From positions 1 to 64,000 of the forward strand of contig JAIXYK010000031.1 in NCBI GenBank assembly GCA_027490225.1: a DNA stretch of 64,000 bases, in the 5' to 3' direction. This DNA is from Bacteroidota bacterium (GTDB taxonomy: Bacteria > Bacteroidota > Bacteroidia > M30B66). Under the pieces are notes generated by a model, which saw only the letters and a program-made list of their open reading frames with translations, made no database searches and was not told the origin of the DNA. Shown in pieces: positions 1 to 64,000 of this stretch; within the stretch, counting starts at the first letter, position 1, and each line of letters begins with the position of its first letter. The translations under genes were made by a program, and so were the position numbers.

Positions 1-215
1 AAAAGCGTGCCGCCGGAGGCATTTTTGCCTTCGGCAGGACTTCCTTTTGTCTTGACACAAAAGGAAGCAAAAAGTCAAGAAGCTTCGAAGAGCTGTCCTT
101 CGGACCACTCGGCAGTTTCCGCCAGAGCCCGCGAGGCATGCGCTTCGGAAAAGCCTTCGTTCAGCTTGCCGAAGCTTCAAACATTTCGGTTGGGCTACGG
201 GGCAATTAGATAAAA
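1..215. repeat. GC-rich intergenic repeat-like segment with nested hairpins
   Basis: This segment is visibly richer in G and C than the flanking DNA and is built of inverted repeats. Bases 12-20 pair with 27-35 (GCCGGAGGC/GCCTTCGGC, one mismatch, loop ATTTTT). Bases 40-50 pair perfectly with 57-67 (CTTCCTTTTGT/ACAAAAGGAAG, 6-base loop). An open reading frame runs across it, but it has no recognisable domain and a composition dictated by the repeats, so I do not call a gene. Inference: a copy of a dispersed intergenic element, possibly a REP-like element, continuing left of the window. Confidence 0.45.
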
Positions 216-255
216 TGTGCATTCAATTTTTTACTGAAGCCTTGAAATTCAAAGC

Positions 256-297
256 AAGAAATTCGATTTTTCTGAATAATCGAATTTCTTTATTTTT
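256..297. terminator. 13-bp stem hairpin followed by a T-rich run
   Basis: Bases 256-268 (AAGAAATTCGATT) are the exact reverse complement of 278-290, with a 9-base loop. On the + strand TATTTTTC follows. This fits an intrinsic terminator for a + strand gene left of the window; it could also stop transcription arriving from glnS on the other strand, 140 bases away. The stem is AT-rich, so strength is uncertain. Confidence 0.45.
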
Positions 298-305
298 CTA
301 AATGT

Positions 306-407
306 CCGCGCAAACGGGCGCAGCGTATACCATGTATAGCGTAGCACGTGGTGCCGCAGAAAAATGAATTTTGTGAAACGCAATGTGAACGCGGCATGCG
401 CCCAAAA
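306..407 (+). repeat. Dispersed GC-rich intergenic repeat, family 1, copy a (diverged)
   Basis: A GC-rich block ending in the box GCGCCCAAAA (398-407) and starting with a CCGCGC-type box. The same end box closes copies at 2153-2220 (inverted), 27215-27358 and 63772-63866. This copy is the most diverged at its left end. It fills the space downstream of glnS. Confidence 0.4.
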
Positions 408-429
408 AAAAAAAGCTTACTTTAAAATC

Positions 430-2085
430 CTATTGTGCCTTTGCCCAATTGTCTTTCAGAGAAACAGTGCGGTTAAATCTCAGTGTTTCGGGAGTCGAAT
501 CTTGGTCTAAACAGAAATATCCTTTTCTAATAAATTGATAAGCAATGCCCGTTTTTGCTTCTGCCAACGCTGGTTCTACATAAGCATTTTCAATTATAGT
601 AAGGCTTTCGGGATTTAGAAAGGATTTAAAATCTCCATCTTCGCGGGCCGGATCTTCTACCTGAAACAAACGGTCGTAAATGTGAATCTCCGCATTTAAA
701 GCATGTGCAGCGCTTACCCAGTGCAAGGTGCCTTTTACGTTAATTCCGCTGGTGTCGTGACCGCTTTTGCTTTCGGGAATGTAATTGGCTTTAATCTTAG
801 TAACGTTTCCATCGGCATCTTTCTCAAAACCAGTGCATTCGATGATGTAAGCACCTTTTAATCGCACTTTTAATCCTGGGCCTAAACGGAAATATTTTTT
901 AGTCGGTTCTTCCATAAAATCGTCGCGCTCTATCCACAAATTGCGGGAAAAAGGAACCATTCTATGTCCACCATTTTCGTCCTCAGGATTGTTTTCTAAA
1001 GGCAGAAATTCTTCCACTAAATCGTAATTTTCTATCTCTAAAGCAATTGGGTCGAGCACAGCCATCATGCGTAAAGCCTTCTTGTTCAGGTCTTCGCGTA
1101 CGCAGAATTCCAGCAAACTTAAGTCAATAATGTTTTCTCTTCGCGCCACGCCCACTTTATCTATAAAATTGCGAATACTTTCGGGCGTGTAACCGCGACG
1201 GCGCATACCGCTCAAGGTTGGCATACGTGGATCGTCCCAGCCGTTTACCAATTTCTCATTCACCAATTGCAGTAATTTTCGCTTGCTCATTACTGTGTAA
1301 TTCAGGTTGAGGCGCGCAAACTCGTATTGTTTACTTGGGAAAATTCCCAATTGTTCGATAAACCAATTGTACAAAGGTTTGTGCAACTCAAATTCGAGCG
1401 AGCACAGGGAATGCGTAATTTTTTCGATGCTATCGCTTTGGCCGTGCGCAAAATCGTACATCGGGTAGATGCACCATTTATTGCCCGTACGGTGGTGATG
1501 CGCGTGCTTAATGCGGTAAATAATCGGGTCGCGGAGCAGCATATTATTCGAAGTCATATCGACCTTTGCACGCAGTACTTTTTCACCATCTTTAAACGCT
1601 CCGGCACGCATGCGGGTAAACAAATCGAGGTTTTCGGCAATGCTGCGACTACGGTATGGACTATCTTTTCCAGGTTCGGTTGGCGTACCTTTTAGCGCAG
1701 CAATTTCTTCGGATGTGCTATCGTCTACATACGCTAAACCTTTATTGATAAGCGTTACAGCAAATTCGTACAACTGCTCGAAATAATCGCTGGCGTAGAA
1801 TTCATTTTTCCAGTTGAAACCCAGCCAGGCAATGTCTTTTTTTATACTTTCAACATATTCAGTGTCTTCTGTAACCGGATTGGTATCATCGAAACGAAGG
1901 TTGGTATCGCCGTTGAATTCCTGCGCCAAACCGAAACTAATGCAAATGGCTTTTGAATGGCCAATATGCAGATAACCATTAGGTTCTGGCGGGAAACGTG
2001 TTAAAACTCGCCCATCATTTTTGCCTTCACTTATGTCGTTGGCAATAATTTCTTCTAAAAAATTCGGTCCTTTTTCGGTACTCAT
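430..2085 (-). CDS. glnS: Glutamine--tRNA ligase
   Basis: Cytoplasmic class I aminoacyl-tRNA synthetase that charges tRNA-Gln with glutamine using ATP. The 551 residues match the bacterial GlnRS length (about 550). The HIGH signature is at residues 40-43, preceded by PPEPNGYL, and the KMSKS-type loop reads VMSKRK at about 265-270. The catalytic Rossmann domain is followed by an anticodon-binding beta-barrel region from about residue 340. A GlnRS in Bacteroidota replaces the GatCAB transamidation route for Gln-tRNA. The gene stands alone on the minus strand, flanked on both sides by GC-rich intergenic repeats (306-407 and 2153-2220). The ATG at 2085 gives the usual short N-terminal extension before FPPEPNG. 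Confidence 0.97.
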   Translation of the reverse strand: MSTEKGPNFLEEIIANDISEGKNDGRVLTRFPPEPNGYLHIGHSKAICISFGLAQEFNGDTNLRFDDTNPVTEDTEYVESIKKDIAWLGFNWKNEFYASDYFEQLYEFAVTLINKGLAYVDDSTSEEIAALKGTPTEPGKDSPYRSRSIAENLDLFTRMRAGAFKDGEKVLRAKVDMTSNNMLLRDPIIYRIKHAHHHRTGNKWCIYPMYDFAHGQSDSIEKITHSLCSLEFELHKPLYNWFIEQLGIFPSKQYEFARLNLNYTVMSKRKLLQLVNEKLVNGWDDPRMPTLSGMRRRGYTPESIRNFIDKVGVARRENIIDLSLLEFCVREDLNKKALRMMAVLDPIALEIENYDLVEEFLPLENNPEDENGGHRMVPFSRNLWIERDDFMEEPTKKYFRLGPGLKVRLKGAYIIECTGFEKDADGNVTKIKANYIPESKSGHDTSGINVKGTLHWVSAAHALNAEIHIYDRLFQVEDPAREDGDFKSFLNPESLTIIENAYVEPALAEAKTGIAYQFIRKGYFCLDQDSTPETLRFNRTVSLKDNWAKAQ

Positions 2086-2152
2086 CGGTAAATAAATTCA
2101 GGGGCGCAATTTAGCAAGCCTAATTAAGAATTTGTGGAGTATTTTAAATTAT

Positions 2153-2220
2153 TTTGGGCGCCTCCCTGCGGGCCACGCTTTCGGCACCACAAGGTGGTTG
2201 CCTCAATCGTTGGCGCGGGC
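2153..2220 (-). repeat. Dispersed GC-rich intergenic repeat, family 1, copy b
   Basis: Read on the minus strand this copy begins GCCCGCGCCAACGATTGAG and ends GGCGCCCAAA. The copy at 27215-27358 begins GCCCGCGCCAGTGATTGGAG and ends GGCGCCCAAAA, so both borders are shared while the interior differs in length and sequence. It lies in the gap between glnS and the ABC transporter ATPase gene. Confidence 0.6.
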
Positions 2221-2246
2221 ATTTGTTTTCATATCAGGCTATGTAT

Positions 2247-2933
2247 TTAAATGGCCGCAGCAATTTTCAAAGCAGCTTCTTCTTTAAACTTTCCAAAAAC
2301 TTCGGCTTCTATTTTATGGAAATCATCTTTTTTAAATGTTCTGGTAAAAACGCCATTTTCGAGAAATAATATTTCATCGCAAACTTTTAATAATGGGTCA
2401 ATTATGTGAGATGAAACTAAAATTGTTTTTCCTTTTTCTTTTAATTGCGCAATAATTATTTCCAAGACCTTATTGGTTTCTAAATCTAACCCATTAAATG
2501 GCTCGTCCAAAATAAATATAGTTCTGTTTTGTTTTAAAATACCCAATAATGCCAGCTTCTTTTTCATGCCTGTGGAGTATTTTTCTATTAATTCATCTAA
2601 GGGCAATTTTAAATATTGCTGCAATATTTCTACATTAAAATCAGCATTTGTTTGCTCAAAAATATCCAGATATTCCCCACCAGTTATGCGGGAATAAAAG
2701 AAGTTAACAGTCTCTAAATAGGCAATTTCTTTATGCGTAATTGCTTTTTCATTCCATGTAATTGTTCCTGTGTTTGGTTTAATTAATCCTCCGAGGGTAT
2801 TAAAAAATGTAGTTTTTCCTGCTCCATTTAACCCTACAATTCCATAAATTTTAGTGGGTAAAAAATTTACGCTAATGTCCTTTAATACTTGCTTTTTAGA
2901 AAAGTTTACACTTAAATTATTGATTTTAATCAT
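2247..2933 (-). CDS. ABC transporter ATP-binding protein
   Basis: Cytoplasmic ATPase subunit of a two-gene ABC transporter, 228 residues. Walker A is GLNGAGKTT at residues 34-42, the signature is the divergent STGMKKK at about 119-125, and Walker B plus D-loop is FILDEPFNGLD. The short length and divergent signature suggest the ABC-2/exporter type rather than an importer. Its first 8 bases overlap the end of the upstream membrane-protein gene, which implies translational coupling and a shared complex. The exported substrate cannot be deduced. No substrate-binding protein is nearby, which fits export. Confidence 0.9.
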   Translation of the reverse strand: MIKINNLSVNFSKKQVLKDISVNFLPTKIYGIVGLNGAGKTTFFNTLGGLIKPNTGTITWNEKAITHKEIAYLETVNFFYSRITGGEYLDIFEQTNADFNVEILQQYLKLPLDELIEKYSTGMKKKLALLGILKQNRTIFILDEPFNGLDLETNKVLEIIIAQLKEKGKTILVSSHIIDPLLKVCDEILFLENGVFTRTFKKDDFHKIEAEVFGKFKEEAALKIAAAI

Positions 2934-3861
2934 TCAAATATTTATTTAGGTTATTGCAAGCTTTACTATAATTTTCAAAAGCCATAAAAAGTGGAATTGG
3001 TAATAAATAAGGAATCAAGCTCATCATTGCTACAATAGACATGGTGCCATTTCCGGCAATTAACTTTTCTCCAGGTTTGTAATTGGCATATTTAAGGCAA
3101 ATGGCCAGGCATAAAATGATAATTTGTAAGGGAATAAATAGCAAATTAATTATCCATAAATCGGGATTAAATGCAGCCTGAATAAATATTATTGGACAAT
3201 ACAAAAGAAACATATATAAAGCATGTCTTTGCATTTTTCTTTTTAAAAAGTCTTTAATACTAATAGCATGTTCGCGCAGTATTGTTAACGATTCTCCCTC
3301 ATCATAAAAAGATATAAATGTCATGGTTATGAGCCAAAGAAAAACCAGGGGCGCAATTCTAAACCAGCTGAATGCTAAGGCCAATAAATACAATATAAGG
3401 AGTGGAAAAAACGATTTTCTTAAACCACTAATTATTTCGAAATTAATGGCTGGAATTATCTTTGAAATACCCGGAAACAAGGTTTTGGGTGCAGGACTTA
3501 TTTTAATTAATGGAATAATAAGCAGCAATAAATAAGTAATTAATAATAAATACCAGTTTTTAGTAAACAATGCCATTGCAATAAATGGCGCGATTAATAG
3601 CGCATATTCAGCGTAAATGGCCAAAAAAGGCTGCTCAATATGCTTGTAAACAAAGTTTTTATCGCTCCTGTTAATTTGTATATACGTGCAAATTAGCAAC
3701 AATACGCTGGGAACGAGCATGGCTAATTTATTGTCAATGAGCGCCACATAAGCGCATTTCATCATTAAAGCTACAGTTCCTATTAAAAACAGCCAGCCAA
3801 ATCCTGCTCCTTTCAGCTCTCTGTTAAATTGCAGGATTCTTATTTTTAGTAGCTTATTCAT
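2926..3861 (-). CDS. ABC exporter membrane subunit (ABC-2-like), predicted
   Basis: Polytopic inner-membrane protein of 311 residues with about eight or nine hydrophobic segments, starting near residue 24 and ending near 295, and a short positively charged N-terminus. I do not recognise a specific family from motifs. Its role as the permease partner is inferred from the 8-base overlap with the ATPase gene downstream and from its hydrophobicity. It is the first gene of the pair. The 595-bp region upstream carries a perfect 20-bp palindrome at 4029-4048 that could be an operator. Confidence 0.75.
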   Translation of the reverse strand: MNKLLKIRILQFNRELKGAGFGWLFLIGTVALMMKCAYVALIDNKLAMLVPSVLLLICTYIQINRSDKNFVYKHIEQPFLAIYAEYALLIAPFIAMALFTKNWYLLLITYLLLLIIPLIKISPAPKTLFPGISKIIPAINFEIISGLRKSFFPLLILYLLALAFSWFRIAPLVFLWLITMTFISFYDEGESLTILREHAISIKDFLKRKMQRHALYMFLLYCPIIFIQAAFNPDLWIINLLFIPLQIIILCLAICLKYANYKPGEKLIAGNGTMSIVAMMSLIPYLLPIPLFMAFENYSKACNNLNKYLND

Positions 3862-4028
3862 GCATTTATTTGAGATTCAAATTGCTTTTAACGGTATGTT
3901 TTTGTAAATATTTTAATTGGGGAAAATACGTTTTTTAAATTTGGGTACGCCATGGCTCCCTCCCGAGAACAATTTAAGTATTTTAACAGCCTACTGCAAA
4001 TTATTTTACCAACCATCTAGTTCATAAC

Positions 4029-4048
4029 TAAACGTTTATAAACGTTTA
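4029..4048. promoter_or_regulatory. Perfect 20-bp palindrome, operator-like
   Basis: Two AAACGTTT boxes, each itself palindromic, are separated by AT and flanked by TA...TA, so the whole 20 bases equal their own reverse complement. Box centres are 10 bp apart, one helical turn, which would place two protein subunits on the same DNA face. It lies about 170-190 bp upstream of the ABC permease start. A role as a repressor or activator site is inferred. Confidence 0.5.
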
Positions 4049-4090
4049 ACATACGACTAATAAATTTTAAATGCGTAAATTTATAACGGG

Positions 4091-4290
4091 GTGGGAAATG
4101 TAGTTTTCCCTTTTTTTTAATCTTCAATTAGCCATAGTATTCATTTACCTGTTTTCTTCACATTATTTCTTCATGTTGTGGGAAATGTAGTTTTCCCTTT
4201 TTTTATTTTCAATTAGCCATTGAATTCATTTACCTGCTTGCTTTACATGATTTTTTCATGTTGCGGGAAATGTAGTTTTCTCCTCTTTTA
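4091..4290. repeat. Tandem repeat, about 86-bp unit, with a hairpin in each copy
   Basis: The 18-mer GGGAAATGTAGTTTTCCC occurs at 4093-4110 and 4180-4197 and, with one change, at 4265-4282, giving spacings of 87 and 85. The DNA between copies also matches (CAATTAGCCAT, TTCATTTACCTG, TTTTTTCATGTTG). Each 18-mer can fold into a 6-bp GGGAAA/TTTCCC stem, and the first two are followed by runs of seven or more T, resembling weak terminators pointing right. There are two full units plus a partial third. Confidence 0.8.
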
Positions 4291-4318
4291 AATGAACTTT
4301 AAATTAACTGTAATGCCA

Positions 4319-4425
4319 GCGGCAGCGGTTGAGCGGCATGTTTGAGCTCTTTTAAATTGCCATGGGTCTTAACCCTTGGTAATTTAAAAAGCGAGTAGCG
4401 AAAACGCGACCGAATGGGGCCGCCC
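4319..4425 (+). repeat. Dispersed GC-rich intergenic repeat, family 2, copy A
   Basis: It begins GCGGCAGCGGTTGAGCGG, then TGTTTGAGCTCTTTT, has an imperfect hairpin in the middle (roughly AAATTGCCATGGGT against ACCCTTGGTAATTT), then AAAAAGCGAG..GCGAAAACGC and ends GCCGCCC. The reverse complement of 30631-30815 has the same boxes in the same order with a longer centre. The two copies are in opposite orientation about 26 kb apart. Confidence 0.75.
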
Positions 4426-4456
4426 AATAATTAATTTTTTAAATTTTAAGAGATGT

Positions 4457-6469
4457 TTATTTTGTGTTTTTTTCTACAAAATACATCTTCACTTTGCCTT
4501 TTCCCTTGGCTTCTATTTCGCCTCTGTAATTGCACAGATAGTTGTCTTTTACCAATGCATAGGTGGTTTCAGAAATGTTTACTTTTCCAATTTCACCGCT
4601 GCTTTCCATGCGAGATGCTGTGTTTACTGTATCGCCCCAAATATCGTAAGCAAACTTTTTTATGCCTACAATTCCAGCTACAACAGGTCCAGTATGCACA
4701 CCAATTCTTATTTCAAAATAGGGGAGACCTTTCGCAATTTTTAAGGCTTTTCCGGCTTCAATAAATGCAACAATATCGAGTGCTGCATTCACTACATCTT
4801 GCGCATGGGTCATATTTGGTGTTGGTAAGCCGCCAGCAGCCATGTAAGCATCGCCAATTGTTTTTATTTTCTCGATACCGTATTTACTCATTATCCGGTC
4901 GAATTCAGAAAAACATTCGTGAATATCATGTACTAAATCCTTCGGACTTAGCAGCTCTGCCATGGCAGTAAAACCTTTGAAATCGGTAAATATTACTGTT
5001 ACTTCTTCAACTAATTGCGCCTCTGCAGCCCCTTTTTGTTTCAGCTCTTCTGCTACTTCCTCGGGCAAAATATTTAATAATAAGTCGTCAGATTTTTTCT
5101 TTTCTTCTTTTAATTGAAAGGTTCGTTCTTCTACTTTTATTTCTAATTCTGCTTTTTGGTTTTCGAGGATTTGTTTCTTCTCTTGTTCTTGTTGAATTGT
5201 TTTTTCTGACAATGCCTTTACCTGAACTAATTGTTTACTTAAATCTTTGTTCAAATTAGAAAAGCTCCATGCCTGATAAATGGACATAGATAATGGAATG
5301 CTCATAATTGATAAAGCTAATCCAAACACAAATAGTTGTCCCATCAATGTATTGCTGTCTATATTTATTCCGCCAATGATACCTATTACTAAAATGAAAA
5401 AAGAAAATAAAATAGAAAAAAGAATTCCAGCACCAATTATCCAGGCTCCTTTTTGTTTTCTATACAATGAAATAATAATTCTTATAAGACCATGTAAAAG
5501 CGACCCTACTGTTAATATAAAAAAGGTAAACTCGACCTCGGGAATTTCAAGAATTAAAATAATATAGTTAATCAATGTTAATCCAAATAATGTGATTAAC
5601 CAGATTTTAGTTTTCTCAAAGAAAATATAATGAATAAATGCAGTGAAGAATATACTTATTGCAGGAATCAAATACAATAATACTTCACTCATTGTACTCA
5701 ATTTTCTTGGGTCATTTGATATATAGGAATAAAAGAATATACCTAAAATGGTAGCCAAGCCAAACATAAACAAACTAAAAAATAAGTTTGATATAATGCT
5801 TCTGTAATAAAGAAAAAAGAAAAGGTGAATAATTCCTAAAGTAAGAAAAATAACACCAATAAAATTAATGATAAAAGTAAATCCAATATTATTTGAATTT
5901 TTATTTTCAATTAAATCATCTGAATTGCCTATTTTTAATTCAAATGCAATATAATTTTCTTCATCGTCATCTTTAAATTCCAATACTTTAATAGCAAATA
6001 CATGTATTCCTGTATCTCTTAAGAAAAATACCTCAGGCACATTTTTGGGATTATAATATTCAGAATTTTCTTTCCCTTTAATTTCTCCGTATTTTTTGAG
6101 TATTTTCCCATCTAAATATATTTCACTGGCTCCATCAAAATCAAAAGCTAAGGCCAATGCTTTGTCAACTAAAGTGCTATCGTTTCTAAATTTGAATCTA
6201 AACCAACCAGCACCTTCATATTTAGCTTTTTTTAAATCATTAAATTTATTATTAAAATCTAACGTAGGTAATTTACTGTCATCATAATTTAATTGTGATA
6301 AATCTTCCTTGCTTTTGTTAGCGAATTTCCAGTTTTCTTCTACATAAAATATTAAACTGTCTTTGGTTAAATTTACTATTTGCGCATTTCCACAAAAAGC
6401 ACAAATAATAAATGTAATTAGTAAGAAATATTTTAATTGTATTTTCAAGTTACCTTTTTTATTAATCAT
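4457..6469 (-). CDS. Membrane-anchored class III adenylate cyclase
   Basis: Predicted to make cAMP from ATP at the inner face of the membrane. Of 670 residues, 1-29 are a signal peptide ending at GNAQ. About 30-195 form an extracytoplasmic domain resembling a sugar-binding-like beta sandwich. About 200-400 hold seven or so hydrophobic segments of the 7TMR-DISM kind. A Gln/Lys/Glu-rich coiled coil covers about 405-465. The catalytic domain runs from about 487 to 665. Metal ligands are D496 (FTDFKGFT) and D540 (KTIGDAYM). K536 and D609 (YDIWGD) are the residues that select adenine over guanine, and N616 and R620 complete the active site. The start follows the upstream stop codon without a gap. 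The stimulus sensed outside is unknown. Confidence 0.88.
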   Translation of the reverse strand: MINKKGNLKIQLKYFLLITFIICAFCGNAQIVNLTKDSLIFYVEENWKFANKSKEDLSQLNYDDSKLPTLDFNNKFNDLKKAKYEGAGWFRFKFRNDSTLVDKALALAFDFDGASEIYLDGKILKKYGEIKGKENSEYYNPKNVPEVFFLRDTGIHVFAIKVLEFKDDDEENYIAFELKIGNSDDLIENKNSNNIGFTFIINFIGVIFLTLGIIHLFFFLYYRSIISNLFFSLFMFGLATILGIFFYSYISNDPRKLSTMSEVLLYLIPAISIFFTAFIHYIFFEKTKIWLITLFGLTLINYIILILEIPEVEFTFFILTVGSLLHGLIRIIISLYRKQKGAWIIGAGILFSILFSFFILVIGIIGGINIDSNTLMGQLFVFGLALSIMSIPLSMSIYQAWSFSNLNKDLSKQLVQVKALSEKTIQQEQEKKQILENQKAELEIKVEERTFQLKEEKKKSDDLLLNILPEEVAEELKQKGAAEAQLVEEVTVIFTDFKGFTAMAELLSPKDLVHDIHECFSEFDRIMSKYGIEKIKTIGDAYMAAGGLPTPNMTHAQDVVNAALDIVAFIEAGKALKIAKGLPYFEIRIGVHTGPVVAGIVGIKKFAYDIWGDTVNTASRMESSGEIGKVNISETTYALVKDNYLCNYRGEIEAKGKGKVKMYFVEKNTK

Positions 6470-8641
6470 TTAAACCCTAATCCCAATTATCAGAATATCA
6501 TCTACTTGTTCGTGGTTTCCTCTGAATTTTAAGTGAAAATCGTACAGGTAATTTCTTTGTTCATTCATTGAAAGATGTTGTATCGAAACGAGCAATTCTT
6601 TGAATTTCTTTTTGGTTAATTTCTTGTTTTCAGGTCCTCCAAATTGATCTGAATATCCATCTGTAAAAAGATAAAATGTATCTCCTTTTTTGGTATCTAA
6701 ATAATTGGTTTTGAAAGGGCGTAAATTGTCTATTTTGCCAATTGGCTGTTTATCTCCTTTGATTTCAGTTAGTTTTCCATCACTTATTATGAACAATGGA
6801 TTATTGGCTCCAGCCCATTGTAATTTACCAGTTTTAGTATTTAACGCGCACAAAGAAGCATCCATTCCATCTTGCACATTTTCATTTTCGTCTTTACTAA
6901 AATCACTAACTACGAGTTTAGCCACTCTGTCTAATATCAAACCTGGTTCAATAATATTACTTTCTTTTACTGTTCTGTTTAAGGCGTTGCTGCATACAAC
7001 ACTCACCATGGCACCGGGAACGCCATGTCCTGTGCAATCGCAGGCAGCTATTAAAACCAAGCCTTCTTCTTGGGCCGCATTTTCCATCCAGTAAAAATCA
7101 CCTGCAACAATATCTTTAGGAATATACAAAACAAAAGAATCTTCCAGGTGCTTTTCTACCACTTTTAATGGAGGCAATATTGTAGCTTGAATTCTTTTTG
7201 CATATTCTATTGAAGAGAGAATTTCTTTATTTTGAAATTCTACGATATTTCTTTGTTTTTCAACTTCTGTTTTTTGATTACTAACACTGATTAAAAGTTC
7301 ATCGCTTATTTTTTTTCCCTTTTTAATTTTATTTCTCTGGTTAAAAAATACTCCTGTAAAAATTAATACCAAACTCAAACCTGCAATTAGTCCATTGCGA
7401 ATAAATTTCTGGTTTTGTATTTCTTTTTTTGCAATCAAATCTTTTTTATCCTGCTCTGCTTTTAGTATTAGTGCTTTATTATCAAATTCAAATTGAATTT
7501 CGGTTTGCATTAACTTAGTTTTACTTTCTTCATTAAACATTGTATCCATAGCTGCTTTATGGAATTTAAAGTGCATAAAAGCATCATTACAATTACCTTT
7601 TAATAAGTCAAGCTCAGAAAGATAGCCATGGGCATCTGATATTTTTTCCCAGTTTTTTAGTTCTGTGGCAATTTTTAACCCTTTGTTAAAGTAGTAGTCG
7701 GCATTTTTTAGATCGCGTGAGTTTAAGTAGCTGCTTCCTATGATATTGTAACAAGAGCTTTTTAAATCTTCTAAACCTAATTTTTCTGCAATTTCAATTG
7801 CCCTTGATGCGTATTTAATCGCTACGTTATAATCGTTTATTTGATTATAATATTCTGCAATATTTCCGCATACCATTGCGATGCCATCCAAATCATTTAA
7901 CTGCTCATAAATTTTTAATGATTTATTTAAATAATATATTGTCTGGTCCGATTTATTTTGTGCTTTATAAATCATGGCCAAATTATTTAAGTCACCCGCA
8001 ATTCCTGCCTTGTCGTTTACAGAATCACGAAGACTTATCGCTTCATAAGTTATTCTAATACTTTCTTGATATTTTTTCTGAATTTCATAAATATTAGAAA
8101 TGTTGGCTAGAGTTGGGGCCTCTTCATTCTTATTTCCAATTTCTTTTAATATTTTTATTGCCTTATAATATGATTCCAATGCTTTGGGAAAATTGCCTTG
8201 CATGTAATATATATTTCCAATATTATTGAAGGCGTCTACTTTTCCAATTTTGTAATAAGATTTTCCATAGGCATCAGCAGATAATTCGAAATATCTTTTC
8301 GATTTTTCATAATCTGCTTCATAATAATACAGTACACCCAAAGAATTGTATGCATCTCCAATTCCTGAGATATGGTTATGTTTAGCTGAAAGTTCAAGGC
8401 TTTTTAAAGCATATTTTCTAACATTTTGAGGATTAATAGCCCAATTTTCTTTCGAAAGTAAATACCATAATGTTGCTTCGGTAGTATCTAATTGTTTGTT
8501 GTTTTGATTTTTATTTAAGTCCTTTTTTTTCTGAATTGACTCGATTTTCTTTTCGAGCGCAACAACATTCTCATTTATTTGAGAAAATAATAAAGATGGT
8601 ATTAAAATACTGGCTATTAAAATGAGTATAATAAATTTCAT
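6470..8641 (-). CDS. TPR-transmembrane-SpoIIE family PP2C phosphatase
   Basis: Predicted serine/threonine phosphatase controlled by protein-protein contacts. The 723 residues comprise a signal peptide (1-20, ending LLFSQ), a run of TPR-type helical repeats (about 55-345), one transmembrane segment (about 405-425, IAGLSLVLIFTGVFF), a short coiled coil, and a C-terminal SpoIIE domain (about 480-723). Phosphatase metal-site motifs are visible: VAGDFYW, DCTGHGVPGAMVS and FTDGYSDQFGG. The TPR part is outside the cytoplasm if the signal peptide is used. SpoIIE phosphatases typically act on anti-anti-sigma (STAS) partners, but none is encoded here. Its stop codon directly abuts the cyclase ATG (TAAATG), so the two are probably made together. 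Confidence 0.88.
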   Translation of the reverse strand: MKFIILILIASILIPSLLFSQINENVVALEKKIESIQKKKDLNKNQNNKQLDTTEATLWYLLSKENWAINPQNVRKYALKSLELSAKHNHISGIGDAYNSLGVLYYYEADYEKSKRYFELSADAYGKSYYKIGKVDAFNNIGNIYYMQGNFPKALESYYKAIKILKEIGNKNEEAPTLANISNIYEIQKKYQESIRITYEAISLRDSVNDKAGIAGDLNNLAMIYKAQNKSDQTIYYLNKSLKIYEQLNDLDGIAMVCGNIAEYYNQINDYNVAIKYASRAIEIAEKLGLEDLKSSCYNIIGSSYLNSRDLKNADYYFNKGLKIATELKNWEKISDAHGYLSELDLLKGNCNDAFMHFKFHKAAMDTMFNEESKTKLMQTEIQFEFDNKALILKAEQDKKDLIAKKEIQNQKFIRNGLIAGLSLVLIFTGVFFNQRNKIKKGKKISDELLISVSNQKTEVEKQRNIVEFQNKEILSSIEYAKRIQATILPPLKVVEKHLEDSFVLYIPKDIVAGDFYWMENAAQEEGLVLIAACDCTGHGVPGAMVSVVCSNALNRTVKESNIIEPGLILDRVAKLVVSDFSKDENENVQDGMDASLCALNTKTGKLQWAGANNPLFIISDGKLTEIKGDKQPIGKIDNLRPFKTNYLDTKKGDTFYLFTDGYSDQFGGPENKKLTKKKFKELLVSIQHLSMNEQRNYLYDFHLKFRGNHEQVDDILIIGIRV

Positions 8642-8672
8642 ATTAAATATTTAATCAAATAATTATTTTTAT

Positions 8673-9242
8673 TTAAGGATTTAATCGTTTTCGCATAAAC
8701 AAATCAATTACTTCAAACAACTGCGTTGGTTGGTATTTCCTCCAATTAAAGGCGTCAAATCTTTCACTAAATAAAATGTATTGGTCAATATTATTTTGTT
8801 CAAATTCTGTTATTACATGGTCTCTGAAATTTAAACCAACAATCCATCCGTCTTCAATATCGCTGAACCATTCCTCATAATAATCATCTTCTGATGCATG
8901 GAAATTCAAAACATTTTCTCCAATTAAAATATAGTTGTTTACACCTTCACTTATCAGTACATCAATGATATCTCGTTTCAAAAACATGATATCATTTCCT
9001 ATTGCATCATTCCATTCGCCTATCATTTCTATGATTGCGAAACTCAAGTCATAATCAACAAATAGAATTTTTATGTACAACGTTTCCGAACCCATATCGT
9101 CCCATTGCGGATGAATGTAGAAATTATAAATGCGACTGCTGTATTCAAACTCACTATATTCCCGATTGTAGAATGGTGAAAGTTCATCTTCTGATGCTAT
9201 ATAAAGATGTCGCCAGTTATAAAATGGTTCTAAATCCTGCAT
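8673..9242 (-). CDS. Acidic conserved-type protein of unknown function
   Basis: I do not recognise this 189-residue protein. It has no signal peptide or transmembrane segment, is strongly acidic, and is rich in aromatic residues (many Tyr, Phe, Trp), for example FNWRKYQPTQLF near the C-terminus. It is the first gene of an apparent three-gene operon: 31 bases separate it from the TPR-SpoIIE phosphatase gene, which abuts the cyclase gene. That context suggests a soluble partner or regulator of the signalling pair, but this is inference. A -7 type promoter box lies at 9287-9294. Confidence 0.75.
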   Translation of the reverse strand: MQDLEPFYNWRHLYIASEDELSPFYNREYSEFEYSSRIYNFYIHPQWDDMGSETLYIKILFVDYDLSFAIIEMIGEWNDAIGNDIMFLKRDIIDVLISEGVNNYILIGENVLNFHASEDDYYEEWFSDIEDGWIVGLNFRDHVITEFEQNNIDQYILFSERFDAFNWRKYQPTQLFEVIDLFMRKRLNP

Positions 9243-9286
9243 GAATCAATTAATAGTATGTTGTAATAATTTGAAAAGTTAATTTC

Positions 9287-9294
9287 CAAAAATA
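9287..9294 (-). promoter_or_regulatory. Bacteroidota -7 box (TATTTTTG) upstream of the signalling operon
   Basis: On the minus strand the sequence reads TATTTTTG, an exact match to TAnnTTTG, 45 bases before the ATG at 9242. No convincing -33 TTG at the usual distance was found, so this is a half-site only. Confidence 0.35.
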
Positions 9295-9327
9295 GCTTTT
9301 TAACTTACTAAATGAAGATATAAGCGG

Positions 9328-9352
9328 AAGTTTATTTCTGATGAATAAACTT
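9328..9352. terminator. AT-rich hairpin downstream of murQ
   Basis: AAGTTTATT (9328-9336) pairs perfectly with AATAAACTT (9344-9352) across a 7-base loop, 32 bases after the murQ stop. There is no long T run, so it may be a weak terminator, an RNA-stabilising hairpin or chance. Confidence 0.3.
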
Positions 9353-9383
9353 TAACTAAATATTAATTCCTTGTATTTAAAAC

Positions 9384-10193
9384 TTAGTTGGTAAAACTCT
9401 CAATTGCTTTACGCACACTTCCAAATTTTAACAAAGCTTCTTTTGCCTGATCTTCTTGTATATCGAGCGCTTTAGCAATCATTTTAGTGCCTCTTTGTAC
9501 CAATTTATGGTTGGTCAATTGCATGTCGACCATTTTGTTTCCTTTTACCCTTCCAAGTTTAATCAGCACAGTAGTAGAAATCATGTTCAATACTAACTTC
9601 TGCGCTGTACCTGCTTTCATGCGTGTGCTTCCTGTAACAAACTCAGGTCCTGTAACTACCTCTATTGGATAATCAACTATTGCAGCCAAAGGACTTTCTG
9701 CATTGCAGGTAATGCAAGCAGTTGTAATTCCTGCACGTTTGGCATCACTCACACCACCAATAACGTAAGGTGTAGTGCCTGAAGCTGCAATGCCAACTAA
9801 TGTATCATTTTGGTTGATGCTATATTGTTGTAAATCTTTCCAGCATTGTTCTGTATCGTCTTCAGCAAATTCTACTGCTTTTCTAATGGCTGTATCACCA
9901 CCGGCAATTATTCCAACTACTTTGTCGAATTCAATTCCAAATGTTGGTGGACACTCAGAAGCATCAACAACACCTAATCTTCCGCTGGTTCCTGCTCCAA
10001 TATAAAATAAACGCCCACCAGTTTTCATTTTTGGAACGATGCTTTCAATTAACGCTTCAATTTGTGGTAATTGTTTCGCCACAGCTGTTGCCACTTTTGC
10101 ATCTTCGGCATTGATATTTTTTAATAATTCAATAGCTGATAATTGTTCTAGATTATCATACAAAGAATCGGCTTCAGTGGTACGTTCTATCAT
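9384..10193 (-). CDS. murQ: N-acetylmuramic acid 6-phosphate etherase
   Basis: Cytoplasmic SIS-domain lyase/hydrolase of peptidoglycan recycling. It cleaves the D-lactyl ether of MurNAc-6-P to give GlcNAc-6-P and lactate. The 269 residues carry the conserved IGAGTSGRLG loop (about 65-74), ASECPPTF with E80, and AEDD with E111; by offset these correspond to the two catalytic glutamates of the E. coli enzyme. TGSTRMKAGTAQK, another family signature, is also present. The length is slightly short of the usual 300 because the C-terminal helical part is reduced. The ATG directly follows the stop codon of the upstream E1 dehydrogenase gene, so it is probably translated from the same mRNA. Confidence 0.95.
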   Translation of the reverse strand: MIERTTEADSLYDNLEQLSAIELLKNINAEDAKVATAVAKQLPQIEALIESIVPKMKTGGRLFYIGAGTSGRLGVVDASECPPTFGIEFDKVVGIIAGGDTAIRKAVEFAEDDTEQCWKDLQQYSINQNDTLVGIAASGTTPYVIGGVSDAKRAGITTACITCNAESPLAAIVDYPIEVVTGPEFVTGSTRMKAGTAQKLVLNMISTTVLIKLGRVKGNKMVDMQLTNHKLVQRGTKMIAKALDIQEDQAKEALLKFGSVRKAIESFTN

Positions 10194-12614
10194 TTAAATA
10201 GCTGGAAATTGACTTGGATTGTATTCATTGAAAATGGCATAAACAGTTTCTACAACATCGTCTATACTTGGTTTTGAAAAATAATCACCATCAGAACCAT
10301 AAGCTGGCCTATGATCTTTTGCGGTTAATGTTACAGGCTCAGCATCTAAAAATCTAAAACCACCTTGCACTTCCAGTATTTGTTGAAGAATAAATCCACT
10401 TGCACCACCTTGTACATCTTCATCTAAAATCATAAGTTTCCCAGTTTTTTCGAGTGATGCAGTAATTTCATGACCTCTGTCGAAAGGTAAAATTGTTTGG
10501 ATATCGATTAATTCTACTGAAATACCCATTTCTTCTAATTCTGCCACAGCATCCGAAGCAATTTTACAACAAGAACCATAAGTTACCAAGGTTAAATCTT
10601 TACCTTCTTTGAGGACCTCAATTTTACCTAATTCGGTTTTATATTCACCTAAATTATCAGGAAGCATTTCTTTGATTCTGTAACCATTTAATGGTTCGAT
10701 GATGAGTCCTGGGTCATCTGCACTTAACAAAGTATTGTAGAAACCTGCCGCTTGTGTCATGTTTCTTGGCACACAAACATGAATTCCTCTGATTGAATTG
10801 ATAATCATTCCCATTGGAGAACCCGAATGCCAAACGCCTTCTAAACGATGTCCTCTGGTTGCCACAATTAAAGGAGCTTTTTGTCCACCTTTGGTACGGT
10901 ATTGCAGAGTTGCAAGGTCGTCGCTCATTATTTGAATGGCATACAGCAGGTAATCGAGGTATTGAATTTCAGCAACTGGTCGCAATCCTCTCATCGCTAA
11001 ACCAATGCCTTGACCTATAATAGTCGCTTCTCTGATTCCCGTATCGCTAATTCTTATCTCGCCATACTTTTTTTGAAGTCCTTCTAAGGTTTGATTTACA
11101 CCTCCAATTCCACCACTATCTTCTCCAAAAGTGAGGAAGAAAGGGTTGGTCTCCAGTATTTTATCAAAGTTATCACGGATAATTTCTCTTCCATCTACCA
11201 ATTTAGATGTTTCACTGTATACAGGCGCTACACCTTCAACTTTAAGGGCGGATCTTTCTGTTTCATTATATAACCATGAATTATACTGGTCCTTGCTTTC
11301 GATTCCATTAGTAAATAACCAATCGCGCAAGCTGTTTTTTAATGCATGGTTTTCATTTCGTAATTTACGTAGCACTTTTCTGCCTAGTTCAATTACATCT
11401 CTTCGTTGCGGCTCTTTATTACTTTGAAGTTCAGCAATTTGTTTTATTTCATTTAAATACGGAAACGCCAACAAAAGTTCGTTTGCTAGCGCTAAGACTT
11501 CTGATTTTAATTTTAAGATAGGACTTTGGAATGCTTCCCAGGCAGCTTTTTTTGCTTCTTTTACAGTGTTTTTTGCATTTTTTTCTATTTCATCCAACTC
11601 TTCAGCACTTGCAATTGCAGTTTCTAAAGCCCATTCCCTCATTTTCTTAATACAGTCAAATTCAATTTCCCAGTCTAGCCTTTCTTTACTTTTATATCTT
11701 TCGTGTGAGCCAGAGGTTGAATGTCCCTGAGGTTGGGTCATCTCACGAATGTGAAACAATGTTGGTATATGTTCTTTTCTGCATTTAGCAACACCTCTTT
11801 CATATAATTCGCATAATCCAGCGTAATCCCAACCTTTTCCTTCTAAGATTTGAAAACCTAGTCCGTCTTCATTGGCTTCAAAACCAGCCAGCGCTTTTGA
11901 GATATTCGCTTTGGTAGTTTGAAATTTTGTTGAAACTGAAATGCCATATCCATCATCCCAAACCGACATTGCCATTGGCACTTGTAAAACACCTGCTGCA
12001 TTCATTGTTTCCCAAAACAAACCTTCTGAAGTACTGGCATCGCCTATGGTTCCAAATGCTACTTCGTTTCCATTCACAGAAAACTCTGTATAATCGCGCA
12101 ATTCTTCATTTTTACGAAACACTTTAGAAGCGTATGCTAAGCCCAATAAGCGTGGCATTTGACCTGCTGTTGGAGAAATATCTGATGATGAATTTTTGTG
12201 TTCAGTTAAGGATTTCCAAGATCCATCCTGATTTAATGTGCGTGTTGCAAAGTGACCATTCATTGATCTTCCTGCCGACATAGGTTCTGCAACAGCATCT
12301 GCATGAGCATACAATTGCGCAAAAAATTCCTGGATAGTGAGCAAGCCTGCAGCCATCATAAATGTTTGGTCGCGGTAATAGCCAGACCTGAAATCTCCGG
12401 GAAGGAACGATTTTGCCATAGCAATTTGTGCTATTTCTTTACCATCTCCGAAAATTCCAAACTTTGCTTTTCCTGTTAATACTTCTTTTCTACCCAACAA
12501 GCTTGTTTCTCTGCTTTCGCAAGCAATTCTGTAATCATTTAGAACGGTATTACGAAATTCTTCAAAAGAAATGCTTTTGTTGCTTTGAGTTTGATTGGTC
12601 GGTTGGTTGCTCAT
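10194..12614 (-). CDS. Fused alpha/beta E1 subunit, branched-chain-type 2-oxoacid dehydrogenase
   Basis: Thiamine-diphosphate-dependent E1 that decarboxylates a 2-oxoacid and passes the acyl group to a lipoyl E2. The 806 residues hold an E1-alpha region (about 1-420) joined to an E1-beta region (about 470-800), which most bacteria encode as two genes. The TPP/Mg loop reads GDASTSEG and the later NN of the classical motif reads DD (VWDDGYGIS). From memory this variant is usual in the Bacteroidota fusion family. The beta half has RGHRLEGVWHSGSPMG and the C-terminal transketolase-type domain. Substrate (branched-chain oxoacids or pyruvate) cannot be told from sequence. It is the first gene of a pair with murQ. 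Confidence 0.9.
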   Translation of the reverse strand: MSNQPTNQTQSNKSISFEEFRNTVLNDYRIACESRETSLLGRKEVLTGKAKFGIFGDGKEIAQIAMAKSFLPGDFRSGYYRDQTFMMAAGLLTIQEFFAQLYAHADAVAEPMSAGRSMNGHFATRTLNQDGSWKSLTEHKNSSSDISPTAGQMPRLLGLAYASKVFRKNEELRDYTEFSVNGNEVAFGTIGDASTSEGLFWETMNAAGVLQVPMAMSVWDDGYGISVSTKFQTTKANISKALAGFEANEDGLGFQILEGKGWDYAGLCELYERGVAKCRKEHIPTLFHIREMTQPQGHSTSGSHERYKSKERLDWEIEFDCIKKMREWALETAIASAEELDEIEKNAKNTVKEAKKAAWEAFQSPILKLKSEVLALANELLLAFPYLNEIKQIAELQSNKEPQRRDVIELGRKVLRKLRNENHALKNSLRDWLFTNGIESKDQYNSWLYNETERSALKVEGVAPVYSETSKLVDGREIIRDNFDKILETNPFFLTFGEDSGGIGGVNQTLEGLQKKYGEIRISDTGIREATIIGQGIGLAMRGLRPVAEIQYLDYLLYAIQIMSDDLATLQYRTKGGQKAPLIVATRGHRLEGVWHSGSPMGMIINSIRGIHVCVPRNMTQAAGFYNTLLSADDPGLIIEPLNGYRIKEMLPDNLGEYKTELGKIEVLKEGKDLTLVTYGSCCKIASDAVAELEEMGISVELIDIQTILPFDRGHEITASLEKTGKLMILDEDVQGGASGFILQQILEVQGGFRFLDAEPVTLTAKDHRPAYGSDGDYFSKPSIDDVVETVYAIFNEYNPSQFPAI

Positions 12615-12630
12615 ATCCGATTATTTTCGG

Positions 12631-12638
12631 CAAAGATA
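12631..12638 (-). promoter_or_regulatory. -7 box TATCTTTG for the E1-murQ operon
   Basis: On the minus strand TATCTTTG matches TAnnTTTG exactly, 17 bases before the ATG at 12614, giving a very short leader. No clear -33 element at the expected distance. It lies in the 93-bp gap between divergent genes. Confidence 0.45.
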
Positions 12639-12707
12639 AGAATTCAAGCTGTAAATCATATTTACTCTTCACTTGCATTCCAACTGATTTTTATTCATTT
12701 TTGGAAA

Positions 12708-13370
12708 ATGAAATGGAGGAAGTTTTTAAACCGACTGGGTTTAATTCTTATTAGTGTTACAATTTTTTCTGCAGGTGTGATTTTTTGGAGTCATACTGAG
12801 ATTGAAAGTGCGAGTAATAATTATATTTTTAACTCTCTAATTGATATTCCAAAATCTCGCGTAGGTTTATTATTAGGCACCAGTAAATACAATAGGGCAG
12901 GAGGTGTAAATTTGTTTTTTAGGTATAGAATTGATGCAGCAATTTCATTGTATCAAAATCATAAAATTGATTATATCTTAGTAAGTGGAGATAATAGAAC
13001 GCTTTCTTATAACGAACCAAGAGATATGAGAAAAGCTTTACTTGCAAGAGGAATTCCTGATTCTGCAATTTACTTAGATTACGCAGGTTTGCGCACGTTT
13101 GATTCTGTAGTCAGGTGCAAAAAGGTATTTGGACAATCGGCTTTTATTATTATTTCTCAGGAATTTCATTTGGAAAGAGCGCTTTTTATTGCGCAACATG
13201 TTGGAATTTATGCAATTGGTTATGCAGCAAAAAATGTCCCTGAAGCTTATTCAATAAAAACAAGCATCAGGGAATACTTTGCAAGAACTAAAGCGGTACT
13301 AGATATTTTTATCCTCGCTACAAAACCGAGATTTTTGGGCGATGCTATTATTATCGGAAAGCAAGAATGA
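12708..13370 (+). CDS. SanA/YdcF-like DUF218 membrane protein
   Basis: A 220-residue protein with an N-terminal transmembrane anchor (ILISVTIFSAGVIFW) followed by a DUF218 domain facing the periplasm. DUF218 members include SanA, which affects envelope permeability to vancomycin, and ElyC. Motifs seen are GLLLGTSKY, DYILVSGDN, EPRDMRKAL and ISQEFHLERALFIA, the usual order for this family. An in-frame start at 12585 would run into the divergent E1 gene; the ATG at 12708 (MKWRKFLNR) gives a normal anchor and leaves a 93-bp promoter gap, so I chose it. Its stop lies 5 bases from the convergent DUF4197 stop. Confidence 0.88.
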   Translation: MKWRKFLNRLGLILISVTIFSAGVIFWSHTEIESASNNYIFNSLIDIPKSRVGLLLGTSKYNRAGGVNLFFRYRIDAAISLYQNHKIDYILVSGDNRTLSYNEPRDMRKALLARGIPDSAIYLDYAGLRTFDSVVRCKKVFGQSAFIIISQEFHLERALFIAQHVGIYAIGYAAKNVPEAYSIKTSIREYFARTKAVLDIFILATKPRFLGDAIIIGKQE

Positions 13371-13375
13371 GCTTT

Positions 13376-14110
13376 TTATTGAAATACTTTTTTTAAAATA
13401 TCTGTTATTCTTGAGGCTGGGTCTTTCCGGATTTTCGTTTCTTCTTGTGCTATCAATTTAAACAATCCTTCTAAAGCTTTTTGTGTAACATATTGCTCTA
13501 AATTTGGATTCTTTTTAGCAATTCCTGGAATTTTATTGTAAGCTTTTATAATTGGAGCCCAATATTTTGTAAGCTCTACTTTGTTCATTGCAGCTCTTAC
13601 AATTGGCGTGAATTTATTACTTAATTCTGTTGATGTTTTGTTTTGCAAAAAGTTTGTTGCGGCATTATCGCCACCTTTTAAAATGCTTAGTCCATCAGTT
13701 ATCGTCATTCCTTTAATTGCATTAATAAAAACAGGTGCAGCTTGTTTTGAAGCTTCTTCAGCAGCTCTGTTCATGGTTGAAACAAATCTATCAACCTGAC
13801 TTCCCATTCCAAACTGACGTGCTTTTGTTTCTACGATTTTAACTTCAGGAGGAAAAGGTATTTTAATTAATGGATTATTTAAAAAACCATTTACTTTAGA
13901 AGCTGAACTTGTTGCATTATTGGTTCCAACATTCAATGCTTCTCTTAGTCCATTGGTAATTTCTGTATTTGTGAGTCCATTTCCTCCGTTACTTCCTGAG
14001 TTACCAGTTACATTCTGAACTGTGTTTGTAACGTTTTTGATAAATTTGCTTTGTCCAATTGCCAATGTGAAATTCAACAATAGCATGCCGATTACAAGAT
14101 AATTTTTCAT
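13376..14110 (-). CDS. DUF4197 exported protein
   Basis: A 244-residue protein with a signal peptide (1-19, ending AIGQ), a Gly/Asn/Ser-rich linker (about 35-47), and a helical DUF4197 domain covering the rest, recognisable from GLREALNVGT, NPLIKIPFP, FVSTMNRAAEEA and the ITDGLSILKGGDNAAT block. The family is periplasmic or surface-associated in Gram-negative bacteria and has no established biochemical role. It converges on the SanA-like gene and is followed upstream by TerC on the same strand, with a 46-bp gap, so the two might be co-transcribed. Confidence 0.85.
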   Translation of the reverse strand: MKNYLVIGMLLLNFTLAIGQSKFIKNVTNTVQNVTGNSGSNGGNGLTNTEITNGLREALNVGTNNATSSASKVNGFLNNPLIKIPFPPEVKIVETKARQFGMGSQVDRFVSTMNRAAEEASKQAAPVFINAIKGMTITDGLSILKGGDNAATNFLQNKTSTELSNKFTPIVRAAMNKVELTKYWAPIIKAYNKIPGIAKKNPNLEQYVTQKALEGLFKLIAQEETKIRKDPASRITDILKKVFQ

Positions 14111-14156
14111 AAATTTCTAATTGATTTAAAAAAGGCAGTTCAAAATCATGCCAAGT

Positions 14157-14930
14157 TTATTGATGGGCTTTGAGTGACCTCTTTTTTGCATTGTTTGTTC
14201 TAAATATGTTTAACGTTTCAACAACTAAAGAAAACACCATTGCCACATAAACATATTGCTTCAAATCTATATGGTAAACTTCTTCTGTATGAAGTGATTC
14301 TAAGATAAGAACCAATCCAATTGCAACTAAAAAAACCAGCGCAAGCATTTTAATTGATTGGTATTTATTGATAAAATCACTAACTTTTCCAGAGAAAATT
14401 ATCATGATAACAATGGCAATGATTACTGCTAAGACCATAATTACTAGGTTTTGAGAAATAGCAACTGCCGTTAAAATTGAATCGAAAGAAAAGATAATAT
14501 CTAACAAAACAATTTGGATAATGGCTTTAAAAAAAACTTGTGCGCCTCCACTTGTTGCTTCTTGTTCGCCAATAACTACTTTTTCATAAATTTCCATGAT
14601 TGTTTTTATGGTTAGAAAAACACCACCCACAAACAAAATAATATCTCTTCCACTAGCGCCGAAGCTACCAATATTTAAAATAGGTTCTTTTAGTCCTGCA
14701 ATCCAAGAAATGATCGATAACAATGCAATTCTAAATATGAGTGCTAAACTCAAACCAATTAAACGCGCTCTTCCCTGATCTTCTTTTGGTAGTTTTCCAG
14801 CAACAATAGAAATAAAAATGATATTATCAATTCCTAAAACAATTTCTAAAACACTCAAAGATAATAACATAATAAGTCCTTCGATACTAAATAAACTATT
14901 CCAAAGGGCTGGATCTAAAAACGACATCAT
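14157..14930 (-). CDS. TerC family integral membrane protein
   Basis: Inner-membrane protein of about 257 residues with seven to nine transmembrane segments. It carries the TerC signature near the N-terminus (LEIVLGIDNIIFISI) and the paired motif in the second half (LLDIIFSFDSILTAVAI), each with an intramembrane Asp/Asn thought to bind metal ions. TerC/Alx proteins are implicated in tellurite resistance and manganese export and may help metallate exported enzymes. No ter operon neighbours are present, so manganese or other metal handling is the more likely role. In-frame ATGs exist at 14951, 14930 and 14927; the last two fit the family N-terminus better. Confidence 0.9.
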   Translation of the reverse strand: MMSFLDPALWNSLFSIEGLIMLLSLSVLEIVLGIDNIIFISIVAGKLPKEDQGRARLIGLSLALIFRIALLSIISWIAGLKEPILNIGSFGASGRDIILFVGGVFLTIKTIMEIYEKVVIGEQEATSGGAQVFFKAIIQIVLLDIIFSFDSILTAVAISQNLVIMVLAVIIAIVIMIIFSGKVSDFINKYQSIKMLALVFLVAIGLVLILESLHTEEVYHIDLKQYVYVAMVFSLVVETLNIFRTNNAKKRSLKAHQ

Positions 14931-15156
14931 ATAAAATAAATAAGTCTGCAAAACTATTCAAAACCTAAGAGCTATTTTGCATGTTCATAAAATCTTTAAT
15001 CACAATTTTGTATCTGGTTAATTATCAAAATATCAGCAAGTTATGATGTATAGTTAAATGTTAAACATTTGCTTTGTATTTTTTTGTAATCGATGCCTTA
15101 CTTTGATAGCATGCAAATTAATGTAGTTTTGCTGCTCTCGAATTTTAAAATTCAAT

Positions 15157-16512
15157 ATGAATAAAACCAAGTTAAATTGGGTGTTGTTGTTTTTAGGAAC
15201 AATTGCAGTTTTAGCCACAACGCTTAGGTGGAATGGTTGGTTAGAGTTACCTCATTCTGTACCTGTTGTTTTAAGATGGCTGGCAATTGCCAGTGGTTTT
15301 TTGGTATGCTACCATCGAAAGTCTTTAACAGTATGGATTTTAGTATTTATGGCAGCTGGAATTGAATTAGGTATTGATTTGCCCGAGCTCGCATTGAAGT
15401 TAAAAGTGTTAAGCGATATTTTTTTAAGATTGATTAAAACAATTATTGCCCCTTTAATTTTTGCCACTTTAGTTGTTGGAATTGCTGGCCATTCGAACCT
15501 AAAACAAGTAGGTAGAATGGGACTAAAAGCTATCATATATTTTGAAGTTGTTACTACAATTGCACTTTTTATTGGACTTGCGGCCATCAATATCAGTAAG
15601 GCAGGCATCGGTTCTTCGTTGGAGGCAAAAGCAAACCAAGTAGAAAAAGCAGAAAAGTTGCTTGGCCAAAAAAACGAACACGATGTTATTCTGGATATTT
15701 TTCCTGAGAATATTGCAAAATCTATTGCTGATAATCAAGTACTTCAGATAGTTGTTTTCAGTATTTTGTTTGGAATTGGCTTGGCTTTGATGAAAGATAA
15801 AGATAAGAAAGCTTCTGTGCTAAGATTCACCGAAGGGCTTTCTGAGGTTATGTTCAATTTTACCAATATTGTAATGTATTTCGCTCCTTTAGCCGTTTGT
15901 GGAGCAATTGCTTATTCTGTGGCAAACATGGGGCTGGGGGTTTTAATGGATTTGATAAAACTAGTAATGACGCTATATGCAGCATTAATAGCCTTTATTT
16001 TATTGGTTTTAGTTCCGATTGGCTTGATTGTTAAATTGCCCTTTAAGCGTTTTATCGCTGCCATAACAGAGCCTGTTTCTATTGCATTTGCAACGGCTAG
16101 CTCAGAAGCTGCTTTGCCTAAAGCAATGGAAAATTTAGAAGCAATGGGAATTCCAAGAAAAGTAGTAGCATTTGTGTTGCCTACAGGTTACAGCTTTAAC
16201 TTAGACGGAACAACGTTGTATCTTTCTTTGGCTTCTGTTTTTGTTGCCCAAGTATGCGGCGTTGATCTTACGATTGGCCAGCAAATTCAAATGTGTCTTA
16301 TTTTGATGTTAACCAGTAAAGGTGTTGCAGGCGTGAGGGGAGCTTCTTTTTTAATCTTAGTAAGTACTGTTGCCTCTTTAGGATTAGATCCTCATAAAGC
16401 TTTTGCAATTTTAGCAATTGATGCAATAATGGATATGGGTAGAACGACAGTAAATGTAATTGGCAATTGTTTAGCTACTTATGTTGTTGCTAAATGGGAA
16501 AATGAAATATAA
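15157..16512 (+). CDS. Dicarboxylate/amino acid:cation symporter (DAACS family)
   Basis: Inner-membrane secondary transporter related to GltP, DctA and eukaryotic EAATs, 451 residues. It couples uptake of C4-dicarboxylates or acidic amino acids to Na+ or H+. Family landmarks are the serine-rich re-entrant loop (ATASSEAALP), the NLDGTT motif (GYSFNLDGTTLY) in TM7, the second re-entrant loop (LTSKGVAGVRGASF) and DRTTVN-like MGRTTVNVIGN near the end. The N-terminal part contains about six hydrophobic segments. It diverges from the terC gene with a 200-bp spacer that holds a possible TTTG...TTACTTTG promoter. Exact substrate is not deducible. Confidence 0.93.
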   Translation: MNKTKLNWVLLFLGTIAVLATTLRWNGWLELPHSVPVVLRWLAIASGFLVCYHRKSLTVWILVFMAAGIELGIDLPELALKLKVLSDIFLRLIKTIIAPLIFATLVVGIAGHSNLKQVGRMGLKAIIYFEVVTTIALFIGLAAINISKAGIGSSLEAKANQVEKAEKLLGQKNEHDVILDIFPENIAKSIADNQVLQIVVFSILFGIGLALMKDKDKKASVLRFTEGLSEVMFNFTNIVMYFAPLAVCGAIAYSVANMGLGVLMDLIKLVMTLYAALIAFILLVLVPIGLIVKLPFKRFIAAITEPVSIAFATASSEAALPKAMENLEAMGIPRKVVAFVLPTGYSFNLDGTTLYLSLASVFVAQVCGVDLTIGQQIQMCLILMLTSKGVAGVRGASFLILVSTVASLGLDPHKAFAILAIDAIMDMGRTTVNVIGNCLATYVVAKWENEI

Positions 16513-16587
16513 CACAAGTTCCTTACAACTGCGTTTTATTCTTCAATAAATCTTATTATTTTCGCGACTGAATTTCACAAACTCTTA

Positions 16588-18903
16588 ATGAAAAAACTAT
16601 TACTATCCTTTATTTGCTTATACAGTTTCATTGCCGTTGAAGCGCAAGAATTCAGAAAATGCACAGCCGATGAAGTCTACCACAGGCACTTACTAAGCAA
16701 TCCTGGTTTACAACAAACCAGAGAAGAAATAGAAGCACATACCAATTCTTTTATTCAAAATTACAATGCAAATAGTGCGCAGAGAACAGTCATTACTATT
16801 CCTGTTGTATTTCATATTGTGTATAGAAACACTACTCAAAATATTTCTGATGCTCAGATTTTTTCGCAAATTGAAGTGTTGAATGAAGATTTTCGCTTAT
16901 TAAACGCAGATTTTGCTCCTGTTACTCCAGCTGTATTTGAGCCTCTAGCAGCTGATTTTGAAATTGAATTTTGTTTAGCAACTATAGACCCTAGCGGAAA
17001 TCCTACTACCGGTATTAATAGGGTATCAACAACGGATAATGGATTTAGTGATGACGACCAAATAAAATTCACAGCCCAAGGCGGTGCAAATGCATGGCCA
17101 AGAGATAAATACCTGAATATTTGGGTAGGAGATTTAAATAATGCTGGACTTTTAGGATATGCACAATTTCCTGGGGATGCAGCAGCAACAGATGGTGTTG
17201 TTTTGAATTATGAGACTATTGGTCGTCCTCCTGCAAATAATTTCAATACTCAGTATAATTTAGGCCGCACAGCCACTCATGAAGTTGGTCACTGGCTGAA
17301 TTTATATCATATCTGGGGAAATGAAAATGCTGGTTGTGGCACTGGTGGTGCTGGTTCAGATCAAGTAAGTGATACACCCGTTCAAGACGATGCTAATTAC
17401 GGTTGTCCTAGTCACCCCAATCCATCATGCAACAACGGAGGAGATATGTTTATGAATTATATGGATTATGGAGATGATGCTTGCCTTTCTATGTTCACAG
17501 CTGGGCAAAAGGCAAGGTCTCTTGCAATATTTTCAGCTGGAGGAGACCGTGCATCTTTATTAACTTCAAATGTTTGCGGAAGTGTTCAGCCACCACCAAC
17601 ACCCACTTGTTTGGATACTTTAAATTTTCCAATGCCTGGCACAGAGTCAATATTAGTACCTGGTGCAGCTAGCGGTGAAACTGGTTTTATTTCTGGCACA
17701 AATTCATATGATGATAAAGGGAAGTATTCAAAATTTACTGTAATTGGTGGAAATAATATTTTAATTGGAAGTTATTTTAAATTTGGTGTAGCTAATTTAA
17801 ACAACGCCCCGGCAAATACTCAAATTACTGTAAAAGTTTATGATGCAACCGGAACAGGAGGATCTCCAGGAACTGTATTATCTACAACCACTATTCCTTT
17901 CAGTTTAATAACACAAACTGTTAGTGCAAATAATTATGTGAACTTAACTTATAATACTCCATTAACAGTTCCCAATGCCTTTTTTATTGGAATTGATTTG
18001 AATACAGCTGCTGGTTACGATTTGGCTTTATATACTAATTTGGATGGAGAAGTTACAACCAACTCAGCATGGGAGCAATTTTCTAATGACACTTGGCACC
18101 AATATTCTGAAAATTCGAGTTGGGGGATTAGCGTTGATCATGCAATACATCCAATAATGGGAGCACCTGCTCCAGTAGCCAGCTTTAGTATCAACGATAA
18201 TTCTATTTGCGTTGGTCAAACAGTAACTTATTCAGCTTCAGGTAGTGGAATTAGTAGTTATAACTGGTCTTTTCCAGGCGGAACGCCAAGCACATCCACT
18301 GCAGCATCTCAAATAGTAACTTACCCAACTGCAGGAACTTTTAGTGCTACTTTATCGGTTATTGGAGCCTGTGATGGTGGATCTATTTCGCAAACAAATA
18401 CGAATTTATTAACTGTAACTAATTTACCTGCAGTGCCAACCGTAACTATAAATGGCGCTCAATTGGTTTCCAGTTCAGCTACCGGAAATCAATGGTTAAG
18501 AAACGGAACAGTTTTAAGTGGTGCGACATCACAAACCTATACACCAATTCAAAATGGAAATTATACCGTTAGGGTAAGTTCTAACGGATGTTTTTCTCTT
18601 TCATCACCAGTAAACGTTAATTTTGTTGGAATAGATTACTTGGTAACCAGTAATGTACAGGTTTTTCCTAATCCTGCAAATGATGAATTATACATTCAGC
18701 CTGGTTTCGAAAAAACAGAATCATTGATTGAATGTATCTTGTTAGATTTAAGTGGAAAAATGGTGTTGAATAAGACATTCAATAACGTTTTGCCAACTCA
18801 AACACTAAACTTGTCAACTTCTAATTTAAGCGTAGGTGTTTATCAGTTGGTGATTCAAACAAAAAATGAAAGAATGACAAGAAAAGTTGCAATAGCCCGT
18901 TAA
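16588..18903 (+). CDS. Secreted M43 zinc metalloprotease with PKD and T9SS sorting domains
   Basis: Extracellular pappalysin-like (MEROPS M43) peptidase of 771 residues. Order: signal peptide (1-20, ending VEAQ), propeptide to about 65, catalytic domain (about 66-330), a beta-rich region (about 340-540), a PKD domain (about 545-630, with YNWSFPGG), an Ig-like stretch, and a T9SS type A sorting domain (about 690-771, VQVFPNPANDELY ... GVYQLVI). The zinc motif HEVGHWLNLYH gives H231, E232, H235 and H241, and the Met-turn follows in MNYMDYGDDACLSMF. Likely digests extracellular protein. The outer-membrane-type gene downstream starts 6 bases after its stop. Confidence 0.93.
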   Translation: MKKLLLSFICLYSFIAVEAQEFRKCTADEVYHRHLLSNPGLQQTREEIEAHTNSFIQNYNANSAQRTVITIPVVFHIVYRNTTQNISDAQIFSQIEVLNEDFRLLNADFAPVTPAVFEPLAADFEIEFCLATIDPSGNPTTGINRVSTTDNGFSDDDQIKFTAQGGANAWPRDKYLNIWVGDLNNAGLLGYAQFPGDAAATDGVVLNYETIGRPPANNFNTQYNLGRTATHEVGHWLNLYHIWGNENAGCGTGGAGSDQVSDTPVQDDANYGCPSHPNPSCNNGGDMFMNYMDYGDDACLSMFTAGQKARSLAIFSAGGDRASLLTSNVCGSVQPPPTPTCLDTLNFPMPGTESILVPGAASGETGFISGTNSYDDKGKYSKFTVIGGNNILIGSYFKFGVANLNNAPANTQITVKVYDATGTGGSPGTVLSTTTIPFSLITQTVSANNYVNLTYNTPLTVPNAFFIGIDLNTAAGYDLALYTNLDGEVTTNSAWEQFSNDTWHQYSENSSWGISVDHAIHPIMGAPAPVASFSINDNSICVGQTVTYSASGSGISSYNWSFPGGTPSTSTAASQIVTYPTAGTFSATLSVIGACDGGSISQTNTNLLTVTNLPAVPTVTINGAQLVSSSATGNQWLRNGTVLSGATSQTYTPIQNGNYTVRVSSNGCFSLSSPVNVNFVGIDYLVTSNVQVFPNPANDELYIQPGFEKTESLIECILLDLSGKMVLNKTFNNVLPTQTLNLSTSNLSVGVYQLVIQTKNERMTRKVAIAR

Positions 18904-18909
18904 TTTAAC

Positions 18910-19980
18910 TTGAAGTTTCATAAAAATCTTTTAGGCGGTTTATGGTTGATATTATTTATCTGCCATAAACCGTTTTTGTTTTGTCAGGTTCATTCAGGAA
19001 CAGAACAAGATACTTCTTACATTATTTCCTTAAAGCACAGACCTCATCTAACTTTTGAATTTGCAAGAAGATTACAAAGTATTCAAATAAGGAACCCATT
19101 GGTTGAATCTCTTTTTGTACAGTACGACCCCAATACTAGCACAAATCTAATGGCTAGTTTCGACTACAAATGGATAAGCTTATCTTTTGGTTTAGTTAAT
19201 TTTAAAGCTGTAGATAGTTTTAGAAAAGGGAATACAGACCAGTTTTCTTTGAGAGCAAGTTTTAATGGGAAACGTTTTTGGAATACAAATTTTATTCAAT
19301 GGTACCAAGGGTTTTATTTAGCAAATCCTTCAGTTGCGGATGTAAACTGGGACCCATTAGTTGATCCTTATCCTTTCAGGTCAGATATTTCGAGTGTTAC
19401 ACTTTTTAGCAATTTGCATTACTGTTTTAATCCTTCTAAATTTTCATACAGGGCTTCATTGTGGCAGCTAGATAAGCAAAAAAGAAGTGCAGGTAGTTTA
19501 ATTTCCGGCGTTTCATATCGCTTAAATGTTATAACAAGTGATACAAATCAAGTGTTAATACCTTCTTCACTTGAGAATTCTTTTGAACCCCAATATAGAT
19601 TTAATGCGCAGGCTTTATCTAATTTTACTTTTCATTTTGGGTACATTCATTCTTTTGTATTTAAGAAAAACTGGTTTTTAACACTTTACTTTTTACCTGG
19701 AATTTCTTTTCAAAATGGAAATTATCAAGTTAGAAATCAACTGCCAACTACAGAGCGCTCGCAAACGGTTGGAGCTTCAGAATTCAGATTTATTTTAGGG
19801 TATAATTCTGATAAATGGTTTGCTGGCCTCTCAAGTCATTCATTAACATTTTCTGGTAATGAAAGGTCACAGGTTTGGGTTGATAATAACTACACTTGGA
19901 CACGCTTATTTGTAGGTTACAGATTTAAGCAAATCAATAAAGAAAGAATGCCGAAATGGATGCATAAAATAGGATTATAA
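18910..19980 (+). CDS. DUF4421-like predicted outer-membrane protein, TTG start
   Basis: A 356-residue protein with a signal peptide (ending FLFCQ), alternating amphipathic strands throughout and an aromatic-rich C-terminal end, typical of an outer-membrane beta-barrel. YDPNTSTNLMASFDYKWISLSFG and the TRLFVGYRF ending resemble DUF4421 proteins of Bacteroidota; I hold that family call with moderate confidence. No ATG lies near the signal peptide, so TTG at 18910 is the only sensible start; it gives the peptide KFHKNLLGGLWLILFI. With only 6 bases after the M43 protease stop, it is probably translated from the same mRNA. Function unknown. Confidence 0.75.
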   Translation: MKFHKNLLGGLWLILFICHKPFLFCQVHSGTEQDTSYIISLKHRPHLTFEFARRLQSIQIRNPLVESLFVQYDPNTSTNLMASFDYKWISLSFGLVNFKAVDSFRKGNTDQFSLRASFNGKRFWNTNFIQWYQGFYLANPSVADVNWDPLVDPYPFRSDISSVTLFSNLHYCFNPSKFSYRASLWQLDKQKRSAGSLISGVSYRLNVITSDTNQVLIPSSLENSFEPQYRFNAQALSNFTFHFGYIHSFVFKKNWFLTLYFLPGISFQNGNYQVRNQLPTTERSQTVGASEFRFILGYNSDKWFAGLSSHSLTFSGNERSQVWVDNNYTWTRLFVGYRFKQINKERMPKWMHKIGL

Positions 19981-20091
19981 TTCCCCTTTCCCCTTTCTCC
20001 TTTCTCCTTTCTCCTTTCCCCTTTCTCCTTTTAACTTTCTCCTTTCCACTTTATACTTTCCACTTTATACTTTATACTTTTCACTCTCTAC
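19981..20091. repeat. Heptanucleotide array, consensus TTTNNNC (GNNNAAA on the minus strand)
   Basis: Fifteen consecutive 7-base units run without any insertion or deletion from 19987 to 20091, preceded by a partial unit. Examples in + orientation: TTTCCCC, TTTCTCC, TTTCCAC, TTTATAC, TTTTAAC. The array starts one base after the stop codon at 19980 and its last unit (TCTCTAC) contains the stop codon of the convergent methyltransferase gene, so it is the entire intergenic space. The same unit with the same phase recurs at 63453-63592. Confidence 0.9.
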
Positions 20092-20729
20092 CTCTTCCTC
20101 ACTAAGCTCAATCCATCTCTTATAGGAAGTAAAATTACCTCTATTCTATCGTCATTCTTTAATTGCTTATTTAATTGCTGTAAGAGCAAAGTTTCGTCAT
20201 CGTTTTTCTTTGCAATTTCAGTGACCTTCCCACTCCACAATACGTTATCAATAATAATAATACCTCCGCTTCTAACTTTATCAATTACCATTTCATAATA
20301 ATGGATGTAATTTAATTTATCAGCATCTATAAATACCAAATCAAATGTAAAATCGAGCAATGGAATTATTTCTAAAGCCTTTCCTATATGAGGAATGATT
20401 TTATTTTTATTTCCTGATAAATCAATATATCTATTTACTAATTCAGCTCTTTCTTCATTTACATCAATGGTAATTAATTGACCATTTTTACTTAAACCTT
20501 CAGCAAGACAAATAGCTGAATAACCCGTATAAGTTCCAATTTCTAAAATATTAGTTGGCTGAGTAATTTTACTTATAAAACTTAAAAAACGACCTTGAAA
20601 ATGACCAGAGAGCATTCTGGGCTGCAAAACTTTCAAATGTGTTTCTCTTGTTAATTGTTTTAAAACAGCAGGCTCTTCCTCACTATGTTGTTCTGCATAT
20701 TGTTGAATTGCTATAGGAAGAAATTCCAT
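20088..20729 (-). CDS. Class I SAM-dependent O-methyltransferase
   Basis: Cytoplasmic methyltransferase of 213 residues in the catechol-O-methyltransferase-like (Methyltransf_3) family. The SAM-binding motif I is ILEIGTYTGYS, followed by the acidic motif ITIDVNEE, then LVFIDADKLNY, where the Asp typically binds the catalytic metal, and GGIIIIDNVLWSGKV. The substrate is unknown; relatives methylate catechols, caffeoyl-CoA or small phenols. It is the last gene of the long minus-strand run and lies 3 bases downstream of uvrC. Its stop codon TAG sits inside the final unit of the heptanucleotide array at 19981-20091. Confidence 0.92.
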   Translation of the reverse strand: MEFLPIAIQQYAEQHSEEEPAVLKQLTRETHLKVLQPRMLSGHFQGRFLSFISKITQPTNILEIGTYTGYSAICLAEGLSKNGQLITIDVNEERAELVNRYIDLSGNKNKIIPHIGKALEIIPLLDFTFDLVFIDADKLNYIHYYEMVIDKVRSGGIIIIDNVLWSGKVTEIAKKNDDETLLLQQLNKQLKNDDRIEVILLPIRDGLSLVRKR

Positions 20730-20732
20730 AAT

Positions 20733-22547
20733 TTAATTATTTGGTTCGGTTGGATGAAAATACTGATAAACAATTTCAGCTTTAGATTTACCAATAGATT
20801 CAGCAAGCTGAAGAACTGATAATTCCTTTATCTTTTTTACAGATTTAAAGTCGGTTAAAAGGATTTCTGCATTTGCTGGCCCAATGCCTTCTATTTGATT
20901 TAACTCTGTTTTTAAAGTGCCTTTATCTCTGCGGTTTCTGTGGTGCGTAATTCCAAAACGATGCGCTTCGTTTCTCAACTGTTGAATCAACTTTAAGCTT
21001 TCACTTTTTTTATCAATGTAAAGTGGTATAGAATCTCCGGGGAAATATATTTCTTCTAAGCGTTTTGCGATACCTACAATCGTTACTTTTCCGCGCAAAC
21101 CTAATTTATCGAGCGAGTTTAAAGCAGCACTTAATTGCCCCTTTCCACCATCTACAATTATCAATTGAGGCATTTCTAAATTATCAGCTAAAACACGGCT
21201 GTACCGGCGCATAATAACCTCTTCCATAGTGGCAAAATCATCAGGACCTTCTACAGTTTTAACATTATAATGCCGGTAATCTTTTTTGCTTGGTCGTGCA
21301 TCTTTAAAACAAACCATCGCCGAAACTGGATATGCACCTTGGAAATTTGAATTATCAAAACATTCTATATGTTTTGGTAATTCTGGCATGCGTAAATCTT
21401 TCTTAAGTTGCTCTAGAATTCTTTTGGTATGTCTTTCAGGGTCAACTAATTCTTGTTGTTTATTTTTTTCACGAATATAGTTCAGCACATTTCTTTCGCT
21501 CAATTCAAGCAACTTTTTCTTATCGCCAATTTTTGGAATGATGGGATTCAAAAAATCATCTTCCAAATCGGGTAATACCGAAACAATTAATTCTTTTGCA
21601 GTACTGCCAAATCTTTGACGCATTTCTCCAATAGCAATAGAAAGCAGCTCTTCAGGTGTTTCGTCTAATCGTTTTTTTAACTCTATTGTATGACCTTGTA
21701 CAATACTTCCTTCCAACACGCGCAAGTAATTTACATAAGCCGTTTTTTCTTCACTAACAATCGAAAAAACATCCACATTACTTATTGAAGGATTTACAAT
21801 GGTCGATTTGCTTTTGAATTTTTCAATTAATTCTAACCTAATTTTCAAATCTTGTGCTTGTTCAAACTCATATTTTGAAGCATGTTCAAGCATTGCGTTT
21901 TTTAGCAATTGAATTAAATCGCTAATGTTTCCCTTGATTATTTGTCTAATTTCCTGAATAGTTTGTAAATAGGCTTCTTCACTTTGATAGCCTACACAAG
22001 GTCCTGCACAGTTTTTAATGTGATATTCCAAACAAACTTTAAACTTTCCATTTTTTATGGCAATTGGTTCTAAAGCAAGGTTGCAATTTCTTCTTGGATA
22101 CAATGTTTTAATAAAGTCGAGTAAAGTGCGCATTACCTTTACAGAAGGGTAGGGGCCAAAGTACTCCGAGCCATCTTTAATTACTTTTCTCGTTGGAAAT
22201 ACCCTTGGAAATCTTTCTTTTTTGATACAAATCCAGGGAAAAGTTTTATCGTCTTTTAGGTTTACATTGTAGCGTGGTAAGTACTTTTTAATTAGATTGT
22301 TTTCTAGTAATAAAGCATCTAATTCGGTTTCTACTACAATGGTTTTTATATCTGAAATTTTACTTACTAAAACACGTGTTTTTCCGCTATCGTAATGCTC
22401 TTTTGTAAAATATGATGTTACACGTTTTTTTAGACTTTTGGCTTTTCCTACATACAGTATTTTCCCTTCTGAATCAAAGTATTGATACACACCCGGCTTA
22501 TCAGGCAGGGTTTTTAAAATCTGTTGTAAAATTGGATGCTCGGTCAC
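20733..22547 (-). CDS. uvrC: Excinuclease ABC subunit C
   Basis: Dual-incision nuclease of nucleotide excision repair, acting on DNA already bound by UvrB. The 604 residues match the family length. Visible domains: GIY-YIG nuclease (about 14-95, GVYQYFDSEGKILYVGKAKSLKKR) which makes the 3' incision, a cysteine-bearing linker (NCAGPCVGY), the UVR motif that contacts UvrB (about 205-240), the RNase-H-like domain for the 5' incision (IECFDNSN, IVDGGKGQL) and C-terminal helix-hairpin-helix DNA-binding repeats (IEGIGPANAEILL). It is 13 bases after the DUF1801 gene and 3 bases before the methyltransferase gene, within one co-directional run. Confidence 0.97.
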   Translation of the reverse strand: MTEHPILQQILKTLPDKPGVYQYFDSEGKILYVGKAKSLKKRVTSYFTKEHYDSGKTRVLVSKISDIKTIVVETELDALLLENNLIKKYLPRYNVNLKDDKTFPWICIKKERFPRVFPTRKVIKDGSEYFGPYPSVKVMRTLLDFIKTLYPRRNCNLALEPIAIKNGKFKVCLEYHIKNCAGPCVGYQSEEAYLQTIQEIRQIIKGNISDLIQLLKNAMLEHASKYEFEQAQDLKIRLELIEKFKSKSTIVNPSISNVDVFSIVSEEKTAYVNYLRVLEGSIVQGHTIELKKRLDETPEELLSIAIGEMRQRFGSTAKELIVSVLPDLEDDFLNPIIPKIGDKKKLLELSERNVLNYIREKNKQQELVDPERHTKRILEQLKKDLRMPELPKHIECFDNSNFQGAYPVSAMVCFKDARPSKKDYRHYNVKTVEGPDDFATMEEVIMRRYSRVLADNLEMPQLIIVDGGKGQLSAALNSLDKLGLRGKVTIVGIAKRLEEIYFPGDSIPLYIDKKSESLKLIQQLRNEAHRFGITHHRNRRDKGTLKTELNQIEGIGPANAEILLTDFKSVKKIKELSVLQLAESIGKSKAEIVYQYFHPTEPNN

Positions 22548-22560
22548 TCTGTGCGCAAAG

Positions 22561-23019
22561 TTAGCGCTTCAAATTACTTTCGTACAATTTAATCCAATCA
22601 TTTGCTGTCATTTTTTTAATTAATTCAGCAATTAACTCAAATGGAATGTCTTGTGGTTTTTTAAAACGGATGCAACTTTTTCCCATATCTAACTTTGACT
22701 TTGAATGTTTAGGAAATTCTGCAACAAACCAGTCCAACAAGGTAGGTTCCATGTAAATGCCCATGTGATACAATGCAATAAAGTTTTTTTGAGCAGCAAT
22801 AGCAAGAAATGGTAGTGGTAATTTTGGGTCGCAATGATATCCTGAAGGGTAAACTTCATGAGGTACAACATAGCCAATCATTCCATAATTTATTTCCTCG
22901 TTAAAAGTAGAATCGATATTATTTTTAATCGTTTCTCTTAAGTTTAGAAATGCTTCTTTTTTTGAGATTTCAACATTTTCTAAATATGAGCTTACAGATA
23001 ATGCTTTCAATTTTTCCAT
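22561..23019 (-). CDS. DUF1801 (YdhG-like) protein
   Basis: A 152-residue soluble protein of the DUF1801 family, whose fold resembles the iron-chaperone frataxin-like/YdhG group. The recognisable core is INYGMIGYVVPHEV followed by FLAIAAQKNFIALYHMG and, near the end, GKSCIRFKKPQDIPFELI. No catalytic activity is established for the family; relatives have been proposed as small-molecule or iron-associated proteins. It lies 22 bases downstream of dxr and 13 upstream of uvrC, so it is most likely co-transcribed with both. There is no signal peptide, so it should be cytoplasmic. Confidence 0.85.
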   Translation of the reverse strand: MEKLKALSVSSYLENVEISKKEAFLNLRETIKNNIDSTFNEEINYGMIGYVVPHEVYPSGYHCDPKLPLPFLAIAAQKNFIALYHMGIYMEPTLLDWFVAEFPKHSKSKLDMGKSCIRFKKPQDIPFELIAELIKKMTANDWIKLYESNLKR

Positions 23020-23041
23020 TTTAAACTTTAAAGAATTTGTA

Positions 23042-24226
23042 TTATTTCAAGACTTTATTTTTCATCATCATTTCAGTAGCTACTCGCCTAGTTTCGGCAT
23101 CAGTTGCTACATACTGCTCATAATTTGGTTTTTCTATATAAGTAACTTTCTGCATGCAATTTTCAATTAAATCGCTCATTGCCAAAAATCCTATTTCATC
23201 CTTTAGAAAACCTGCTACAGCTATTTCATTTGCAGCATTTAAAATACATGGCATATTTCCACCTTGTTTCATCGCTTCAAAAGCAAGATTAAGGTTTCTA
23301 AATGTTTTATAATCTGGCTGCTCAAAAGTCAAACTTGGATAATTGAGAAAGTTAAATCTAGGGTAATCACTTGGTAGTCTATTCGGGTAAGCCAAGGCAT
23401 ATTGAATAGGCAATTTCATATCTGGTAAGCCCATTTGAGCTTTCATGCTGCCATCGCGAAATTGAACAATGCTATGAATAATAGATTGTGGATGCACAAT
23501 TACATCAATTTGGTCGAACCTTAGTTGAAATAACCATTTGGCTTCAATCACTTCCAGTCCTTTGTTCATTAGGCTAGCAGAATCTATGGTGATTTTGGCA
23601 CCCATCTCCCAGTTGGGATGTTTCAATGCTTGTTCTTTGGTAACATTTGCCAAAAAGGCTGCATCTTTTCCACGAAACGGTCCGCCTGAAGCAGTTAAGT
23701 ATATTTTCTCAATCGGATTTTGCCATTCACCTGCTAAACATTGAAAAATTGCTGAATGTTCAGAATCAACAGGGTAAATATTTACACCACTGTTTTCTGC
23801 CAGTTTTGTAACCAATTCTCCTGCAACAACTAAGGTCTCTTTATTGGCTAATGCAATGTGTTTTCCTGCTTTTATTGCGGCCAAAGTTGGCTTTAATCCA
23901 GCATAACCAACACAAGCAGTGAGCACAATTTCAGTACTTTCCTGTTCCATTATTTGAACAATTGAATCGGCTCCGCTGTATACCTTTATCGGGAATGATG
24001 ACAGCGCTGATACTACTTTATCGTACTTACTTTCATCTCCTATAACAACAGAGCCAGGCAGAAATTCTGCGGCTTGTTGAATCAATAAATCGGCATTCGA
24101 TTGCGCTATTAAGCAATCTATTTCAAAATTATCAGGATTTGCTCTAACAACATCTAATGCTTGTGTTCCAATAGAACCTGTAGATCCTAAAATGGTAATG
24201 TGTTTTTTGGCTATAGGTTTACTCAT
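23042..24226 (-). CDS. dxr: 1-deoxy-D-xylulose 5-phosphate reductoisomerase
   Basis: Second enzyme of the MEP isoprenoid pathway, converting DXP to 2-C-methylerythritol 4-phosphate with NADPH and a divalent metal; target of fosmidomycin. The 394 residues include the NADPH-binding loop ITILGSTGSIGTQALDVV at the N-terminus, ALANKETLVVAGE, the metal site PVDSEHSAIFQCL, the flexible active-site loop LTASGGPFRGK and ITIDSASLMNKGLEVIEA. Its ATG overlaps the stop codon of the upstream lipoprotein gene by one base (TAATG), which suggests translational coupling. The protein is cytoplasmic. Bacteroidota rely on this pathway for isoprenoids. Confidence 0.97.
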   Translation of the reverse strand: MSKPIAKKHITILGSTGSIGTQALDVVRANPDNFEIDCLIAQSNADLLIQQAAEFLPGSVVIGDESKYDKVVSALSSFPIKVYSGADSIVQIMEQESTEIVLTACVGYAGLKPTLAAIKAGKHIALANKETLVVAGELVTKLAENSGVNIYPVDSEHSAIFQCLAGEWQNPIEKIYLTASGGPFRGKDAAFLANVTKEQALKHPNWEMGAKITIDSASLMNKGLEVIEAKWLFQLRFDQIDVIVHPQSIIHSIVQFRDGSMKAQMGLPDMKLPIQYALAYPNRLPSDYPRFNFLNYPSLTFEQPDYKTFRNLNLAFEAMKQGGNMPCILNAANEIAVAGFLKDEIGFLAMSDLIENCMQKVTYIEKPNYEQYVATDAETRRVATEMMMKNKVLK

Positions 24227-24507
24227 TATTTACTTACACAATCAAAAAATCCTTTTTCTTTATTTTCTTTCTCTTCTATTCCACATGCTTCTTCTTCTAC
24301 ATTGGCATACTGACAAGTATAACCTTGCGCTTCTAACAATACTTTCCAAGAATCAACTGAAAAATTATTCAAAGCCTCGTCACCAGTGCAACCAGCTACT
24401 GTAACAGCACCCAGCGTACATGTACCACACTTTTTGGTGCAATCGTAGCATTTTTTGCAAGAGCCAAATGCCAGAACAATTAAGAAAACCAAAAGGATTT
24501 TTTTCAT
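24226..24507 (-). CDS. Small cysteine-rich lipoprotein, unknown function
   Basis: A 93-residue predicted lipoprotein. The signal sequence ends in the lipobox FGSC with the lipidated Cys at residue 17. The mature part holds many cysteines: C17, C20, C23, C27 and C30 are spaced every three or four residues (KKCYDCTKKCGTC), with C40 and further Cys near the C-terminus, which could form disulfides or bind a metal. I do not recognise a family. The stop overlaps the dxr ATG (TAATG), so it is translated immediately before dxr, with no obvious functional link to isoprenoid synthesis. Confidence 0.75.
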   Translation of the reverse strand: MKKILLVFLIVLAFGSCKKCYDCTKKCGTCTLGAVTVAGCTGDEALNNFSVDSWKVLLEAQGYTCQYANVEEEACGIEEKENKEKGFFDCVSK

Positions 24508-24544
24508 TTTTATTGATTATTAATTTGTACGAAAATATAAAATA

Positions 24545-24949
24545 CTATTTAGAACCTAGCTCTAAAATTCTATCAAACTCTTCCACCTTTAATGGCATAA
24601 CACTTAAGCGAGATTGTTTAATTAAACCTATATTTTGAAGCAAAGCATCTTTTTTAATGGTTTCTAAACTTACTTCATTAATTGTATGCAAAGGCTTTAA
24701 TTCTACTACCAACCACCTAACATCTTCAGTTGTTGGGTCTTGATAATGTTCTTTTATAACTTCTGCAACGCCAACTACATTCATTCCATCGTTGCTATGA
24801 TAAAAGAGAACTTTATCGTTTAGCTTCATTTCTCTCAAATTATTGCGCGCCTGGTAATTTCTAACACCATCCCAAACCGCTTTTCCATCCTCAACAAATC
24901 TAGACCAGCTGTATTTTACAGGTTCAGATTTTACCAACCAATATTGCAT
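24545..24949 (-). CDS. EVE domain-containing protein
   Basis: A 134-residue single-domain protein of the EVE (PUA-like) fold, which binds modified bases in DNA or RNA. Seen: the N-terminal YWLVKSEP, the core WDGVRNYQARNNLREMKLNDKVLFYHSN that is nearly invariant in the family, GVAEVIKEHYQDPT and the C-terminal LVVELKP strand. EVE proteins are related to YTH readers, human THYN1 and some restriction components. This is the common solitary version, usually chromosomal and conserved. It starts one base after the holA stop codon, so it is part of the amn-holA transcript. Confidence 0.93.
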   Translation of the reverse strand: MQYWLVKSEPVKYSWSRFVEDGKAVWDGVRNYQARNNLREMKLNDKVLFYHSNDGMNVVGVAEVIKEHYQDPTTEDVRWLVVELKPLHTINEVSLETIKKDALLQNIGLIKQSRLSVMPLKVEEFDRILELGSK

Positions 24950-24950
24950 A

Positions 24951-25949
24951 TCAATGTATCAATTTAAATGTTAATTCTTTAATTAATTCTCCGTGGTCAG
25001 CGCCATCGCTGTTTACTCCTTTGCTTCTTAAATCGCAATCGCGCAACGTGTGCATGATTCTAATCAATTTTGCAGGATTGTAATGTCTTGCGCCAGTTTC
25101 ATAGTCTTTTATAAAATATGGATTAATGCCTAATTGTTTGGCAACATCGCTACTACCCATACTTTTTAAATATTGAAATTGCAAAAGTTTAGAAAAGTAA
25201 GAATACAAGGAAGCAATCAACACAGGAATTGGATTACTTTTGGGATTATCAGCAAAGTAAAAAGCTATTTGATTTGCCTTTAGTATGTTTTTAGTTCCCA
25301 GGGCTTTTTGAAATTCGAAAATATTGTACTCTTTACTAATTCCGACCATTTGCTCAACATGCTGCTCAGTAATTTCTTGGTTTTGAGGAATATTTATGAC
25401 CAATTTCTCAGTTTCATTTACCACTTTTTCTAGCTCATTTCCTACCGATTCGGCCAACATAATTGCTGCTCTTGCTGTAATTGAAAATCCTTTTTTTCTT
25501 AAGTGGTTTCCAACCCATTCCGGAATTTTATCGTCTTTGATGCGTTCTGTTTTTAAGTAAACACTTCGTTTTACGATTTCTTTACCAAAGCTTTTGCGTT
25601 TATCGGGTTCTTTTCCCTTCATGGCAATTACCAAAATGGTTGACGGTTGAGGATTAAGAATATATGCTTCCAAATCTTCCATTTTTTTAAGTAGCTGTGC
25701 TTCCTTCACGATAACTACTTGGTACTCGCTCATCATTGGAAACCGTTTGGCAGTTACAATGATTTCTTCAGGAGTTGTTTCTAAACCATAAAGAACCGTT
25801 TGATTAAACTCTTTTTCATCGGCCGACAGCACATTGTCTTCAACAAATTTGGTAAGCTGGTCAATGTAATAGGGTTCGTCGCCACAGAAAAAATAAATAG
25901 GCGCAAATTTTTTCGCCTTTAAATCTTTAATAATCGGTTCAATATTCAT
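24951..25949 (-). CDS. holA: DNA polymerase III subunit delta
   Basis: Clamp-loader subunit that opens the beta sliding clamp, 332 residues, near the family average of about 340. It has the typical start PIYFFCGDEPYYIDQL, the AAA+-like but catalytically inert fold, IVTAKRFPMMSEYQVVIVKEAQ, an ILVIAMKGK strand and a helical collar domain at the C-terminus (ISKEYNIFEFQKALG). It lacks Walker motifs, as expected for delta. It begins 7 bases after the amn stop and ends one base before the EVE gene, so all three are co-transcribed. Confidence 0.93.
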   Translation of the reverse strand: MNIEPIIKDLKAKKFAPIYFFCGDEPYYIDQLTKFVEDNVLSADEKEFNQTVLYGLETTPEEIIVTAKRFPMMSEYQVVIVKEAQLLKKMEDLEAYILNPQPSTILVIAMKGKEPDKRKSFGKEIVKRSVYLKTERIKDDKIPEWVGNHLRKKGFSITARAAIMLAESVGNELEKVVNETEKLVINIPQNQEITEQHVEQMVGISKEYNIFEFQKALGTKNILKANQIAFYFADNPKSNPIPVLIASLYSYFSKLLQFQYLKSMGSSDVAKQLGINPYFIKDYETGARHYNPAKLIRIMHTLRDCDLRSKGVNSDGADHGELIKELTFKLIH

Positions 25950-25956
25950 TGCAAAC

Positions 25957-26727
25957 TTAGAAACGAAGGTGTTTTACGGTATTTCCGTTATTAATTAATT
26001 CATTTAAAGATGCAATGCCAATTAATAAATGATCATCTACAAAGTTTTTTGTAACAACAGTATCGCTTTTTTCAGTTTTTACACCGGTTGCAACCATGGG
26101 CTGATCGCTCACAAGTAACAAGGCTCCTGTTGGAATTTTATTGTAAAAACCAACACTAAAAATAGTGGCAGTTTCCATATCAATGGCCATTGCCCTGATT
26201 TTACGTAAGTATTTTTTAAAGCTATTGTCGTGTTCCCAAACGCGGCGGTTAGTGGTGTACACAGTTCCGGTCCAATAATCTTTATTAAAATTTCGAATGG
26301 ATGTTGATACCGCTTTTTGTAAAGAGAAAGCAGGTAAGGCAGGAACTTCTGGTGGAAAATAATCGTTAGATGTTCCATCGCCTCTTATTGCTGCAAGGGG
26401 TAAAATAAAATCGCCTACTTCATTTTTACGTTTTAATCCCCCACATTTTCCTAAAAACAACGCAGCTTTTGGTTTAATGGCAGAAAGCAAATCCATGATT
26501 GATGCTGCATTTGGACTTCCCATTCCAAATTTTATAATTGTAATTCCATTTGCTGTTGCGGTAGGCATTGGTCTGTCGGCTCCAACTACGGGAACCTTCA
26601 TCATTTCTGCAAATTTCTCTACATAATTGCTGAAGTTGGTCAATAGAATATATTTGCCAAAATCTTCTAGAGGCATTCCTGTGTATCTTGGAAGCCAATT
26701 ACCTACGATATCTTCTTTACTTTTCAT
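25957..26727 (-). CDS. amn: AMP nucleosidase (short Bacteroidota form)
   Basis: Cleaves AMP to adenine and ribose 5-phosphate, linking purine salvage to energy charge. About 256 residues in the phosphorylase superfamily (PNP_UDP_1 domain); this is the short form, without the N-terminal regulatory domain of the E. coli enzyme. Seen: VVGADRPMPTA, IIKFGMGSPNA, ALFLGKCGGLK and the substrate-binding strand AIDMETATIFSVGF, where Glu contacts the ribose. An in-frame TTG at 26778 gives a longer form, but the family start MKSKEDIVGNWLPRYTG matches the ATG at 26727. That ATG shares bases with the divergent gene's ATG (CATG). Confidence 0.93.
   Translation of the reverse strand: MKSKEDIVGNWLPRYTGMPLEDFGKYILLTNFSNYVEKFAEMMKVPVVGADRPMPTATANGITIIKFGMGSPNAASIMDLLSAIKPKAALFLGKCGGLKRKNEVGDFILPLAAIRGDGTSNDYFPPEVPALPAFSLQKAVSTSIRNFNKDYWTGTVYTTNRRVWEHDNSFKKYLRKIRAMAIDMETATIFSVGFYNKIPTGALLLVSDQPMVATGVKTEKSDTVVTKNFVDDHLLIGIASLNELINNGNTVKHLRF
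26627..26656 (+). promoter_or_regulatory. Candidate promoter of the HSDR_N gene, inside amn
   Basis: TTG (26627-26629), a 19-base spacer and TATATTTG (26649-26656) match the Bacteroidota consensus TTG-N17-23-TAnnTTTG. It lies 69 bases before the ATG at 26726 and is wholly within the coding region of the divergent amn gene. Confidence 0.55.
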
Positions 26728-27187
26728 GGATTTTATAAATAATTTACCGGTTTTAAATTTCCCTGCCTTTAAATTCAAGCTAAAGGATGAACAACAAAGA
26801 ACGCAAATTTATGACGCTTTTAGAAACAAATTTGTAATCTTAACACCAGAAGAATGGGTTAGACAACATGTTTTACATTATTTAACCGATATTCAGAAAA
26901 TTTCGAAGAATAAAATAGCAGTAGAATATTCCTTAAAACTGAATGGGCAACAAAAACGAGCCGATGTTTTGATTTTTGGAAAATCTATGGAACCAAGCGT
27001 TATTATTGAGTGTAAGTCAACAGATGTAAAAATCTCACTAGCTATTTTTGACCAAGCAGCCAGGTATAATTTGGTATTGAAAGTGCCATTTTTAATAATA
27101 ACCAACGGATTTGAAATGCACATTGCGAAAGTGAATTTCGAAACACAAACAACAGAGTTGCTTAAGGAATTTCCTATTCTTTTGTAA
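26726..27187 (+). CDS. HSDR_N_2-type PD-(D/E)XK nuclease-fold protein
   Basis: A 153-residue protein resembling the N-terminal nuclease domain of type I restriction R subunits (HSDR_N_2). It begins LPVLNFPAFKFKLK, then TPEEWVRQHVLHYL, RADVLIF and IIECKSTDVKI. The D...ECK arrangement is a PD-(D/E)XK active site. No methylase, specificity or helicase gene is near, so it is a solitary domain, common in Bacteroidota genomes and probably not a restriction enzyme. An in-frame start at 26627 would overlap amn by 100 bases; family alignment supports the ATG at 26726. Substrate unknown. Confidence 0.88.
   Translation: MDFINNLPVLNFPAFKFKLKDEQQRTQIYDAFRNKFVILTPEEWVRQHVLHYLTDIQKISKNKIAVEYSLKLNGQQKRADVLIFGKSMEPSVIIECKSTDVKISLAIFDQAARYNLVLKVPFLIITNGFEMHIAKVNFETQTTELLKEFPILL
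26804..26811 (-). promoter_or_regulatory. Candidate -7 box for amn, inside the HSDR_N gene
   Basis: On the minus strand the sequence is TAAATTTG, an exact TAnnTTTG, 76 bases before the amn ATG. The only TTTG upstream gives a 15-base spacer, shorter than usual. Confidence 0.35.
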
Positions 27188-27214
27188 TGAAGGTTATTTG
27201 ATTTTAAATATGCA

Positions 27215-27358
27215 GCCCGCGCCAGTGATTGGAGCGAAAACCCGGTGCGAGGCCTTTTGCCGAGCGGCGCGTTGAAGCGTAAAGCACGGTTTACAAAACA
27301 ATAAAGTATTGCTCAAAAAACAATGTAATGTTTTATTGTTTTGGAAAGGCGCCCAAAA
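27215..27358 (+). repeat. Dispersed GC-rich intergenic repeat, family 1, copy c
   Basis: Starts GCCCGCGCCAGTGATTGGAG and ends GGCGCCCAAAA, sharing both border boxes with the inverted copy at 2153-2220. The interior contains a perfect 11-bp inverted repeat AAAACAATAAA (27295-27305) / TTTATTGTTTT (27332-27342). It occupies most of the gap between two convergent genes, so its hairpin might end transcription from either side. Confidence 0.65.
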
Positions 27359-27396
27359 CTTAAAGATTACCAATAAGTTGACTTTTAATTTTGAAT

Positions 27397-27600
27397 TTAT
27401 TGCTGGATGTTTTTTTCTGCTTTAATGCGTTGGTATCTTCTTAAACCATAAAAAATACCTGCTGCGAACGTTGCAATAAGGGGCATGGTAACTTCTTTGG
27501 TTTTGCCAGTTGCTATTAAAAATATGCTCAAGGCTGCTAATAAAATGGCGAAAACAAGCCATACGCGCTCCATTATTCTAAAAACTTTGATATTGTCCAT
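27397..27600 (-). CDS. Small membrane protein next to lptC
   Basis: A 67-residue protein with two hydrophobic segments: VWLVFAILLAALSIFLIA (about 13-30) and MPLIATFAAGIFYGLRRYQ (about 39-57), followed by a charged tail. There is no signature that points to a function. It begins 10 bases after the lptC stop, so it is probably the last gene of the coaX-OMP-lptC operon. Its size and membrane profile fit a small inner-membrane protein found beside envelope genes in this phylum. Confidence 0.7.
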   Translation of the reverse strand: MDNIKVFRIMERVWLVFAILLAALSIFLIATGKTKEVTMPLIATFAAGIFYGLRRYQRIKAEKNIQQ

Positions 27601-27610
27601 TTTGATGTTG

Positions 27611-28159
27611 TTAAGGATTTTGTTTTAAGTTGATGATTCCCTTGGGTTTGAGGATTTTGTAAGTGGTAAAATCTTGGTTAGATTCAAAGCCATCGCCATA
27701 AATTACGCGTTCGGTTGAGGTAATTTTTGTGAAAACGTTTGAATAAATTTTATTGGCTTTTTGGTCCCAGATAAGGTGATTGGTGTTGAGTTTGTCGCCA
27801 TTGGAACTGCTGATTTCTACATCGTTGCGGGCTTCCATTTTGTCTTCTTTGGTATAACTGATGGCATATTTTGCAGTTAGGACAGATTCTACTTTTTGAT
27901 TTTCGTCGTAAAACTCTACGCGAATACCTTTATTGAAAACTATGTATGGCTTTTGGCCAAAGAATGTTTCTCTTAAAGGAGCTCTGATGCGCGCTTTTAG
28001 CTGGGCTGAATCGGAATAGAGCATTTCTACATTTTTAGTGGTAGAAACCGGTAAAGGTTTATAGTTAGTTATTTTTTGCACTTCTGCTATGTCGTTTGTA
28101 CAAGCGGTAATGCAGCAAATAAAGATTGCTAAAGTTATTTTAGCAATGTGATTAATCAT
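27611..28159 (-). CDS. lptC: LPS export protein LptC, lipoprotein form
   Basis: Periplasmic component of the LptBFGC-A-D bridge that moves lipopolysaccharide from the inner to the outer membrane. The 182 residues begin with a signal sequence ending in the lipobox ITAC (Cys 20), so here LptC is lipidated instead of having the single transmembrane anchor of E. coli. The mature part has the repeated beta-strand pattern of the OstA/LptC fold: NVEMLYSDSAQLKARIRAP, the GIRVEFYDEN strand, TAKYAISY and the NHLIWDQKANKIYSN block. It overlaps the end of the upstream outer-membrane gene by 8 bases. Other Lpt genes are not in this window. Confidence 0.88.
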   Translation of the reverse strand: MINHIAKITLAIFICCITACTNDIAEVQKITNYKPLPVSTTKNVEMLYSDSAQLKARIRAPLRETFFGQKPYIVFNKGIRVEFYDENQKVESVLTAKYAISYTKEDKMEARNDVEISSSNGDKLNTNHLIWDQKANKIYSNVFTKITSTERVIYGDGFESNQDFTTYKILKPKGIINLKQNP

Positions 28160-29537
28160 ACTTGTATTTGTTGAACCACTTGTCGTTGAGCGAAAACCCT
28201 ACGCTTAACCTAACAAATTTTTCTACCAAAGGATTGGTGTTTTTTTGTCCACGTTGACCTGCAATTATTGCAAAGTTTAAAAGGCTTGTTGCTGAACGAT
28301 TGCCATAAGTTCTCAGTGTGATGGGTAAACCGAAGCCAATTGTAAGGCCCATTTCAGGAATAGAAGCTCCATTAATTTTTAAAGCTCCGGTTGAATAATA
28401 ACCACCTAAACGGTAACGAACACGTTTGAAATAGGAAGTTTTGTTTGGGTATTTTTCGTAAGGGCGTGGAATCCATTGTAAACCGCCTGAGAATCTTGTA
28501 CTTGAATGAACAGAATCGGCTCTTTCGAAAATTTTGAAGCTATTCCAATCGGTGTATTGCACATCTGCAGCAAAAAGCAATGAGTTGTAGCAATTCTTTA
28601 AAGTAAAGCCAGCACTTGCTCGCATAGGCATTTTTACATTTCCTTTTTGTTGATTGATGAATAAGCTGGTATCTATAACATCTGATGAAAATTGTCCATC
28701 TCCAAAAAACGATTCTGAAAGAAAGGTATAATTTCCTTTAATTGCAGTAGCAGGGGCGAAGGTGGCACCTATTTGAAGTTGTAGTGAATCGCGGGAGATT
28801 TTAATTTCTTTGATAGTTTTTCCTGCAGAATCACGTTCAATTTTAAATTTATCTTTAGGCTTTTTGAAATTGATTTGATATAAAATACCGGTATTTAGCG
28901 AAATGTCGCTTAATTGAAAAGAATTGGTAATTCTGGAATTTCTTATAAATCCATCATCTGGGAAAGCAACTTCTGAGAAATAATTGTTTTTACCGAAAAT
29001 ATAGTTGGCTTGAATTCCTATAGAGAGACCTTTAAAAAGTTGTATTGAATTGGTAAAGCCAAAAGAAGAAAAACCACCCGTGCCTCTGTAACCAAATCTA
29101 ACAGTACCTTCTGGCTGATTTTTAAGACTATCGCGCAATGTAAATCCAGAATTGGTAATAGGAGATAAATTAATGGCAGCAAACCAGCGATTTTTAACTA
29201 ATGGGAAACCGAGCGAAAAATAGCCAAAACCAGCAGTTCGTCCGTTAAGCTTAGAATTTGCGGTTTGGTATTGGGTAGTTAAACCATTTATTCCGGCTTC
29301 GAATATTACACCACTTCTGGAAATAGAAGTGAGTGAAGCTGGCTGATAAATATTAAGACTGTTGGAATCTATCAATGTTGTGAATGTGCCGCCAAGTGCA
29401 TTTAACTGTGGCGCTGAAGTTCCGATTTGGTCGCCCAACGCAAATCTGCCATAAGGAGATTGACTTAAAGTTTGAGCAAATAATGCTTGCGATGCGCAAG
29501 TTAAGATGGCGAAGCTGCCTAAAAGTTTACGCAGCAT
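28152..29537 (-). CDS. Predicted outer-membrane beta-barrel protein
   Basis: A protein of about 461 residues with a signal peptide (ending ALFAQ), the mature start TLSQSPYGRFALGDQ, many alternating amphipathic strands, and a C-terminal tail rich in aromatic residues. The N-terminal pattern with GTSAPQLNALGG resembles FadL-like or type IX-linked outer-membrane proteins of Bacteroidota, but I cannot name a family. It lies between coaX and lptC, a common position for such a gene in the phylum. ATGs at 29555 and 29537 both overlap the coaX end; 29537 (MLRKLLGSF) gives a standard signal peptide. Confidence 0.75.
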   Translation of the reverse strand: MLRKLLGSFAILTCASQALFAQTLSQSPYGRFALGDQIGTSAPQLNALGGTFTTLIDSNSLNIYQPASLTSISRSGVIFEAGINGLTTQYQTANSKLNGRTAGFGYFSLGFPLVKNRWFAAINLSPITNSGFTLRDSLKNQPEGTVRFGYRGTGGFSSFGFTNSIQLFKGLSIGIQANYIFGKNNYFSEVAFPDDGFIRNSRITNSFQLSDISLNTGILYQINFKKPKDKFKIERDSAGKTIKEIKISRDSLQLQIGATFAPATAIKGNYTFLSESFFGDGQFSSDVIDTSLFINQQKGNVKMPMRASAGFTLKNCYNSLLFAADVQYTDWNSFKIFERADSVHSSTRFSGGLQWIPRPYEKYPNKTSYFKRVRYRLGGYYSTGALKINGASIPEMGLTIGFGLPITLRTYGNRSATSLLNFAIIAGQRGQKNTNPLVEKFVRLSVGFSLNDKWFNKYKYD

Positions 29538-30264
29538 CGGTGTAGAATAATTCATTTAATCCTTTTAAAGTTAACCAAGGGTCAGAAAGGACACTTGATT
29601 TTAATGAGCGCTCTAACAACGCACAATCTCCGCCTGTAAGTATTACCTGAAGATCTTTGTGTGTCATTTGATATTGTTCTAAAATTTCTTTTACTTCAGC
29701 CAGTGCACCGTTTATAACGCCAGATTGTATGGCTTCTGTTGTATTTTTTCCGATAAGGTATACCATTTCGGAGCGCGAAAGTAAGGGTAATCTATTTGTA
29801 AATTGATGTAAGGCTTTAAATCGCATATCGATTCCAGGTGAAATAGAGCCTCCAAAGAATTCGTTGTTGCGTGTAATGAAATCGAATTTAATGCAAGTAC
29901 CAGCATCAATTACTACTACAGGTTTGTTTGGATAGATGGCAGCAGCAGCAATTGCATTGGCTAAACGATCTAAACCGAGCGTTTCTGGTGTCTCATATTT
30001 GTTTTTAATTGGAATTTTATCGCCATGTTGAAAGTACCTGAAAGGAATACTTGCACGTTTAAGAAACTGCTCAACTTCTTTTTTCTTACCAGCTACGGAC
30101 CCTATGAGCGCTTCTTTGGGTTCATGCACAACAAGCTTCAAAAGCGCTTCTTCAACGGCATTTTCTTCGTCGAACACGGCTCTAATTGCTTTAATTAGCA
30201 AACGATTGTTAAAGCATCCTGCCTTAATTGTGGTATTTCCAATATCTATAACGAGCCGATTCAT
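29527..30264 (-). CDS. coaX: Type III pantothenate kinase
   Basis: First step of coenzyme A synthesis: phosphorylates pantothenate with ATP. Type III enzymes belong to the ASKHA (acetate/sugar kinase, Hsp70, actin) superfamily and are not feedback-inhibited by CoA. The 245 residues start LVIDIGNTTIKAGCF with the N-terminal Asp, then YETPETLGLDRLANAIAA, and PVVVIDAGTCIKFDFI, followed by FFGGSISPGIDMR, which are family signatures. TGGDCALL is the adenosine-binding region. A -7 box TATCTTTG at 30284-30291 lies 20 bases upstream. The end overlaps the next gene by 11 or 29 bases depending on its start. Confidence 0.95.
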   Translation of the reverse strand: MNRLVIDIGNTTIKAGCFNNRLLIKAIRAVFDEENAVEEALLKLVVHEPKEALIGSVAGKKKEVEQFLKRASIPFRYFQHGDKIPIKNKYETPETLGLDRLANAIAAAAIYPNKPVVVIDAGTCIKFDFITRNNEFFGGSISPGIDMRFKALHQFTNRLPLLSRSEMVYLIGKNTTEAIQSGVINGALAEVKEILEQYQMTHKDLQVILTGGDCALLERSLKSSVLSDPWLTLKGLNELFYTDAA

Positions 30265-30283
30265 AACTGTTTAAAAACTTTGG

Positions 30284-30291
30284 CAAAGATA
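30284..30291 (-). promoter_or_regulatory. -7 box TATCTTTG for coaX
   Basis: On the minus strand TATCTTTG matches TAnnTTTG, 19 bases before the coaX ATG at 30264. The preceding DNA is a long A/T run with no clear TTG at the right spacing. It sits within GGCAAAGATA, as does the box upstream of the E1 gene. Confidence 0.4.
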
Positions 30292-30316
30292 TAATTAGAA
30301 AAATGTAAAAAAATTT

Positions 30317-30346
30317 TTTGTTAAGAAACAAATTTTTATACTTTTG
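30317..30346 (+). promoter_or_regulatory. Promoter of tRNA-Phe
   Basis: TTTG (30317-30320), an 18-base spacer and TACTTTTG (30339-30346), an exact -33/-7 pair of the Bacteroidota type, 26 bases before the tRNA. This is the best promoter match in the window. Confidence 0.75.
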
Positions 30347-30372
30347 CACCCCGCTGAACAAGCAAAGAGGTT

Positions 30373-30445
30373 GGTATCTTAGCTCAGTCGGTAGAGCAAA
30401 GGACTGAAAATCCTTGTGTCCCTGGTTCGATTCCTGGAGATACCA
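30373..30445 (+). tRNA. tRNA-Phe (anticodon GAA)
   Basis: Cloverleaf read directly: acceptor GGTATCT (30373-30379) pairs with AGATACC (30438-30444), D arm GCTC/GAGC, anticodon stem AAGGA/TCCTT with loop CTGAAAA, so the anticodon is GAA (30406-30408) for Phe. The T arm CCTGG/TTCGATT/CCTGG has a T-T opposition in the middle pair of the stem. CCA is not encoded (ACAACC follows the acceptor). It is preceded by a consensus promoter and followed by an intrinsic terminator, so it is a one-gene transcription unit. Confidence 0.96.
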
Positions 30446-30451
30446 CAACCC

Positions 30452-30487
30452 AAAAGGGCAGAAACTTAAAACTTCTGCCCTTTTTTT
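30452..30487 (+). terminator. Intrinsic terminator of the tRNA-Phe unit
   Basis: GGGCAGAA (30456-30463) pairs perfectly with TTCTGCCC (30473-30480), extended by AAAA/TTTT, followed by seven T. It begins 7 bases after the tRNA. Confidence 0.9.
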
Positions 30488-30630
30488 ATTTAAATTTTTT
30501 CGAAGATGTCCAGTCAAGAATTAGAAGACAACAACAAATTATTTTAATAAAATACACTCCAATTAAAATCTATTTCATTTCGATTCCCAACTTTTAGTAA
30601 AGAATTATTTATAATTTAAAGTAAAATAAT

Positions 30631-30815
30631 TGGGGCGGCTGCCGCTCCGTTCCTCCGCGTCACTGCGTTTTCGCGGCTCGCTTTTTTTATGGCCACAGGT
30701 TGTGTTTCTTTATCTTGAAATGTTCTATTATTGAAACTGCACGTTCTTCAACACCCTCAATTTTAAACCTGTAGCTATAAAAAAGAGCTCAAACAAACCG
30801 CTCAACCGCTGCCGC
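30631..30815 (-). repeat. Dispersed GC-rich intergenic repeat, family 2, copy B
   Basis: Read on the minus strand it starts GCGGCAGCGGTTGAGCGG (from 30815), continues TTTGAGCTCTTTT, and ends with AAAAAGCGAGCCGCGAAAACGC and GCCGCCCCA, the same order of boxes as 4319-4425. The centre differs: an imperfect stem around ATAGCTACAGGTT/AACCTGTGGCCAT encloses roughly 65 bases absent from copy A. Confidence 0.75.
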
Positions 30816-30869
30816 AAGCATCTTCCAAATATTAAACAAGTTAATGAAGCAATTTACTTTTTTACATAA

Positions 30870-30903
30870 AAAAAGCGGCAATACCTTGATATTGCCGCTT
30901 TTT
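30870..30903 (-). terminator. Intrinsic terminator of the subtilase gene
   Basis: AAAAAGCGGCAAT and ATTGCCGCTTTTT are exact reverse complements with an 8-base loop. On the minus strand the T run follows the stem, 20 bases after the subtilase stop codon. It is symmetric enough to work in both directions. Confidence 0.88.
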
Positions 30904-30924
30904 CAATTTTAATTTAAATGCTTA

Positions 30925-33900
30925 TTAATCAGCTTTTACAACTTTTATCAGCTTTCTAACATCTGCTGAGTTGGTAACAGAAACATAGTAAATACCGCTT
31001 GCCAAATTAGGTGAGATATTTATCGTTTCATTTGCAATAACAGCTTGGTTATAAACAATTCTACCACTTACATCAACAATTGAAATCTGAAGTTTCTCAT
31101 TGTTAGCACCATTGGTTCTAATGTTTAAAGTCTCATTGAATGGATTTGGATTAACAAATACATCAAATTCAACAGCTTCTTCAATAGTTTCAGCAGCCAT
31201 TTTAGCGCAATTAGCAACTGTTACGGCTAAAGAACGAGTGCTTCCTGAACCACAAGTATTGTTACCTCTTGCGGTAATACTTCCGTTTGCTGTACCAACA
31301 TTTACAAGTATACTATTGGTTCCTTGTCCGCTTACGATACTGTAAGATGCAGGAACTGTCCATGTATAAGAAGTAGCACCAGGTAACGCGGCAATAGTAT
31401 ATGTTTGCTGTGAGCCAATACACACTGCAGTTGCTAAACCTGTAATACTAGCAGGAGTTGCAGGTCTTGCTGTTAAACTTGCTGTTCTATTAGCGCTTGT
31501 GCTGCAATTATTCGAAGCATTTACAGCCAAAGTACCTGAAACAAAAGTTGGAGAAACTGAAAGCGAAATAGCATTGCTTCCTTGACCACTTAAAATTGAT
31601 GTTCCAGCTGGTGCTGTCCAAGTATAAGTCATTCCAGCAACATTGGTAACACTGTAGTTAACTGTAGCACTGCAAATTCCAGAAGCTTGCCCTACAATTG
31701 TGCCTGGAGTTGCAGGAGTGTTTCTTGCAACAGAATATGTTCTAGCTGCACTTGTTCCGCAACCATTCGTTGCTGTAACAGTAATGTTTCCAGTAGCAAT
31801 AAAGCCTGCATCAAAACTAACTTGTATACTGTTTGTTCCTGCACCAGAAACAATGGTTGCTCCTGTTGGAACAGTCCAATTATAACTTGCAGTATTTGCA
31901 ACAGGTACTACAGAATAAGTAAATGTGTTTCCAGGACAGGCTCTGCTTGTACCAGTAACTGTACCTGGTGTTGAAGGAATAGCAACACTCAATGCCAATG
32001 ATCTTGTAGAGCTATTTGCACAACCAGAGTTAGACCTTACTGTAATGCTTCCTGTTGTAAAAGGAGCGTTTACTTGCAAAGTAATAGAAGTTGTTCCTTG
32101 TCCGCTAATTATTACTGTATTAGCTGGTGCAACCCAAGTATAAGAAATTGCATTAGCAACTGGTGCAATTGAATAAGTGTTGGTTTGTGCAGTACCTCTG
32201 ATTGCACAAACATTTGCAGTTCCAATAATTGCAGCAGGAATAGCTGGTGTAGCTCTTGTTACAGTTATTGAACGATTTGTAGTTGTGCTGCATCCGCCAA
32301 CTACAACAGATACTGAACCTGTAGTGAATGTTGAAGAAAATTTAAACGAAATTGTGTTTGTACCTTGTCCAGTAATATTGGTAGAACCAGCAGGTAACGT
32401 CCAGGTGTAGCTAGAAGCATCGGTTGCACTAACTGAATATGTAGCGTTTCCTCCAGTTGTACCTTGGAAAGCACAAGAGTTTGTAGGTCCATTAATGCTG
32501 CTAGCTGTTAAATTACAAGCCTGTGTTACAGTGATTGAACCTTGAGCAGAATTACTGCAACCATTGCCATCTGTATAATTATAAGTAAGTGTAAATGTTC
32601 CAACTCCAGCCACTCCAGGATTGAATGAATTTCCAGAAACGCCTGTTCCGCTGAATGTACCACCTGAAGGATTTCCAGCAAGAATTACAACATTGTCTGT
32701 TGTAAACACTGGAGAATAAGTTCCTGCAGATACAACAGGTAATTCATTTACAGTAACTCCTTGTGAAGCATTCGCAGAACAACCATTCGCGTCAGTAACC
32801 GTAACTGAAAAGTTTCCAGTTGCATTCACAGAAATAGATTGTGTTGTAGCACCATTGCTCCAAGCGTAGCTGCTTCCAGCACTTGCAGTTAAACTTACTT
32901 CACCGCCAGCACAGAAACTAGTGGAACCACCAGCAGAAATTGAAACAGTTGGTAATTCATTTACAGTAACACCTTGTGAAGCACTTGCAGAACATCCATT
33001 AGCATCAGTAACTGTTACTGAATAATTTCCAGTAGCAGTCACAGAAATTGATTGCGTTGTAGCACCATTGCTCCAAACGTAGCTGCTTCCTTCACTTGCA
33101 GTTAAATTCACAGAACCACCAGCACAGAATGTTGTTGCGCCATCAGCAGAGATTGAAACAGTTGGCAATTCATTTACAGTAACATCTTTCGAAGCATTAG
33201 CAGAACATCCGTTTGCATCTGTAACAGTTACTGAATAAGAACCTGGAGCATTCACAGCAATTGATTGTGTTGTTGCACCATTGCTCCAAGCGTAGCTGCT
33301 TCCTGCACTTGCAGTTAAATTCACAGAACCACCAGCACAGAATGTTGTAGCGCCATCAGCAGTGATTGAAACAGTTGGCAATTCATTTACAGTAACATCT
33401 TGTGAAGCATTGGCTGAACAACCATTCGCGTCTGTAACTGTTACTGAATAAGAACCTGAAGCATTTACAGAAATTGATTGTGTTGTAGCACCATTGCTCC
33501 AAACGTAGCTGCTTCCTTCACTTGCTGATAAATTTACAGAACCACCAGCGCAGAATGTTGTTGCGCCATCAGCAGAGATTGAAACAGTTGGTAGTTCATT
33601 AACAATAACATCTTGCGAAGCATTGGCTGAACAACCATTCGCGTCTGTAACTGTTACTGAATAATTTCCAGTTGCATTTACTGAAATTGATTGTGTTGTA
33701 GCACCATTGCTCCAAGCGTAGCTGCTTCCAGCACTTGCAGTTAAATTTACAGAACCACCGGCGCAGAAAGTTGTTGCTCCGTCAGCTGTAATGCTTACGC
33801 TAGCAGGAGGATTATCTAATTGTGAGATTGCAAGGTTAAAAGCGCCTGTAGATGTTGTGTAACCTTCTACAACTGCGTAGTAAGTAGTGTTAGGTAGTAC

Positions 33901-36897
33901 CAATGCTTTTAGTGAAGCAGAAGTCCCTGTACAACTAGGTCCGTTGTCATCGTTAGATGCAATCCAAGTTCCTGTACTACTTAATAAGTGAATATATGTA
34001 TCAAAGCTTGATGTACAAGTTGAAATTACAATTGAATCAGTGCAACTTCCTGTAGTAAATTGATAGAAGATATCTGCAGAAGCTTGCTGGTTTGTTCCAG
34101 TATATGTGCTTGAATAGCCGCTTCCTGCAGCATTAGAATTTGATGTATTATATGGTAAAGAACCAATCACAATTGGAAGTGAAAAGTTGTCACCAACTTT
34201 AGGATTTATTGTAAGATTGATAACATTTGAAAATTCATCATTACAACCAGATTTCGAAATTCTAGCGCGTACTTGGTAAGTTCCCGGTGTTAAATTCAAG
34301 CTCAAAGAATTTGTAGTTGCACCGCTAATATCTGCAAATGCACCAGCACCAACTGCTGATTGCCAATTGATAGAAGTTCCATTTCCACCGCTGTATGAAT
34401 AAGAAACGCTGGTTCCAGCAGTTCCATTCGAAGGTCCAGTTATAGTTCCTGCAACTGTAGGAACTGTGCAGGCAGAAATTGTTTCAATTGTAATGTCATC
34501 AATATATAAATCGTATTTATCTAAGTCGCTAAATACCCTAAATCCAATGTATTGAATTCCTGATGTTGTTGCAACAATATTGGTTGATATTCCTTCAACA
34601 TAGGTAGTGTTGATGATATTTGAATTTGTAAAAATTGCTGCAGAAGTCATTCCTGCTGCAGAAGCTGTTGCCCCCCATTTCACTTCTAGCTTTTCTGCAA
34701 ATGTTGCAGAACGTGCACGGTACCAAAATCTAACTCTATAGTTTTCACCTGCAACCAAATTTAATGGAGGTGTAAAAATCCAGTCGTTGGCAGCAAGAGT
34801 TGCACTGTAAGTGTATACTATATTATTAGGAGCCGAACGTGCTGATGTAGCTCCAACATTCCATGTTCTAGGGTCAGCATTTACGTTTTGAGTTGTCCAT
34901 CCGCATGGTAATGAGCCAGAAGCATCGAAGTTTTGCGTATGAGGGAACGTATTAATTGTAGGGTTGTTGATTGTAACTTGAACACCAGTAGAAGGTGTAG
35001 TCGCGCCACATGTTACTAAGCAACGGAACCAGGTAGCAGTTGAAACAGCAGCTGTTGCTGATTGCCCTGTTTGCCCTGAAATGTTGGTCCAATTTGCATT
35101 ATCAGGTGATGATTGCCATTGGTAAGTTTGACCTGAACCAAATGTAGCTCCATTTAAAGATAAACTTACTGTTCCTGAACCACAAACCGAATTTGGAGAA
35201 GCAAGTGCAGTTGCCAAAGCAGGAGGATTTGTACAAGGTTGAGGATTTGCTAATTGCAATGCAGCAAATGCATTTACTCTTCCATGACCTAAGTCTGTAC
35301 TCCAAGTTCCGTTTGGTTGATTTGCAACATTAGCATTGTAAGTTAAGCCTCCAACTTTATCGCATGTAGATTCTATAATTTGTCGTGCTTGTATGTTTGT
35401 TAATCCTGGATTTACGGATAATATCAATGCCATTACGCCTGCAGCATTTGGACAAGCAGAAGAGGTTCCGTTGAAAGTTGCAGTATAGTTTCCTGTGCCG
35501 TAACCTGAAGCTCCAGAAATATCGGTAGTATAAATTTTAACGCCAGGAGCAGAGATATCTGCATTTGTTCCAAAGTTAGAACCCCAAAAAGTTTCGCCAT
35601 CACAAGATGTAGGACTTTTTCTTTGATTACACATACTCATTGCAACTACAGATATTACGTTTTGTAAAGTTGCTGGATAGCTTACTGCTCCGTTATTGTT
35701 TCCTGCAGCAAATAAAACCGGTGCTCCTAATCCGCCTCTTCCTTGGGTTACAGATCTTGTAATTGGGTCGTTGATTAATGCAGAAGAACTTCCGCCACCC
35801 CAAGAGTTGCTTAATATATCCGCACCAGCTGTTTGCCAAGCCCAATCGATACAAGTACCAATCCATGAATTTTGTGTAACCCAACTTGTTCCGCTAGAAT
35901 ATGCGATACGAATAGGAACAATCTTAGAACCGTAAGCAACACCCGCAATACCAAGGTTGTTATTTCCAACTGCTGCCACTATTCCTGCGCAAGCAGTACC
36001 GTGTGCATCGTTTCCTGATGGAGCACCACCGCTGTTTAGTCCAGTACCATCAAATCCTCCAAGCATGTTTGCCTGTAAATCAGGATGTACTAAGTCAACT
36101 CCTTCATCTAAAATTGCAACCTTAATATTAGCAGAACCTGTAGAAATTCCCCAAGCGTTAAAAACTTTCATGTCGGCTCCGGGAGTTCCGTTATTTTGTA
36201 AAGCAGAACCTGTATTGTTTAATGACCATTGATTGGCTAAAAATGTATCGTTTGTGTTGAAACGATTCATCAATCTTAAGAAATCAACTTCTGCCCAGGC
36301 AAATTGTCCGTTTTCAGCAAGTTGATTCGCTAAATCTAGCGGATTGATTGAGTTTTTAGGTACTTGTACAAAGTAAACCAAAGGGTCATACATGTTTTTC
36401 TCTAGCAGCTTCAATCCGTTTTTACGAATTACTGCGTCTAACTTCCCATAATCACCAGTAGATTTCAACTTTACAGCTACACGGTTGGTAATACCTTGCA
36501 GTGTTCCATCCTCATATTTTAAAAAGGCATGTGCATAAACTACTGAAGGCTGTAGCTCTAGTCTTTTTAAGATGGCATTATAGTCATTAGATGACAATGG
36601 TTTTGTAATTTCAGCCAACACCGCATTTTTAGGTGAAGGCAATACCATTGTTTTCGTAATTTTCTTTAACAAAGGTTCTTGTTGAAGTGTTTTCTGAATG
36701 GTTTCAAAAGAAATATTTTCATCAAATTTTATCAGCATTTTACTTTCTGATAATTCAAAGAACGCTCTACCATCTGGAGAATTGGCGTAAATTTTATTGG
36801 ATTGAGCATAAGCAGACTGAATCGAAAATCCTAACGATACAATTGCTAAAAAAATCCAAATAAAGCATTTAATGCTTGTGGTGTAATTTTGCTTCAT
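30925..36897 (-). CDS. Secreted subtilase (S8) with tandem Ig-like repeats and T9SS sorting domain
   Basis: Extracellular serine protease of 1990 residues. Order: signal peptide (1-32), inhibitor-like propeptide (to about 210), subtilase domain (about 225-555) with D264, H299, oxyanion N400 and S479, an Ig-like stretch, a MAM/jellyroll-like region (about 650-810), a pre-peptidase C-terminal-like domain (about 905-1030), five copies of a 71-residue Ig-like repeat with FCAGGSVNLTAS and VTVTDANGCS, a run of about six PKD-like repeats of 75-90 residues (YTWTVP and SGQGTNSI blocks), and a T9SS type A sorting domain (last 80 residues, FVNPNPFNETL). The catalytic triad is intact. It is a lone gene with its own terminator. 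Confidence 0.95.
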   Translation of the reverse strand: MKQNYTTSIKCFIWIFLAIVSLGFSIQSAYAQSNKIYANSPDGRAFFELSESKMLIKFDENISFETIQKTLQQEPLLKKITKTMVLPSPKNAVLAEITKPLSSNDYNAILKRLELQPSVVYAHAFLKYEDGTLQGITNRVAVKLKSTGDYGKLDAVIRKNGLKLLEKNMYDPLVYFVQVPKNSINPLDLANQLAENGQFAWAEVDFLRLMNRFNTNDTFLANQWSLNNTGSALQNNGTPGADMKVFNAWGISTGSANIKVAILDEGVDLVHPDLQANMLGGFDGTGLNSGGAPSGNDAHGTACAGIVAAVGNNNLGIAGVAYGSKIVPIRIAYSSGTSWVTQNSWIGTCIDWAWQTAGADILSNSWGGGSSSALINDPITRSVTQGRGGLGAPVLFAAGNNNGAVSYPATLQNVISVVAMSMCNQRKSPTSCDGETFWGSNFGTNADISAPGVKIYTTDISGASGYGTGNYTATFNGTSSACPNAAGVMALILSVNPGLTNIQARQIIESTCDKVGGLTYNANVANQPNGTWSTDLGHGRVNAFAALQLANPQPCTNPPALATALASPNSVCGSGTVSLSLNGATFGSGQTYQWQSSPDNANWTNISGQTGQSATAAVSTATWFRCLVTCGATTPSTGVQVTINNPTINTFPHTQNFDASGSLPCGWTTQNVNADPRTWNVGATSARSAPNNIVYTYSATLAANDWIFTPPLNLVAGENYRVRFWYRARSATFAEKLEVKWGATASAAGMTSAAIFTNSNIINTTYVEGISTNIVATTSGIQYIGFRVFSDLDKYDLYIDDITIETISACTVPTVAGTITGPSNGTAGTSVSYSYSGGNGTSINWQSAVGAGAFADISGATTNSLSLNLTPGTYQVRARISKSGCNDEFSNVINLTINPKVGDNFSLPIVIGSLPYNTSNSNAAGSGYSSTYTGTNQQASADIFYQFTTGSCTDSIVISTCTSSFDTYIHLLSSTGTWIASNDDNGPSCTGTSASLKALVLPNTTYYAVVEGYTTSTGAFNLAISQLDNPPASVSITADGATTFCAGGSVNLTASAGSSYAWSNGATTQSISVNATGNYSVTVTDANGCSANASQDVIVNELPTVSISADGATTFCAGGSVNLSASEGSSYVWSNGATTQSISVNASGSYSVTVTDANGCSANASQDVTVNELPTVSITADGATTFCAGGSVNLTASAGSSYAWSNGATTQSIAVNAPGSYSVTVTDANGCSANASKDVTVNELPTVSISADGATTFCAGGSVNLTASEGSSYVWSNGATTQSISVTATGNYSVTVTDANGCSASASQGVTVNELPTVSISAGGSTSFCAGGEVSLTASAGSSYAWSNGATTQSISVNATGNFSVTVTDANGCSANASQGVTVNELPVVSAGTYSPVFTTDNVVILAGNPSGGTFSGTGVSGNSFNPGVAGVGTFTLTYNYTDGNGCSNSAQGSITVTQACNLTASSINGPTNSCAFQGTTGGNATYSVSATDASSYTWTLPAGSTNITGQGTNTISFKFSSTFTTGSVSVVVGGCSTTTNRSITVTRATPAIPAAIIGTANVCAIRGTAQTNTYSIAPVANAISYTWVAPANTVIISGQGTTSITLQVNAPFTTGSITVRSNSGCANSSTRSLALSVAIPSTPGTVTGTSRACPGNTFTYSVVPVANTASYNWTVPTGATIVSGAGTNSIQVSFDAGFIATGNITVTATNGCGTSAARTYSVARNTPATPGTIVGQASGICSATVNYSVTNVAGMTYTWTAPAGTSILSGQGSNAISLSVSPTFVSGTLAVNASNNCSTSANRTASLTARPATPASITGLATAVCIGSQQTYTIAALPGATSYTWTVPASYSIVSGQGTNSILVNVGTANGSITARGNNTCGSGSTRSLAVTVANCAKMAAETIEEAVEFDVFVNPNPFNETLNIRTNGANNEKLQISIVDVSGRIVYNQAVIANETINISPNLASGIYYVSVTNSADVRKLIKVVKAD
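32741..33805 (-). repeat. Five tandem 213-bp repeats within the subtilase gene
   Basis: The motif AATTCATT (AGTTCATT in the last) recurs at 32741, 32954, 33167, 33380 and 33593, exactly 213 bases apart each time. Each unit encodes 71 residues. Units 1, 3 and 5 (protein order) read SAGSSYAWS while 2 and 4 read SEGSSYVWS, so two subtypes alternate. Confidence 0.93.
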
Positions 36898-37082
36898 AAG
36901 TTGGTTTGGGTTGGTAGTTGTTTAAATCAAGTTGCTAAAATATAAAAATTTGAATACTCTCCAAATATCTCCTTTTTTCAATATATTATAGTTATTTAAG
37001 CAATTCCAAAGTATTATTACAAAACTCGCAACTAAATTTCCTTTATCTTTCTTAATAAACTGTTAATTGTAAATAGTATTGA

Positions 37083-37090
37083 TAGATTTG
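37083..37090 (+). promoter_or_regulatory. -7 box TAGATTTG upstream of the PhnA gene
   Basis: An exact TAnnTTTG, 13 bases before the ATG at 37104. The nearest upstream TTG is at 37067, only 13 bases away, so no proper -33 was found. Confidence 0.35.
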
Positions 37091-37103
37091 TAAAAAAATA
37101 AAA

Positions 37104-37313
37104 ATGGAAGTAAGAGATAGCAATGGAACTTTATTATCAGAAGGTGATACAGTTACAGTAATTAAAGATTTGAAAGTGAGAGGTTCTTCAGCCGTAATTA
37201 AACGCGGTACAGTGGTGAAAAACATAAAACTTACTGATAATGAAGAAGAAATTGAAGGAAAAGCAGATAAAGTACAAATGGTATTGAAAGCTTGTTTTTT
37301 GAAGAAGACTTAA
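37104..37313 (+). CDS. PhnA domain protein (YjdM-like, zinc-ribbon-less)
   Basis: A 69-residue protein made up only of the C-terminal PhnA domain: VRDSNGTLLSEGDTVTVIKDLKVRGSS, then IKRGTVVKNIKLTD and DKVQMVLKACFLKK. The E. coli homologue YjdM (PhnA) has an extra N-terminal zinc ribbon that is missing here. Despite the name, the family is not part of phosphonate breakdown and its function is unknown. It stands alone in a 500-bp space between two minus-strand genes. Confidence 0.88.
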   Translation: MEVRDSNGTLLSEGDTVTVIKDLKVRGSSAVIKRGTVVKNIKLTDNEEEIEGKADKVQMVLKACFLKKT

Positions 37314-37415
37314 ATTTGTAATTTTGACTTTAAGCAGAATTCCTCACTGATTGCTATAACAAGCATTTGTAATTTTTGATTAAACCAAAATAATTTAAAA
37401 ATCACTAGGAATTAA

Positions 37416-37895
37416 TTATCCCAATGTATCTACAATTTTGCATTTTTTAATTTGATACCGCTGCATTACTTCTTTAAGTAGCTCTTCGCGAACAACTAAA
37501 ATTAAAACTTTTCTAACAGATTTTGATTGGTACTTTTTAACGGCATCAAGCACAGAAGTGTTAAATCCCAATCCTTGAAGTTCTAGCTTTCCAATTTCAT
37601 CAATTATCAAAGTATCGGGCAGGTTTTTAATTTCTTCTTTTAAATAATTATTTGCCTTTTGATAGGCTGTTTTATAAAATTTAAATCCGCCCACATTAAT
37701 AATCAGCTCCTCCGATACATTATCATCTTTGCATTGCGCTTCAAATAAAACATTCGTTCTGATGTTAAACATGCACCTAACAGTGTTTACATCTGGCATT
37801 AATATTCCTCCAATATCTAATGAAGTGTCAATCCATTGCTGTAATTCAGCAGTTTTGCCACTATTTATTTTTCTTGAAAATATTAAAATGCTCAT
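37416..37895 (-). CDS. THEP1-like nucleoside-triphosphatase
   Basis: A 159-residue P-loop protein of the NTPase_1 (DUF265, THEP1) type. Walker A reads SRKINSGKTAEL: the GKT is kept but the first glycine of the motif is replaced. Walker B is TLIIDEIGKLELQGLGF, the diagnostic DEIGxxE of the family, followed by VLILVVREELLKEV. THEP1 enzymes hydrolyse nucleoside triphosphates in vitro; physiological role is unknown. The gene diverges from pfkB with a 190-bp spacer. The modified P-loop could lower activity or simply be a lineage variant. Confidence 0.8.
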   Translation of the reverse strand: MSILIFSRKINSGKTAELQQWIDTSLDIGGILMPDVNTVRCMFNIRTNVLFEAQCKDDNVSEELIINVGGFKFYKTAYQKANNYLKEEIKNLPDTLIIDEIGKLELQGLGFNTSVLDAVKKYQSKSVRKVLILVVREELLKEVMQRYQIKKCKIVDTLG

Positions 37896-38087
37896 TTGTT
37901 AAGTGTTACACTAAAAAGGTAGTTCTTCTTTGAAAGTTCAAGCTAATAAATAAGTTGTTGTAATTAGCACTTTGTTCTTATTTTATCAAATAATGAAAAG
38001 AAATGAATTATCTAAAATTGATAAATCAACAGTTTATTAATAATCAAAAACCAAGTTTTCCTATTGAATTTAGTTGTAAATTGTGAT

Positions 38088-39023
38088 ATGAATAAAATTT
38101 TAACCATCACCTTTAGTCCTTGTATCGATAAAAGTACTTCTGTACAAGAATTATTGCCAGAAAAAAAATTGCCTTGTGCGCTTCCTAAATTAGAACCGGG
38201 TGGAGGAGGAATAAATGTGGCAAGGGCAATTAAGAAACTTGGTGGTGAAGCAAGCGCAATTTATCCGGCTGGAGGCTATACAGGTAAGTTCTTAAACCAC
38301 TTGGTAGAAAAAGAAGGATTAACTTCCGTTGTGATTCATGCTAAAAACGAAACAAGAGAAAATATTACCGTTTTTGAGGAAACAACAGGTAAGCAATACA
38401 GATTAGGAATGCCCAGTTCTGAAATGTTTCAAAGCGAATGGGAAGAAATTCTAGCCAAAGTTTCTGCAAGCAATGAGGTGGAGTTCATTGTAGCAAGTGG
38501 AAGTTTACCACCCGGCGTTCCGATGGATATTTTTGGTCAATTGGCAAAAATTGCAAAAAGCAAGCATGCAAAATTTATTGTGGATACATCTGGTGAACCA
38601 TTAAAATATGCTACTGAAGTAGGCGTATTTCTAATAAAACCGAATTTGGAAGAACTGGCATTTTTAAGCGGAAAGAAAGAACTCCAATCGAATGAGATTA
38701 AGAATATCGCAAAAGAAATGATTGCCTCTGGAAAATGCGAAAATATTGTAGTTTCCATGGGCGGAAAAGGAGCCTTGCTTTTTACCGCTAATGCTGCATT
38801 TTCATTTACTCCACCAAAAGTAACAGTGAAAAGTACGGTGGGTGCTGGCGATAGCATGGTAGGAGGGATTTTATTTGCTATCTCCAATGGTAAATCAATG
38901 AAAGAAGCCGTTCAATATGGCGTTGCTTGTGGCACTTCGGCAACTATGCACGCCGGAACTGAATTGTGCAATAAAATTGTAGCTGATGAATTATTTAATA
39001 GGGTAGAGGTGGAGCAATTGTAA
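38088..39023 (+). CDS. pfkB: PfkB-type 6-phosphofructokinase (ribokinase superfamily)
   Basis: Cytoplasmic sugar-phosphate kinase of 311 residues, closely similar along its length to E. coli PfkB (isozyme 2). Seen: EPGGGGINVARAIKKLGG, PAGGYTGKFLNHL, GKQYRLGMP, SGSLPPGVPMD, the anion hole and catalytic base in STVGAGDSMVGG, and ATMHAGTELC. The whole pattern fits PfkB better than FruK or LacC, but the substrate needs testing. An in-frame TTG at 38064 would add 8 residues; the ATG at 38088 (MNKILTITFSP) matches relatives. A bidirectional terminator follows at 39036-39072. Confidence 0.9.
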   Translation: MNKILTITFSPCIDKSTSVQELLPEKKLPCALPKLEPGGGGINVARAIKKLGGEASAIYPAGGYTGKFLNHLVEKEGLTSVVIHAKNETRENITVFEETTGKQYRLGMPSSEMFQSEWEEILAKVSASNEVEFIVASGSLPPGVPMDIFGQLAKIAKSKHAKFIVDTSGEPLKYATEVGVFLIKPNLEELAFLSGKKELQSNEIKNIAKEMIASGKCENIVVSMGGKGALLFTANAAFSFTPPKVTVKSTVGAGDSMVGGILFAISNGKSMKEAVQYGVACGTSATMHAGTELCNKIVADELFNRVEVEQL

Positions 39024-39035
39024 ACTATATCCCAT

Positions 39036-39072
39036 AAAAAACACCCTCCATAAAGTATGAAGGGTGTTTTTT
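39036..39072. terminator. Bidirectional terminator between pfkB and the DUF2911 gene
   Basis: AAAAAACACCCT (39036-39047) pairs perfectly with AGGGTGTTTTTT (39061-39072) over a 13-base loop. It lies 12 bases after the pfkB stop and 18 bases from the convergent DUF2911 stop, with T runs in both directions. Confidence 0.93.
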
Positions 39073-39089
39073 ATATACTAACTGTAATA

Positions 39090-39959
39090 TTATTTTTTTC
39101 CTTTTGCAGCAGGAATTTTAGGAGTCCATTCTGCAATTCTTGTTGTATTTGAATTTACATAAGAGTTGTCTTCATCAGCTTTTGCTAAAACAATTGCTTT
39201 ATTGGCAGTTTCTACTGCTCCCTTGTAATCCATCAAAGAAGCTTGGATTTGGGCTTTTAAAGTTAGGATCCAATATTTATCTCCACCTTTTTCTAAAGCT
39301 TTATTTACATATTCTAAAGCTTTTTTCATGTCTTTGTTGTTGTTGAAGTAATATGATGCAGCAGTATTATAAGCACCAGCGCTTGGTCCAGCCATTACAT
39401 CATCAATTTGCTTCATTACTTTCGCATCAAATTCAACATTCACATCAAAAGAAACTTTTGTGTTTTCCCAAGAAACTTCAATAGCAGCGGCGTTGTCGCG
39501 GATATTTGCAAATCCTATTGTAAAAGTTTCGGTTTTGTATGGTGTAGTTTCTGGTTTAACTTTAAAGCGTAAGGCATCTTCTTCTTGTTTATAATTGCTT
39601 GTGCCAGACATTTTTGCAGTCTTGTTTAAAATTAATGTCCACTCTGTTTCACCTGGAATTGCAAAAAACGAATATTCTCCAGCTGGAATTTTATTGCCTT
39701 GAATGCTAAATTCTTCGTTCGATTTTAAAATTGTTGCCATGTTAGCACCAAAGCGCCATAATTCATTAAAAGGAACAATGTCACCAAACACTTTTCTTCC
39801 CTTTGCACTCGGACGAGAATAAGTAACTGTAAATTCTGCCAAACCTGTTTTTTGAGTTACAGTTCCAACCGGACTTGGTCTTGGTGTGTCAATTTGTTGA
39901 GCAATTGCTGCGGTTCCCATCATCAGAAACATCGCCAAACTGCGTAATGTAATATTCAT
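39090..39959 (-). CDS. DUF2911 exported protein with TPR-like tail
   Basis: A 289-residue exported protein. After the signal peptide (1-20, ending AIAQQ) the DUF2911 domain runs to about 190, marked by PRPSPVGTVTQKTGLAEFTV, YSRPSAKGRKVFGDIVP, ELWRFGANMAT and IPAGEYSFFAIPG. The last 90 residues form TPR-like helices (KDMKKALEYVNKALEK). DUF2911 is common in Bacteroidota; its function is unknown, although the beta-sandwich resembles carbohydrate-binding folds. It is the last gene of the cyclophilin operon, 10 bases after the kelch-like gene. Confidence 0.9.
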   Translation of the reverse strand: MNITLRSLAMFLMMGTAAIAQQIDTPRPSPVGTVTQKTGLAEFTVTYSRPSAKGRKVFGDIVPFNELWRFGANMATILKSNEEFSIQGNKIPAGEYSFFAIPGETEWTLILNKTAKMSGTSNYKQEEDALRFKVKPETTPYKTETFTIGFANIRDNAAAIEVSWENTKVSFDVNVEFDAKVMKQIDDVMAGPSAGAYNTAASYYFNNNKDMKKALEYVNKALEKGGDKYWILTLKAQIQASLMDYKGAVETANKAIVLAKADEDNSYVNSNTTRIAEWTPKIPAAKGKK

Positions 39960-39969
39960 ATTATATTTA

Positions 39970-41580
39970 TTAAGGATTTACTAAAACTGAAATAGACTTG
40001 GTAATACCATCAACCCTCGATTTAACGATGTAGGTACCTGTTGGTAAATTTTCTACATTCCAGGTAACGAATTGTTCACCAGCATCCATTTTTTTGTTAC
40101 AAATACGCTGAATGAATCTTCCTGCACTGTCATATGCCACAATTTCAACATGCGACTTTTTTGTAAGTTGTAATTTAAACTGCGTTTGGTTAATGGCAGG
40201 ATTTGGAAAACACTGAAAACTGCTAAGCGATGGTTGATTTTTTACATCTTTTAATGAAACTGTTCCACTATCGGAAACACCTCTTACAATGTAAACTTCG
40301 TAAATGCTGGTATTGGCCTCACTTGATGCTGGAGCTGTTGCCGAAATATTAGCTTCAGGACTTTTAATTCCTCCAACTAAATAGCCAGCAAGTGTTCTTT
40401 GTTCGGTAAGTCTATTTACTTTGATTACCTTGTTGTTCGTTAAAGGTAAATTTTCAACAGGAATGAATTCCATGTTCGAACCTAAAAAATCTGGGAAAGA
40501 AATGCCTAACTGTTTTTCTTCATAAGTTCCATTTGCAAATCGGCTCACACAACTAATTGTTTTAACAAAAGGTACCAAAGTATCATCCACCAATGTTTGT
40601 GTTTGGGCATCTATGGTAAAACGACTCATTCCTCCAAAGAAAAAAGTATGCATAACATTATAAGTCGAATCATAAACAGGCATCACAGCACTGTGGTATT
40701 GACTTAAGTGTTGGTCAAAATTTGGAGCTACAACAGCTGTATCTTCAGTAATATTTATTGTATTGAGATACGGTAAGGTACTTTGATATTGAAACACTCC
40801 CGAAAACCCGGTTAAACCTTCGTTTCTATCTGGAAAAACCTGAGGAACTAAATTGTAATCTCTTCTGTGAAAATTGATAGAGTCTTGCTGCACTCTTAAA
40901 TTGCTTATTCCCAAAGTTGTAGCATCTATTTCAAAAGATTTTACTGCATTGGAATACCGCTGCGTGAAAATGCTGTTGCCTGGATTTAATACGGAGTAAA
41001 TTCCATCAAAACGATGCCCGAAAACCAGATAAAAACGATTATTTAACTTTTTTAAACTTCCACCACATACTGTCAATGCAGGGTCTTCAATTTGTTCGAA
41101 ACAATTTTCTAAAGCAGATTGAGTTACAATTGCATCATGCAAACATACCAAGTCAATTTTGGTAAGGGTTGAAAATGTTTTGAAATCGTTGGCAGCATTA
41201 CTCCAGCCGTAACCTCCAATCATGTAAAGGATATTTCCATCCTGATAGAATGGAATGTTACTAGAAGTAAGCGGTTCGTATAGGTTTACAGGGAAATTTT
41301 CTAACGAAGATGACCAAATTTCACCTGTTGATTTGTCAACTACATACGCGTTAACATTTTTGTTATCGTTAGGAAAAGCGAATGGAGAAAGAAATCCGTG
41401 TAACCCATTTGTTCTGCCGCCAATAAAAATCCACCTGTTATTTATAGTTGCTACTGCACCAGAATGCAAGCCAGGCATGTTTTCTATCTGAATAGGCTCA
41501 ATTTCAATGCTAAATGTATCTTGCTGCCCCATCAACGCACCATTCAACCAAAGCAATAATACCAAAAGCTTAATTTTCAT
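39970..41580 (-). CDS. Secreted kelch-like protein with T9SS sorting domain
   Basis: A 536-residue secreted protein with a signal peptide (ending LMGQ), a predominantly beta region with kelch-like repeats (HSGAVATINNRWIFIGGRT, NILYMIGGYGW, FYLVFGHRFDG, MHTFFFGGMSRF) suggesting a beta-propeller (about 25-420), and a T9SS type A sorting domain (about 455-536, FQCFPNPAINQTQF ... GTYIVKSR). No catalytic motif is visible. It probably presents a binding surface on the cell exterior. It lies 7 bases after the sugar dehydrogenase gene. Confidence 0.85.
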   Translation of the reverse strand: MKIKLLVLLLWLNGALMGQQDTFSIEIEPIQIENMPGLHSGAVATINNRWIFIGGRTNGLHGFLSPFAFPNDNKNVNAYVVDKSTGEIWSSSLENFPVNLYEPLTSSNIPFYQDGNILYMIGGYGWSNAANDFKTFSTLTKIDLVCLHDAIVTQSALENCFEQIEDPALTVCGGSLKKLNNRFYLVFGHRFDGIYSVLNPGNSIFTQRYSNAVKSFEIDATTLGISNLRVQQDSINFHRRDYNLVPQVFPDRNEGLTGFSGVFQYQSTLPYLNTINITEDTAVVAPNFDQHLSQYHSAVMPVYDSTYNVMHTFFFGGMSRFTIDAQTQTLVDDTLVPFVKTISCVSRFANGTYEEKQLGISFPDFLGSNMEFIPVENLPLTNNKVIKVNRLTEQRTLAGYLVGGIKSPEANISATAPASSEANTSIYEVYIVRGVSDSGTVSLKDVKNQPSLSSFQCFPNPAINQTQFKLQLTKKSHVEIVAYDSAGRFIQRICNKKMDAGEQFVTWNVENLPTGTYIVKSRVDGITKSISVLVNP

Positions 41581-41587
41581 GAAATCT

Positions 41588-43711
41588 TTATTGTTTGATT
41601 AGTTTCTGAACTGTTTCGTTTTCTGATTTCTTCAATCTTAAGAAATAAATTCCATTTGCTTGTTGGCTAATATCTACAACCAAGTTTGATCCATTAAAGT
41701 TTTGTTTTGACCAGCAAAGTTTTCCCGCAACATCTATCACTTCAATGTTATCATAGAACATTTCATTTTCAAATTGAATGTTAAAGATTCCTGTGGAAGG
41801 ATTTGGTAAAACAGTGAAATTAGTTTCATTGCTATTTGAAATTCCTAAACAACTTTCAACTAAAGTGGTTGCAGAAGCAACATTTGCGCATCCATTGGCA
41901 TCTGCAAAAGTATAGCTTAAGTTGAATGTACCTTCTCCGATAATTGAAGGATTAAATTCATTGTTAACGATTCCTGCCTGACCAGTTCCTGAAACAGTTC
42001 CTCCAGCGGGTATAAAATTTAAAGCAGCAGGTGCAGACGTTAAGCAGAAATTCGGACTTAATCCACTAATTCCTACGTTAGGTAATGGATTTATTACAAT
42101 ACTGAAATCAACAGGAGGAACTTCACAACCATCAGCAGTTGTAAAGGAGTAAGACAAGTTATAAGTTCCAGCATTTAATGATAATGGGTCAAAGTTATTA
42201 TCTACCACTCCAGTTCCACTAAAAACTCCTCCGGCAGGTGAGCCATTTAATGGAATGGCAAAAGCTGCATCATCACACAATTCACTGAATGAAGAAGATG
42301 CTGTAACTTCAGGAATAACTGCTATATTTACAGTTAACACGTCAGAAGTATCACTTCCATTTACTCCAGTAACTTCAACATAGTAGTTCCCCACTTCAGT
42401 TGCTTCGAAAATATTGGAATCTGCATTTGCAATTACTACATCATCTTTGTACCAAGTATAAGTAAGACTAGGATGATAACCGGTAGAAAGCTTAACATTT
42501 TCACCAGGGCAAATCGATAAAGAATTATCTGCCGATAGTAAAGCAGTTGGACCGCCTGTATTGGTTGAGATACGAGAAATTCTTCCACCTTGTTCTGCAA
42601 TGTATTGTTCGCCATACATGTCTAAACCAAATGTAGAATATTGATTAATAACAAATTGTCCATGGTCATTATTAGTGAAACCTCCGTTTCCATCAGGAAA
42701 AATAGTCCAGATTCTTCCGCTGCAATAATCAGTTGTAAAATATCTCCCGTAAATGCTATTGTTTAAGAAACCACGGTATACATAACCACCCGTAATACTG
42801 CATCCATTTGAAGCAGTATGCGCGTAATTGAATACTGGGTAAACAACATTACCTGGATTTACTGTAATAGTAGTTCCTGAGCTGAAAACACTATTGGCTT
42901 CAAATCTTTTCCATCCATAATTTTCTCCACCTGGGCTAGAAAATGGCTGGAAATTTACTTCTTCATACACGTTTTGACCGACATCAGCAATCCACATGTC
43001 ACCTGTTAGTCCATCAAAACTAAATCTCCAAGGGTTGCGAACGCCTACAGCCCAGATTTCATCTAATACACCATCACTTGATGAAGCAAATGGATTACTT
43101 GGAGGAATTGTATAACCTGTAGCTCCGCTTACATCAATACGTAACATTTTACCTAATAATTCCTGAGGATTTTGTGAACGATTTCCCGGGTCACCTGCAC
43201 TTCCTCCGTCACCCATTCCAATATATAAGAATCCGTCTTTCCCAAACTGAATGCATCCGCCGTTATGATTTGAAAAAGGTTGGGTAATAGTAAGTAGAAT
43301 TTCTTCAGAGTTTACATCACCAGCGTTGGCATTACCTGCTGTAACATTAAAACGAGCAATAACAGTATTTCCTGCGTTGTTAATGTAATTCACATAAAAT
43401 CTGCCAGTTGTTGCATAATTTGGGTCAAAAGCAATTCCCAATAATCCTCTTTCATCTGATGCTCCTGAGGGATTTACCACTCTAGAGTTTATATCCATAA
43501 ATGTAGTGCTTGCCGGCCCAACGTATGGTCTGATAAATTTAATTACACCATTTTTTTCTAAAATGAATAAACGGTCATCGCCACAATTGGCTAATGTTGT
43601 AACACGTGTAAAACCAGTTCCTACCTCGGTAAGGGTTAAAGCAGGAATTTGAGCAAATGCAGAGAAACTAAATAGTAATCCTGAAATAGCAGAAAGGAAA
43701 TTATTTTTCAT
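41588..43711 (-). CDS. Secreted PQQ-type glucose/sorbosone dehydrogenase with T9SS domain
   Basis: A 707-residue secreted protein. Signal peptide 1-20 (ending AFAQ), a six-bladed beta-propeller of the GSDH family (about 25-390) with DERGLLGIAFDPNY, FSNHNGGCIQFGKDGFLYIGMGDGG (His likely the PQQ-site base), GVRNPWRFSFD and WIADVGQN, Ig-like regions (to about 630), and a T9SS type A sorting domain (from about 635, FTVLPNPSTGIF). Soluble GSDH enzymes oxidise aldose sugars with PQQ; no pqq genes occur in the window. An ATG at 43765 would overlap the cyclophilin gene; 43711 gives a proper signal peptide. Confidence 0.88.
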   Translation of the reverse strand: MKNNFLSAISGLLFSFSAFAQIPALTLTEVGTGFTRVTTLANCGDDRLFILEKNGVIKFIRPYVGPASTTFMDINSRVVNPSGASDERGLLGIAFDPNYATTGRFYVNYINNAGNTVIARFNVTAGNANAGDVNSEEILLTITQPFSNHNGGCIQFGKDGFLYIGMGDGGSAGDPGNRSQNPQELLGKMLRIDVSGATGYTIPPSNPFASSSDGVLDEIWAVGVRNPWRFSFDGLTGDMWIADVGQNVYEEVNFQPFSSPGGENYGWKRFEANSVFSSGTTITVNPGNVVYPVFNYAHTASNGCSITGGYVYRGFLNNSIYGRYFTTDYCSGRIWTIFPDGNGGFTNNDHGQFVINQYSTFGLDMYGEQYIAEQGGRISRISTNTGGPTALLSADNSLSICPGENVKLSTGYHPSLTYTWYKDDVVIANADSNIFEATEVGNYYVEVTGVNGSDTSDVLTVNIAVIPEVTASSSFSELCDDAAFAIPLNGSPAGGVFSGTGVVDNNFDPLSLNAGTYNLSYSFTTADGCEVPPVDFSIVINPLPNVGISGLSPNFCLTSAPAALNFIPAGGTVSGTGQAGIVNNEFNPSIIGEGTFNLSYTFADANGCANVASATTLVESCLGISNSNETNFTVLPNPSTGIFNIQFENEMFYDNIEVIDVAGKLCWSKQNFNGSNLVVDISQQANGIYFLRLKKSENETVQKLIKQ

Positions 43712-43730
43712 ATTGAAATATCTGGTAATA

Positions 43731-44357
43731 TTAATTGTTGAGCGCAGTAAATGTTTTAACTGCATCGAATTTTTTTGCTGGTTTACCTTTTCTGATAATT
43801 TTTATCTTTTCGATGGTATCGCCTTGTGCTATAGCATTTACTACATCTTGACCAGTCACTACATGTCCAAAAACGGTGTGTTTATCATTTAACCAAGGAG
43901 TTTCTTTATGTGTGATAAAAAATTGGCTTCCATTGGTTTTAGGTCCAGAATTGGCCATTGATAAAATTCCAGGTTTGTCGTGTCTCAATTCAGGAACAAA
44001 TTCATCTTTAAATTTGTAGCCTGGGCCACCACTTCCGTTTCCAGCCGGATCGCCACCTTGTATCATAAAATCTTTAATAACGCGGTGAAACTTTAATCCA
44101 TCATAAAATGGTTTTCCATTATTAGCAGATTTATTTTCGAGTTTACCAGTTGCTAAGCCAACAAAATTGGCAACAGTTAATGGTGTTTTTTCAAATTCTA
44201 ATTGTACGAGTATTACACCTTTAGAAGTAGTAAATTCTGCATACAATCCTTTTTCTAGTTTAGGCTTCTTGGCTTTTTTCTCTTTTTTAATTTCATTGTT
44301 TCCAGCAATTGCACTAGAAAAAATGAACATGCTAATCAATAAACTAAGTCTTATCAT
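43731..44357 (-). CDS. Exported cyclophilin-type peptidyl-prolyl cis-trans isomerase
   Basis: A 208-residue PPIase that speeds proline isomerisation in folding proteins. A signal peptide (1-18, ending SAIA) and a lysine-rich linker precede the cyclophilin domain (about 40-195). Conserved features are [15 protein letters not shown] with the catalytic Arg, KTNGSQFFI, and KHTVFGHVV. In the periplasm it may help fold secreted or outer-membrane proteins; the two genes downstream encode T9SS-exported proteins, which suits such a role. It heads a four-gene operon ending with the DUF2911 gene. A promoter candidate lies 18 bases upstream. Confidence 0.93.
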
Positions 44358-44374
44358 AAAATATTAGGTTTAGG

Positions 44375-44407
44375 CAAAAGTAATTGGAACTTTGGATAAT
44401 TATCAAA
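44375..44407 (-). promoter_or_regulatory. Candidate promoter of the cyclophilin operon
   Basis: On the minus strand TTTG (44407-44404), a 21-base spacer and TACTTTTG (44382-44375), an exact -7 box, 18 bases before the ATG. It lies immediately downstream of the terminator of the previous gene. Confidence 0.55.
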
Positions 44408-44408
44408 A

Positions 44409-44444
44409 AAAACAACCCGAAAACTTACGCTAACGGGTTGTTTT
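44409..44444 (-). terminator. Intrinsic terminator of the Bax-inhibitor-1 family gene
   Basis: AAAACAACCCG pairs perfectly with CGGGTTGTTTT over a 14-base loop. On the minus strand it is followed by a run of eight T, 17 bases after the stop codon at 44462. Confidence 0.92.
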
Positions 44445-44461
44445 ATTTATGTAGTTTAATT

Positions 44462-45169
44462 TTAGTCTCTGCGACCAAACAATCTCAATAAGAACAAAAA
44501 TAAATTAATGAAATCGAGGTATAAAGTCAAAGCGCCAACAATTGCTTCTTTGCGGTCTTCTGCAGTTCCTTCGTTTCCAATGATATTCATTTCTTTGATT
44601 TTTTGAGTATCGTAAGCAGTTAATGCAACAAAAATTGCAACACCAGCATAACTAATAATCCAATAAAGCATTTCGCTGTTCATAAATATGTTTACAATAG
44701 AAGCAATAATAACTCCTATTAAAAGCATGATTGCAATATTTCCGATACTTGTTAAATCAGATTTTGTGAAATAGCCATAAGCGCTCATTACTCCGAAAGT
44801 GCCTGCTGTTATAAAGAAAGTAAGGGCGATTGAACCTCCGGTGTAAATTAAAAATATAGAAGAGAAGATTAATCCATTCAACAAAGAATAACCTAAGAAA
44901 GCTAAAGTAGCGGTAGTTGCCGACATTTTTTGAATGCCCATAGTTAACCAGCCAACTAAACCAAAAGTTCCCAAGATTAATACCCAAATTGTCCAACGGC
45001 TGCTAAATAATAATTCAACCAATTCCTGGCTTGTTGCAGTAAAAAATGCAGTAATACCTGTAATACACAAAGCCAAAGTCATCCAACCATATACTTTGGT
45101 CATAAAGGAAGCTTGTTCTGCGGCGATACTTTGTGAAGTCACCATTTGATCGATAGGGTCTTGATACAT
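44462..45169 (-). CDS. Bax inhibitor-1/YccA family membrane protein
   Basis: Inner-membrane protein of 235 residues with seven hydrophobic segments. It carries the family signature: a cytoplasmic N-terminus, KVYGWMTLALCITGITAFF in the first segment, GYSLLNGLIFSSIF, and the diagnostic TAYDTQKIKEM near the C-terminus, with the di-aspartyl-type pH sensor region. Homologues such as BsYetJ leak calcium in a pH-dependent way; E. coli YccA interacts with FtsH. It is a single-gene unit: its own terminator follows, and TACATTTG lies 20 bases upstream. Confidence 0.93.
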   Translation of the reverse strand: MYQDPIDQMVTSQSIAAEQASFMTKVYGWMTLALCITGITAFFTATSQELVELLFSSRWTIWVLILGTFGLVGWLTMGIQKMSATTATLAFLGYSLLNGLIFSSIFLIYTGGSIALTFFITAGTFGVMSAYGYFTKSDLTSIGNIAIMLLIGVIIASIVNIFMNSEMLYWIISYAGVAIFVALTAYDTQKIKEMNIIGNEGTAEDRKEAIVGALTLYLDFINLFLFLLRLFGRRD

Positions 45170-45189
45170 AATTATGTTTAAATTTTATG

Positions 45190-45197
45190 CAAATGTA
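45190..45197 (-). promoter_or_regulatory. -7 box TACATTTG for the Bax-inhibitor-1 family gene
   Basis: On the minus strand TACATTTG is an exact TAnnTTTG, 20 bases before the ATG. The nearest TTTG upstream (45216-45213) leaves a 15-base spacer, shorter than typical. Confidence 0.4.
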
Positions 45198-45218
45198 TTG
45201 GAAAAAGTCTTTCAAATA

Positions 45219-45249
45219 AAAAAGCCCCAACTAAAAAGTTGAGGCTTTT
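45219..45249 (-). terminator. Terminator of the giant surface-protein gene
   Basis: AAAAAGCCCCAAC pairs with GTTGAGGCTTTT (one C/A mismatch) around a 6-base loop. On the minus strand T runs follow the stem, 17 bases after the stop at 45267. Confidence 0.85.
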
Positions 45250-45266
45250 CAAAACTCAATTTCAAA

Positions 45267-48200
45267 CTATTTATTTATAATCAAAGGCTTATTCATTCTT
45301 GTTCCATCACTTAATGTAACATGTAATAAATATTTGCCATTTGCTAACCCATCAACATCTAACTTAATTGCATTGCTGCCTTCGGTTAGATTAATTTGTT
45401 GCTTGCTGATATTTCTTCCAGTAATATCGATAATTTGTAGAACCGCTTTTCCTTTGTATTGACCATTGATGTTTAAGGTAGCAGTTTCAGTCGCAGGATT
45501 TGGAAACACATTCATGCTGCTTCCAACCGCACCAGTTAAGAAGACAGCTACAGGAGTAAATGTTTCTTGTTCACCATTAAAATCAACTTGACGTAAACGG
45601 TAGTAAGATACTCCATTGTAAGGTTTTACATCTGTTAATGTGTAATTGCGCGTGAAATTAGAATTTCCTGCACCATTCACTTCACCTACAAATTCAAAGT
45701 TAACTGCGTCTAAAGAACGTTCTACAATAAATTGATCGTTATTTATTTCTGAAGCTGTTGTCCATGTTACCAATACTTCTGCATTATTTACAGGAACAGC
45801 ATCAAAACTTAGCAATTCAACAGGAAGTGGAGAACCGTTGCCAGCACCAGTAAAATCTGAGAAGGTTGTAAGTCCTGACCAAGAGAAGGTTTTAAGTACA
45901 TTATCGTCAGCTCCGGCGGTACCTGTAATTGCAACGGCGGAAGAGCCGGGGCAGCTAAACCATCCTGGAACTGGATTTGTCGTGCTGTATTTTACAGGAT
46001 ACATAACTCCGGTTCCAACTTCATCAGCTGCTGAATATGTATAGTTTATGTTATACAAAGGAATACCAGCTAAGCCCGTTGGCTCAATTGACCAGTAACG
46101 AGCAATATAGCGTGTAGGAACTGGAGCAGTCATATTTGGATGTATTGCATTTACAACTTTAGAATCAATGTACGCATTTGCTTGACCACCGTTGGTTAAT
46201 ACCAATTGAGCAGGACTATAAGTTGCATTGTCTCCAACTGGGAAATCGTAAGTTGCATTCGAATTTGTGTAACGTCTTAAGTTACCTCCGTTACTTATCA
46301 CATAACGTCCAGCTCCAAATCCTGTGATAGTTCCATTTGCAGAACTGTTTCCTATTATTAAATTGTTTACACCATTTAAATTGAAACGACCATTTACAAA
46401 GTTTAAATTATTCAGAATGTTAACATTACTGCTTGTACCTAATTGCACATCTCCAGTTAATGTCGATACTTCTAAATCGTAGAATGTTTCTGAACTAACT
46501 CCAGAACCTACAGTTATAGCTTGATTTCCTGCACTTTGACGGTCAAAAGTTACTTTTTTACTGTTGTGGTTAAAGGCAGACGATGCTCCTGTGCGTGTCC
46601 AATTACCTCCGATGTTAAATGAACCTGTATAGGCTGGAGTAAGGGTAAAAGTTCCATTTGTAATAGTTAGGTTATTTCTCAATGCGCGGGTATCTTGTAA
46701 TTGAAGATCTGTGCCTGTATCATTGATGTCTACATTCCAAGGTATACCAGGTAATCCGGATGCGATAGCACCAGTAGACCAAGTAATATCAGCCGCTGGA
46801 ACCTGATAATCAACAGTGTTAGCAAATCTCAAAGTAGAACCAACACCATAATAACAAGGATTTGGATTAACAGAACCACCTAAAGCAACTTGTAATGTTC
46901 CATTTATTGTTGTTGGACTTCCAGAACCGAAGTCCATTCTACCATCAGCAATTCTCATTAAAACATCAGCACCAACATTCAATGTACCTCCTCCGGGGTT
47001 TGTAACTTGTTTTGTAAATTCTACTGGATTATTTCCACCAATTCCAATTACATCATAAATACAACCCGCACTTCCAGTAATATTTCTATTTCCTGAAGTA
47101 ATTTCAATAGAACCAGCTGCGCCTAAGGTAGCGTTTCTACCGCGATGCGTTAATGTAAATGTACCAAGATTAAGATCACCTGCTAAACGCACATTTCTAT
47201 TTACTGTTCTGCTCGCTCCCATAGTAGGTAAAGCTCCACTTTCAATAATGAGGTCTCTTACAAATGTATTGTTTGAAGAGAACTCGTTTCCAGTGGTAAG
47301 AGTTCCTGCATAGCGCACATCATAAACATCTCCAGAAGTTAAGCTAGCTTCGGCATTCATGGTAGCAGTTGAGTTTGTTCTGTAAATTTCAGAACCATTG
47401 CTCATTGTTACAGATAATGAATTTAGGTCTAAAGTACCGTTAGTTAATCTTAGTCTGTTGCTAACAGTAGTATTTGCGCTAATTTGAACTGTACTTCCAG
47501 TGTTATTAATGGCTAGGTAAGCAAATCCGTTTACACCATTAATAGTTTGCAATGTAGTACCATTCATTTCTACTTCACGGTTATTTTGGGTTAATGTACC
47601 ACCGGTATTTCTGGTGAAGTTTCCTGCAACCTTAATGTCTCCGCCAACAACTGTAGAAAGTGTTAATACTCCAGCATTGTTTACAACAACATTTCCGGCA
47701 ACACCTAAGAAACCTGTCATAGTTTGCATATTTAATCCTGCACCTGGAGATGCTGCTCCTGCGTTGATTGTTAAATTTCCTGCAATTGTTTGGTTGGCAG
47801 CACTACTTCCCATATTTAGAGTTGTATTGGATCCATTTGGATCAATAGTTACATTAAATGGATATCCTGCACCAGCAGTTGCGCTCCATTCAGTTCCTCT
47901 TGTATAAGCACTTCCTGAGAAATATCTCAATGTTGAATTTGTTCCATAGAATGGGGCATTTGTGCTTACAAAACCGCCTAAAGCTATTTGTAAAGTACCA
48001 TTAACTGTTGAAAGGTTTGTTCCAAAGTTAAGACCTCCAGCTAACGCTAAAGTAACATTTGAGCCAAAGTTAAAAGTTCCTCCACCAGTTGCGGTTACTG
48101 TTTTTGTACCTCCTGATATAGAAATCAATCCACCAGATGCTCCTCCAATTGTATTAATTCCTCCAGCAGTAATGATATTACCAGCAGATGCTCCTGTAAA

Positions 48201-51200
48201 TGAAAGTGTTCTGCCATTTAAATCTAAAGAAGTAGCATTATTTAATCTGAAGATATTTCCTCCCAGAGGACCTGTTACAGAAACGTTTGTTGCAGTACTA
48301 TTAGAAATTACTAAAGTGCCAGCCGTTTTATCTACAAAAAGGTAATCAAAAGTAGCTGTACCACCACCTGTAATTTCAATTGTTTGTGTTCCACTACCAT
48401 TAAAGAAAACTGCTCTATTATTAGGGTTAAAGGCTGCAGTATTATTTCGTGTCCAGTTTCCACCAATATATAAATCTCCAGATGTTCCATTTAAGTTAAG
48501 TGTACCATTGGTAATGTTTAAATTACCTCCGAAACCTCTGTTACTTGTTGGGAAATTAACTGTAGTTCCTCCTTGAATTGTTACATTACTTGGAATACCC
48601 GAACCAGCAGTTAAACTATTGCCAGTCCATTCTTGGCTCATATTATATGCCCCTCCAGTATTATAAATTAATGAAGCTCCAGATAGATAAGTAGGAGAGC
48701 CTGAAACAAAGAAGCTACTTGCATTTAATTGCAAAGCATTAGAAATGATAGGTGCAGTTGTTAAAGTTGTATTGCCGTTTAAAGTTAAATTATTAAAAGT
48801 AACACTATTAGCACCTGCTATCGCAACCGTACCGTTGCAATAAACTTCACCATTTCCAAAATTTAAATTTGAACCACTAGCATTTACAACAGAACCTAAG
48901 TTAGCTATTGTAATAGTTTTTCCAGCACCAACTGTTAATGAACCTCCAGCATTTAATGTTAATGAGTTAACAACATCTGGATTAGGGTCAGTAGTTAAAA
49001 TATTAATATTGTGTAAAATACAAACATTTGAGTTAGGAGAAGGTATAATAGTTCCTCCTAAATTCCAGCTATTAGGGTCATTCCATTGTCCATTATTAGC
49101 TGTTTGAACGCAACTGGTAAATCCATTGATGTTACCCACCAAGAACAATTGATCTGATAAGTTTCCTGTATAATTAACTGTAGAAGTTGATAAATAAGGG
49201 TCAGCTCCTGATAAAGCTGTAGGCCTTACTCCATAAGTACTTCCTGATATCCAATTTCCGTGGAACACACCATTTGCCCTTAAGAAACCTGAGGCTTCAT
49301 CATTAGGAGTACCATTATTCCATTGGAATTTAGTTACCAAATTATTTGCTCCAGCAGTCGATTCATTTAAATACCATTGTAAGTTAACCATTTGATTTGC
49401 ATCCGCTAAAGATTGGTCAAAAGGAGTTGCTTTTACTCTTACTCCAATGGTTTCAGAAGTTCCGGCTTGATTTAAAATAGCTGGTGCATAACTGGTTGAA
49501 ATTCCAACCGGGAAAGTTAAGTCAACACTTGAAACAACTCTTCTTAAATATCCTGTTCCATTTGTTTGAATGAATCTGGTAGTTGAAGCTCCTGTTATAG
49601 TTGCAGAAGCCATGTTTAAGTTAAAGTTTCCAATTGAAAGAATTCCATTGGTTAGAGTTAATCCATTATTTACATTAATTGCAGCGCTTAAGTTCGCACC
49701 AGATGCGTTATTTAATATTAAGAAAGCAAAACTTGTTAAGCTTGCATTGCTTCCGCCCACAGTTTGAATAGATGTACCATTTAAAAATACAGCCCTGTTA
49801 TTAGGGAAGAAGTTTACACCTGAGCCATTATTAGTCCAATTACCACCTACATAAATATCTCTACCTGATGCTTGAGAAGCTGATAAATTACCGTTTAAAT
49901 TAAGGTTTCCAGTAACGTTTAAATTTACCAACATATTATTACCTCCAAAGTCCATGTACATATTCGAACCAGCATCAATTGTTAAATTTCCACCTACATT
50001 TAATACAACACTATTGTATGCATTAGTGATTTTTGCAGGAATCAAAGTAGTGTTTCCGCTAATTTGGACATTTACAGGAGCTCCTGCTCCAGTTGCAGTG
50101 CTCCATTCTAAATCACGACCATAGTTTGCACCTGTGTTGTACATTAAAGTAGAAGAAGCTCCATAATTAGGGGCTGCACTAATGGTACCACCTGCGTTTA
50201 TTTGGAATATTCCATTTATGGTTGGTACTCGGGTTAAAGTTGCTAGTCCATTTATTGTAAAGTTATTAAACTGGCATGCAGTTGTCCCATTAACAGTTCC
50301 AGTTCCTGAAAACACCACATTACCAGTACCACCAGTAAATGTTCCATTGTTTGTAAGTACATCAGTTGCACTGAAAGTTAAAGTACCACCACCTGTCATG
50401 TTAATAGTTCCATTGTTTGTTAAGGAAGTATTAACGCCAATTGAACCACCACCAAACGCTATTGATTTTGTAGCATTTACTAAAATAGTATTTGGAGCAT
50501 TTACAACTGTGCCATTTATTGTAATGTCGTGATTTACTGTAGTTGTCGCATTAGCTATAGGAACATTTCCTCCTAACCAAGTAGAACCTGTGTTCCAATC
50601 GGTATTGTTGTTTGTAATGTAACCTAGATAAGTGAAAGGCACTGTGGCCGGAGTTGAACCTACAGCATTTGTTGCTACTAAGTTACCTGATGCTCCACTA
50701 CCAACAATATAATAAGCTGTTGTAGAAGTAGCTGCAGGTGTTGTAAGAATTGCTGCACTACCACCTAAAGTTACAGAAGTAAGAGCATTTAAATTTAATC
50801 CTGTAATTGTAATCACTTCCCCTGTATAAGCAGTTGTTGGAGTGTAGCTTGTTATTAAAGGAATTTGTAAAAATGCATTTTCAATACCAGGCTCAAAAAT
50901 ACCAACAGTAGTAATTCCGGATGCTGTGTAGGTGTAAGGATCGCTTCCAGAAAGCGTTGCAGCATTATTAGTCCAAGCTCCCGATGTAAAGTTTCCTATC
51001 CATTTGATTGCATTTCCTCTTACAAAGTTAATTTCTTCTTGACCTGTTTGAGCAACAGGAGCATTCCACTGAGCTGTTACAGCTAAGTTACTTCCACCTG
51101 CTGTACCCTCATTTATATCCCAATTTCTTAAAACAATTTTTGATGCATCCGCTTCACTTCCTGCGGCTCCATCTCTGGCAATAACACCATATACATCGGC

Positions 51201-54200
51201 TGTCCCACTGTTGTTTAATGTAACAGGATTGTAAGTAGAATTTCCAACTGGGAATAAAATATTAGAACTTCCTACGTCTAATCTTAATCTACCAGAACCA
51301 TTAGTTATCGCATATGAAGTAGCACTTCCTGAAGCCTGAGTAGCTGCTCTTAAATCATTACTTCCAAGAATTACGTTTCCGCTTGTTAATGTAAGTGTTG
51401 AATTTACTGTAACAGGGTCATTTAATGTTAAGTTACTTCCAACAGTTTTTTGAATCAACAAGAATTGGAAAGTTTCACCGCCATTTGCTGTGATACTTTG
51501 AGCACCTGTTCCATTAAAGAAAACTCCTCTTCCATTAGCACCAGTTCCAACAAGGCTACCAAAACTATTTCTATTCCAGTTTCCTGCTACTCTAATACCC
51601 GGGCTTGTTGCATTTGTGGATAAAGTTAAGGTACTAGTAGCTACATCGCTTCCTATGGTTAAGTTCCCACCAACAGTAATAGCTTGATTTGTTGATTGCA
51701 TGTTTAATGAACCAGCACTTCCTGTAACACCTAAAGTTAGATTATTAACTATACCCAGATTAGTAGTTGGAGCTCCAATATTTAAAGTAGTTCCATTTTG
51801 AATGATAACATTTCCTGGATATCCTGCAGGGCCACTCAATGTTGACCATTCTACTAAACGTCCATAAGCAGTTCCACTATTATAAACTAAGTTCGCAGTT
51901 GCAGCATAAACTGGTACACGGCTGTTCGCATCAAATGCTGCAACATTTCCATTTGCATCCATTCTTAGAGTACTGTTGCTGTTGATATCAAAAGCACCAT
52001 ATCTAACTTCAAAATTATTTCTTGCTAAAGCCAAAGTGGCTCCAGCTGCAACATTTGTAGAGTACACTTTACAAACAGTTATATTAGAGCCTGTTACAGT
52101 AACTAAACCTGTAATGTCTAGGATCATATCATTACCTATTCCTGCATCCGTTCCTAAAAGTATTCCTGTAACTTCTAATGTAGCTGATGCTCCAGTCATA
52201 CTTAATGTAACAGCTCCATTAGATCTAAGTGTACCACTAAGAACGCGCACATTTCCATTTACAGTTCTGCTGAAAGGTAAAACTACAAGAGAGGAATTGT
52301 TGGCAGTAAAATTTGTAGGACCGTTTACTGATGGGAATTCTAAAGCATTAGCGGTTTGCGTAAAAACACCATTATAAGATAGGGTAGAGGCTGTACCATA
52401 TGTTAAGGCATTAGTTGTTATGCTTCCACCTTGATTCACGCGCAATGTGCCTGCAATTGAAGTACTTAACCCAAGATTTATAGGAGAATTTATTGTTACG
52501 TTATTAAATGGAATGCCACCTGTAGTAGATACTGTGCAAGATCCTGCAAAGACAACGGTTCCTGTTCCTCCTGTGAAAGTTGCAGAACCATTAGCAAATG
52601 CAGAAGCGTTCGCCATAGTTAATATTCCACCAGCTGTCATTATAATGCTTCCTCCATTGGTTAAAGTTGTGTTAACTGTTAATGTTCCAGCTGCCCCAAA
52701 AGTTAAACTACTTCCAGAACGGATGGTTAATGTGTTAGGATTGTTAGCAACTACACCATTAGCAGTTACTGCATGCGCAATTGTAACAGCAACAGATGCA
52801 GGAGGCACAACGCCACCTAACCAAGTTGAACCTGTTCCCCAATCAGTAGAAGCATCAGAAATCCAACCTAAGAAAGTGAATGCAGCATTTGTTGTACCTG
52901 AAGTAACAGTATTTGTAACCACAACTGTTGCTCCTGATGCTGCTTGAGCTACTACTGCAGTTATTGTAGTAGAATTTACCACTGTAAATGTTGTAGCTGC
53001 TAAACCACCAATGGAAACAGTCATTCCAGCTGTGCTGGTAAAGTTTGTACCTGTAATGGTAAGCGTTTGCCCAACATAACCAGTATAATCTGCTTGAGGA
53101 GCAAAAGTTGGACTTGTACCTTGAACTAAAGTAATTGTTGGAGGTGCAATAGGATTAGCGAATGCTAAAAATTGTGTATTACCTGCGCTGAAATTAGAAT
53201 TCGCAATTTGACTACCTGATGGAGTTCCTCCAATGAATACATATGTTCCAGTTGCGGTAGTTGTGCTTCTTCCTATAGAACTCAGCGGTGATACTGCTGT
53301 AGGGCGTGCAAGTGTAAATTGACTACCGTTAAAGTTTCCTGTTGCAGCTAAAGACCAATATTCTGCTGTGCTTAAAGAGCCAATTGAATTCGGGTCAGGC
53401 GTTCCGCCAGAATTCGTATTGAAGGCTTCCATTGTTACACTAACAGCACCAGTTCCTGTAGTAGGATTTACTAAGTTGGCCGGTAAGTAAGTTATTGGGC
53501 TTTGCTTTCCAACAGGGAAGTTATAAGTAGTTCCAGTTAAAAGTGACGCAGGTAAACTGCGGTTTAATCTTCCACTAACAAATGAATTTGCAGAGGCTCC
53601 TGTTATTCCTGTAGTTGCAGTATTAGAAACAAAAACAGTATTTGAAACAGCATCTAAAATACCTGTTCCTAAAACGAGTTGGTTGCTCACGGTTGCATTT
53701 CCAGCAAGGGTTACAACATTAGTTGCTAGGTCTTTATCCATGTAAAGATTAACCATTGTTGCTGGTAAACCAGTTCCTACAGTTTGTGGTGAAATTGAAC
53801 CCACGAAACCATAACTAGCAGTTGTTGGTAAATTGCGTATATCAGTTCTTAAGTTTCCAGTTGCACCGCTTGCATCTATTGTGCCTCCATATTTTAATGT
53901 TGCTCCTGCATTTACATTAAATGTACTTGTAACACCTGCATCTGAAATTGTAAAGCCACTTCCTAATTGGAAACAAGTTGGACTATTTACATTAAATACA
54001 TCCTGAACACTAAATCCAGCTTGAGCAACAACATTTGCTAGCAAAGCTCCTACGCTTGCACTTGCAGAATTTAATTCAACATTAAAATAGCTTACATTAC
54101 TAGCACCAGCGTTGTAAGTGCCTCGAATAGAATGTGTTTGACCTGTTGCGCTTCCATATAACTCAACAATTCCACCAGAAATAGCATATGGAGTAGCAAC

Positions 54201-57200
54201 TCCCGTTATCTCTGGCAAGGTTACGTTAAGTTTAGCCATTCTGAGTCTACCACCTGTCATGGTTAAACCTGCTGCACCTGTCATACCGTTTGATTGTAAA
54301 TCGAATACAGAAGTACCGCTAACCAAAACATTATTGTTAACTATTAATGCAGAAGAAACACCTTTGAAATCAGTTCCAAAAGTATTTGAACCGGTAGCTG
54401 CAATATTGTAATAAGCAGGAGGCGCTCCCGATAGGGTCTGGTTTCCAGTTGCATTTAATTCGACTGTACCTCCAGTTAAACTATAATTTGCATAATTTGA
54501 TAAAAATGGAACAGTTGCAGAGTTTGATTGAATTCTGTAAGTACCACCGCTCATTACCAAACGGCCTGTACCAGAAAAATCTGCAGAGTTAGTACCTACA
54601 ACGATACCTCTTCTGATATCTAATTTTCCACCTAATGCATCAACCAATGTTCCATTAGAAATACCAATATTGTTGCTTAATGTTAGGGTATAAGTATCAA
54701 GGTCTAAATCTGAAATAACCACTTTACCTGTGCTGCCAACTGTAAGCGCGTTTCCTGTTACCTGATTTGCTTTACCAATGTACCAGAAAGTGGCAGTATT
54801 GTTAAATGTCTTATTAGAAACTGGTAGTTGAACGTTACCCAAATTGGCAGTAACTGTTCCAACAATACCATCTGGTGAAGTAATTTTTAAAATACTTCCT
54901 TGAGCCGAATTGAACGTATTAGTTCCTGTTGGTGTACCTGGTTGATTTACTAATAATGCAGTAGTTCCATTGAATCCAAAATCTAATGTACCATTTGCTT
55001 CAACAACTAACGATGAGTTATTATTTAATGTTAAGTTATTCGTATTCAATTGAACAATCGCATTTGCTTTTATGGCCATTGGAACACCTGCAGATCCAGA
55101 TCCACTTACAACTGAAGCAATGTTTACTAATTGGGTTGTTGTACCAGTAAAGTTGAACTGTTGATCAGCTATCGCACCCAAGTTCCCAAGTATAGGATTT
55201 GCGCCTACAGTTATATTACCTTTTAAGTTAACAATACCCAATGCACCATTAGCCGTTCCATAAGCGTTTTGATTCAACCAAAATCTTGTTGTTGCAGCAG
55301 TTCCTGCACCATTCATTACTATATTACCATCTATATTAAATGTAGCACTTCCACTTATTGAGTTACTAGCACGTACTGTAAATGTTCCAGGTGAATTATG
55401 AACCAAATTACCTTTTAAATTCATCACCAAAGTAGCTGTAGAAGTTGTTAATGCTACATTTCGAGCAGAACTCCATCCGCTGTTCAATACCAAATCCCCT
55501 TGAATACCTACCGTTGCAGATCCTCCAATTGTTGTGAAAAAGCGAATATCAAAACCATCTGGTGAATCAAATTCGAAGTTTCCATGAGTTAAGTTAATCG
55601 TTCCTGTTGATGAACCTAACAATGTCCAATTAGCGCCAATACCAGATGCACCAGCAATATCGATATAAACATTACCGAATGCAGCAGAATAACCGCTATA
55701 CGTATTAGCAGTAACATTACCGTTTATAAGTGGTTGTGCATCATCCCAATTCCAAATATTCAGGTTAGACAAAGCACCAAAGTTTTCATTCCCTTGCCAG
55801 ATTGAAGTAGAAGGATTCCCAAATGCAAAATTTAGAAACACATCAGCATTGTCTTCTACTGTAAAGGTTCCGCCAATAGCAATTGTAAAAGAAGCATTTA
55901 CTTGCAGGGTTCCTCCAGATCTTACTAGAATACTAGCAGCTGTTGAAGGATGATCTACTATTAAAGTACCACCGCTTTCAATAATTAAATTAACGGTATT
56001 TCCGAATGCACCATTTGTTGTTAGTGTATGACCATTTCTAATGTAAACATTATTGGAGGTTCCATATGCTGGAGAATTGCTCGCAGTCCAACCAGCAGTA
56101 AGTCTTTCCCAAATTGCTGGTAATGCTGTATTGCTATTCCAAAGTCCTGAAGCCGTTGTGCGGTAACTGTTTAATGGTGTACTTACAATATCAAAAGGAT
56201 CACTACCAATTGTATTGGAGAATGCCAAGCCTGTAGTAGTTGCAGTTAATGTTAAATTTGTACCTGTTGCTGAATGGTTTAGTGTAGAATAGGTTGCAAC
56301 ACCTGCAACAGCCGACGCATTAACAGGTGTTCCTGTAAGTGAACCAGTTGAAGTAATGTCTATAGAACCAGTATAATCTAAATCTAAACTAGAACCTAAG
56401 TCTGTTCCTCTAACTGTAACTGTAGCCATATTGGTGCTGACAGTTGTTGTAATAGGTTGAACTAAAAATGCTAAACGATCGGCAGTAACCTCAATTCGGT
56501 TAATATCACCTGTGGTAGAAGATGTTGCACCACCGCCATTACCTGCTGCAAATGCAGAAGAACCAGAGACCGCAGAAGTTACTGAAGTAACTGTAAATTG
56601 CATTTGCTGGTTATCAGTAACAGGTGCATTAAATGTTACACGTAAACTTAAAGCCAATTGGGCGTTATCAGCAACTGAAACCCCTGTTAATCCTGAAAAT
56701 ACAATAGGTGATGTTCCACTTACTGTAACTGCTGCTCCTAATGGACTAGCTCCATTAAATAAACGCGCCGAACGAATACTTCCGGGATTTGTAACCGAGA
56801 AGGTAATTCCTGTTAATTCTGTTCCTAAGTTATCAGCATCTGTAAGTGTTGCGCCTCCATCTCTCAGGAAGAAGCCCATTACGCCAGCACTTCCATTCAC
56901 GCCAGTTCCTGTATTTGATAGTACTGTTCCTTGATAAGATATGTAATCGATATTGGCATTTGTACTAACTGCCGAACCACTGTTAAATGAAACATCGCTT
57001 AAATTACTTGCAGTACCAACACCTTGAATATAAAAAGCATAATTAGGTTCATCGCTATCATTGCTTGGTATCGTTAATATCGCATCGAACGAAGCAACAG
57101 CGTTAGGAGTAAAAGTCACAACAAATGTTGTAGAGCTTCCTGCAGCAATGCTATTAGATGGAGGTGTTGTAATACTGAAATTACTTGGGTTTGAACCACT

Positions 57201-60200
57201 AATCAATACGTAAGGAGAAACACCGCTAATGTTAAGTGTTGAGCTTCCTGTATTTTGAATAGTAAAAGTACGGGTTGCAGTTGCTCCCCAAGCTGTGTTT
57301 ACAAATGTTGTGTGGTCTGTTAATGAAGGCGTATTGTCGCCATCAACTATATTTACTGAATTTCCAGTAATATTGATTTCAGGTGCTGGATTGTTTACCG
57401 TAAATACAACTTCATTTGAAGTAACTGTGTTAGAACATGGCGCTGGATAAGTGCTTTCGCATACTATATAATATGTGCCAGCTGAAGCAAAGTTAGGAAC
57501 TTGTGTTTGAGCAGTTCCTAAATTAGTTCCATAAGGTCCTCCAGGTGCGGTTCCATATTTCCATTGGCGAGAAGAAAATGTATGTCCTTCGTTAACCGTT
57601 AAAGTAGCGCCATTGGTAGAAGTAACCAAAGTTTGAGCACCCGCTGGTGTAATACTCGTAATTGAATTGTTGATGGTTAAGTTTGTAACATTTGCTATTC
57701 CGTTTACAGTCGGAGAAGTTGAAACAACACGAATGCGGTAACCTGTTCCTGTTAATGTTCCCGAAGGAATAGTTACTGATATTGATTGAGAACCGCTCGC
57801 ATTGGACGTTACAGATTGTAAATTTACAGGTGAACCAAATAAACCTGAAGCATCAGAAAGTTGTGCAGTAAAATTAGCCACACCATTCGGGAAATTTCCC
57901 GCTGGTGAATATGTAAATGGAACACTTACTCCCGCAACACCAGCACAATAAGTTGTTGTTCCTCCTCCAATTGTTCCAGTAGTAATGGTGCCCAATGAAA
58001 CGACATTCCCTGTAAATGTGAAATCGTTGATACTAAATGTACCTCCTGTTCCTCCCCATGCATACACGCGGAATGTAATAGCTGAATTTATGTTTTGATA
58101 AGTACCAGCAGTTAAGGAAATAGTTGTTCCTGTAATAGAAGGTGTTCCAATGTTAGCAGTATATCCATCCACACTCGAGCGAATCGCAATGTTTGTTGGA
58201 CCTGTTCCTGATGCTTGACTAGTATATACTAAGTTATTAAAGTTAATCTGATATCCTGTATTAGGAGTTAAAGTAAGTGAGAAATAATCGTTTGCATCTA
58301 ATGCTCCCGTATTCCATCCATTTGCATTGTAACGGTCATTTGCAGTTGCATTAGCAATTCCTGGTCCCATTCCTATGCCCGAAACAGCTATTAAAGGATC
58401 CACAGTCTGACCAGTAGTATATGGATTAGCAGCACCAGGATTTGTTCCTGCAATAGGATTCGTCCAAATAGTAACTGGAGCAGTTGTAGTTGCACAACTT
58501 GTTTGTGGCTCACCTACCAATTTATAATTAATGTTACTTCCGCTATTGGTGTAAGACCAAATGCGCATGAAATAAGTGGTACCGCTTGTCAATGAAGGAA
58601 TGGTATAATTTCCAACTCCTTGTGCCACGTTTCGTGCTCCTAATGTTGCATTCGCTAAATCTGCAACTGGAGTTCCATCGCTTGGTGCAGTAATACTGGC
58701 ATAAGAAGTATTGCTCCATTGAATCAAATATCCGTCAGGTAAAATACCTGTTGATGCATCTGTCCAAGTTAATGGAATGGATGTAGCTGTAGTTGTTCCG
58801 CAAGCAAATAAAGTTGGATAATTAGTTGGTTCCGCTTTAATGAATGTGCGTGTATTTCCCGCCGCAACTGGATTTGTTCCGGTTTTGTTGCCTAATGTGA
58901 ATGTTAAATTAGAAAAGGCAGTTGTGCCTAAACTGATAGTATTGTTAGGTGTTGCAGTGGCAGAAATATCTGCTGTAATAAATATGTATCCAGTTGTTCC
59001 TGCATTAATTACTTGAGAAGTAAACGAAGGGAAAACTTTGCTTCCTGCAACACCCGGTGTAGTGAAAGTACTTAATGTAGCATCACCTCCATCTAATGTT
59101 GCATCTGTTGAGTAACGAACTTTTAAGTTTACTACATCAGCAGAAGTATATGTTCCTGCTGTTGTAACTGTAATACCTGTTAGAGTTGCATTGCTTGAAG
59201 TTACTGCGAAATCGAAACGATTTAAAACGATGTCGGTGCTGCTTGGTATATGCGAACTAGCAGCTGGAGAACTGTTTGAAATAGCGATGGCCGGATTTAC
59301 AATCGTAACAGTATTGCTGGCTGCTACCGGGTCTGTTCCTGTCTCTGTACCTGATGTGAAGCTGATATTTGAAAAAGCTGTATTCCCTAAGCCAATGGTA
59401 TTACCACCAGTTGCAGTTGAAGCAATATCAGCAGTGATAAATATATAGTAAGTACCAATTGCAAGTGCCTGCGCTGTAAATGAAGGGAAAACTTTGCTAC
59501 CTGCAACACCTGGTGTTGTGAGTGTACTCAAAGTTGCGTCTCCACCATCTAATATGTTATCTGTAGAGTAACGTACTTTTAAGTTGATGATATCTGCGGA
59601 AGCATACGTTCCTGTGGTTGTTACTGTTAAGCCGTTGAACGTTGTTCCTGCAACAGTAACTGCAAAGTCTAAACGTTGTAAAACCACATCGTTTGTACCT
59701 GCGTTTTGGTTGCTCGAAGCTGGAGCTGAATTGCTAATGGCAATAGAAGGAGACGTGCTCACGAATGTTTGAACACCTCCAGCTGCTACTGGATCCGTTC
59801 CTGTTTTGGTTCCTGAGCTAAAACTGATATTTGAAAAAGCAGTAGTTCCTAAGTTAATAGTATTTCCGCCTGTGGCTGCTGGTGCTATATCAGCAGTTAT
59901 GAATATATAATAAGTAGCTCCTGAAATGAGCGCTTGAGAAGTAAAAGAAGGAAACACTTTAGCGCCCGAAACACCAGGTGTTGTTAATGTACTTAATGTG
60001 GCATCTCCAACATCTAATATGTTATCTGTGGAGTAACGAACTTTTAGATTAGTAATATCAGCAGAAATATAAGATCCTGCTGTTGTTACATTTAAACCTG
60101 TAAGAGAAGTGTTTGCAACAGTTACAGCCAAATCTAATCTTTGTAAAACAACATCATTTGTACCTGCATTTTGGTTGCTTGCAGCAGGTGCTGAATTACT

Positions 60201-63134
60201 AATTGCAATAGAGGACGGGGAAATAAATGCATTATCTTTTCCGATAACTATATATGAACCAGCAGGAATTGTCGCAGGGAACTGAGCAGAGCCAGTAGAA
60301 GTTGCGGTAAAAGGATTAGAACCAGCAAGTGTAGTTGCAACTTGTGTCCAAGAAGAGGCGTTGTAAAAACCCATATAAGGAGTAACTCCTGCATTATAAT
60401 TTGTTCCAACATCACCTGAATTGTATTGTCCAACCACAGGCGTTAAATTACTATTACCTGCAACAGCTTCTGTAATATACCAACTTCTAAGTACTGTGCT
60501 TGTAGGATCTGCAGCATTTGGAGGATTTCCATCAGCTACTCTTATTCCATAAGTATCACTTGTTCCTGTATTTGTAAATGTTATTGGGTTATATACCGAA
60601 TTACCAACAGGGAAAACAACAGCGGTACCTGCTACAATTTGTCTTAACTGACCGGTATTGCTTGTTCTTACATAGCTGGTTGAACTTCCGCTGGCTGTAG
60701 TACCAACTGTCATATTATTTGTACCCAACACAAAAAATCCTGCAGTAAGTGTTAACGTATTATTTACAATGACCGGAATTCCAAGCGTTACAGTTGTACT
60801 TCCAGTTTTATCGATGAGCAACCAATCGAACGTAACATTTGCATTTGTGCTTGTTATATTTTGTGCGTTACCTAAAACAAAGAATACTGCTCTAGAATTA
60901 TTCACTAAAGAGCCATTCATTGCAAAATTACCACCTAAATATAAATCACCAGCACTTGCATTTAAAGTTAAAGTTGTACTTGCATTAACAGTAATGTTTC
61001 CCGGCGCACCTCTTCCTCCTGCAAGGGTAAGATTAGTACCTGCATTTTGAATAATAACATTTGCAGGAATACCAAAACCAACAGCAACAGTTGTAGATGC
61101 ACCACCTGTCCATTCGTTGCTCGTTCCATAAGGCCCTCCTGTATTGTATACCAAAGTAGAAGAAGCACCGTAATTAGGGGAATTTGTGCTAATACTTCCT
61201 CCTGAATTAATTTGTAATGTACCATTAATAGTAGTTACAGCAGCTCCTGGATTTAAACTACCTGATGAAACGACAACCGTAATACTTGTTCCAATGGTTA
61301 ATGTACCAGATGAGCTTCCACTTATTGTTTTATTATTAGTTACAGCAATTGTAGCTGCTGAACTTGAAGTAATATTTTTAACAGTTCCACCAGTAGCTCC
61401 ATTTGCCAATATATTTCCACCTGAATTATTTAAAGTAAGCGTTCTTCCATTTAAATCTAATGAGCCTGCGTTTAAGAATTGTAACACATCACCTGCGGTA
61501 GTATTTATTGTAACATTTGTAGATGAAGCAATTTGCACAGACCCTGCAGATTTTCCTATCAATAAATAATCGAAAAACTGAGTACCACTTCCTGCGGTTA
61601 TTACAGATGTACCTGTTCCTGTAAAGTAAACTGCTCTTGTATTGTTTGTCCAAGTACTACCGTTATTAGTTAGATTACCTCCTAAATACAAATCACCTGA
61701 TGTTGCGTTGAGCACCATACCACAGGATGCGTTAACAGTTACATTTCCCGGAACTCCTCTGCCGCCGGCTAGGGTAAGCGTACCAGTTTGAACAGTAACA
61801 TTTGCGGGTATTCCAGAGCCTGCTGCAACAGACGCAATTGCCCCTCCAGTCCACTCATTAGATGTACCATAGGTGGTGTTATAAATTAAAGTTGAAGAAG
61901 AACCATAAGTTGGTGTAGTTTGAAAATTACCACCATTTATTTGTGTTGTTCCGTTTAAAGTTAAGGCTGTTCCCTGCACCGCATTTGTTCCCGTAACTAG
62001 CAAAAAAGTTCCAGTTGTCCCGCTGGAAGGAACAGTTCGCGCAACACCCATATTAATTCCTCCGCCACCTTGCACGGTAACATTCGCAGGCCCATTTGTG
62101 GCAGGCCAATACGTGTGTCCTGCGTTAATTGGACCATAAGGACCTGATGTATTATTATATACTAAAGTACTTGAAGTACCGTAAGTCCAAGTTCCTCCTG
62201 ACGCAAAACCTCCTTGATTTATTTGAAAAGTTCCATTAATAGTTGCTGTTCCTGTAATTGTTAAAGAAGCATCCACTATTAAAGTTCCACCTAAATCTAC
62301 TGTAACATTGGCAAGTTGTTGAGCAGTAGTAATTCTCATGGTTGCACCACTATTTACTACTATGCTATTACCAACTGGGATTGTTGTGCCTCCAGTTCGG
62401 TTTAGTTGCATCGTTCCTCCATTAACTGTTGTTAAACCTGTATACGAATTAGCACCTGTTAGCAAAAGAATACCTGCTCCAGTACCAACTTTTCTTAATG
62501 GATTTGCGCCGGTAATTGCAGAACTGATAGTTATACCCCCAGCTGCGTCAATTGCAATAACATTAGCTGTAGCATTACCCAAACCAATGTTTAAATTTTG
62601 TGTTCCGTTTGCAATGGTGTGAGTAGTAGCGCTATTGTTTCTTATAATAGTATTTGCGATTGTATTTATTGTTGTTCCATTAAGCGTCAAAGTTCCTGCT
62701 GCAGTTCCTGAGCTATTATTTACAGTTCTAGCAGTGGTCGCAGAAGCTCCAAAATGAATGGATCCTATGCTTGAATTTGCACCTGGGATTCCATTCATGT
62801 TTATTCCAGAAGTTGGCTGAGTATTTAAATTAAAAAATGCTTCAGCTGCTGTTCCTGATGGTACACCACCAGAAGACCAATTTCCTGCAGTTAGCCACGC
62901 TCCGCTGCTGGCACCAGACCAAACACTTTGCCCCCAGCTCGCATTGCTGATTAAAACAAGCGTTGCTGCAAGTAAAAAGCTCCGGTTCGCCATCCGTTTT
63001 AATCGGAAATTGCTTTTTTGGAGGTGAGTTTTGTTTTGGGAGGTTGATTTTAAATTTGCTACTGGCAAAAGTTCAACATTGGTAGTGTTGAAGATGGTAA
63101 GCAGTAGGTTTTTTAAAGTAGAAATCATTCTCAT
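45267..63134 (-). CDS. Giant T9SS-exported beta-strand-repeat surface protein (about 5955 residues)
   Basis: A very large, Thr/Asn/Ser/Gly-rich, Cys-poor protein, probably a cell-surface adhesin. Residue positions below count from the upstream TTG at 63197 (21 residues before the ATG used here). An autotransporter-associated beta-strand (PATR) segment lies near 210-265 (GILLLTGANSYTGLTTVNGGTMQL); many modules of type GSISTNSPNYGASSTLVYN; three 152-155-residue repeats (about 990-1450); a FN3-like domain (about 1455-1585); a choice-of-anchor-D domain (near 1935); two IPT/TIG domains (near 3355-3440 and 4110-4200); further beta-strand modules; a final FN3-like stretch (VELLSFDAVP); and a T9SS type A sorting domain (last 85). 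ATG candidates are 63134, 63128 and 62993; the signal peptide (NRSFLLAATLVLISNASWGQ) follows 62993. I see no frameshift. Confidence 0.9.
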   Translation of the reverse strand: MRMISTLKNLLLTIFNTTNVELLPVANLKSTSQNKTHLQKSNFRLKRMANRSFLLAATLVLISNASWGQSVWSGASSGAWLTAGNWSSGGVPSGTAAEAFFNLNTQPTSGINMNGIPGANSSIGSIHFGASATTARTVNNSSGTAAGTLTLNGTTINTIANTIIRNNSATTHTIANGTQNLNIGLGNATANVIAIDAAGGITISSAITGANPLRKVGTGAGILLLTGANSYTGLTTVNGGTMQLNRTGGTTIPVGNSIVVNSGATMRITTAQQLANVTVDLGGTLIVDASLTITGTATINGTFQINQGGFASGGTWTYGTSSTLVYNNTSGPYGPINAGHTYWPATNGPANVTVQGGGGINMGVARTVPSSGTTGTFLLVTGTNAVQGTALTLNGTTQINGGNFQTTPTYGSSSTLIYNTTYGTSNEWTGGAIASVAAGSGIPANVTVQTGTLTLAGGRGVPGNVTVNASCGMVLNATSGDLYLGGNLTNNGSTWTNNTRAVYFTGTGTSVITAGSGTQFFDYLLIGKSAGSVQIASSTNVTINTTAGDVLQFLNAGSLDLNGRTLTLNNSGGNILANGATGGTVKNITSSSAATIAVTNNKTISGSSSGTLTIGTSITVVVSSGSLNPGAAVTTINGTLQINSGGSISTNSPNYGASSTLVYNTGGPYGTSNEWTGGASTTVAVGFGIPANVIIQNAGTNLTLAGGRGAPGNITVNASTTLTLNASAGDLYLGGNFAMNGSLVNNSRAVFFVLGNAQNITSTNANVTFDWLLIDKTGSTTVTLGIPVIVNNTLTLTAGFFVLGTNNMTVGTTASGSSTSYVRTSNTGQLRQIVAGTAVVFPVGNSVYNPITFTNTGTSDTYGIRVADGNPPNAADPTSTVLRSWYITEAVAGNSNLTPVVGQYNSGDVGTNYNAGVTPYMGFYNASSWTQVATTLAGSNPFTATSTGSAQFPATIPAGSYIVIGKDNAFISPSSIAISNSAPAASNQNAGTNDVVLQRLDLAVTVANTSLTGLNVTTAGSYISADITNLKVRYSTDNILDVGDATLSTLTTPGVSGAKVFPSFTSQALISGATYYIFITADIAPAATGGNTINLGTTAFSNISFSSGTKTGTDPVAAGGVQTFVSTSPSIAISNSAPASSNQNAGTNDVVLQRLDFAVTVAGTTFNGLTVTTTGTYASADIINLKVRYSTDNILDGGDATLSTLTTPGVAGSKVFPSFTAQALAIGTYYIFITADIASTATGGNTIGLGNTAFSNISFTSGTETGTDPVAASNTVTIVNPAIAISNSSPAASSHIPSSTDIVLNRFDFAVTSSNATLTGITVTTAGTYTSADVVNLKVRYSTDATLDGGDATLSTFTTPGVAGSKVFPSFTSQVINAGTTGYIFITADISATATPNNTISLGTTAFSNLTFTLGNKTGTNPVAAGNTRTFIKAEPTNYPTLFACGTTTATSIPLTWTDASTGILPDGYLIQWSNTSYASITAPSDGTPVADLANATLGARNVAQGVGNYTIPSLTSGTTYFMRIWSYTNSGSNINYKLVGEPQTSCATTTAPVTIWTNPIAGTNPGAANPYTTGQTVDPLIAVSGIGMGPGIANATANDRYNANGWNTGALDANDYFSLTLTPNTGYQINFNNLVYTSQASGTGPTNIAIRSSVDGYTANIGTPSITGTTISLTAGTYQNINSAITFRVYAWGGTGGTFSINDFTFTGNVVSLGTITTGTIGGGTTTYCAGVAGVSVPFTYSPAGNFPNGVANFTAQLSDASGLFGSPVNLQSVTSNASGSQSISVTIPSGTLTGTGYRIRVVSTSPTVNGIANVTNLTINNSITSITPAGAQTLVTSTNGATLTVNEGHTFSSRQWKYGTAPGGPYGTNLGTAQTQVPNFASAGTYYIVCESTYPAPCSNTVTSNEVVFTVNNPAPEINITGNSVNIVDGDNTPSLTDHTTFVNTAWGATATRTFTIQNTGSSTLNISGVSPYVLISGSNPSNFSITTPPSNSIAAGSSTTFVVTFTPNAVASFDAILTIPSNDSDEPNYAFYIQGVGTASNLSDVSFNSGSAVSTNANIDYISYQGTVLSNTGTGVNGSAGVMGFFLRDGGATLTDADNLGTELTGITFSVTNPGSIRSARLFNGASPLGAAVTVSGTSPIVFSGLTGVSVADNAQLALSLRVTFNAPVTDNQQMQFTVTSVTSAVSGSSAFAAGNGGGATSSTTGDINRIEVTADRLAFLVQPITTTVSTNMATVTVRGTDLGSSLDLDYTGSIDITSTGSLTGTPVNASAVAGVATYSTLNHSATGTNLTLTATTTGLAFSNTIGSDPFDIVSTPLNSYRTTASGLWNSNTALPAIWERLTAGWTASNSPAYGTSNNVYIRNGHTLTTNGAFGNTVNLIIESGGTLIVDHPSTAASILVRSGGTLQVNASFTIAIGGTFTVEDNADVFLNFAFGNPSTSIWQGNENFGALSNLNIWNWDDAQPLINGNVTANTYSGYSAAFGNVYIDIAGASGIGANWTLLGSSTGTINLTHGNFEFDSPDGFDIRFFTTIGGSATVGIQGDLVLNSGWSSARNVALTTSTATLVMNLKGNLVHNSPGTFTVRASNSISGSATFNIDGNIVMNGAGTAATTRFWLNQNAYGTANGALGIVNLKGNITVGANPILGNLGAIADQQFNFTGTTTQLVNIASVVSGSGSAGVPMAIKANAIVQLNTNNLTLNNNSSLVVEANGTLDFGFNGTTALLVNQPGTPTGTNTFNSAQGSILKITSPDGIVGTVTANLGNVQLPVSNKTFNNTATFWYIGKANQVTGNALTVGSTGKVVISDLDLDTYTLTLSNNIGISNGTLVDALGGKLDIRRGIVVGTNSADFSGTGRLVMSGGTYRIQSNSATVPFLSNYANYSLTGGTVELNATGNQTLSGAPPAYYNIAATGSNTFGTDFKGVSSALIVNNNVLVSGTSVFDLQSNGMTGAAGLTMTGGRLRMAKLNVTLPEITGVATPYAISGGIVELYGSATGQTHSIRGTYNAGASNVSYFNVELNSASASVGALLANVVAQAGFSVQDVFNVNSPTCFQLGSGFTISDAGVTSTFNVNAGATLKYGGTIDASGATGNLRTDIRNLPTTASYGFVGSISPQTVGTGLPATMVNLYMDKDLATNVVTLAGNATVSNQLVLGTGILDAVSNTVFVSNTATTGITGASANSFVSGRLNRSLPASLLTGTTYNFPVGKQSPITYLPANLVNPTTGTGAVSVTMEAFNTNSGGTPDPNSIGSLSTAEYWSLAATGNFNGSQFTLARPTAVSPLSSIGRSTTTATGTYVFIGGTPSGSQIANSNFSAGNTQFLAFANPIAPPTITLVQGTSPTFAPQADYTGYVGQTLTITGTNFTSTAGMTVSIGGLAATTFTVVNSTTITAVVAQAASGATVVVTNTVTSGTTNAAFTFLGWISDASTDWGTGSTWLGGVVPPASVAVTIAHAVTANGVVANNPNTLTIRSGSSLTFGAAGTLTVNTTLTNGGSIIMTAGGILTMANASAFANGSATFTGGTGTVVFAGSCTVSTTGGIPFNNVTINSPINLGLSTSIAGTLRVNQGGSITTNALTYGTASTLSYNGVFTQTANALEFPSVNGPTNFTANNSSLVVLPFSRTVNGNVRVLSGTLRSNGAVTLSMTGASATLEVTGILLGTDAGIGNDMILDITGLVTVTGSNITVCKVYSTNVAAGATLALARNNFEVRYGAFDINSNSTLRMDANGNVAAFDANSRVPVYAATANLVYNSGTAYGRLVEWSTLSGPAGYPGNVIIQNGTTLNIGAPTTNLGIVNNLTLGVTGSAGSLNMQSTNQAITVGGNLTIGSDVATSTLTLSTNATSPGIRVAGNWNRNSFGSLVGTGANGRGVFFNGTGAQSITANGGETFQFLLIQKTVGSNLTLNDPVTVNSTLTLTSGNVILGSNDLRAATQASGSATSYAITNGSGRLRLDVGSSNILFPVGNSTYNPVTLNNSGTADVYGVIARDGAAGSEADASKIVLRNWDINEGTAGGSNLAVTAQWNAPVAQTGQEEINFVRGNAIKWIGNFTSGAWTNNAATLSGSDPYTYTASGITTVGIFEPGIENAFLQIPLITSYTPTTAYTGEVITITGLNLNALTSVTLGGSAAILTTPAATSTTAYYIVGSGASGNLVATNAVGSTPATVPFTYLGYITNNNTDWNTGSTWLGGNVPIANATTTVNHDITINGTVVNAPNTILVNATKSIAFGGGSIGVNTSLTNNGTINMTGGGTLTFSATDVLTNNGTFTGGTGNVVFSGTGTVNGTTACQFNNFTINGLATLTRVPTINGIFQINAGGTISAAPNYGASSTLMYNTGANYGRDLEWSTATGAGAPVNVQISGNTTLIPAKITNAYNSVVLNVGGNLTIDAGSNMYMDFGGNNMLVNLNVTGNLNLNGNLSASQASGRDIYVGGNWTNNGSGVNFFPNNRAVFLNGTSIQTVGGSNASLTSFAFLILNNASGANLSAAINVNNGLTLTNGILSIGNFNLNMASATITGASTTRFIQTNGTGYLRRVVSSVDLTFPVGISTSYAPAILNQAGTSETIGVRVKATPFDQSLADANQMVNLQWYLNESTAGANNLVTKFQWNNGTPNDEASGFLRANGVFHGNWISGSTYGVRPTALSGADPYLSTSTVNYTGNLSDQLFLVGNINGFTSCVQTANNGQWNDPNSWNLGGTIIPSPNSNVCILHNINILTTDPNPDVVNSLTLNAGGSLTVGAGKTITIANLGSVVNASGSNLNFGNGEVYCNGTVAIAGANSVTFNNLTLNGNTTLTTAPIISNALQLNASSFFVSGSPTYLSGASLIYNTGGAYNMSQEWTGNSLTAGSGIPSNVTIQGGTTVNFPTSNRGFGGNLNITNGTLNLNGTSGDLYIGGNWTRNNTAAFNPNNRAVFFNGSGTQTIEITGGGTATFDYLFVDKTAGTLVISNSTATNVSVTGPLGGNIFRLNNATSLDLNGRTLSFTGASAGNIITAGGINTIGGASGGLISISGGTKTVTATGGGTFNFGSNVTLALAGGLNFGTNLSTVNGTLQIALGGFVSTNAPFYGTNSTLRYFSGSAYTRGTEWSATAGAGYPFNVTIDPNGSNTTLNMGSSAANQTIAGNLTINAGAASPGAGLNMQTMTGFLGVAGNVVVNNAGVLTLSTVVGGDIKVAGNFTRNTGGTLTQNNREVEMNGTTLQTINGVNGFAYLAINNTGSTVQISANTTVSNRLRLTNGTLDLNSLSVTMSNGSEIYRTNSTATMNAEASLTSGDVYDVRYAGTLTTGNEFSSNNTFVRDLIIESGALPTMGASRTVNRNVRLAGDLNLGTFTLTHRGRNATLGAAGSIEITSGNRNITGSAGCIYDVIGIGGNNPVEFTKQVTNPGGGTLNVGADVLMRIADGRMDFGSGSPTTINGTLQVALGGSVNPNPCYYGVGSTLRFANTVDYQVPAADITWSTGAIASGLPGIPWNVDINDTGTDLQLQDTRALRNNLTITNGTFTLTPAYTGSFNIGGNWTRTGASSAFNHNSKKVTFDRQSAGNQAITVGSGVSSETFYDLEVSTLTGDVQLGTSSNVNILNNLNFVNGRFNLNGVNNLIIGNSSANGTITGFGAGRYVISNGGNLRRYTNSNATYDFPVGDNATYSPAQLVLTNGGQANAYIDSKVVNAIHPNMTAPVPTRYIARYWSIEPTGLAGIPLYNINYTYSAADEVGTGVMYPVKYSTTNPVPGWFSCPGSSAVAITGTAGADDNVLKTFSWSGLTTFSDFTGAGNGSPLPVELLSFDAVPVNNAEVLVTWTTASEINNDQFIVERSLDAVNFEFVGEVNGAGNSNFTRNYTLTDVKPYNGVSYYRLRQVDFNGEQETFTPVAVFLTGAVGSSMNVFPNPATETATLNINGQYKGKAVLQIIDITGRNISKQQINLTEGSNAIKLDVDGLANGKYLLHVTLSDGTRMNKPLIINK
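58841..60222 (-). repeat. Three tandem 456-465-bp repeats in the giant gene
   Basis: A conserved anchor (ACTTAATGT-like) recurs at 59070, 59526 and 59991. Each unit encodes 152-155 residues starting IAISNS(A/S)PA and containing NLKVRYSTD, GDATLST, TTPGV and YIFITADI. The three are similar but not identical; the C-terminal one is the most diverged. Confidence 0.88.
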
Positions 63135-63452
63135 AGTTGGTGGGATTGATGTTGGAGGTTTGGGCTTTTTTGTTTGGTAGTTTCTTTTTAAAATCAATTA
63201 ATTACGGGCAGAAAATTGATGAAGATGAGTTTTGCTAGTAATGTCATGGTGATAATTTTTGTTCAAGATGTTAAAAGTAAGTTAATTTTATGTTTTGTAC
63301 AAATTATTAAGTAACTGAAATTTAATATATTATGAACAAATGTTTAACAATAGAGTGAGAATGCAGTCAATATGGGTGTTTGACGGTGTTAGAATGACAC
63401 AGTATGGATTGCGGGGGGTGATGTAAGGAATTGTTTTAGTTTTGAGTAAAAA

Positions 63453-63592
63453 GCATAAAGTTGAAAGCATAAAGTTGAAAGTATAAAGTTGAAAGTATAA
63501 AGGGGAAAGGGGAAAGGTGAAAGGCGAAAGTATAAAGTTGAAAGTATAAAGTTGAAAGTATAAAGTTGAAAGTATAAAGGGAATAGGAGAAA
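63453..63592 (+). repeat. Heptanucleotide array, consensus GNNNAAA, 20 units
   Basis: Twenty consecutive 7-base units without a single insertion or deletion. All but one (GGGAATA, 63579-63585) fit GNNNAAA exactly. The order of the variable triplets is CAT TTG CAT TTG TAT TTG TAT GGG GGG GGT GGC TAT TTG TAT TTG TAT TTG TAT, then GGGAATA, then GAG. The same unit alphabet (GTATAAA, GGGGAAA, GGAGAAA) occurs on the minus strand of 19981-20091. It ends about 320 bases upstream of the giant gene's ATG at 63134. Confidence 0.95.
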
Positions 63593-63771
63593 CGCGGTGG
63601 TTGGTGGGATGAAACTAAATTCATTTAAATTTATCCTATTTAAATGCTACATTTTAGAATTATAATTTCATTGTTTTTATACATTAATTTTTTGCATTTA
63701 TTTTTTAAAAATGATTTTTAATAATGCGATTTATTAACCTTTATTTGAATGATTATATGCGCATAAATGCT

Positions 63772-63866
63772 GCGTTAAGGATTGAGTGAAGGCTCCGCCG
63801 AGCGAAAGCCTGACCGCGCAATGGCGCTTTGGTTTGTGAGCTGGAAATTGCGGGGTAACGCCCAAA
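63772..63866 (+). repeat. Dispersed GC-rich intergenic repeat, family 1, copy d
   Basis: Begins GCGTTAAGGATTGAGTGAAGG, keeps the GATTG core and CCGAGCG stretch of copy c and closes with ACGCCCAAA. It is surrounded by strongly AT-rich non-coding DNA. Confidence 0.5.
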
Positions 63867-64000
63867 TGAAATATGCTATTAAATACTTGAATATAATTGT
63901 TTTGAAAACGATTTAATTCGTGATTTGAGTTTTATGTGTTAATTAAAAGTGTTATTGTTTGAAATTTGTTTTAAAATTCGATTTGAAATGCGAAGTGCAT

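Follow-up and report, generated by a model that had tools for sequence, protein, structure and literature searches.

The window, a stretch of 64,000 nucleotides from contig JAIXYK010000031.1 of a Bacteroidota bacterium, carries two divergent genes, HSDR_N_2 (hereafter HSDR_N) and amn, which meet at their start codons (Table 1). HSDR_N encodes a small stand-alone nuclease-like domain. Its residues E67, D80, E95, K97, Q110 and Y114 are invariant in all 56 aligned homologues (L089, interrupted by a contig end, is excluded), a set that suggests an intact PD-(D/E)XK site carrying a QxxxY motif. We considered a full-length type I restriction enzyme R subunit, combining nuclease and motor, and rejected it: the protein is only 153 residues long, aligns to positions 25-122 of the 768 positions of profile NF046051 and scores 33.1 bits (cut-off 550). 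A sequence search for relatives with a solved structure returned none at E 0.01, and the literature searched contained no paper mentioning both HSDR_N_2 and Bacteroidetes. A stand-alone HSDR_N_2 protein match was present in 56 of the 60 genomes searched, including the genome under study. Just 3' of the gene, at 27200-27360, lies a dispersed, GC-rich repeat some 140-160 bp long, with at least 11 further matches in the same genome (71-91% identity; 40 of 64 candidates scored), five of which span most of the element (71-86% identity).

Table 1 Genes and sequence elements around the amn/HSDR_N junction.
Feature	Position	Strand	Basis and distribution
EVE-domain gene	24545..24949	-	PF01878, 146.1 bits
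holA, DNA polymerase III delta	24951..25949	-	TIGR01128, 256.8 bits
amn, AMP nucleosidase short form, 256 aa	25957..26727	-	NCBIfam equivalog NF005500, 430.2 bits (cut-off 264); TIGR01721, 348.4 bits
TTG, predicted HSDR_N promoter, -33-like element	26627..26629	+	inside amn, N19 ahead of the -7 box
TATATTTG, predicted HSDR_N promoter, -7 box	26649..26656	+	6/9 order members, 0/100 other amn genes
CATG palindrome with both start codons	26725..26728	.	sequence; same overlap in 9/9 order members with both genes
HSDR_N_2, nuclease-like stand-alone domain of 153 aa	26726..27187	+	PF13588, 109.4 bits (gathering cut-off 25)
TAAATTTG, amn-direction box	26804..26811	-	4/9 order members; probably a by-product of Q-I-Y codons

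On the minus strand, gaps of 7 bp between amn and holA and of 1 bp between holA and the EVE-domain gene suggest that amn probably heads an operon, with the two following genes likely on the same transcript. We know of no functional link between amn and HSDR_N.

The original prediction held that the two ATGs share two bases of a CATG and that no space separates the genes. Both statements were confirmed to the base: the amn ATG occupies 26727-26725 on the minus strand and the HSDR_N ATG 26726-26728 on the plus strand. As both genes are genuine, lie on opposite strands and share bases at their 5' ends, the pair belongs to the divergent overlapping genes. CATG is its own reverse complement, and any ATG preceded by C therefore yields a free ATG on the opposite strand. 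The base preceding the amn ATG is C in all nine order members that possess both genes, compared with 18 of 100 amn genes elsewhere (Fisher 1.1e-6). Within 464 kb of the same genome (the window plus 20 stretches) amn/HSDR_N was the sole overlapping pair among 42 divergent pairs, a count made with a simple, rough custom gene caller whose thresholds and model were altered after a stricter run had missed HSDR_N, and hence with the answer for this pair already known. The next-smallest gap measured 60 bp, the median gap being 227 bp, and thus divergent junctions in this genome are not tight in general.

A proposed check was whether the gene pair and its CATG overlap are conserved in relatives. Ten genomes of the order were examined, and the overlap was found in all nine, from five genera, that carry both amn and HSDR_N (in G003, HSDR_N is split across two contig ends and its first part alone was read); the tenth genome is 73% complete and yielded neither gene. 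Among 29 HSDR_N loci of relatives (L112-L140, the best matches), 18, seven from the order and 11 from outside it, have a divergent amn neighbour, five have holA in place of amn, and six have neither in the stretch examined, one of these being a contig fragment. A total of 109 amn loci (9 from the order, 100 others) were compared, excluding duplicate amn sequences, loci without amn and those with fewer than 60 bases upstream. Outside the order, represented by a sample made up of the best 80 of 585 confirmed loci and of genomes from further relative searches, the divergent pair is common, with a median spacer of 58 bp and an overlap in a single case (L015) among the 48 of 54 pairs that could be placed; the remaining six were dropped for a spacer above 300 bp or for want of an ATG or GTG near the aligned start. 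In L015 (Flammeovirgaceae) the same CATG geometry occurs around position 3001, perhaps independently, though a GTG further on could plausibly be the start there.

With overlapping starts and no spacer, at least one of the two on-signals appears to lie inside the neighbour's coding sequence. In the direction of HSDR_N, the genome under study contains a TAHHTTTG -7 box with an upstream TTG, and TTG-N19-TATATTTG fits the sigma-A (-33/-7) promoter of Bacteroidetes, TTTG / TAHHTTTG, as given in the relevant passages of PMC6847099 and PMC7366714. This match occupies amn codons 24-34, with the end of its -7 box 69 bp upstream of the HSDR_N ATG. Six of the nine amn genes of the order have it, at one fixed place, and none of 100 other amn genes does, the TTG and the -7 box being both present in the same six genomes and both absent from the other three. 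When all nine amn genes were scanned in both directions for TTG-N17-21-TAnnTTTG, this was the single place at which the pattern occurred, and a reversed control gave none.

Common descent by itself accounts poorly for this match, since synonymous sites of amn are near saturation: synonymous codon identity is 0.42 within the order and 0.39 to outgroups, compared with 0.37 expected for independent codons. The CATG overlap, too, persists in nine of nine genomes against this background. Among genes that encode Gly-Lys-Tyr at the box, GGCAAATAT is used in six of eight from the order but in none of 29 outside (Fisher 1.2e-5). When synonymous codons were shuffled with the protein kept, individual genomes yielded the match in 0-10% of trials; treating the genomes as independent, the probability of six or more matches in nine is 1.0e-6, and that of five or more in eight, with a near-identical pair merged, is 8.9e-6. 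The third base of codon 33 is C in all six box-bearing genomes, by way of AGC, ACC or TCC. In column scores that exclude L085, amn codons 1-40 rank 5th of 216 windows for synonymous conservation and codons 24-26 rank 8th of 253. Taken as a whole, codons 21-36 show ordinary synonymous conservation (53 of 240 windows are equally high).

The match carries weight by its place and conservation and not by the rarity of the motif in the window, in which it occurs twice against 2.9 expected in shuffles. Across the genome, the exact 19-spacer motif was counted 188 times, about twice the 100 of the reversed control, and a -7 box lies within 150 nt upstream of 34 of the 84 genes in divergent pairs, compared with six for the reversed pattern. 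A TTG ahead of these boxes showed no clear preferred spacing. The predicted box end at -69 falls outside the main peak, with 28 of 62 boxes in this genome lying at most 40 nt from the start and five at 60-79. A sigma-70 scan of 25900-27500 found seven candidates, with 5.5 expected. In G003, G008 and G009, the genomes from which both elements are absent, no box with a suitably spaced TTG was found within 300 bp, the sole exact box in this range being a lone TAGGTTTG at -249 in G003. Two changes of the box are required on the amn tree, whose resolution is weak. Taken together, TTG-N19-TATATTTG is probably the HSDR_N promoter. Were it instead a neutral relic of shared codons, with the overlap real and HSDR_N expressed from another, unrecognised site, its absence from three of the nine genomes, the lack of broad constraint over codons 21-36 and the lack of enrichment in the window would come as no surprise, whereas the near-saturated synonymous sites, the confinement to one place in nine amn genes and the absence from 100 outgroup genes would be hard to accommodate. 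We consider such a relic unlikely, while still taking it seriously.

Outside the order, HSDR_N boxes occur in 18 of the 48 placed pairs, 2-38 bp before the start and never within amn; the reversed control, at 16 of 48, is nearly equal, and we suspect that amn start codons cause this high value. In five of these loci (L022, L027, L070, L073 and L078) the -7 box stops 4-5 bp short of the HSDR_N start codon, an arrangement that would give a leaderless or nearly leaderless mRNA.

A true overlap also depends on the HSDR_N start being placed correctly. The ATG is retained in all nine genomes of the order, while the residue next to the methionine varies (D, S, N, G, E or T) and the N-terminus of the aligned members is otherwise unconserved. 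Furthermore, the genome under study, L086 and L087 have no other ATG, GTG or TTG within roughly 30 codons downstream of it (the systematic scan covered the first 13 codons or more, and the longer range was read from the sequences). Together, these features of the aligned sequences point to the ATG within the CATG as the start in use. They also speak against the alternative that the true start is a TTG upstream within amn, or a later or rare codon, so that the ATGs would not truly overlap. Such a misplacement could draw on a TTG 9 bp upstream in six of the nine genomes, on L088, which has an ATG for aligned residue 7, and on the outgroups, where our choice rule places the start at residue 7 in 31 of 48 cases, and we nevertheless regard it as improbable. 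In the outgroups L008 and L053 the N-termini are merely one or two residues shorter, and these genes have spacers of 47 and 136 bp; hence loss of the spacer is likelier than a long 5' extension of the gene.

The sequences themselves show that the two ATGs overlap, that they do so throughout the order as examined, and that six of the nine genomes keep the promoter match. The explanation that we favour, and hold to be probable, is that the spacer was lost in an ancestor of the order and that the HSDR_N promoter is embedded in amn codons, serving ordinary housekeeping expression. The starting point would be a widespread divergent neighbourhood, with HSDR_N_2 facing one way and amn, often with holA, the other. 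Loss of the spacer in such an ancestor would have brought the ATGs to overlap in CATG, and HSDR_N would since be transcribed from the Bacteroidetes-type sigma-A promoter in amn codons 24-34. With the placing of the -7 box at -12 to -5 described for F. psychrophilum in the pertinent part of PMC9723704, the predicted transcript would start at about 26661, and its leader, some 65 nt long, would run antisense to the opening codons of amn; the same source gives a median leader of 24 and a mean of 65. The amn-holA transcript would run in the opposite direction, probably from a site other than TAAATTTG. Some interference between the expression of the two genes is physically likely, and we infer that the HSDR_N promoter is active from about 26661 and that mutual interference is mild at most.

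The original prediction placed each promoter inside the other gene, and the half that concerns HSDR_N is supported by the match within amn, where that promoter most likely lies. The half that concerns amn fared less well. The TAAATTTG box does exist within HSDR_N, reading from 26811 to 26804, and was found in four of the nine genomes, at -76 or -79. A TTG at 17-21 bp from the box was present in none of the nine within the 300 nt scanned upstream (223 nt in L089). The box is present exactly where HSDR_N reads Q-I-Y and absent with E-I-Y, E-I-F and Q-I-F, and protein coding therefore explains TAAATTTG. Present in fewer than half of the genomes, lacking the TTG and tracking Q-I-Y, it was rejected as an unsupported candidate for a conserved sigma-A promoter of amn. 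Outside the order, amn-direction boxes were found in eight of 48 pairs (four inside HSDR_N, at differing places), against two of 48 in the reversed control. Read-through into amn from genes beyond HSDR_N was also considered and rejected as a general source of transcription: judged by ORFs alone at four loci (the window, L001, L002 and L003), the ORFs beyond HSDR_N differ, and the nearest long one faces amn in three and away from it in L002, so that read-through is possible in places and the arrangement is not conserved.

The geometry had further been taken to make a built-in switch. In its fullest form this would be an excludon-like arrangement, an extension of the favoured explanation and compatible with the embedded promoter, in which both promoters lie in the opposite gene and complementary 5' regions (about 26661-26799) bring about mutual repression. 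With the starts overlapping, upstream elements that lie close by must fall within the neighbouring gene, the genome under study has a TAAATTTG box in the amn direction, amn-direction boxes are somewhat commoner than their reversed control outside the order, and excludons have been described in Listeria (PMC4179725, in the portion relevant here). Set against this, the amn-direction box is patchy, follows Q-I-Y and never has a -33 TTG, both boxes occur together in the genome under study alone among the nine, folding of five leader RNAs was unremarkable (z-scores 0.63 to 0.91), and Rfam gave no match over 25900-27700 at gathering scores. Beyond geometry, these computations lend a regulated switch little support, and we give the excludon-like form scant credence; the likely function of the compacted junction is ordinary housekeeping expression rather than switching. 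Least probable of all, from the sequences at hand, is that the overlap was kept as a cis-acting brake, with transcription of the nuclease gene antisense to the start of the amn-holA operon fixed across the order, an arrangement which, if true, would couple a stand-alone HsdR-type nuclease to an operon carrying DNA polymerase III delta.

Among the papers listed by literature searches on divergent and overlapping starts, on promoters (those of Bacteroidetes included) and on excludons, none describes this amn/HSDR_N pair in its title or the opening of its abstract. It is a further case of the known divergent overlapping genes, and its interest lies in the conserved promoter match embedded in it. 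In the sections of a 58-species survey that concern such pairs (PMC2174442), 331 overlaps were divergent, 12,737 co-directional and 1,890 convergent, and the rarity of the divergent class was ascribed to the need for upstream regulatory elements. The rarest class of prokaryotic overlap is present here throughout the order as examined. The pair resembles those of the survey in its opposite strands and overlapping 5' ends, and differs in that the overlap, seen in each of the nine order members checked, comprises two bases only and falls within a CATG that is its own reverse complement. With the Listeria excludon, as outlined in the corresponding part of PMC4179725, it shares divergent genes with possibly complementary 5' transcripts; unlike that system, it has a predicted leader of 65 nt rather than a long antisense leader and is known from sequence alone. 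Compared with the usual Bacteroidetes sigma-A promoter, the match is unusual in lying within the coding sequence of a neighbour, and the leader predicted from it is 65 nt long. The choice of amn codons may therefore carry two messages, the protein and the promoter of the neighbour.

Finally, the overlap touches the translation context of both genes. HSDR_N has T at -3 in all nine genomes of the order (outside it, 13 of 46 have A), a poor base by the rule for F. johnsoniae as stated in the relevant passage of PMC6847099 and a point against the favoured explanation, and amn has A at -3 in none of the nine, compared with 49 of 100 outside. By the same rule, the overlap should therefore cost both genes some translation.

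What the first reader, a model, noticed from the sequence alone, without database searches (positions are those of the whole stretch)
63453..63592. A 20-unit heptanucleotide array with a variable triplet (GNNNAAA) upstream of the giant surface-protein gene
Twenty 7-base units follow one another in perfect phase over 140 bases. The frame G...AAA is kept while the middle three bases vary among a small set (TAT, TTG, CAT, GGG, GGT, GGC, GAG). An ordinary microsatellite would have one unit and drift by slippage; this keeps the register and varies only the centre, including an alternating TAT/TTG pattern on both sides of a purine-only block (GGGGAAA GGGGAAA GGTGAAA GGCGAAA). It could be a protein- or RNA-binding array, a triplex-forming element, or an unknown selfish repeat.
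Basis: seen in the sequence. Interest (0 to 1): 0.68.

Follow-up and report, generated by a model that had tools for sequence, protein, structure and literature searches.

The report
Genome-wide seven-base intergenic repeat arrays
The array is one of about 45 runs of a seven-base repeat (fixed AAAG plus three variable bases) scattered between genes of this bacterium, a new variety of the heptamer repeats known from cyanobacteria, Xanthomonas and Beggiatoa, and it is probably expansion-prone spacer DNA rather than a switch for the giant surface protein.

Summary
In detail: window 63450-63582 (+) carries 19 uninterrupted AAAG-NNN heptads, and none is expected by chance. It is not specific to the giant gene. 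The same window holds a second array (19983-20080, -), and about 45 arrays (486 perfect units) were read in this 3.77-Mb Bacteroidia genome.

Three features stand out. (1) A motif-free scan finds 43 period-7 arrays in 0.6 Mb, against 0-2 for periods 5, 6, 8-11 and 13; a minority use a second unit, TAATKAA. (2) AAAG is nearly invariant while the triplet varies within a small set, often alternating, so the real module is 14 bp. (3) Arrays sit between convergent genes, rarely in divergent promoters, and begin within a few bases of a stop codon on their own strand.

Family members keep AAAG; other families of the class have their own fixed tetrads. Triplex, canonical quadruplex and RNA-fold readings fail, and a dedicated Y1 transposase is not required. 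The closest published kind is heptameric intergenic repeats (GGGNATC in Xanthomonas/Nostoc, with the same placement rule; TAACTGA in Beggiatoaceae; cyanobacterial STRR). I judge it a new variant of that kind, spread mainly by 7/14-bp expansion at tolerated gene ends. Why the tetrad is conserved is open.

The parts
63450..63582 (+). heptad array, 19 perfect AAAG-NNN units (the finding)
63583..63592 (+). degenerate 3' tail of the array (ATAGGAGAAA), one in-phase unit after a broken one
19983..20080 (-). second heptad array in the window, 14 units, filling the gap between two convergent genes
20088..20729 (-). O-methyltransferase gene (PF01596); its native stop lies 7 bp before the 5' edge of array 19983-20080
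   Evidence: homologues align over residues 1-213 of 213
18910..19980 (+). DUF4421 protein gene, convergent neighbour whose stop lies a few bp from the 3' edge of the same array
45267..62993 (-). giant surface-type ORF next to the finding; likely ATG at 62993 about 457 bp from the array; no sign of a functional link
   Evidence: ORF 45267-63197 from a TTG; start re-read

Best explanation
The array is one copy of a dispersed, lineage-specific heptanucleotide repeat family (STRR-type) in a Bacteroidia genome. Shown: about 45 arrays, period 7 only, unit AAAG + (T/G)(A/T/G)N, order often alternating so that the module is 14 bp, sharp edges, location between genes and above all right after stop codons and between convergent genes. 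Inferred: arrays arise where an expansion can be tolerated and then grow and turn over by slipped-strand mispairing or unequal recombination in steps of 7 and preferentially 14 bp. Out-of-register pairing of neighbouring heptads keeps the tetrads matched while the triplets mismatch. I take most arrays to be host-neutral, selfish-like spacer DNA, tolerated at gene ends and removed from promoters. Why the tetrad is the part that never varies is not shown: either expansion needs it or something binds it.
For: Genome-wide family: 276 five-unit matches, 49 BLAST places, 45 arrays read. Motif-free scan of 598 kb of this genome: 43 period-7 segments against 0-2 for periods 5, 6, 8-11, 13. Lag-2 unit identity 0.45 against 0.24 permuted (z 11.9), lag-1 below expectation; lag 2 also exceeds lag 1 in G002, G006, G007, G016. 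Arrays break the assembly at contig ends and pairs of ends carry matching units (C52/C14 TAT, C24/C33 TTA-TTG, C4/C2 TAG), as expected of long homogenised centres. Two-unit seeds in array-free intergenic DNA are at chance (10 against 7.4), so growth looks threshold-like. 13 of 25 arrays between convergent genes against 40 of 301 gene pairs, p 1.6e-5. Flanking genes are almost all different between species, and 80 named loci of the O-methyltransferase neighbour hold one unrelated heptad run in 637 kb.
Against: Pure slippage plus point mutation should spread variants at all seven positions, yet core positions are 98-99.5% conserved while triplet positions reach at most 64% for one base (partly by definition, but single misses were allowed). 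The placement polarity (5' edge 8 bp, 3' edge 68.5 bp from the nearest gene boundary, p 0.0024) is not predicted by symmetric growth. At one locus two genera keep an array in the same gap and orientation with wholly different triplets but the same AAAG (C44 and G007 L231). No strain comparison was possible, so copy-number change is inferred, not seen.
Confidence: 0.55

Rival explanations
1. A functional binding array: a lineage-specific DNA- or RNA-binding protein recognises AAAG every 7 bases downstream of genes (3' end processing, termination or mRNA protection), and selection keeps the tetrad and the placement.
For: Near-invariant tetrad beside free triplets; tight sense-strand placement after native stops, 20 of 37 at the 5' edge against 6 of 38 at the 3' edge within 15 bp; 12 against 1 in other genomes; tetrad retained across two genera at one locus; C-rich, G-poor, unstructured antisense strand.
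Against: Array-bearing genes have nothing in common (GAPDH, TadA-like deaminase, dnaE-like, ABC transporter, O-methyltransferase) and array sites are mostly not shared between species; most genes have no array; 312 of 460 units carry a sense stop, so a sense frame running into an array must end at its 5' edge, which inflates the polarity.
Confidence: 0.2
2. The arrays are one part of a composite mobile element that also contains the ~79-bp unit with the palindrome ACCACGAAGTGGT, moved by an unseen transposase.
For: All 11 copies of the palindrome in the genome lie just 3' of a heptad array, in one orientation; a GC variant follows the C5 array.
Against: Only about 6 loci have it; one of them follows a different heptad (TAATGAA); no shared flanks at the other arrays; array-rich G006 and G007 have no Y1_Tnp match.
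Confidence: 0.1
3. Triplex- or quadruplex-forming DNA selected for its shape.
For: A subset of units is purine-only (GGG, GAG); 5 of 31 arrays could form long-loop G4.
Against: 0 of 31 arrays meet the canonical G4 pattern, 0 of 31 are at least 90% polypurine and only 3 of 31 hold a purine tract of 50 bp; the commonest unit, AAAGTAT, allows neither.
Confidence: 0.03
4. A phase-variation switch for the giant surface-protein gene.
For: It lies upstream of the gene and repeat number could vary.
Against: 457 bp from the likely start; the same arrays flank housekeeping genes; Rehm 2015 (PMC4692102) reached the same negative for GGGNATC.
Confidence: 0.04

Closest known systems
GGGNATC heptameric intergenic repeats of Xanthomonas and Nostoc (Rehm et al. 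2015, PMC4692102)
   Same: 7-bp unit with a variable position; dispersed; 2-26 units there, 3-42 here; [quoted passage not shown] under-represented between divergent ORFs; single arrays and inverted pairs; no link to surface genes
   Different: Different unit; not quadruplex-forming; three variable positions instead of one; strong 14-bp alternation; here over-represented between convergent genes, there mainly between aligned ORFs; 83% of their sites shared between two Xanthomonas species, few shared here, though at genus distance
TAACTGA heptamer direct repeats of Beggiatoaceae, cyanobacteria and some Bacteroidetes (MacGregor 2015, PMC4679880)
   Same: Intergenic heptamer arrays, long in some Bacteroidetes and mixed there with other heptamers; sites not conserved between relatives; contigs end in the arrays
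   Different: One fixed unit; in Beggiatoaceae mostly short and just upstream of start codons in sense orientation, the reverse of the placement here
Cyanobacterial STRR heptanucleotides (Calothrix; known here only through its citation in PMC4692102 and own knowledge)
   Same: Short tandem heptanucleotides dispersed between genes
   Different: Different units; sequences not compared here
REP elements with RAYT (Y1) transposases
   Same: Extragenic, gene-end location; a palindromic unit follows some arrays
   Different: The heptads are not palindromic; array-rich relatives lack Y1 transposases

Membership tests
Heptameric intergenic (STRR-type) repeats as a kind | tandem units of exactly 7 bp, dispersed in many arrays | tested here: met
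Heptameric intergenic (STRR-type) repeats as a kind | intergenic, avoiding coding and divergent promoter regions | tested here: met
   13 of 25 convergent, 1 divergent; the only ORFs called across arrays are two short ones (C6, C7) on the stop-free antisense strand
GGGNATC repeats (Rehm 2015) | unit GGGNATC / GGGGA(C/T)T | tested here: not met
   unit is AAAG-KDN
GGGNATC repeats (Rehm 2015) | quadruplex-forming G tracts | tested here: not met
   0 of 31 arrays with canonical loops
GGGNATC repeats (Rehm 2015) | close to the 5' neighbouring ORF, after the stop on the coding strand | tested here: met
   confounded in part by stops in the units
TAACTGA repeats | unit TAACTGA in 2 or more copies | tested here: not met
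   no such unit among the de novo period-7 arrays; second unit is TAATKAA
Classical microsatellite / phase-variation SSR | single repeated unit, contingency gene, copy-number change between strains | tested here: inconclusive
   mixed units and housekeeping neighbours; strains not available
REP/RAYT elements | palindrome with a resident Y1 transposase | tested here: not met
   G006 and G007 array-rich without Y1_Tnp
CRISPR array | repeats of about 20-40 bp separated by unique spacers | tested here: not met
   7-bp units with 3-base variable parts

The most novel reading that the evidence does not exclude
Each Bacteroidia lineage carries its own split heptad (a fixed purine tetrad plus a variable triplet), written, extended or kept in register by a tetrad-recognising machine with a 7-nt step and a polarity away from gene ends. 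The tetrad changes between families (AAAG here and in G034, AAGA-type in G293, G350, G277, G299) as a co-evolving recognition site would.
Probability: 0.13. Interest if true: 0.78.

Novelty: new variant of a known kind. Interest (0 to 1): 0.42.

Why it matters
Why bacterial genomes over-produce tandem repeats of exactly seven bases is an old, little-studied puzzle. This genome offers an unusually clean case: period 7 and almost nothing else, a unit split into a fixed and a free part, and a 14-bp order. The same placement rule as for unrelated heptamers in Xanthomonas and Nostoc suggests that placement follows from the 7-bp process or from tolerance at gene ends, not from the quadruplex proposed there. 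The arrays also break short-read assemblies at contig ends.

Tried and rejected
Triplex, G4, RNA hairpin and Rfam families. A Y1/RAYT transposase as the necessary driver. Phase variation of the giant gene. Many two-unit seeds as precursors (chance level). Replication-strand preference: AAAG strand has positive GC skew at 21 of 31 arrays, p 0.07, not significant. A shared flanking motif at most arrays: none except the palindromic unit at a few. Universality of AAAG in the class: AAAG arrays in 67 of 395 genomes, AAGA arrays in 49 of 395, different genomes favouring different tetrads, so AAAG is a lineage trait. Literature searches for a named Bacteroidetes heptad family found only MacGregor 2015. 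Curved DNA: A-tracts every 7 bp are out of helical phase, so net bending should largely cancel (reasoning, not computed).

Full report
What is there. Window 63450-63582 (+) holds 19 consecutive AAAG-NNN heptads. Dinucleotide-Markov simulations of the window give no run of four units. A second array of 14 units lies at 19983-20080 on the other strand and fills the gap between an O-methyltransferase gene and a DUF4421 gene that converge on it.

It is a genome-wide family. The genome (3.77 Mb, 66 contigs) has 276 overlapping five-unit matches; 45 arrays of 3-42 units, 486 perfect units in all, were read in full. Several contigs begin or end inside an array, and ends pair up by unit type (C52/C14 TAT; C24/C33 TTA-TTG; C4/C2 TAG), which suggests long homogeneous centres that short reads could not cross (the pairing is inference).

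Period seven is the rule. A scan that assumes no motif, over 598 kb of this genome (an array-enriched sample), found 43 period-7 segments and 0-2 for each of periods 5, 6, 8, 9, 10, 11 and 13 (stricter version). In eight unselected 20-kb stretches period 7 again leads (2 segments), though the numbers are small. 32 of the 43 pass as AAAG arrays; most of the rest are a second, A+T-rich heptad, TAATKAA, some of it at contig ends.

The unit is split. Over 31 arrays of six or more units the AAAG positions are 98-99.5% conserved; the triplet is T/G, then A/T/G, then any base, with C rare. Arrays were found by AAAG, so the inner conservation is partly by construction, but isolated misses were allowed and are rare, and the motif-free scan finds the same core. 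Unit order is not random: identity at lag 2 is 45% against 24% in permutations (z 11.9), with lag 1 below expectation. Edges are sharp: in-phase core match falls from 0.99 to 0.60 and 0.39 in the first two units outside the 5' edge and to 0.49 and 0.41 outside the 3' edge (background 0.29). Two-unit seeds in array-free intergenic DNA are at chance level.

Placement. Of 25 arrays with two neighbours, 13 lie between convergent genes (baseline 40 of 301 pairs, p 1.6e-5) and 1 between divergent genes. The 5' edge on the AAAG strand is a median 8 bp from the nearest gene boundary and the 3' edge 68.5 bp (22 against 6 arrays, p 0.0024). In 20 of 37 arrays a stop codon of a same-strand ORF lies within 15 bp of the 5' edge; the mirror case holds in 6 of 38 (p 0.0006). 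Several stops are native: the O-methyltransferase aligns with homologues to its last residue, and the TadA-like deaminase matches its profile to the end. In other genomes the counts are 12 against 1. Caveat: 68% of units carry a stop on the AAAG strand, so any sense frame entering an array ends at once; ORFs were called by length, not by homology. The array of the finding is an exception: no same-strand gene ends near it.

Relatives. Seven of nine family members searched carry AAAG arrays with overlapping triplet sets; G004, complete, has none, nor does G001. Across 395 genomes of the class 67 have six-unit AAAG arrays and 49 have AAGA arrays, with different favourites, e.g. AAGA in G299, G293, G350 and G277. 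Within this family AAAG is specific: 240 AAAG matches against 0 AAGA in the own genome, 62 against 0 in G006. Array neighbours are almost all different between species. One locus is shared: the gap upstream of the Fib_succ_major-type gene on C44 holds an antisense heptad array in G007 too, with different triplets and the same tetrad. In 80 named loci of the O-methyltransferase (best identity 64%, Flavobacteriia and relatives) there is one heptad run in 637 kb, of another unit.

What it is not. Both RNA strands are unstructured and no Rfam family matches. Canonical quadruplexes and long polypurine tracts are absent or rare. Array-rich G006 and G007 lack Y1 transposases. Neighbours include many housekeeping genes, so a switch for the giant gene is unlikely.

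How it most likely works. I take it as a heptanucleotide expansion process acting in 7- and 14-bp steps, tolerated at gene ends and purged from promoters, with fast turnover of triplets and sites. That the tetrad never drifts within a lineage is the unexplained part: expansion may need it to keep neighbouring heptads paired, or something may bind it. The same placement rule was published for GGGNATC heptamers in Xanthomonas and Nostoc (PMC4692102), and heptamer arrays at non-conserved sites were noted in a few Bacteroidetes (PMC4679880). This is therefore a new variant of a known kind, remarkable for its split unit and its exclusivity of period.

Noticed in passing
own genome C14:152-323, C44:37886-37996, C46:29369, C65:20668-20933, C43:148143 (L075, L062, L084, L063, L253): A ~79-bp unit with the palindrome ACCACGAAGTGGT, tandem at C14 and C65; all 11 copies in the genome lie just 3' of a heptad array in one orientation. 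A GC variant (CCCCGAAGGGG) follows the C5 array twice.
   Followed up: partly
L260:1-112, L253:5175-5259, L086:7327-7417, L067:6014-6072, L084:2565-2607: A second heptad family in the same genome, TAATKAA (TAATGAA/TAATTAA), some of it at contig ends, one array close to an AAAG array.
   Followed up: partly
G293, G350, G299, G277, G042, G305: Other Bacteroidia have heptad arrays with other fixed purine tetrads (AAGA or AGAA) and variable triplets; G350 has facing inverted pairs about 80 bp apart.
   Followed up: no
L062 (own C44:20001-39474): Cluster of paralogous genes of about 720 aa (Fib_succ_major and carboxypeptidase-regulatory-like domains) with heptad arrays of both orientations in the gaps.
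   Followed up: partly
window 45267-62993 and 30925-36897: Two very large ORFs (5976 and 1990 aa as called) with internal tandem repeats: about 465-bp units near 59320-60212 and 213-bp units at 32738-33786.
   Followed up: no
window 4091-4293: Imperfect 85-bp tandem repeat (2.3 copies) in a gap between genes.
   Followed up: no
L238, L235 (G016): G016 arrays interleave AAAGCTG heptads with GGAAGCT/GGAGGCC heptads, a unit whose A/G core also varies.
   Followed up: no
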